Shown here piece after piece: positions 1-16,049 of a DNA stretch of 16,049 bases. The stretch covers positions 1-16,049 of the forward strand of contig JAICLN010000042.1 of the NCBI GenBank assembly GCA_025925615.1. Reading direction: 5' to 3'. Every line of letters begins with the position of its first letter. Positions within the stretch are counted from its first letter, which is position 1. The stretch comes from Actinomycetospora sp. GTDB lineage: Bacteria; Actinomycetota; Actinomycetes; Mycobacteriales; Pseudonocardiaceae. Below the pieces are notes generated by a model. The model was given only the letters and a program-made list of their open reading frames with translations, had not been told where the DNA came from and did no database searches. The position numbers and the translations under genes are program-made.

Positions 1-1236
1 ACCGTCGAGTTCGTCACGAACGCCGACGCGAGCGAGTTCTTCTTCCTCGAGATGAACACCCGGCTGCAGGTGGAGCACCCGGTCACCGAGGAGGTCGTGC
101 GGGTCCGTGGCCACGATGGTGTGCCGAGTCGCATCGACCTCGTGGCCGAGCAGCTGCGCGTCGCCGCCGGCGAGTCGCTGGGCTACGACCAGGACGACGT
201 GACGCTCTCCGGCCACGCCGTCGAGGTGCGGCTCTACGCCGAGGACCCGGCCCGCGGCTTCCTGCCCACCGGTGGTCGCATCCTGGCGCTGGAGTGGCCA
301 GGCCCCACCGACGCAGCGACGCGGAGCTCGGCCGACGGAGCGGTGCGGGTCGACGCGGGCGTCGCCGCCGGCTCCGAGGTCGGCAGCACCTACGACCCGA
401 TGCTCGCCAAGATCATCGCCTACGGGCCCGACCGCGCGAGCGCCCTCGACCGCCTCGATGCCGCCCTCGGCGCCACCACGGTGCTCGGGGTCGGCACCAA
501 CCTCGCCTGGCTGCGGGAACTGCTCGCCGACGACGACGTGCGCGCCGGGCGCCTCGACACCGGGCTCATCGGCCGGCGCCCGGTCCCCGACCAGGGCGTC
601 CCCGCCGACGTCGTCGTCGCCGCCGCGCTCGACGGGCTGCTGCGCCTGCCCGACGGCGGCGAGGCCGGTGACCCCTTCGACCGGCTCGGCGGCTGGCGTC
701 TCGCCGGCGACCCGGCCCCCGCGCGGTGGACGCTCGTCCCGGTCGGCGTCGAGAAGCCCGAACCGATCGACGTCGCGGTCCGCGGCCGGGCCGACGCCGC
801 GACGGTGAGCATCGCCACCGGCGAGCAGCGGCCGGCGTCCGCGCACCGGGACGCCACCGGCCTCGTCGTCACCCTCGACGACCTCACGCGCCGCTACCGC
901 ACGGCCACCACCGACGACGGCGTCACCTGGCTCGGGCGCGACGGGGCCGCCTGGGCGCTGCGGGAGCGCGAGCGCCTAGCCGCGGCCCGCTCCGCGACCG
1001 GCGCCGGCGACGGCGCCGTCACGAGCCCGATGCCCGGCACGGTCACCGTCGTCGAGGTCGAGGCGGGCCAGCACGTCGAGGCCGGTCAGCGGCTCGTCGT
1101 CGTCGAGGCCATGAAGATGGAGCACGTGCTCACGGCCCCCGTCGCGGGCGTCGACACCGAACTGCCCGCGACGGCCGGCGCGACGGTCGCGCTCGACGCG
1201 CCGCTGGTCACCGTCTCACCCGAAGCCGAGGAATGA
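1..1236 (+). CDS. Acyl-CoA carboxylase alpha subunit (biotin carboxylase + biotin carrier), 5' truncated by window
   Basis: The frame is open from base 1, so the N-terminal part (ATP-grasp N-domain) lies outside the window; 411 residues remain of a family usually around 650-670. Seen: the biotin carboxylase catalytic motif EMNTRLQVEHPVTE at the start, the C-terminal biotin carboxylase domain (GHAVEVRLYAEDP, then YDPMLAKIIAYG), a less conserved linker, and a C-terminal biotinyl domain with EAMKMEH, whose AAG codon at 1114-1116 is the lysine expected to carry biotin. Known for the family: the subunit carboxylates biotin with bicarbonate and ATP, and a separate AccD-type beta subunit transfers the carboxyl group to acetyl-, propionyl- or methylcrotonyl-CoA. 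An acyl-CoA dehydrogenase gene starts 2 bp after the stop. That arrangement resembles the mycobacterial accA1-fadE19 branched-chain amino-acid degradation cluster, so methylcrotonyl-CoA carboxylase is a reasonable guess. The substrate cannot be read from this part. Confidence 0.95.
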   Translation, partial: TVEFVTNADASEFFFLEMNTRLQVEHPVTEEVVRVRGHDGVPSRIDLVAEQLRVAAGESLGYDQDDVTLSGHAVEVRLYAEDPARGFLPTGGRILALEWPGPTDAATRSSADGAVRVDAGVAAGSEVGSTYDPMLAKIIAYGPDRASALDRLDAALGATTVLGVGTNLAWLRELLADDDVRAGRLDTGLIGRRPVPDQGVPADVVVAAALDGLLRLPDGGEAGDPFDRLGGWRLAGDPAPARWTLVPVGVEKPEPIDVAVRGRADAATVSIATGEQRPASAHRDATGLVVTLDDLTRRYRTATTDDGVTWLGRDGAAWALRERERLAAARSATGAGDGAVTSPMPGTVTVVEVEAGQHVEAGQRLVVVEAMKMEHVLTAPVAGVDTELPATAGATVALDAPLVTVSPEAEE

Positions 1237-1238
1237 TC

Positions 1239-2378
1239 ATGCAGCTGTCCGAGGAGCACGAGGCCCTGCGCGCCACCGTCGAGGACTTCGCGCAGAAGGA
1301 GGTCGCGCCGGTCATCGCGGACTACTACATCCGCGAGGAGTTCCCGTACGACCTGGTCGCGACGATGGGCGAGATGGGCCTGTTCGGCCTGCCGGTGCCC
1401 GAGGAGTACGGCGGGATGGGCGGGGACTACGTCGCGCTGTGCGTCGCGCTCGAGGAGCTCGGCCGCGTCGACCAGTCCATCGCGATCACCCTCGAGGCCG
1501 GGGTGTCGCTGGGGATCATGCCGATCCAGCGGTTCGGGTCGGACGAGCAGAAGCAGCGATGGCTGCCCGACCTCGCGACCGGCACGGCCCTCGGCGGGTT
1601 CGGCCTGACCGAGGCCGGCGGCGGGTCCGACGCCGGCGCGACGAGGACCAGCGCGACGGTCGACGACGGGGACTGGGTGATCAACGGGTCCAAGGCCTTC
1701 ATCACCAACTCGGGCACCCGGATCACCTCCCACGTCACGGTCACCGCGGTCACCGGCCGCACCGACGACAAGCGGGAGATCAGCGCGATCCTCGTGCCGT
1801 CCGGGACCCCGGGCTTCACGGTCGCGCCCAGCTACTCGAAGGTCGGCTGGAACGCCTCGGACACCCACGAGCTCGCGTTCGCCGACTGCCGCGTCCCCGA
1901 GGAGAACCTCGTCGGCCGGCGCGGCCGCGGCTACGCGCAGTTCCTCTCGATCCTCGACGAGGGCCGCGTCGCGATCGCGGCCCTCTCGACGGGGGCCGCG
2001 CAGGGCTGCGTCGACGAGTCGGTCCGCTACGCCCACGAGCGGAAGGCCTTCGGGGCGGCGATCGGGACCTACCAGGCGATCCAGTTCAAGATCGCCGAGA
2101 TGGAGACCCGGGCCGTCACCGCCCGCCTGGCCTGGCAGCACGCGGCCGAGAAGATGGCCGCCGGGCTGTCGTTCACCAAGGAGGCCGCGATCGCCAAACT
2201 CGTCTCGTCGGGCGCGGCGATGGACAACGCCCGCGACGCCACACAGATCTTCGGCGGCTACGGCTTCATGAACGAGTACCCGGTGGCCCGCCACTATCGC
2301 GACTCGAAGATCCTCGAGATCGGCGAGGGCACCAGCGAGGTCCAGAAGATGCTCATCGCCCGGCGGCTCGGCCTCTAG
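1239..2378 (+). CDS. Acyl-CoA dehydrogenase
   Basis: 379-residue flavoprotein of normal family length that introduces an alpha-beta double bond into acyl-CoA, passing electrons to electron-transfer flavoprotein. Seen: signature 1, GLTEAGGGSD (near residue 123), and the C-terminal signature QIFGGYGFMNEYPVARHYRD followed by EIGEGTSEVQ. The glutamate of EGT (residue 363) is at the catalytic-base position of short/medium-chain enzymes. Isovaleryl-CoA dehydrogenases normally place the base elsewhere and lack this glutamate, so a FadE19-like or short/branched-chain enzyme is favoured over a classical isovaleryl-CoA dehydrogenase. Start: ATG 1239 has GAGGA six bases upstream. ATG 1233, two codons earlier, overlaps the carboxylase stop as ATGA but would leave no Shine-Dalgarno spacing. 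It is translated with the carboxylase and is the last gene of the operon, since a strong hairpin follows. Confidence 0.95.
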   Translation: MQLSEEHEALRATVEDFAQKEVAPVIADYYIREEFPYDLVATMGEMGLFGLPVPEEYGGMGGDYVALCVALEELGRVDQSIAITLEAGVSLGIMPIQRFGSDEQKQRWLPDLATGTALGGFGLTEAGGGSDAGATRTSATVDDGDWVINGSKAFITNSGTRITSHVTVTAVTGRTDDKREISAILVPSGTPGFTVAPSYSKVGWNASDTHELAFADCRVPEENLVGRRGRGYAQFLSILDEGRVAIAALSTGAAQGCVDESVRYAHERKAFGAAIGTYQAIQFKIAEMETRAVTARLAWQHAAEKMAAGLSFTKEAAIAKLVSSGAAMDNARDATQIFGGYGFMNEYPVARHYRDSKILEIGEGTSEVQKMLIARRLGL

Positions 2379-2395
2379 CCCCTCCCCCGAACGGC

Positions 2396-2443
2396 ACGAA
2401 CGGTCCGGTGGTCACCTTCTTCGGTGACCAACGGACCGTTCGT
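2396..2443. terminator. Long hairpin between convergent genes (bidirectional terminator)
   Basis: Two 21-base arms (2396-2416 and 2423-2443) pair with one mismatch around the 6-base loop TTCTTC. It lies between the acyl-CoA dehydrogenase stop (2378) and the convergent DUF4188 stop (2482), the expected place for a terminator serving both strands. There is no long T tract, as usual in high-GC actinobacteria. Confidence 0.8.
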
Positions 2444-2481
2444 CCGCTCCGCAGGCGCGCCGGGCCGCGCCGAGGCAGGGA

Positions 2482-2988
2482 TCAGGCCGTCGGCACCTCC
2501 ACGGGCGGCGTGTCGTCCGCGCGGGCTCCGAGGCGGGTGGCGGAGGTGCTCGCCGGGTCCAGGGTGGCCGCCCGGCCCGCCGCGAGCAGGCCGATTTCGG
2601 GCATCCCGCCGTAGACCGTCTCCCACTGGCCGGCCGAGACGCGATAGGTCTCGTGGAAGATGCCGACCGCGTCGCCGTGGGACCGCGCGGCCCGGTTGAA
2701 CGCCCGCCAGGCCGGCAGGTGCTCGGCCCGCGCGTTGCGGGCGTAGGCCTCGAGGTGCTCGTAGGAGCGCCAGTACTGGACGACGGCCGGCCCGCCGAAC
2801 ATCCACCCGGCGTGCGCCTTCAGCAGCCCCATCTCGGGGTGCTGCGCCAACTCCTGCAGCATCCGCGGCATGGCCCGGAACACGGGCAGCCACGCGCGGA
2901 CGTCGCGCCACCGGTTGATGTGCGTGCCGATGAGGAAGACGACGAAGTCGCCCTCGATCTCGGCGCTGCGGCGGGTGTACCCGGTCAT
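2482..2988 (-). CDS. DUF4188 / monooxygenase af470-like family protein
   Basis: 168 residues. The core GDFVVFLIGTHINRW, PVFRAMPRMLQEL, HAGWMFGGPAVVQYWRSYEHLEAYAR and HLPAWRAFNR is the pattern of Pfam DUF4188, now named after the fungal Af470 monooxygenase-like domain, a dimeric alpha/beta-barrel related fold. The biochemical activity of bacterial members is not established. The last 30 or so residues are a low-complexity Ala/Thr/Pro tail outside the domain. Start: ATG 2988 is preceded by GGAGG with 6-base spacing and overlaps the stop of the upstream small membrane peptide as ATGA, so translation is probably coupled. With that peptide it diverges from a MerR regulator, the probable controller. 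Family call firm, function unknown. Confidence 0.88.
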   Translation of the reverse strand: MTGYTRRSAEIEGDFVVFLIGTHINRWRDVRAWLPVFRAMPRMLQELAQHPEMGLLKAHAGWMFGGPAVVQYWRSYEHLEAYARNARAEHLPAWRAFNRAARSHGDAVGIFHETYRVSAGQWETVYGGMPEIGLLAAGRAATLDPASTSATRLGARADDTPPVEVPTA

Positions 2989-3149
2989 GACTGGCCTCCG
3001 GTGGTGGCGACGACGAGGGTGGGTCCGTCCCGCGCGAGCAGCGGCTGGGCGCGTGGTGCCTGGCCGTGCAGGAGGCCGCCGACGCACCCCAGGGTCAGGA
3101 GGATCATCCCGCCGGTGAGCGCGAGCAGGGGTCGGTTCCCGGTACGCAT
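2985..3149 (-). CDS. Small single-pass membrane peptide, 54 aa
   Basis: Predicted protein of 54 residues with a basic N-terminus (MRTGNRP), one hydrophobic segment at about residues 8-28 (LLALTGGMILLTLGCVGGLL) and a polar tail with a second, weaker hydrophobic patch (PTLVVATT). I do not recognise a family. Support for a real gene: AGGGA lies 4 bases before ATG 3149, and its TGA overlaps the DUF4188 start by four bases, the classic arrangement for translational coupling. An upstream in-frame ATG at 3161 is possible but lies inside the palindrome. The cysteine in LTLGC resembles a lipobox only weakly. It might anchor or assist the DUF4188 protein at the membrane (inference only). Confidence 0.6.
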   Translation of the reverse strand: MRTGNRPLLALTGGMILLTLGCVGGLLHGQAPRAQPLLARDGPTLVVATTGGQS

Positions 3150-3160
3150 GGTGTCCCTCA

Positions 3161-3203
3161 TGGATAGTGGCGCTGTCCGATAAACGGACAGTACTACTAT
3201 CCA
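3161..3203. promoter_or_regulatory. 43-bp imperfect palindrome in the divergent MerR/DUF4188 promoter region
   Basis: Arms 3161-3179 and 3185-3203 match at 16 of 19 positions around the AT-rich spacer ATAAA. The inner part is perfect: CTGTCCG (3173-3179), ATAAA, CGGACAG (3185-3191), 19 bp in all. The outer halves TGGATAGT and ACTATCCA are also perfect. It fills most of the space between the divergent starts at 3149 and 3231. MerR regulators classically bind dyads inside the promoter spacer, so autoregulation plus control of the divergent pair is the natural reading. Weak -10 candidates (TACTAT at 3195-3200 on plus; CACTAT within the left arm on minus) sit inside it. Confidence 0.7.
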
Positions 3204-3230
3204 AAGAAGGATGTCGAGAGGGGAGACCGG

Positions 3231-3884
3231 ATGAGGGTCGGCGAGCTGAGCCGGCGCAGCGGCGTGAGCCTGGCGTCGATCAAGTACTACCTGCGGGAGG
3301 GGCTGCTCCCACCGGGCGAGCGCACCAGCCCGAACCAGGCGACCTACGACGAGGGCCACGTCCACCGGCTGCGGATGGTGCGGGCGCTCATCGACGTCGG
3401 CGGCCTGACGGTGGCCGCGACCCGCGACGTTCTCGCCGCCGTCGACGACCCGGAGGTCCCCCTGTACGTGGCGCTCGGCCGGGCCTCGGGCACCACGATG
3501 GACCCCGGCGACCAGGACGAGACGCAGGACGAGACCTGGGCCGCCGCCGAGCGGACGCTCGCCGCGGCCGTCGACGAGCGCGGCTGGGCCGTCTCCGACG
3601 AGAACCCCGCCTGGCACACCGCCGTGGGTGTCCTCGCCACCTACGCCCGCCTCGGCGACGACGACCTGTCGGCCCAGCTCGGCCTCTACATGCGGGCGAT
3701 GGAGGAGGTGGCCGAGCGGGAGGTGGCGGCCGTCGTCGACCGGGGCGACCGTGCGCGGACGGTGGAGGGCGTCGTCGTCGGGACCGTGCTGGGCGACACC
3801 CTGCTCGCCGCCGTGCGCCGGCTCGCCCAGCAGCACTGTTCCCTGCGGCTCCTCGGGGAGACGCCGCTCCGGCCGCGGGGATAG
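3231..3884 (+). CDS. MerR-family transcriptional regulator
   Basis: 217 residues. The N-terminal winged helix-turn-helix is clear: MRVGELSRRSGVSLASIKYY then LREGLLPPGER, wing residues around TYDEGHVHRLRMVRAL and IDVGGLTVAATRDVL (residues 1-70). The remaining 145 residues are helical and lack the cysteine pattern of metal-sensing MerR proteins, so the effector is probably organic or a protein signal (inference). Start: ATG 3231 with GGGGAG five bases upstream. It diverges from the small membrane peptide and DUF4188 genes across a large palindrome, which suggests it controls them and itself. The oxidoreductase gene follows 11 bp downstream in the same direction. Confidence 0.9.
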   Translation: MRVGELSRRSGVSLASIKYYLREGLLPPGERTSPNQATYDEGHVHRLRMVRALIDVGGLTVAATRDVLAAVDDPEVPLYVALGRASGTTMDPGDQDETQDETWAAAERTLAAAVDERGWAVSDENPAWHTAVGVLATYARLGDDDLSAQLGLYMRAMEEVAEREVAAVVDRGDRARTVEGVVVGTVLGDTLLAAVRRLAQQHCSLRLLGETPLRPRG

Positions 3885-3887
3885 CGT
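3882..3887 (+). promoter_or_regulatory. Candidate -10 element of a leaderless promoter
   Basis: TAGCGT fits the actinobacterial TANNNT -10 pattern and overlaps the MerR stop codon. It ends 8 bases before ATG 3896, so transcription would begin at or next to the start codon. No convincing -35 is seen. The same word lies just upstream of the TetR gene. Confidence 0.35.
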
Positions 3888-3895
3888 CGGCGATC

Positions 3896-4810
3896 ATGAC
3901 GAGCATGCAGGCGCGGCCGGCGATCGACTTCCCCTCCCGCATCGGGGTCTGGTGGACCAGCGACGGCTGGACGATCGGGGCCGCGCAGGAGGTCGCCCGC
4001 GACATCGAGCGCATGGGCTACGGGTCGCTCTGGTACGGCGAGGCCTACGGCAAGGAGACGCTGACGCAGGCCGGCGCCTTCCTCGGCGCGACCGACCGCC
4101 TCGTCGTCGGGACCGGCATCGCGAACATCCACGCGCGCGACCCGATCGCCGCCGAGTCCGGCGCCCGCACCCTCACCGCGCTGCACCCCGGCCGCTTCGT
4201 GCTCGGGCTGGGCATCAGCCACGGCCCGCTGGTCGAGCGCGGCCGCGGGGGCACCTACACCAAGCCGCTCGCGACGACCCGGGACTACCTGGCGCGCATG
4301 GACGCCGTGCCCGAGCAGGTCGAGCCGGGGGTCCGCCCGGTCCGGCTGCTCGCCGCGCTCGGCCCGAAGATGATCGAGCTGTCCGGCAGCGCGGCCGATG
4401 GCGCGCACCCCTACCTGGTGCTGCCCCAGCAGACCGCGGTGACGCGCGCGGCGCTCGGGCCGGACAAGTGGGTCGTCTCCGAGCAGGCCGTGGCGCTCAC
4501 CGGGGTCAACGGGTCGACCGAGGAGGACGCCCTGCGCCGGGCCCACGCCCACCTCGAGATCTACTCGGGGCTGCCGAACTACCGGAACTCCTGGCTCCGC
4601 CAGGGGTTCGACGAGTCCGACCTGGTGCGCGGCGGCTCGGACCGGCTCGCCCGCGCCGTCGTCGGGATCGGTGACGCGACGACCGCGGCCGAGAGCCTCA
4701 AGGTCCACCTCGACGCGGGCGCCGACCACGTGCTCGTGCAGGCCCTCGGCGACAACCCGTTCGACGACCCGCGCCCCGCGCTGGAGGAGCTCGCCCGCTC
4801 GCTCACGTGA
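3896..4810 (+). CDS. F420-dependent LLM-class oxidoreductase (MSMEG_4141-like family)
   Basis: 304 residues with the luciferase-like TIM-barrel pattern: IGVWWTSDGW, DIERMGYGSLWYGEAYGKE, LVVGTGIANIHARDP, HPGRFVLGLGISHGPLVERG, YTKPLATTRDYL, LLAALGPKMIELS, GAHPYLVLPQQTA, LPNYRNSWLRQGF and AGADHVLVQAL. This matches the TIGR03620-type group (MSMEG_4141 family), predicted to use reduced coenzyme F420 for hydride transfer. Substrates of the group are unknown. Start ATG 3896 is 11 bp after the MerR stop; ATG 3905 is the alternative. No good Shine-Dalgarno site lies at either, and a -10-like TAGCGT just upstream suggests a leaderless transcript, with or without read-through from merR. Its stop lies in a hairpin shared with the convergent VOC gene. 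Confidence 0.93.
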   Translation: MTSMQARPAIDFPSRIGVWWTSDGWTIGAAQEVARDIERMGYGSLWYGEAYGKETLTQAGAFLGATDRLVVGTGIANIHARDPIAAESGARTLTALHPGRFVLGLGISHGPLVERGRGGTYTKPLATTRDYLARMDAVPEQVEPGVRPVRLLAALGPKMIELSGSAADGAHPYLVLPQQTAVTRAALGPDKWVVSEQAVALTGVNGSTEEDALRRAHAHLEIYSGLPNYRNSWLRQGFDESDLVRGGSDRLARAVVGIGDATTAAESLKVHLDAGADHVLVQALGDNPFDDPRPALEELARSLT

Positions 4811-4846
4811 ACGGATGTGGTCGCCGGGACGACCACATCCGTTCAC
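4807..4846. terminator. Perfect 17-bp hairpin overlapping both convergent stop codons
   Basis: Arms 4807-4823 and 4830-4846 are perfectly complementary around the 6-base loop CCGGGA. The TGA of the oxidoreductase (4808-4810) is in the left arm and the TGA of the VOC gene (4843-4845) in the right arm, so one structure terminates both convergent genes with no spare bases. Confidence 0.85.
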
Positions 4847-5223
4847 ATGGACCGGAGGTCCTTGCGGATCGGGTGGTCGGGCGGGACCTCGACGAGCACG
4901 ATCGCCCGGCCGTCGGGGTCGGCGATCCAGCACTCGCGCAGGCCCCACGGCTCGGTGCGGGTCCCGCGCGTGACCGGGGCCCCGGCCGCGTGCAGCTCGG
5001 CCTCGGCCGCGGCGACGTCGCGGACCTGGACCCACAGCGCGTCCGGCCCGATCGGACCGTCCGAGGACCGCCCGGACACCTCGAGGTAGCCGGTGCCGAG
5101 GAAGTAGACGACGCCCCCGGGGAACTCGCGGGAGACCGCGAGCCCCAGGGTGCCGCCGTAGAACGCCCATGCGGCCTCGGGCTCGCGGGGGCGGATGAGG
5201 ATCCTGCTGCTGAGCACCTCCAC
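4843..5223 (-). CDS. VOC (glyoxalase/bleomycin-resistance/dioxygenase) superfamily protein
   Basis: 126 residues from GTG 5223. The vicinal-oxygen-chelate fold is shown by RPREPEAAWAFYGGTLGLAV, GGVVYFLGTGYLEVSG, DALWVQVRDVAAAEAELHAA and WGLRECWIADPDGRAIVLVE; the final Glu of IVLVE is the usual metal-ligand position. The early position normally taken by His or Gln is an Arg/Leu stretch (SSRILIRP), so metal binding is not assured. Reaction unknown; such small proteins include lyases, dioxygenases and antibiotic-binding proteins. Start: AGGAGG lies 12 bases before GTG 5223, and length then fits the family. An ATG at 5268 would add 15 atypical residues. Divergent from the MFS exporter gene. Confidence 0.88.
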   Translation of the reverse strand: MEVLSSRILIRPREPEAAWAFYGGTLGLAVSREFPGGVVYFLGTGYLEVSGRSSDGPIGPDALWVQVRDVAAAEAELHAAGAPVTRGTRTEPWGLRECWIADPDGRAIVLVEVPPDHPIRKDLRSM

Positions 5224-5254
5224 GCGGGCGGCGCACCTCCTCGGTCGGTCGTGG

Positions 5255-5266
5255 GTGGTACACCAC
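5255..5266. promoter_or_regulatory. Small palindrome in the VOC/MFS divergent intergenic region
   Basis: GTGGT-AC-ACCAC is a perfect 5-bp inverted repeat with a 2-base spacer, between the divergent starts at 5223 and 5304. It could be an operator for either gene; nothing else supports this. Confidence 0.25.
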
Positions 5267-5303
5267 ATGCTTGGGGGCCGGTGGCAGGGGCATCCTGACG
5301 GGC

Positions 5304-7199
5304 GTGACCGCCGTCGACCACACCGAGAGCGCCGCGCGCCCGCCGGACGAGCCCGACCCCCGACGGTGGCGCGCGCTCGTCGTCTGCCTCGTCGCGGGGT
5401 TCATGACGCTGCTCGACGTCAGCATCGTCAACGTCGCGCTGCCCTCGATGCAGCTGGGCCTCGACGCGTCGTCGGCGGAGCTGTCCTGGGTGGTCTCGGG
5501 CTATGCGCTCACCTTCGGGCTGGTCCTGGTGTCCTCGGGCCGCCTCGGCGACGACCGCGGCCGGCGGAAGCTGTTCCTCATCGCGCTCGCGCTGTTCACG
5601 CTGACCAGCGCCGTCGCCGGCCTCTCGGTGGACCCGACGATGCTCGTCGTCGCCCGCCTCCTGCAGGGCGCGGCCGGCGGGATGATGAACCCGCAGATCA
5701 TCGGGGTCATCCAGCAGCTGTTCTCCGGTCGCGAGCGCGGCCGGGCCTTCGGCCTCTTCGGCGCCGCGATCGGCATCTCCACGGCCGTGGGCCCGCTCAC
5801 CGGTGGCCTGCTCCTGCAGTGGGGCGGGGACCTCGAGGGGTGGCGCTACGTCTTCTACGTCAACGTGCCGATCGGCATCATCGCGTTCCTGCTCGGGATG
5901 CGGCTGCTCCCACGCGACACCTCGGTGGCGAAACAGGACCGCCGACCCCTGGATCTGATCGGGGCCGTGCTGCTCGGGGCCGCCGTCGTCGCGCTGATGC
6001 TGCCGCTGGTGCTCTCCGAGCAGAATCCGTCCGGCGCCCCGTGGTGGCTGGTGGGCGTCGCGGTGCTGCTCCTGTTGCTCTTCGTGGCGTGGGAACGACG
6101 AGCGCGCCAGGTGCACGGGCATCCCCTCGTGAACTTCCGCCTGCTCCGCACCCGTAGCTACGCGCTGGGCACCACGCTCGGGCTGGTCTACTTCGCGGGC
6201 TTCACCTCGATCTTCTTCGTGCTCACTCTGTTCCTGCAGCAGGGCCGCGCCTTCACCCCGCTCGAGGCCGGTCTCGCGCTGACCCCGTTCGCGCTCGGCT
6301 CGGCGGTGTCCTCGGCGCTGGGCGGCCGGTGGGTGTCGCGGTTCGGCAAGCCGCAGATCGTCCTCGGGCTGCTCGCCGTGGCCGTCGGGCTCGTCGCCAC
6401 CGACGTCGTGCTGCGGCTGGACCCGGGCAGCGTGGGCTGGGCGATCGCCGGGCCGCTGCTCGTGGCGGGGATCGGCAGCGGCTTCGTCATCGCGCCCAAC
6501 CAGACGCTGGCCCTCGAGGAGATCCCCCCGCGGGAGGGCGGGACGGCGGCCGGGGTGCTGCAGACCGGGCAACGCGTCGGCTCGGCGATCGGCATCTCCG
6601 CCGTCGGGGCCGTGTTCTTCGGGTCGCTGACCTCGAGCCACGGCGACTGGTCGTCGTCGATCAGCTCCGGGCTCGTCCTCACCGTCGGGCTCGTCATCCT
6701 CGCCCTCGTGGTGGGGGTCGCCGACCTCGTCAGCGACCGCATCGTCCGCCGGCGCCGCGCCGCGGCTCCCGACGACGCCGCTGCTCCCGCTCCCGACGAC
6801 GCCGCTGCTCCCGCTCCCGGCGAGGCCGCCGCTCCCGACAACGCCGCGGCTCCCGACGACGCCGCGGCTCCCGCTCCCGCGAGCAACGGCACGGAGCCTT
6901 CCCGGGAGGGCACGCCCGAGGTCGCCGGCCGGGTGGTGCAGGCCGAGGACGGCCGGCCCGTGGCCGGCGCCGTCCTGACCCTCGTGGACGAGTTCGGCCA
7001 CCAGGCCGCGCGCACCGACGGCGCCGACGACGGCACCTACCGCCTCGGGGCCGCCGCGCCCGGGACGTTCCAGCTGGTGGTGCGCGCACCCGGACGTCGC
7101 CCGAAAGTGGGACGGGTGACGCTGCTCCGACGACGCAGCGAGTACGACGTCGTGCTGCAGGCGAGCGCCGTGGAGCACCTCCTGCCCGTGGTCGATTGA
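5304..7199 (+). CDS. DHA2-family MFS exporter with C-terminal carboxypeptidase-regulatory-like domain
   Basis: 631 residues. Residues 1-485 form a drug:proton antiporter of the DHA2 (14-helix) type: LDVSIVNVALPSM in helix 1, motif A GRLGDDRGRRK (79-89) and motif C-like GISTAVGPLTGGLL, with many hydrophobic helices. Such proteins expel drugs or secreted metabolites using the proton gradient. Residues about 486-530 are an AAPDDAAAPAP-type repeat linker, followed at about 539-625 by a beta-sandwich resembling carboxypeptidase-regulatory/Ig-like domains (EVAGRVVQAEDGRPVAGAVL, DDGTYRLGAAAPGTFQLVVRAPG). With 14 helices and an intracellular N-terminus, the extra domain would be cytoplasmic, unusual for this fold. 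Start GTG 5304 fits the usual short N-terminus; its Shine-Dalgarno site is weak, and a TTG at 5271 is possible. Divergent from the VOC gene. Confidence 0.9.
   Translation: MTAVDHTESAARPPDEPDPRRWRALVVCLVAGFMTLLDVSIVNVALPSMQLGLDASSAELSWVVSGYALTFGLVLVSSGRLGDDRGRRKLFLIALALFTLTSAVAGLSVDPTMLVVARLLQGAAGGMMNPQIIGVIQQLFSGRERGRAFGLFGAAIGISTAVGPLTGGLLLQWGGDLEGWRYVFYVNVPIGIIAFLLGMRLLPRDTSVAKQDRRPLDLIGAVLLGAAVVALMLPLVLSEQNPSGAPWWLVGVAVLLLLLFVAWERRARQVHGHPLVNFRLLRTRSYALGTTLGLVYFAGFTSIFFVLTLFLQQGRAFTPLEAGLALTPFALGSAVSSALGGRWVSRFGKPQIVLGLLAVAVGLVATDVVLRLDPGSVGWAIAGPLLVAGIGSGFVIAPNQTLALEEIPPREGGTAAGVLQTGQRVGSAIGISAVGAVFFGSLTSSHGDWSSSISSGLVLTVGLVILALVVGVADLVSDRIVRRRRAAAPDDAAAPAPDDAAAPAPGEAAAPDNAAAPDDAAAPAPASNGTEPSREGTPEVAGRVVQAEDGRPVAGAVLTLVDEFGHQAARTDGADDGTYRLGAAAPGTFQLVVRAPGRRPKVGRVTLLRRRSEYDVVLQASAVEHLLPVVD
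6771..6878 (+). repeat. In-frame tandem repeats encoding the Ala/Pro/Asp linker of the MFS protein
   Basis: Two identical 24-bp units (6771-6794, 6795-6818), two 18-bp variants (6819-6836, 6837-6854) and a near-identical 24-bp unit (6855-6878), each beginning GACGACGCCG or a close variant. Unit lengths are multiples of three, so copy-number slippage would keep the frame and only change linker length. Confidence 0.85.
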
Positions 7200-7219
7200 T
7201 CGTCACGCCTGCGGGGTAC
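7194..7219 (+). promoter_or_regulatory. Candidate stress-sigma (SigB/SigF-like) promoter for csbD
   Basis: GATT at 7194-7197, 16 bases, then GGGTAC at 7214-7219 resembles the GTTT-N15-17-GGGTA(T/C) pattern of actinobacterial general-stress sigma factors. A dyad TGACCCG-N7-CGGGTCA (7221-7241) follows, before the Shine-Dalgarno site. CsbD of Bacillus subtilis belongs to the sigma-B regulon, which makes the reading plausible. The -35 is imperfect. Confidence 0.4.
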
Positions 7220-7260
7220 CTGACCCGGTGACCACGGGTCACACCTTCAGGAGGCACGCC

Positions 7261-7434
7261 GTGTCCAAGGACGACAAGTTCGACAACAAGGCCCAGGAGC
7301 TCAAGGGCAAGGTCAAGGAAGCTCTCGGCGACGCCACGGACAACAAGGAGTGGCAGGCCGAGGGCAAGAAGGACCAGACCGCCGGCTCCCTCAAGAACGC
7401 GGGCGAGAAGATCAAGGACGCGTTCAAGTCCTGA
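7261..7434 (+). CDS. CsbD-family general stress protein
   Basis: 57 residues, highly charged and Lys-rich: KFDNKAQELKGKVKEALGDA, then EWQAEGKKDQTAGSLKNAGEKIKDAF. This is the complete CsbD pattern (KGKVKEAxG, then a second helix ending in GxxKxA). Members are small, helical, abundant proteins induced by envelope, osmotic or starvation stress; the molecular role is not known. Start GTG 7261 is set by a perfect AGGAGG at 7249-7254 with 6-base spacing; a GTG at 7228 would put the Shine-Dalgarno site inside the gene. The Lys codons are all AAG or nearly so, typical of high expression in this genome type. A strong hairpin follows. Confidence 0.95.
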   Translation: MSKDDKFDNKAQELKGKVKEALGDATDNKEWQAEGKKDQTAGSLKNAGEKIKDAFKS

Positions 7435-7452
7435 TCTCGGCGCCCCGGCGTC

Positions 7453-7487
7453 CGTCCGGGCCGTACCCCAGGGGTACGGCCCGGACG
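7453..7487. terminator. Hairpin between csbD and the convergent DMT transporter gene
   Basis: Arms 7453-7468 and 7472-7487 are perfectly complementary (16 bp, very GC-rich) around a 3-base loop. It is followed by a mixed GT/CT stretch. It lies between convergent stops at 7434 and 7504 and can serve both strands. Confidence 0.85.
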
Positions 7488-7503
7488 TGTGTCGTCCTCC
7501 GGC

Positions 7504-8361
7504 TCACACCCGCTTGAGCGGCGGTCGCGCCACGCCGTCGTCGCCGGCCAGCGAGGCCTGCGCGGGCGAGCGGGCCAGCACCACGACCCCGCCCAGCGCG
7601 AGCACCAGCCCCACCACGAACGGCACCACCCACCCGCTGCGGATGCCGTCGCCGAGCAGGATCAGCCCGAGCAGCCCCGGCGCCAGGGTCTCGGTCACCG
7701 CGAGCACCGCGACGACGGGTCCGACCGCACCCCGCGACAGCGCCACCGTGTAGAGGCCCAGACCGAGCGCGGCGTAGCCCAGCAGGGACCACGCCACCGG
7801 GTCGCTGATCACGGTCCGGACCACCTCGCCGACCGGGCCGTCGAGGTCGACGAGCCGCACCGCGACCGCCGTGCCCCCGAAGCTCAGCCCGGCGAGGAAC
7901 GCGATCGGCACGGACCGGCGGCTCCGCAGTGCGGTGCTGATACCGACGACGGCGAGGACCACCAGCACCACCAGGAGCGCGATCGTGCCGCCGAGCCCGG
8001 AGTGCGGCAGGTCCCGGGTCTCCGCACTGCCCACGAGCAGGCCGAGCCCGACGATGTTGGCGCCGGCCGCGAGCAGGTCCACCCGGCGCAGCGGCGTGTC
8101 GAACACCCAGTGCGACGCGACGACGGTGATCGCCACCTGCCCGGAGACGATCGCCTGCACGGCCACGATCGGCATGTAGCGCAACGCCAGCACCGTCAGG
8201 ACCCAGCCGAGGATGTCCAGCAGCAGGCCGCCGAGGTAGAGCGGGCTCGTGACCACCCCGGCAGCGTGCGTGGCCCGGCGGGTGGCCATCGCCTCGAGCA
8301 GGGCCGCCCCGGCGTTGGCCGCCGCGGCCACGAGTGCCGCCGCGAGGCCGAGCACCAGCAC
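7504..8361 (-). CDS. DMT/EamA-type multidrug or metabolite transporter permease
   Basis: 285 residues, almost wholly hydrophobic, with about nine or ten helices arranged as two related halves. Segments seen include VLVLGLAAALVAAAANAGAA, LGGLLLDILGWVLTVLALRY, VAVQAIVSGQVAITVVASHW, GGTIALLVVLVVLAVVG, VAVLAVTETLAPGLLGLILL and GWVVPFVVGLVLALGGVVVL. The EPxx-like region of the second half (VTETLAPGLLG) sits where DMT transporters carry the conserved E-P motif. Substrate unknown. Start: GTG 8361 has a perfect AGGAGG with 6-base spacing (8368-8373). The frame stays open to 8625, but that extension is Arg/Ser-rich and non-coding in character. Convergent with csbD. Confidence 0.9.
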   Translation of the reverse strand: MLVLGLAAALVAAAANAGAALLEAMATRRATHAAGVVTSPLYLGGLLLDILGWVLTVLALRYMPIVAVQAIVSGQVAITVVASHWVFDTPLRRVDLLAAGANIVGLGLLVGSAETRDLPHSGLGGTIALLVVLVVLAVVGISTALRSRRSVPIAFLAGLSFGGTAVAVRLVDLDGPVGEVVRTVISDPVAWSLLGYAALGLGLYTVALSRGAVGPVVAVLAVTETLAPGLLGLILLGDGIRSGWVVPFVVGLVLALGGVVVLARSPAQASLAGDDGVARPPLKRV

Positions 8362-8428
8362 GCGCTTCCTCCTGGGTCCGCCGTCGCCACGCCGAGATCT
8401 CTTCGGACATCGGCAGCCGAGCGACCGC

Positions 8429-8447
8429 CCGGGCAGAGTGTGCCCGG
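8429..8447. promoter_or_regulatory. Hairpin or dyad upstream of the DMT transporter gene
   Basis: CCGGGCA-GAGTG-TGCCCGG: perfect 7-bp arms around 5 bases, about 70-85 bases before the GTG at 8361 on the minus strand. It could be an operator or a leader-RNA hairpin; there is no further evidence. Confidence 0.25.
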
Positions 8448-8541
8448 AGTCCGCTTCCGCCGCGTGCCGTCGGGGGTCGACGACACGCCGACCGGTTACC
8501 CGGTGACGGCGCTGGGACGGTGACGACGAGGTGGAGGTGCG

Positions 8542-9080
8542 GTGACGGCCGGCTGGTGGATCGTCGTCGGGACGGCGGTGGTCGCGCTGGTGGTGCTCGT
8601 CGCCGCCCTGGTCGTCCGGGCACACCGGGGGTCCTGCCGGAGCTGGACCTCGGCCGCGGCGACCCCCAGCGCCGCCGTGTGGGATCCCTCACCATCCGCG
8701 GGCTCACGGGAGCCGTGGAGCGCCCCCGTCCGCCGGTCGGGACCCGGCTGGCCGAGGAGACCTCGACGTCGCTGCCGTCCGGGCACTCCGTGATGGCCGT
8801 CCCGGGCTCGGGCTGTCGGTCGTGGCCGTGCTCGCCTCGCGCCGCCCCGCGTACGGCGGAGCGGGGTGCGGGCGGCAACCGTGCTGGTCGGGGCCCTCCA
8901 CGCCATCGCGATCGGGCTCGACCGGGTGTATCTCGGCGTCCACCGGACGACCGACGTCACGGTCGAGTGGCTGCTCGGTGGGGCCTCCTGGCCCTCACCA
9001 TCGGATCTTCTGTGATCCTCGAAGCGCGCGTGGCGGAGATTCATCCCTCGGAAGGAGTATCTGCGGCACCGCTACGCTGA
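8542..9080 (+). pseudogene. Frameshifted remnant of a PAP2-superfamily phosphatase
   Basis: No single frame encodes the protein, but the motifs appear in order across frames. Frame 1 from GTG 8542 (GGAGG just upstream) gives a membrane segment WWIVVGTAVVALVVLVAALV. Frame 3 gives VERPRPPVGT and LPSGHSVMA (PSGH at 8775-8786), the first two PAP2 phosphatase motifs. Frame 2 gives GLSVVAVLASRRP. Frame 1 again gives GALHAIAIGLDRVYLGVHRTTD (8881 onward), the third motif with its histidine and aspartate. Frame 3 then gives LLALTIGSSVIL, a terminal helix, up to a stop at 9078-9080. At least four frame changes are needed, so the gene is dead unless the assembly is faulty. The region between the first helix and the RP motif also seems shortened. 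Intact relatives are membrane lipid-phosphate phosphatases. Confidence 0.75.
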
Positions 9081-9114
9081 CGCGCTGCCGAGGATCTCGG
9101 GCTCGAGCGGTCCG

Positions 9115-9120
9115 TAGCGT
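9115..9120 (+). promoter_or_regulatory. Candidate -10 element upstream of the monooxygenase-lactamase operon
   Basis: TAGCGT (TANNNT type), 65 bases before GTG 9186, with no clear -35. It is followed by an inverted repeat at 9131-9156. Confidence 0.25.
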
Positions 9121-9130
9121 CACTCGAATG

Positions 9131-9156
9131 CGCTGTCTAGGGTTTTCGCGACAGCG
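9131..9156. promoter_or_regulatory. Inverted repeat upstream of the FAD oxidoreductase, possible operator
   Basis: CGCTGTC (9131-9137) and GACAGCG (9150-9156) form perfect 7-bp arms with a 12-base, relatively AT-rich spacer. The repeat is 30 bases before GTG 9186 and just after a -10-like TAGCGT. Position and symmetry suggest a repressor site in the leader. Confidence 0.35.
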
Positions 9157-9185
9157 CCGTCCGACGGGGAACGGGGGTCCCAGAG

Positions 9186-10328
9186 GTGGAGCACGTGCCG
9201 CTCCTGGCCCTCGGCGCCGGGATCGACGGCCTCGCGGCCGCCCTGTGCCTCGCGCACCAGGGCTTCCCCGTGCAACTGCTGGAGCGCGGCCCGGACCCGG
9301 AGTCGCTCGACGACGCGGGCCCGTCGGGCTCGATGGTCCTGCGGCCCTCGGCCGCCCGGGTCCTGCAGGGCCTCGGGCTGCTCGAGACGCTGCGACCGAG
9401 GGCGCTGGAGGTGCAGCGCTACTGCCACCTCGACGCCGCCAGCGGGCAGCCGCTGCGCAAGGTCGAGCTCGGCGACGTCGCCCGGGCGCGCTTCGGCTAC
9501 CCGTGCCTGATCGTGACCCGCCGCGATGTCCGCCGCGCCCTCGCCGAGGCCTGTGCCGCCGACGAGATGATCGGCGTGCACTACGAGTCGCGCCCCACCG
9601 CCGTCGAGGACATCGGGGACGCCGCCCTGGTGACCCTGGAGGACGGCGCCCAGTGGCGGGCCGAGGCGCTCGTGGGTGCTGACGGGGCGTCCAGCCGGGT
9701 GCGGGGCCTGCTCGAGGCCGGGACGGGGGCGCTCTCGCCCACTTTCGTCGTCCGCCGCGCCACGGTGGCCTCCAGCGCGGGTGAGCCGGCGAGCCCGGAG
9801 CTGCGGGTGTGGTCGGGTCCGCAGCTGCAGGCCATGCGGCTGCCCTCGCCCCATGGCGGCGCCGAGATCGTCCTCGTCATGCGCGCCGACCTGCCGCCGG
9901 CCGAGCGGGAGTGGGTCGTCTCCCGACTGGAGCCCGAGCTGCGACGCTCCGTGAGCGCCGTCGTCGCCCGCGAGCCCGAGCAGGTCCTCGCCCACCAGCG
10001 GCCGCTGTCGCGCTGGACCCGCAACCGCCTCACCGTCCTGGGCGCGGCCGCCCAGCCGCTCCTGCCGCACGCCGGCGAGGAGGAGAACCAGACGCTGCTC
10101 GACGCGCACGCCCTCGGTGCCGCCTTCGACCGCTCGGACGGCCGCATCCTCCCCGGCCTCGAGGGCTACGAGACGCTGCGCGCCCCGGCCCGCGCCGCCT
10201 GTGCCGCACGGGTGGCCGAGTTCGCCGCCCTCTCCCACGCCGAGGGCCTCACCCGGCGCCTGCGCGACCGGCTGTGGGCCCGCGAGGCCGTCGACGAGGT
10301 CGCGGAGGTGCTCGGCGAGGTTCCGTGA
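9186..10328 (+). CDS. FAD-dependent monooxygenase-like protein with degenerate FAD motifs
   Basis: 380 residues with the layout of class A flavoprotein hydroxylases. A Rossmann dinucleotide motif LGAGIDGLAAALCLAHQGF lies at residues 9-27 and ends in an acidic strand (VQLLERG). A DG-type motif GADGASSRVR is at 164-173. The third fingerprint, normally GDAAHP, reads GAAAQP (286-291): the Asp that contacts the FAD ribityl chain and the His are both replaced, and the following segment is AGEEENQTLLDA rather than GQGANQ. FAD binding or hydroxylation may therefore be altered. Substrate unknown. GTG 9186 begins only 9 residues before the motif, so the start is near-minimal; the Shine-Dalgarno site is weak. 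The lactamase-like gene follows after 19 bp and is probably co-transcribed. Confidence 0.88.
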   Translation: MEHVPLLALGAGIDGLAAALCLAHQGFPVQLLERGPDPESLDDAGPSGSMVLRPSAARVLQGLGLLETLRPRALEVQRYCHLDAASGQPLRKVELGDVARARFGYPCLIVTRRDVRRALAEACAADEMIGVHYESRPTAVEDIGDAALVTLEDGAQWRAEALVGADGASSRVRGLLEAGTGALSPTFVVRRATVASSAGEPASPELRVWSGPQLQAMRLPSPHGGAEIVLVMRADLPPAEREWVVSRLEPELRRSVSAVVAREPEQVLAHQRPLSRWTRNRLTVLGAAAQPLLPHAGEEENQTLLDAHALGAAFDRSDGRILPGLEGYETLRAPARAACAARVAEFAALSHAEGLTRRLRDRLWAREAVDEVAEVLGEVP

Positions 10329-10347
10329 TCGGGGTGAGGATGCGGAC

Positions 10348-11598
10348 ATGACCTCCTCCCCGCTCGCCGTCGAGAAGGACCCCGCCGCCCTGGGGTTCGA
10401 CCCGTCCCGGTTGTCCCGCATCGACGACCACTTCCGCCGCTATGTCGACGACGGTCGGCTCGCGGGCTGGCAGGTCGTCGTCACCCGCCGCGGGCACGTG
10501 GTGCACTCCAGCGAGGCGGGGCAGCGCGACGAGGAGGCCGGCCTGCCGGTCGAGCCGGACACCCGTTGGCGGATCTACTCGATGTCCAAGCCGATCACCT
10601 CGGTCGCCGCGCTGATCCTCTGGGAGCGCGGCGAGCTCGAGCTCACCGACCCGATCAGCCGCTGGCTCCCCGCGTTCGCCGAGCCCCGGGTCTACGTCCG
10701 CGGATCGAGTGGCGCGCCCCTGACGATGCCCAGCCCGGAGCCGATCCGCGTCTGGCACCTGCTCACCCACACCGCCGGGCTGACCTACGGCTTCCACCAC
10801 GCCCACCCGATCGACGAGCTGTACCGCGCGGCCGGCTTCGAGTGGGGCGTCCCCGCCGGGCTCGACCTCGCCGGCTGTGTCGACGCCTGGGCCCGCATGC
10901 CGCTGGTGCACACCCCCGGCACGGAGTGGAACTACAGCCACGCCACCGACGTCCTCGGGCGCCTCGTCGAGGTCGTCTCGGGCAGGTCCCTCGACGCGTT
11001 CCTCGACGAGGAGATCCTCACCCCGCTCGGTATGACGGCCACCGCGTTCGCCGCCGACGACCCCTCCCGCACCGCGGCGCTCTACGCCCGCACGGCCGAC
11101 GGCGCCCGGGTCCGGGCGGACGCCTTCGGGGCGCCGTTCCTCGAGCCCCCGACGTGGCTCTCGGGCGGCGGCGGCCTCGTGTCCACCGCATCGGACTATC
11201 ACCGCTTCACCCAGATGCTGCTGCGCGGCGGTGAGCTCGACGGCGTCCGCGTCCTCGGCTCGCGCACCGTGGCCTACATGGGACGCAACCACCTGCCCGG
11301 TGGCGGCGACCTCACCGAGGTCGGGCGGCCGCTGTTCGCCGAGATGCCCTTCGACGGGGTCGGGTTCGGGCTCGGGGTCTCCGTCGTGCTCGACCCGACG
11401 GCGTACCGGACGCTCTGCAGTGCAGGTGAGATGGCCTGGGGCGGCGCCGCGAGCACCGCGTTCTGGGTCGATCCCGTCGAGGAGATCACCGCGCACTTCT
11501 TCACCCAGTTGATGCCCTCGAGCGCCTATCCGATCCGGAGCTCGCTGCGCCGGCTGGTGTACCAGGCCCTCGTCGATGAGCCGCCGCGAGCAGTCTGA
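10348..11598 (+). CDS. Serine hydrolase, class C beta-lactamase/EstB-like family
   Basis: 416 residues. Seen: the active-site S78-M-S-K81 (RIYSMSKPITSVAALIL), the tyrosine motif Y196-S-H in TEWNYSHATDVLGRLVE, LTHTAGLTYGF between them, and AWGGAAST (W364-G-G), which replaces the KTG box in this esterase-like subgroup. There is no signal peptide, so the protein is probably cytoplasmic. That argues for an esterase, transesterase or amidohydrolase acting on a small metabolite (as EstB or LovD relatives do) rather than a secreted penicillin-destroying enzyme. Start: ATG 10348 with GTGAGGA seven bases upstream. It lies 19 bp after the flavoprotein gene in the same operon, so the two may modify the same compound (inference). 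Confidence 0.92.
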   Translation: MTSSPLAVEKDPAALGFDPSRLSRIDDHFRRYVDDGRLAGWQVVVTRRGHVVHSSEAGQRDEEAGLPVEPDTRWRIYSMSKPITSVAALILWERGELELTDPISRWLPAFAEPRVYVRGSSGAPLTMPSPEPIRVWHLLTHTAGLTYGFHHAHPIDELYRAAGFEWGVPAGLDLAGCVDAWARMPLVHTPGTEWNYSHATDVLGRLVEVVSGRSLDAFLDEEILTPLGMTATAFAADDPSRTAALYARTADGARVRADAFGAPFLEPPTWLSGGGGLVSTASDYHRFTQMLLRGGELDGVRVLGSRTVAYMGRNHLPGGGDLTEVGRPLFAEMPFDGVGFGLGVSVVLDPTAYRTLCSAGEMAWGGAASTAFWVDPVEEITAHFFTQLMPSSAYPIRSSLRRLVYQALVDEPPRAV

Positions 11599-11617
11599 AC
11601 CGCCGAACCAGAACGCA

Positions 11618-11648
11618 GCGTGTGCTCGTCGTGAGCGGCCGTACACGC
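11618..11648 (+). terminator. Weak bulged hairpin after the hydrolase gene
   Basis: GCGTGT (11618-11623) with ACACGC (11643-11648), and inside them GCTC/GAGC around a 5-base loop, leave a 6-base bulge on one side. It lies 20 bases after the stop at 11598. Marginal as a terminator. Confidence 0.25.
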
Positions 11649-11693
11649 AGTGTCATGTTCCTGAGGAGATGGCGGGTCACCCTGAGAGAGGGC

Positions 11694-11721
11694 TGCACAG
11701 CACACCCCCGCTCTGTAGCGT
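11694..11721 (+). promoter_or_regulatory. Candidate promoter of the 99-aa protein gene
   Basis: TGCACA (11694-11699), 16 bases, TAGCGT (11716-11721). The leader to ATG 11768 would be about 40 bases. Confidence 0.4.
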
Positions 11722-11767
11722 CTGCGGCTGCCATCGGGGAGCCGATGACACGGGGCGAGGGAGACGG

Positions 11768-12067
11768 ATGAGCGTGACGCCGGGGCCACGACGACGACCT
11801 GCCGGGCCGCACCCGGAGCGCGGCGCCACGGACACGGCCGGGGTGCCCGAGCCGCGGTCCGGGCCCGAACCGGGAGGAACGGGGATCGTCTCGGGCGTCC
11901 CCTCCCAGCGGACCGCGGCGGACGTCTACCGGGTCAGCGAGGACCAGGTGCACCGCGCTCGGATGGCGGTCGCCCGGAACGCGGTGGACTCCGACGACTG
12001 CCGGGAGCTGCTCGACATGCTCGGGCTGATCGGCGAGCCCGGCGAACCACCGCCGGTCCGTCGCTGA
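11768..12067 (+). CDS. Unrecognised 99-aa protein with conserved-looking C-terminal helical segment
   Basis: I do not recognise a named family. The first 50 or so residues are Pro/Gly/Arg-rich and disordered-looking. The last half, from PSQRTAADVYRVSEDQVHRA through MAVARNAVDSDDCRELLDML, reads as two or three charged amphipathic helices with a single cysteine and looks like a genuine small domain. No signal peptide or membrane helix. Start: ATG 11768 with AGGGAG four bases upstream; the frame is open from 11576, but that part is not protein-like and overlaps the preceding gene's end. A separate promoter-like pair lies upstream. It is 86 bp before the TetR gene, same direction; a functional link is not shown. 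Confidence 0.65.
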   Translation: MSVTPGPRRRPAGPHPERGATDTAGVPEPRSGPEPGGTGIVSGVPSQRTAADVYRVSEDQVHRARMAVARNAVDSDDCRELLDMLGLIGEPGEPPPVRR

Positions 12068-12138
12068 GCGCTGGGCCGCTGATCCCCGGGCCGCTGATCG
12101 CTGCGCCGGGGGGACACGCCCTCCACATCTGCGCGCCG

Positions 12139-12144
12139 TAGCGT
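12139..12144 (+). promoter_or_regulatory. Candidate -10 of a leaderless promoter for the TetR gene
   Basis: TAGCGT ends 9 bases before ATG 12154, placing the expected transcription start on or next to the start codon. No Shine-Dalgarno sequence is present between them, as expected of a leaderless mRNA. The -35 is not evident. Confidence 0.4.
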
Positions 12145-12153
12145 GGGTTCGCC

Positions 12154-12861
12154 ATGGTCGGAGTCCCCGAGTCGCCCGCGTCCACGCGGCCCGCACCCGA
12201 CGTCGGGACCCGCCCGGGCTCGCGTCAAGCGCGGGCGGTGGCGACCCGCGAGTCGATCCTCGACGCGGCCGCCCACGAGTTCGCGGCCGAGGGCTACCAC
12301 GCGGCTGCGCTGTCCAAGATCCTCGAACGCAGCGGCGTCACCAAGGGCGCGATGTACTTCCACTTCGCGTCCAAGGAGGCGATGGCCGTCGCGGTCGCCG
12401 GTGTCATGGAGGCCCGGCTCCCGGAGGTCGTGGCCGAGTGGGAGGCCGGTGGTCTCGACCCGCTGACGACGGCCGTGCACGTCGCCGTCGGGTACGCCGC
12501 GCTCCTGCGGGACGAGGTGGCGTGCCGCGCCGGGCTGCGCGTGGTCAGCGAGGGCGCCCTCGGGGCCTCCCGGGCCCGCTGGCCCGCCGACTTCTGGGAG
12601 GCCGTCCACACCGGCCTGCTCGGCCGCGCGCGGGCCGAGGGGTCGCTGCGTCCGGGGATCGACCCGGTGGAGCTCGCCCGGGCGGTCGTGGCCCTCGGGA
12701 CGGGCGTCCGGTCCGTCTGCCTCGCGGCCGGGGAGTTGGCCGCCCTGCGCGACCGCACCGCGGCCGCCTGGACGGTGCTCCTCGCCGGCGTCGCGGAGCC
12801 CGCCTGGCTCGAGCGCTGGGAGGCCGCCGGCGGGATGGCGACGGTTCCCGGGGGTGGCTGA
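12154..12861 (+). CDS. TetR-family regulator resembling gamma-butyrolactone receptors (ScbR/ArpA type)
   Basis: 235 residues. After a 25-residue polar tail, RAVATRESILDAAAHEFAAE GYHAAA leads into the helix-turn-helix (about 50-70) and the hallmark GVTKGAMYFHFASKEAMA (61-78). YFHF followed by SKEA is the wording typical of butyrolactone-receptor repressors, which release DNA on binding a diffusible signal. The C-terminal ligand domain (RAGLRVVSEGAL, FWEAVHTGLLGRARAEGSLR, AAWTVLLAG) is of normal length. No butenolide/butyrolactone synthase (AfsA-like) gene is visible in the window, so it is an orphan receptor or pseudo-receptor here. Starts at ATG 12154 with a -10-like TAGCGT directly upstream. 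Targets are not deducible; no gene shares its promoter. Confidence 0.9.
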   Translation: MVGVPESPASTRPAPDVGTRPGSRQARAVATRESILDAAAHEFAAEGYHAAALSKILERSGVTKGAMYFHFASKEAMAVAVAGVMEARLPEVVAEWEAGGLDPLTTAVHVAVGYAALLRDEVACRAGLRVVSEGALGASRARWPADFWEAVHTGLLGRARAEGSLRPGIDPVELARAVVALGTGVRSVCLAAGELAALRDRTAAAWTVLLAGVAEPAWLERWEAAGGMATVPGGG

Positions 12862-12931
12862 CGCGGGCCCCGGACCCGTCCCGTAGTGTTGCCGACGCAC
12901 CCAACGGGCAGGTCGCTGGTGCTGGAGGGGG

Positions 12932-12937
12932 TAAGGT
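12932..12937 (+). promoter_or_regulatory. Candidate -10 of the tRNA cluster promoter
   Basis: TAAGGT (TANNNT) 27 bases before the tRNA-Glu 5' end. A second candidate, TAGTGT, is at 12884-12889. Neither has a clear -35. Confidence 0.3.
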
Positions 12938-12963
12938 CCTCGCGTCATTCGGAGGAGCGCCGA

Positions 12964-13036
12964 GCCCCCATCGTTCAGTGGCCTAGGACTCCGCCCTTTC
13001 AAGGCGGCAACGCGGGTTCGAATCCCGTTGGGGGTA
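12964..13036 (+). tRNA. tRNA-Glu (anticodon UUC)
   Basis: 73 bases. Acceptor GCCCCCA pairs with TGGGGGT (13029-13035, one G-U). The anticodon stem CCGCC/GGCGG encloses the loop CTTTCAA with anticodon TTC at 12998-13000. The T-arm is GCGGG-TTCGAAT-CCCGT. CCA is not encoded. First of three tRNAs in the order Glu-Asp-Phe, an arrangement common in actinobacteria. Confidence 0.97.
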
Positions 13037-13080
13037 CGCAGTAGGCTGGCCTGTGGTGGTCAGAGTGAACTGAAGATCAA

Positions 13081-13154
13081 GGCCCAGTGGCGCAGTTGGT
13101 TAGCGCGTCGCCCTGTCACGGCGAAGGTCGCGGGTTCGAGTCCCGTCTGGGTCG
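13081..13154 (+). tRNA. tRNA-Asp (anticodon GUC)
   Basis: 74 bases. Acceptor GGCCCAG pairs with CTGGGTC (13147-13153), discriminator G. The anticodon stem TCGCC/GGCGA encloses CTGTCAC with anticodon GTC at 13115-13117. T-arm GCGGG-TTCGAGT-CCCGT. It lies 44 bp after tRNA-Glu. Confidence 0.97.
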
Positions 13155-13196
13155 CACAGTCGTGCACACGTCGTGAGTGGGCGTGGTCGCCGACAA

Positions 13197-13270
13197 GGCC
13201 AGGTAGCTCAGTCGGTACGAGCGATCGCCTGAAAAGCGATAGGTCGGCGGTTCGACCCCGCCCCTGGCCA
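13197..13270 (+). tRNA. tRNA-Phe (anticodon GAA), integration target
   Basis: 74 bases. Acceptor GGCCAGG pairs with CCTGGCC (13263-13269), discriminator A. The anticodon stem ATCGC/GCGAT encloses CTGAAAA with GAA at 13231-13233. All arms are intact, so the gene is functional. Its 3' part from the anticodon loop onward is the left copy of a 46-bp direct repeat whose right copy is at 15056-15101, showing that an element integrated here and restored the tRNA. Confidence 0.97.
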
Positions 13271-13273
13271 CCT
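13228..13273 (+). repeat. attL: 46-bp direct repeat, left copy (3' part of tRNA-Phe)
   Basis: Identical base for base to 15056-15101 (offset 1828). It begins at the 5' edge of the anticodon loop and runs 3 bases past the tRNA 3' end. Confidence 0.93.
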
Positions 13274-13280
13274 CTTCTCA

Positions 13281-13517
13281 TCAGCGGTTTTGTTGGTTCG
13301 ACTCGGTGGCTGGTCGCGGCACCTTCAGCAACGACTTCAGCAACCGCCCTCGCAGGTCCTCCCACTCGATCGCGTCGAGCGCCTGGCGCATGGCGTCGAG
13401 GTTGGTGTGGGGTAGTGCGACATCGCGGGGCCTCTCGAAGAGGCCGTCTCGCGCGTGTGACCCGGGCGTGGACGCGCGGCATCGCCACAGGACCCGGCGG
13501 GGTCTGTGGTGGGCGCG
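13281..13517 (-). pseudogene. Coding-like C-terminal fragment next to attL, unknown family
   Basis: The minus-strand frame is open from 13517 to TGA at 13281-13283. The last 50 or so codons have strong third-position G/C and read as plausible protein: FERPRDVALPHTNLDAMRQA, then LDAIEWEDLRGRLLKSLLKV and a polar tail ending SNQQNR. The upstream half is not protein-like, and the only internal ATG (13391) would give just 36 residues. I read it as the 3' end of a larger, deleted gene of the element. The position beside attL is where integrase genes often sit, but the residues do not match a tyrosine-recombinase C-terminus, so no identity is claimed. Confidence 0.35.
13323..13344 (+). repeat. Tandem CTTCAGCAAC pair inside the left end (candidate arm-type sites)
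   Basis: CTTCAGCAAC at 13323-13332 and again at 13335-13344 (12-bp period), 50 bp from the left 46-bp repeat. The same word, in the same orientation, recurs near the right end. Confidence 0.55.
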
Positions 13518-13969
13518 TCAGAAGGGCCGTCTCCGGGCCCCTGGCGGTCAGAGCAGCGAGACGGCGGCGAACGGGATCAGGGAGGGAAGGGACGGAAGCC
13601 TTCGGCGACCAGGCGCTCCGCCCTGGACCAGGACACCGACCTCAGGAGAGGGGGCCCGGCGAGCGCGTGGGTCGGGAGTGCAGTGGTGGCCCGTACGGGG
13701 TCTCCCCCTCGTCGGCGCTTCCGGGGTCTGACAGTCCGATCGCACCGCCGCAAGGGCCACCGTCAGGAGCTGAGCCAGCGGCGGGGTCGAGGAGATGGCC
13801 CTTGCCCCGGCACGACCGACCTGTCCGAGGCGACCCCGCCCCGCCGAGGGAGAAACCCTGACACCCACGCGTGCGGTTTCGGGCCGCGACGGTGATGGGC
13901 AGCCCTGCCGCGCTGGTGGCCGGAGGCTGCTAGCCGGGGCGGCCCTGGCGTTCGTTGAACAGCCAGCAT

Positions 13970-14002
13970 CTCCGGGGCCGTCATCGTTCTCCGGTCCCGG
14001 AG
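13970..14002 (+). other. Hairpin upstream of the GAF-ANTAR gene
   Basis: CTCCGGGGCCG (13970-13980) pairs with CGGTCCCGGAG (13992-14002), 11 bp with one G-T pair and an 11-base loop, 100 bases before GTG 14103. Could be a terminator for upstream transcription or a leader structure. Confidence 0.35.
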
Positions 14003-14102
14003 CCTCACAGGCCGCGTCCCGCTGCGTTCGGTGCGGGTCCGGACACGACGGATGCGACGCGGGCGCCGCCCCCCTCGACACGCGGCGCCCCCACGGTGAA
14101 TC

Positions 14103-14906
14103 GTGCGGTGTGTGCAGAGCCCACCCCCCGCCCCACCACCGGCAGCAGACGAGGTCACGGAGCCCGGCCAGCAGGAGCGGGTGATCCGCGCGCTCCGCTC
14201 GGCCGCCGAGGAGATGGCGCGCGGCTCCAACCTGCGCGACATCGACAGTGTCCTGGACAGCATCGTCATCCACGCCGTGGAGACCGTGCCGGGGGCCGAC
14301 GCCGGCGGGATCACCGTGGCCGAGAACTCCAAGATCGAATCCAGTCACACCACGGTCCATGCCATCGGCGAGCTGGACCAGCTGCAGACCGAGCTGGACG
14401 AGGGGCCCTGCATCACTGCGGCCACGAACCCTCCGCGTGGCGGCGTCATCGTGATCGACGACCTCGCCGGGGACGACGCCGAAGCCTGCCCGCGCTTCGC
14501 CAAGGCCGCGGTCGACGCCGGGTACCGGTCCATGTGCTCGACCCAGCTCTCCACCGATCACGTCGGGTACCGCGCAGCCCTGAACCTCTACTCCCCCACC
14601 CCCGCCGCCTTCACCACGGAGGCCCAGTTGGTCGCCGCTCTGTTCGGCGCCCAGGCCGCCGTGCTCCTCTACGGCAGCGAGACCGCGGCACACCTGACGC
14701 GAGCCATCGACAGCCGCGACGTGATCGGCCGTGCCAAAGGCGTCCTGATCGAGCGCTTCGGCGTCGACGACTCCGAGGCCTTCCAGATGCTCGTCAAGTC
14801 CTCCCAGGACACCAACCTCAAACTCGTCAACGTCGCCACCTGGCTGGCCCAGGACGCCGTCGAACGCGGCAGAGGAAGAGACAGGAAGGGCGGCCGCGGC
14901 GACTGA
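14103..14906 (+). CDS. GAF- and ANTAR-domain regulator (RNA-binding antiterminator type)
   Basis: 267 residues from GTG 14103 (a stop at 14097-14099 bars any earlier start; GTG 14112 or 14181 is possible, as no good Shine-Dalgarno site is seen). A Pro-rich tail (1-20) is followed by a GAF domain at about 45-190 (IVIHAVETVPGADAGGITV, LDEGPCITA, YRSMCSTQLS, ALNLYSPTPAAF) and an ANTAR domain at about 198-250 (LTRAIDSRDVIGRAKGVLIE through EAFQMLVKSS and LVNVATWLAQ). Family knowledge: GAF senses a small molecule or redox state, and ANTAR binds paired RNA hairpins to prevent termination. The protein has no histidine-kinase partner nearby. Codon use is less G/C-biased than neighbouring genes (AGT, CAT, GAA and AAA codons appear), fitting its place as cargo of the tRNA-Phe island. 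Targets unknown. Confidence 0.92.
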   Translation: MRCVQSPPPAPPPAADEVTEPGQQERVIRALRSAAEEMARGSNLRDIDSVLDSIVIHAVETVPGADAGGITVAENSKIESSHTTVHAIGELDQLQTELDEGPCITAATNPPRGGVIVIDDLAGDDAEACPRFAKAAVDAGYRSMCSTQLSTDHVGYRAALNLYSPTPAAFTTEAQLVAALFGAQAAVLLYGSETAAHLTRAIDSRDVIGRAKGVLIERFGVDDSEAFQMLVKSSQDTNLKLVNVATWLAQDAVERGRGRDRKGGRGD

Positions 14907-14942
14907 CCGGCACGATGCGGCAGGCGTCGCGAAGGCCCTTCC

Positions 14943-14966
14943 GTACTTCAGCAGTACTTCAGCAAC
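14943..14966 (+). repeat. Tandem GTACTTCAGCA pair inside the right end (candidate arm-type sites)
   Basis: GTACTTCAGCA at 14943-14953 and 14954-14964, perfect 11-bp tandem copies, 90 bp from the right 46-bp repeat. Shares ACTTCAGCAACCG with 13334-13346 at the left end, same orientation. Confidence 0.6.
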
Positions 14967-15055
14967 CGGCCGGTGTCCGGAGGAGTCCACGGACGTTCGA
15001 AGAGCACGTTTTCCCTGCTCAGGCGACGCAGACAAGCTGAGTAGCCCTCCGGGCA

Positions 15056-15101
15056 CCTGAAAAGCGATAGGTCGGCGGTTCGACCCCGCCCCTGGCCACC
15101 T
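15056..15101 (+). repeat. attR: 46-bp direct repeat, right copy (partial tRNA-Phe)
   Basis: Exact copy of 13228-13273. It lacks the acceptor 5' strand, D-arm and 5' anticodon stem, so it is not a tRNA gene. Bases beyond both edges do not match the left copy, which defines the repeat limits. Confidence 0.93.
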
Positions 15102-15251
15102 TCCGTGCCGAACGACGCTCCCGGTGCACGACTGATCGAGACAGTTCGGCGACGATGTCGCGGTCACGGTGAAGATCGGAACCTCGTGAGCGTGTCGCGT
15201 CGAATCTTGCGCATGTCGCTCCCGACGTCGTGATCATGGTCGGGACGTGGG

Positions 15252-15286
15252 GCAGGGCGCGGCCCGCTCGCCGGACCGCGCCCTGC
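15252..15286 (-). terminator. Hairpin terminator of the LGFP-repeat gene
   Basis: GCAGGGCGCGG (15252-15262) pairs perfectly with CCGCGCCCTGC (15276-15286) around a 13-base loop, 18 bases past the stop of the minus-strand gene. Confidence 0.75.
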
Positions 15287-15303
15287 ACCCGTCGTCAGGA
15301 CCC

Positions 15304-16049
15304 TCAGCGCTGGGTGACCGACGTGGTGTTCTTCGCCTGGTTCCAGACGATCGAGCCCCGCACGAAGTCATTGCGCTTCCCGCCGGTCACGGCGTACTCG
15401 TCGGTGGTCGGGTAGCCGAGCGTCGAGCGCTCCGCCCCGAGCTGGGTCCACTTCGTGCGGATGGCGTTGAAGATCGTGTGAGCCCCGGTGGCCGTGGACC
15501 AGTAGATCGATCCGTTGCCGACGAAGGTGGCGTACCGGCCGGCGCCGTCGGCCGTCGCGGTGATGTCGCGGGTCGGGTAGCCGAGGGGGCTCTTCGTCTC
15601 GCCCAGGGCCAGCCACTTGTCGCGCAGCGGCCCGAGCAGGCCGTAGACCGCGTTGGTCGAGGGGTTCCAGTAGAGCCCGCCACCGCCGGCGACGGAGAAG
15701 TTCGTGGCCTTGCCCTTGCCGTCGGCGGTGACGAGCTCGTCCGAGGTCGGGAACTTGAGCGTCCCGCCCGGTCCGCCGAGCGCCTTGTAGCGGGTGAGGA
15801 TCGGGCCGCGGACCGCGTGGGCCCCCGTCGCGGGCGACCAGTAGATCGAGCCGCCGGCGTAGTCCTGGGTCCGCCCGCCGGCGACGTCGGTGACCGCCGT
15901 CCTCGGCGCCCCGAGGTAGGACGAGGCCCCGCCGAGCTGCTGGTAGTACGCGGTCACCGGGTCGGTGGCCGGGGGCGTCGTGGTGGTCGGGGGCACGGTC
16001 GTCGTGGGGGGCGCGGTCGTCGTGGGGGGCGCGGTCGTCGTCGGGGGCG
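15304..16049 (-). CDS. LGFP-repeat protein, cell-envelope type, 5' end beyond window
   Basis: The minus-strand frame is open to the window edge, so the N-terminus (expected signal peptide and any enzymatic domain) is missing; 247 complete codons before the stop are visible. The visible part starts with a PPTTTA-type Pro/Thr linker and continues with four LGFP repeats of about 52-58 residues each. Landmarks are QQLGGASSYLGAPR, KALGGPGGTLKFPTSDE, LALGETKSPLGYPT and TQLGAERSTLGYPTTDE, each followed by a GSIYWS/GGLYWN/GSIVWN strand. Known for the family: LGFP repeats occur in envelope-associated actinobacterial proteins such as corynebacterial mycolyltransferase and predicted amidases or nucleases, and are thought to hold them in the cell wall. 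The last repeat is imperfect and closes the protein. No partner gene is visible. Confidence 0.92.
   Translation of the reverse strand, partial: PPTTTAPPTTTAPPTTTVPPTTTTPPATDPVTAYYQQLGGASSYLGAPRTAVTDVAGGRTQDYAGGSIYWSPATGAHAVRGPILTRYKALGGPGGTLKFPTSDELVTADGKGKATNFSVAGGGGLYWNPSTNAVYGLLGPLRDKWLALGETKSPLGYPTRDITATADGAGRYATFVGNGSIYWSTATGAHTIFNAIRTKWTQLGAERSTLGYPTTDEYAVTGGKRNDFVRGSIVWNQAKNTTSVTQR
15997..16049 (-). repeat. 18-bp tandem repeats coding the Pro/Thr linker
   Basis: Two identical 18-bp units on the plus strand (15997-16014, 16015-16032) and a third, diverged and cut by the window edge (16033-16049). Each codes APPTTT-like residues of the LGFP protein, in frame. Confidence 0.85.

Follow-up and report, generated by a model that had tools for sequence, protein, structure and literature searches.

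The short island that follows tRNA-Phe in a 16,049-nucleotide stretch of Actinomycetospora DNA (hereafter the window) very probably arose by deletion from an actinomycete integrative and conjugative element (AICE) that had integrated at this tRNA gene. We regard it as a new and very small case of the known CIME/AICE-derivative kind, and its analysis yielded two by-products, a rule for the arm-type sites of one integrase family and a conserved non-coding block. An earlier note on the same DNA had offered a relic or a non-autonomous element as explanations; the shared ends and an integrase stub support this and make it specific as an internally deleted AICE. The stub, the arm repeat pairs inside both ends and the conserved block were absent from that note.

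The target gene, tRNA-Phe (GAA; 13197..13272, plus strand), is the third in a cluster of tRNA-Glu, tRNA-Asp and tRNA-Phe that ARAGORN places at 12964-13272. The attL core (13228..13273, plus strand) begins at the anticodon loop and reaches 1 nt beyond the gene; it comprises the tRNA 3' half plus 1 nt. It recurs as the attR core (15056..15101, plus strand) with 46 of 46 bases identical, so that the perfect 46-bp repeat around 1.8 kb reported earlier is borne out. No tRNA gene is present at the right copy, as ARAGORN found none there and the Rfam tRNA score is 17.6 against a cut-off of 29. Beyond it, a minus-strand gene for an LGFP-repeat protein (15304..16047; Pfam) runs off the window.

From left to right, the island comprises the left core, the left arm pair, the integrase stub on the minus strand, the start of a rep gene, the block, a 1.08-kb region with a GAF-ANTAR gene, the right arm pair and the right core. 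The stub (13353..13415, minus strand) holds 21 residues, roughly the final 20 codons of a 410-codon gene, and is 86% identical to residues 390-410 of the integrase of a relative, genome G006; it does not include the tyrosine taken as catalytic, and where G006 and G008 have the stop codon it now has a sense codon. Joined to it out of frame are what appear, by alignment with other elements, to be the first five rep codons (13409..13423, minus strand; ATG at 13423, MSHYP), the start being placed from relatives, whose rep ORFs begin with MSHSP, MSPSP or MSSYP, or have MSHF internal to a longer ORF. The deletion junction would lie at about 13409-13414. At the other end, the 89 nt between the right arm pair and the right core resemble the right ends of G006, G010 and G012. 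Nine island ORFs of at least 80 amino acids were listed and five were scanned against Pfam, with a single match, the GAF-ANTAR gene; neither these five scans nor the integrase comparison revealed an Int, a Rep or an FtsK/TraB-type transfer protein in the window element. The window's own genome (G000, a 3.5-Mb assembly in 382 contigs with a completeness of about 60%) has six Phage_integrase matches, none of them on the window's contig. The earlier statement that the island has no recombination gene is correct, except that the C-terminal end of one, the 21-residue stub, is present.

We compared G000 with 17 other Actinomycetospora genomes and searched these 18 genus genomes for att copies with a 37-nt core pattern, allowing up to three mismatches. 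Two copies were found in six genomes (G000, G005, G006, G008, G010 and G012) and one in the other 12. In G006 and G012, two species in which the copies are 13.0 and 13.6 kb apart, respectively, an intact tyrosine integrase of about 410 amino acids adjoins tRNA-Phe, and both elements share tRNA-Phe, the left end and the right end with the window. Because these integrase-bearing elements use the same tRNA-Phe and core, the proposed footprint of a tyrosine recombinase is supported. Both elements encode an FtsK/SpoIIIE-domain protein, exactly at the Pfam cut-off in G006 and above it in G012, and the G006 element has, in addition, genes for a GntR-UTRA regulator and for an RCR-type Rep with a REP_ORF2-G2P domain (PF23343). 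Judged by these domains, the G006 element has the AICE gene set of Int, FtsK/TraB-like protein, GntR and rolling-circle Rep; its cargo genes code for, among others, a Shedu SduA-like protein, a Nudix protein and a DEAD helicase. The tRNA-Phe element of G012 has an HTH_3 protein, and no rep gene was identified in it; the G010 homologue of the G006 Rep matches RepSA below threshold. The integrase of G008 is broken, with only residues 211-409 left and split over two frames, and G002 has only integrase and block fragments beside a single core. Two further islands have no integrase gene: the att repeats of G010 enclose 1.6 kb with SnoaL-like and tautomerase genes and a DUF1330-like reading frame, and those of G005 enclose 0.94 kb with a cupin gene.

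The earlier note had also predicted empty sites in relatives, and at the level of synteny this holds. Long loci were available for eight of the 12 genomes with one att copy, and in four of these eight a match to the LGFP flank lies 3' of the single tRNA-Phe, at a distance of 0.4 kb or less in G003, G007 and G016 and of 2.1 kb in G015; the LGFP gene is the ancestral neighbour of the tRNA cluster. The predicted base-for-base join was not seen, as the intergenic bases between tRNA-Phe and LGFP differ among genomes and the stretch is not alignable; what the loci show is an occupied/empty polymorphism at tRNA-Phe at the synteny level. The identity of the cores, which had been taken to favour recent insertion, is weak as a means of dating: G006 shares 44 bp exactly and G012 the whole 37-nt pattern, and zero differences in 46 bases exclude little. 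We rejected the identity of the right copy as an insertion date for the same reason, too few sites. In the other two small islands, the right copy departs from the 37-nt pattern by one base in one island and by two in the other.

Homology of both ends, of the integrase stub and of the block, and the matching of the arm pairs across the ends, can be taken as shown by these alignments. As the left end, integrase stub, rep start, block and right end are kept, one deletion would explain what is lost. It would have run from about codon 391 of the integrase gene to about codon 5 of rep, over some 12 kb if the parent was like the G006 element, taking the genes for integrase, transfer, regulation and replication but sparing the cis-acting ends, that is, the att cores, the probable arm-binding sites and the rep-upstream block. 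The retention of cis sites together with the loss of trans functions makes the island a CIME-like AICE derivative.

The GAF-ANTAR cargo lies between the block and the right arms, the position that holds a small gene in G003a; this placement argues against a simple single deletion and allows for recombination between tandem elements. Two AICE-related elements may once have been neighbours at tRNA-Phe, and recombination or deletion between them may have brought the left end and block of one partner together with the cargo and right end of its neighbour. Such tandem accretion, which we consider rather unlikely, has a precedent in G012, where a second left end (arm-like sequence and an integrase fragment) lies directly beyond the right att, and it would account for the 1.08-kb cargo region that separates block and arms in the window, whereas the arm repeats directly adjoin the block in 7 of the 12 named copies. 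However, no third att copy was found inside the island, from 13273 to 15056, and the integrase-bearing G003a, G003b and G011 also have about 0.4-0.5 kb between block and right arms, occupied in G003a by a small DUF2510 gene. It is hardly credible that the repeat is a coincidence or an assembly artefact, a repeated tRNA fragment without mobile-element history. Although the fragmentation and incompleteness of the assembly might invite that reading, the integrase stub, rep start, block and both arm pairs are ordered as in integrase-bearing elements of other species, and this shared end structure already refutes it. Internal deletion of an integrated AICE is the reading we prefer.

The arm-type repeats stand just inside the two cores. 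The left pair (13323..13344, plus strand), 10-mers of the form CTTCAGCAAC-GA-CTTCAGCAAC with period 12, begins 50 nt inside the core and is the best self-match of the left end; the right pair (14946..14966, plus strand), CTTCAGCAG-TA-CTTCAGCAAC with period 11, stands 89 nt before the core and is the best self-match of the right end. With up to two mismatches, the 12-mer ACTTCAGCAACC occurs four times in the window, three of them in the arms, against an expectation of 0.31, and none of 200 shuffles reached four, in a control devised after the repeat had been seen. We read both ends in 12 elements with one integrase family, located at tRNA-Phe, tRNA-Thr or tRNA-Pro (the window, G006, G008, G012a, G012b, G001, G016, G003a, G003b, G011, G015a and G015b). 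In a self-match scan at offsets of 8-16, period 12 was best or tied at 10 of the 12 left ends; it came second in G016, and in G012a its assignment was visual. At the right, 11 of the 12 ends had period 11 as the best or a tied best match. The ends of G008 are on different contigs, with the right arm pair cut by a contig edge, and the left end of G014 was not readable.

In sequence, the arms are specific to the element. Arms of type TGCACC occur in G006, G003a, G003b, G011 and G015a, TGTAGC-like arms in G012a, G012b, G016, G001 and G015b, and type TTCAGC in the window and G008. Left and right arms agree within each element: over 10 of the 12 elements (G012b and G015b left out), the summed left-right distance was 4 compared with a shuffled mean of 20.8. 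Only 37 of 200,000 shuffles got as low as 4, and 144 of 200,000 equalled the observed sum when G001, the ends of which equal those of G016, was dropped. We take this result as strong but not exact, because selection of the units was visual and elements that are related do not count as independent. The right ends of L099 and L101, for which no left end was read and whose contigs have integrase matches of 36-37%, show period 12, and therefore the rule of left period 12 and right period 11 does not extend to them. Known tyrosine-integrase systems have arm-binding sites for the integrase, and by analogy the pairs are probably such sites. Within the one integrase family, the rule of fixed periods and element-specific sequence can trace islands without an integrase gene back to the integrase responsible for them. 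The exact left arm pair was found only in G000 and G008 among 297 genomes of the family, and no other of the 18 genus genomes has it even with one mismatch. One-mismatch matches in 11 other family genomes were discarded as chance level, as a reversed control pattern also matched 11.

The cargo gene (14103..14906, plus strand; putative GTG start) encodes a GAF-ANTAR regulator of 267 amino acids, with the ANTAR match above the Pfam cut-off and GAF_2 just below it. Relatives at E <= 1e-30 were found in all 18 genus genomes, with at most 58% identity over most of the length, apart from one partial match of 64% over 144 residues. The source of the gene was not found among these genomes, and none of 168 pattern matches in genome contigs was confirmed as the cargo protein. 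Judged by its sequence, the cargo looks like an ordinary regulator from an expanded family.

pMEA100, which the earlier note brought into the comparison, uses tRNA-Phe. By replication type it is not the closest relative, as the pMEA100/pSE211 clade of AICEs is described as replicating with RepAM and/or Prim-Pol (PMC3218068), whereas the relatives of the island in G006, G010 and G003a carry a REP_ORF2-G2P (PF23343) Rep; the window itself has no rep gene. A CIME is described as an element without integration and transfer genes in which attL and attR are retained (PMC5704250). The window element fits this definition: it keeps attL and attR, has lost its own integrase except for the 21-residue stub, appears to derive from a larger integrative element and has lost the transfer genes, the GAF-ANTAR gene being the sole Pfam match in the five of nine ORFs scanned. 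Moreover, its ends, integrase stub and rep start have counterparts in elements equipped with int, rep and FtsK-domain genes, and a tandem arrangement at the same tRNA is seen in G012. Mobilisation by a helper is the putative part. The island differs in its size of only 1.8 kb, with arm-type repeats and a rep-upstream block.

Among described elements, XSAM1, a 42-kb CIME beside the AICE pSAM2 (PMC4891641), and TR1, a 20-kb CIME of S. scabiei (PMC8369830), are likewise actinobacterial CIMEs tied to an AICE or ICE; as described, however, they measure 20-42 kb and lie next to a helper, whereas the window shows no adjacent helper. Defective AICEs (DAICEs), which were found through a retained traB and for which helper mobilisation has been suggested (PMC9513070), and the remnant AICEs of Frankia (PMC3218068) are AICE decay products, as is the window element. 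In contrast to the DAICEs, no traB was found in the window, and hence a search keyed on traB, such as the one that yielded them, would miss the island. More generally, islands of this kind have no signature gene and are invisible to integrase- or traB-based searches. The island is itself neither an AICE, as it is without the Int, Rep and FtsK/TraB-type protein that G006 has, nor an integrative mobilizable element (IME), which requires an integrase of its own. It shows that the att cores, the arm repeats and the rep-upstream block of an AICE can persist after every gene of the AICE itself has been lost. Among the matches listed in a literature search on the genus name together with AICE or island, none mentioned Actinomycetospora, which does not prove absence.

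The island is most likely immobile in its present host, with a relic as the clearly favoured reading, and whether any helper could still move it is doubtful. An integrase of the TTCAGC type acting in trans, or a tandem helper AICE, could excise it and would make it a CIME in effect; in favour of mobility, the two cores do not differ and none of the four arm units is missing. Against mobility, the genome search proposed earlier for a tRNA-Phe-specific integrase gave, apart from the stub, no match above 36% to the G006-type integrase in the roughly 60% of the genome covered by G000; G008, the only other one of the 297 family genomes with the exact left arm pair, has a broken integrase; and the stop codon of the stub is lost. 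We consider it improbable that the island is an active mini-element, excised and re-integrated by an integrase encoded elsewhere and moving the GAF-ANTAR gene between strains. The perfect cores and the presence of both arm pairs in one type would suit such an element, as would the integrase-less islands of two other species, G010 and G005, which have different cargo at the same tRNA-Phe and a TTCAGC-type arm sequence at one end each. Yet TTCAGC arms were not recognised at the opposite end of either island, the mini-island was not found in any second genome, the left arm pair is confined to G000 and G008 within the genus, and no helper was detected in G000; among ten full-length integrases of at least 62%, all eight with left arms read have other arm types. 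Still less likely is a combined scenario in which the islands of the window, G010 and G005 are MITE-like small-cargo cassettes moved in trans by one TTCAGC-type integrase and, at the same time, the block, a structured origin or rep-leader RNA of a new type, enables the stripped element to replicate after excision.

The conserved non-coding block itself (~13420..13865, about 440 nt) lies upstream of rep, and in G006 it sits between the start of rep and the right end, immediately next to both. Twelve stretches in genome contigs, all from Actinomycetospora, matched a block pattern with 25 specified bases; viral contigs gave no match. In a search of 297 family genomes, block matches were present in 17 of the 18 genus genomes, G000 included; G004 has 65 bp only and G007 gave no match. 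Weak matches in two other genera (G249 and G277) were rejected, as they lie inside long ORFs. The block was also rejected as a gene, since no frame is open in all eight of eight aligned copies and the indels are not all multiples of three. Rfam gave no family for it, either on 13150-15300 with E up to 5, where the sole overlapping match was far below the cut-off, or at gathering cut-offs on four loci. Consensus folding of eight copies gave z of about -5.2 on either strand against column-shuffled controls (60 shuffles), and that of 25 copies gave -4.1 on the plus and -8.6 on the minus strand (40 shuffles), so that the signal is stronger on the minus strand in the larger set and equal on both in the smaller. 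At nine of the 56 plus-strand pairs a double change occurs in at least one copy, which amounts to few independent events, as several of the covarying pairs split along two clades. The block is a candidate replication origin (double- or single-strand) or structured rep leader; the case is strong that it represents a structured RNA or origin not described before, and it has so far been seen in one genus.

As a sign of decay, the deviation of the window block is weak evidence. It breaks 11 otherwise invariant columns compared with 2-7 in seven close copies, and 15 compared with 4-12 in a longer alignment; against all 25 copies, however, it breaks four, whereas the integrase-bearing G012a breaks 11 and G003a five, and the window is therefore not the most deviant copy. 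Nor could exceptional breakage of base pairs be upheld, as the window breaks 3 of 56 plus-strand and 2 of 66 minus-strand pairs and other copies reach seven and six. In elements with a G2P-type Rep, the block lies upstream of rep in the same orientation, and in G003b it precedes a Rep_1-like protein (PF01446, slightly below the cut-off), for which reason we rejected an origin specific to one Rep. One and the same block of about 440 nt, without a match in Rfam, is common to AICEs with two different Rep classes.

The element at tRNA-Phe in A. cinnamomea (genome G006) is an intact AICE that spans 2194-15155 of locus L048. Its cargo includes genes for a Shedu SduA-like protein, a Nudix protein and a DEAD helicase, a set that suggests anti-phage defence. 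In A. lutea (G012), the 13.6-kb element is followed, directly past its right att, by a second left end (L051 15409-15527, and L156) that consists of an arm sequence like the TTCAGC type of the window, together with an apparent integrase fragment. Such an arrangement is what tandem accretion gives, although the 11.5 kb of G012 sequence examined holds no similarly oriented third copy of the att with up to 11 mismatches.

Two further islands at tRNA-Phe also lack an integrase, and their cargo differs: SnoaL, tautomerase and a DUF1330-like frame in G010 (L049 2332-3894) versus a cupin in G005 (L054 1989-2886). In G005 a DUF1330 gene lies immediately outside the island, whereas the similar frame of G010 lies within its island.

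By eye, a GC-rich, GCCCACCAGCGGAAACGCTCGGTGGGC-like hairpin stands directly 3' of tRNA-Phe at several single-copy sites and also at the left ends of elements (L048 2194-2235, L053 and L051), as though the elements bring a replacement tRNA terminator. The counterpart in the window appears, again by eye, degraded.

Immediately outside attR, the window contains a dispersed repeat of ~65-70 nt (15169-15241). Its own partial genome has eight other matches among those listed, five with 86-91% identity and the other three shorter or weaker. Sequence resembling this repeat is also found in G014 and G016, two relatives, near copies of the conserved non-coding rep-upstream block in tRNA-Thr elements.
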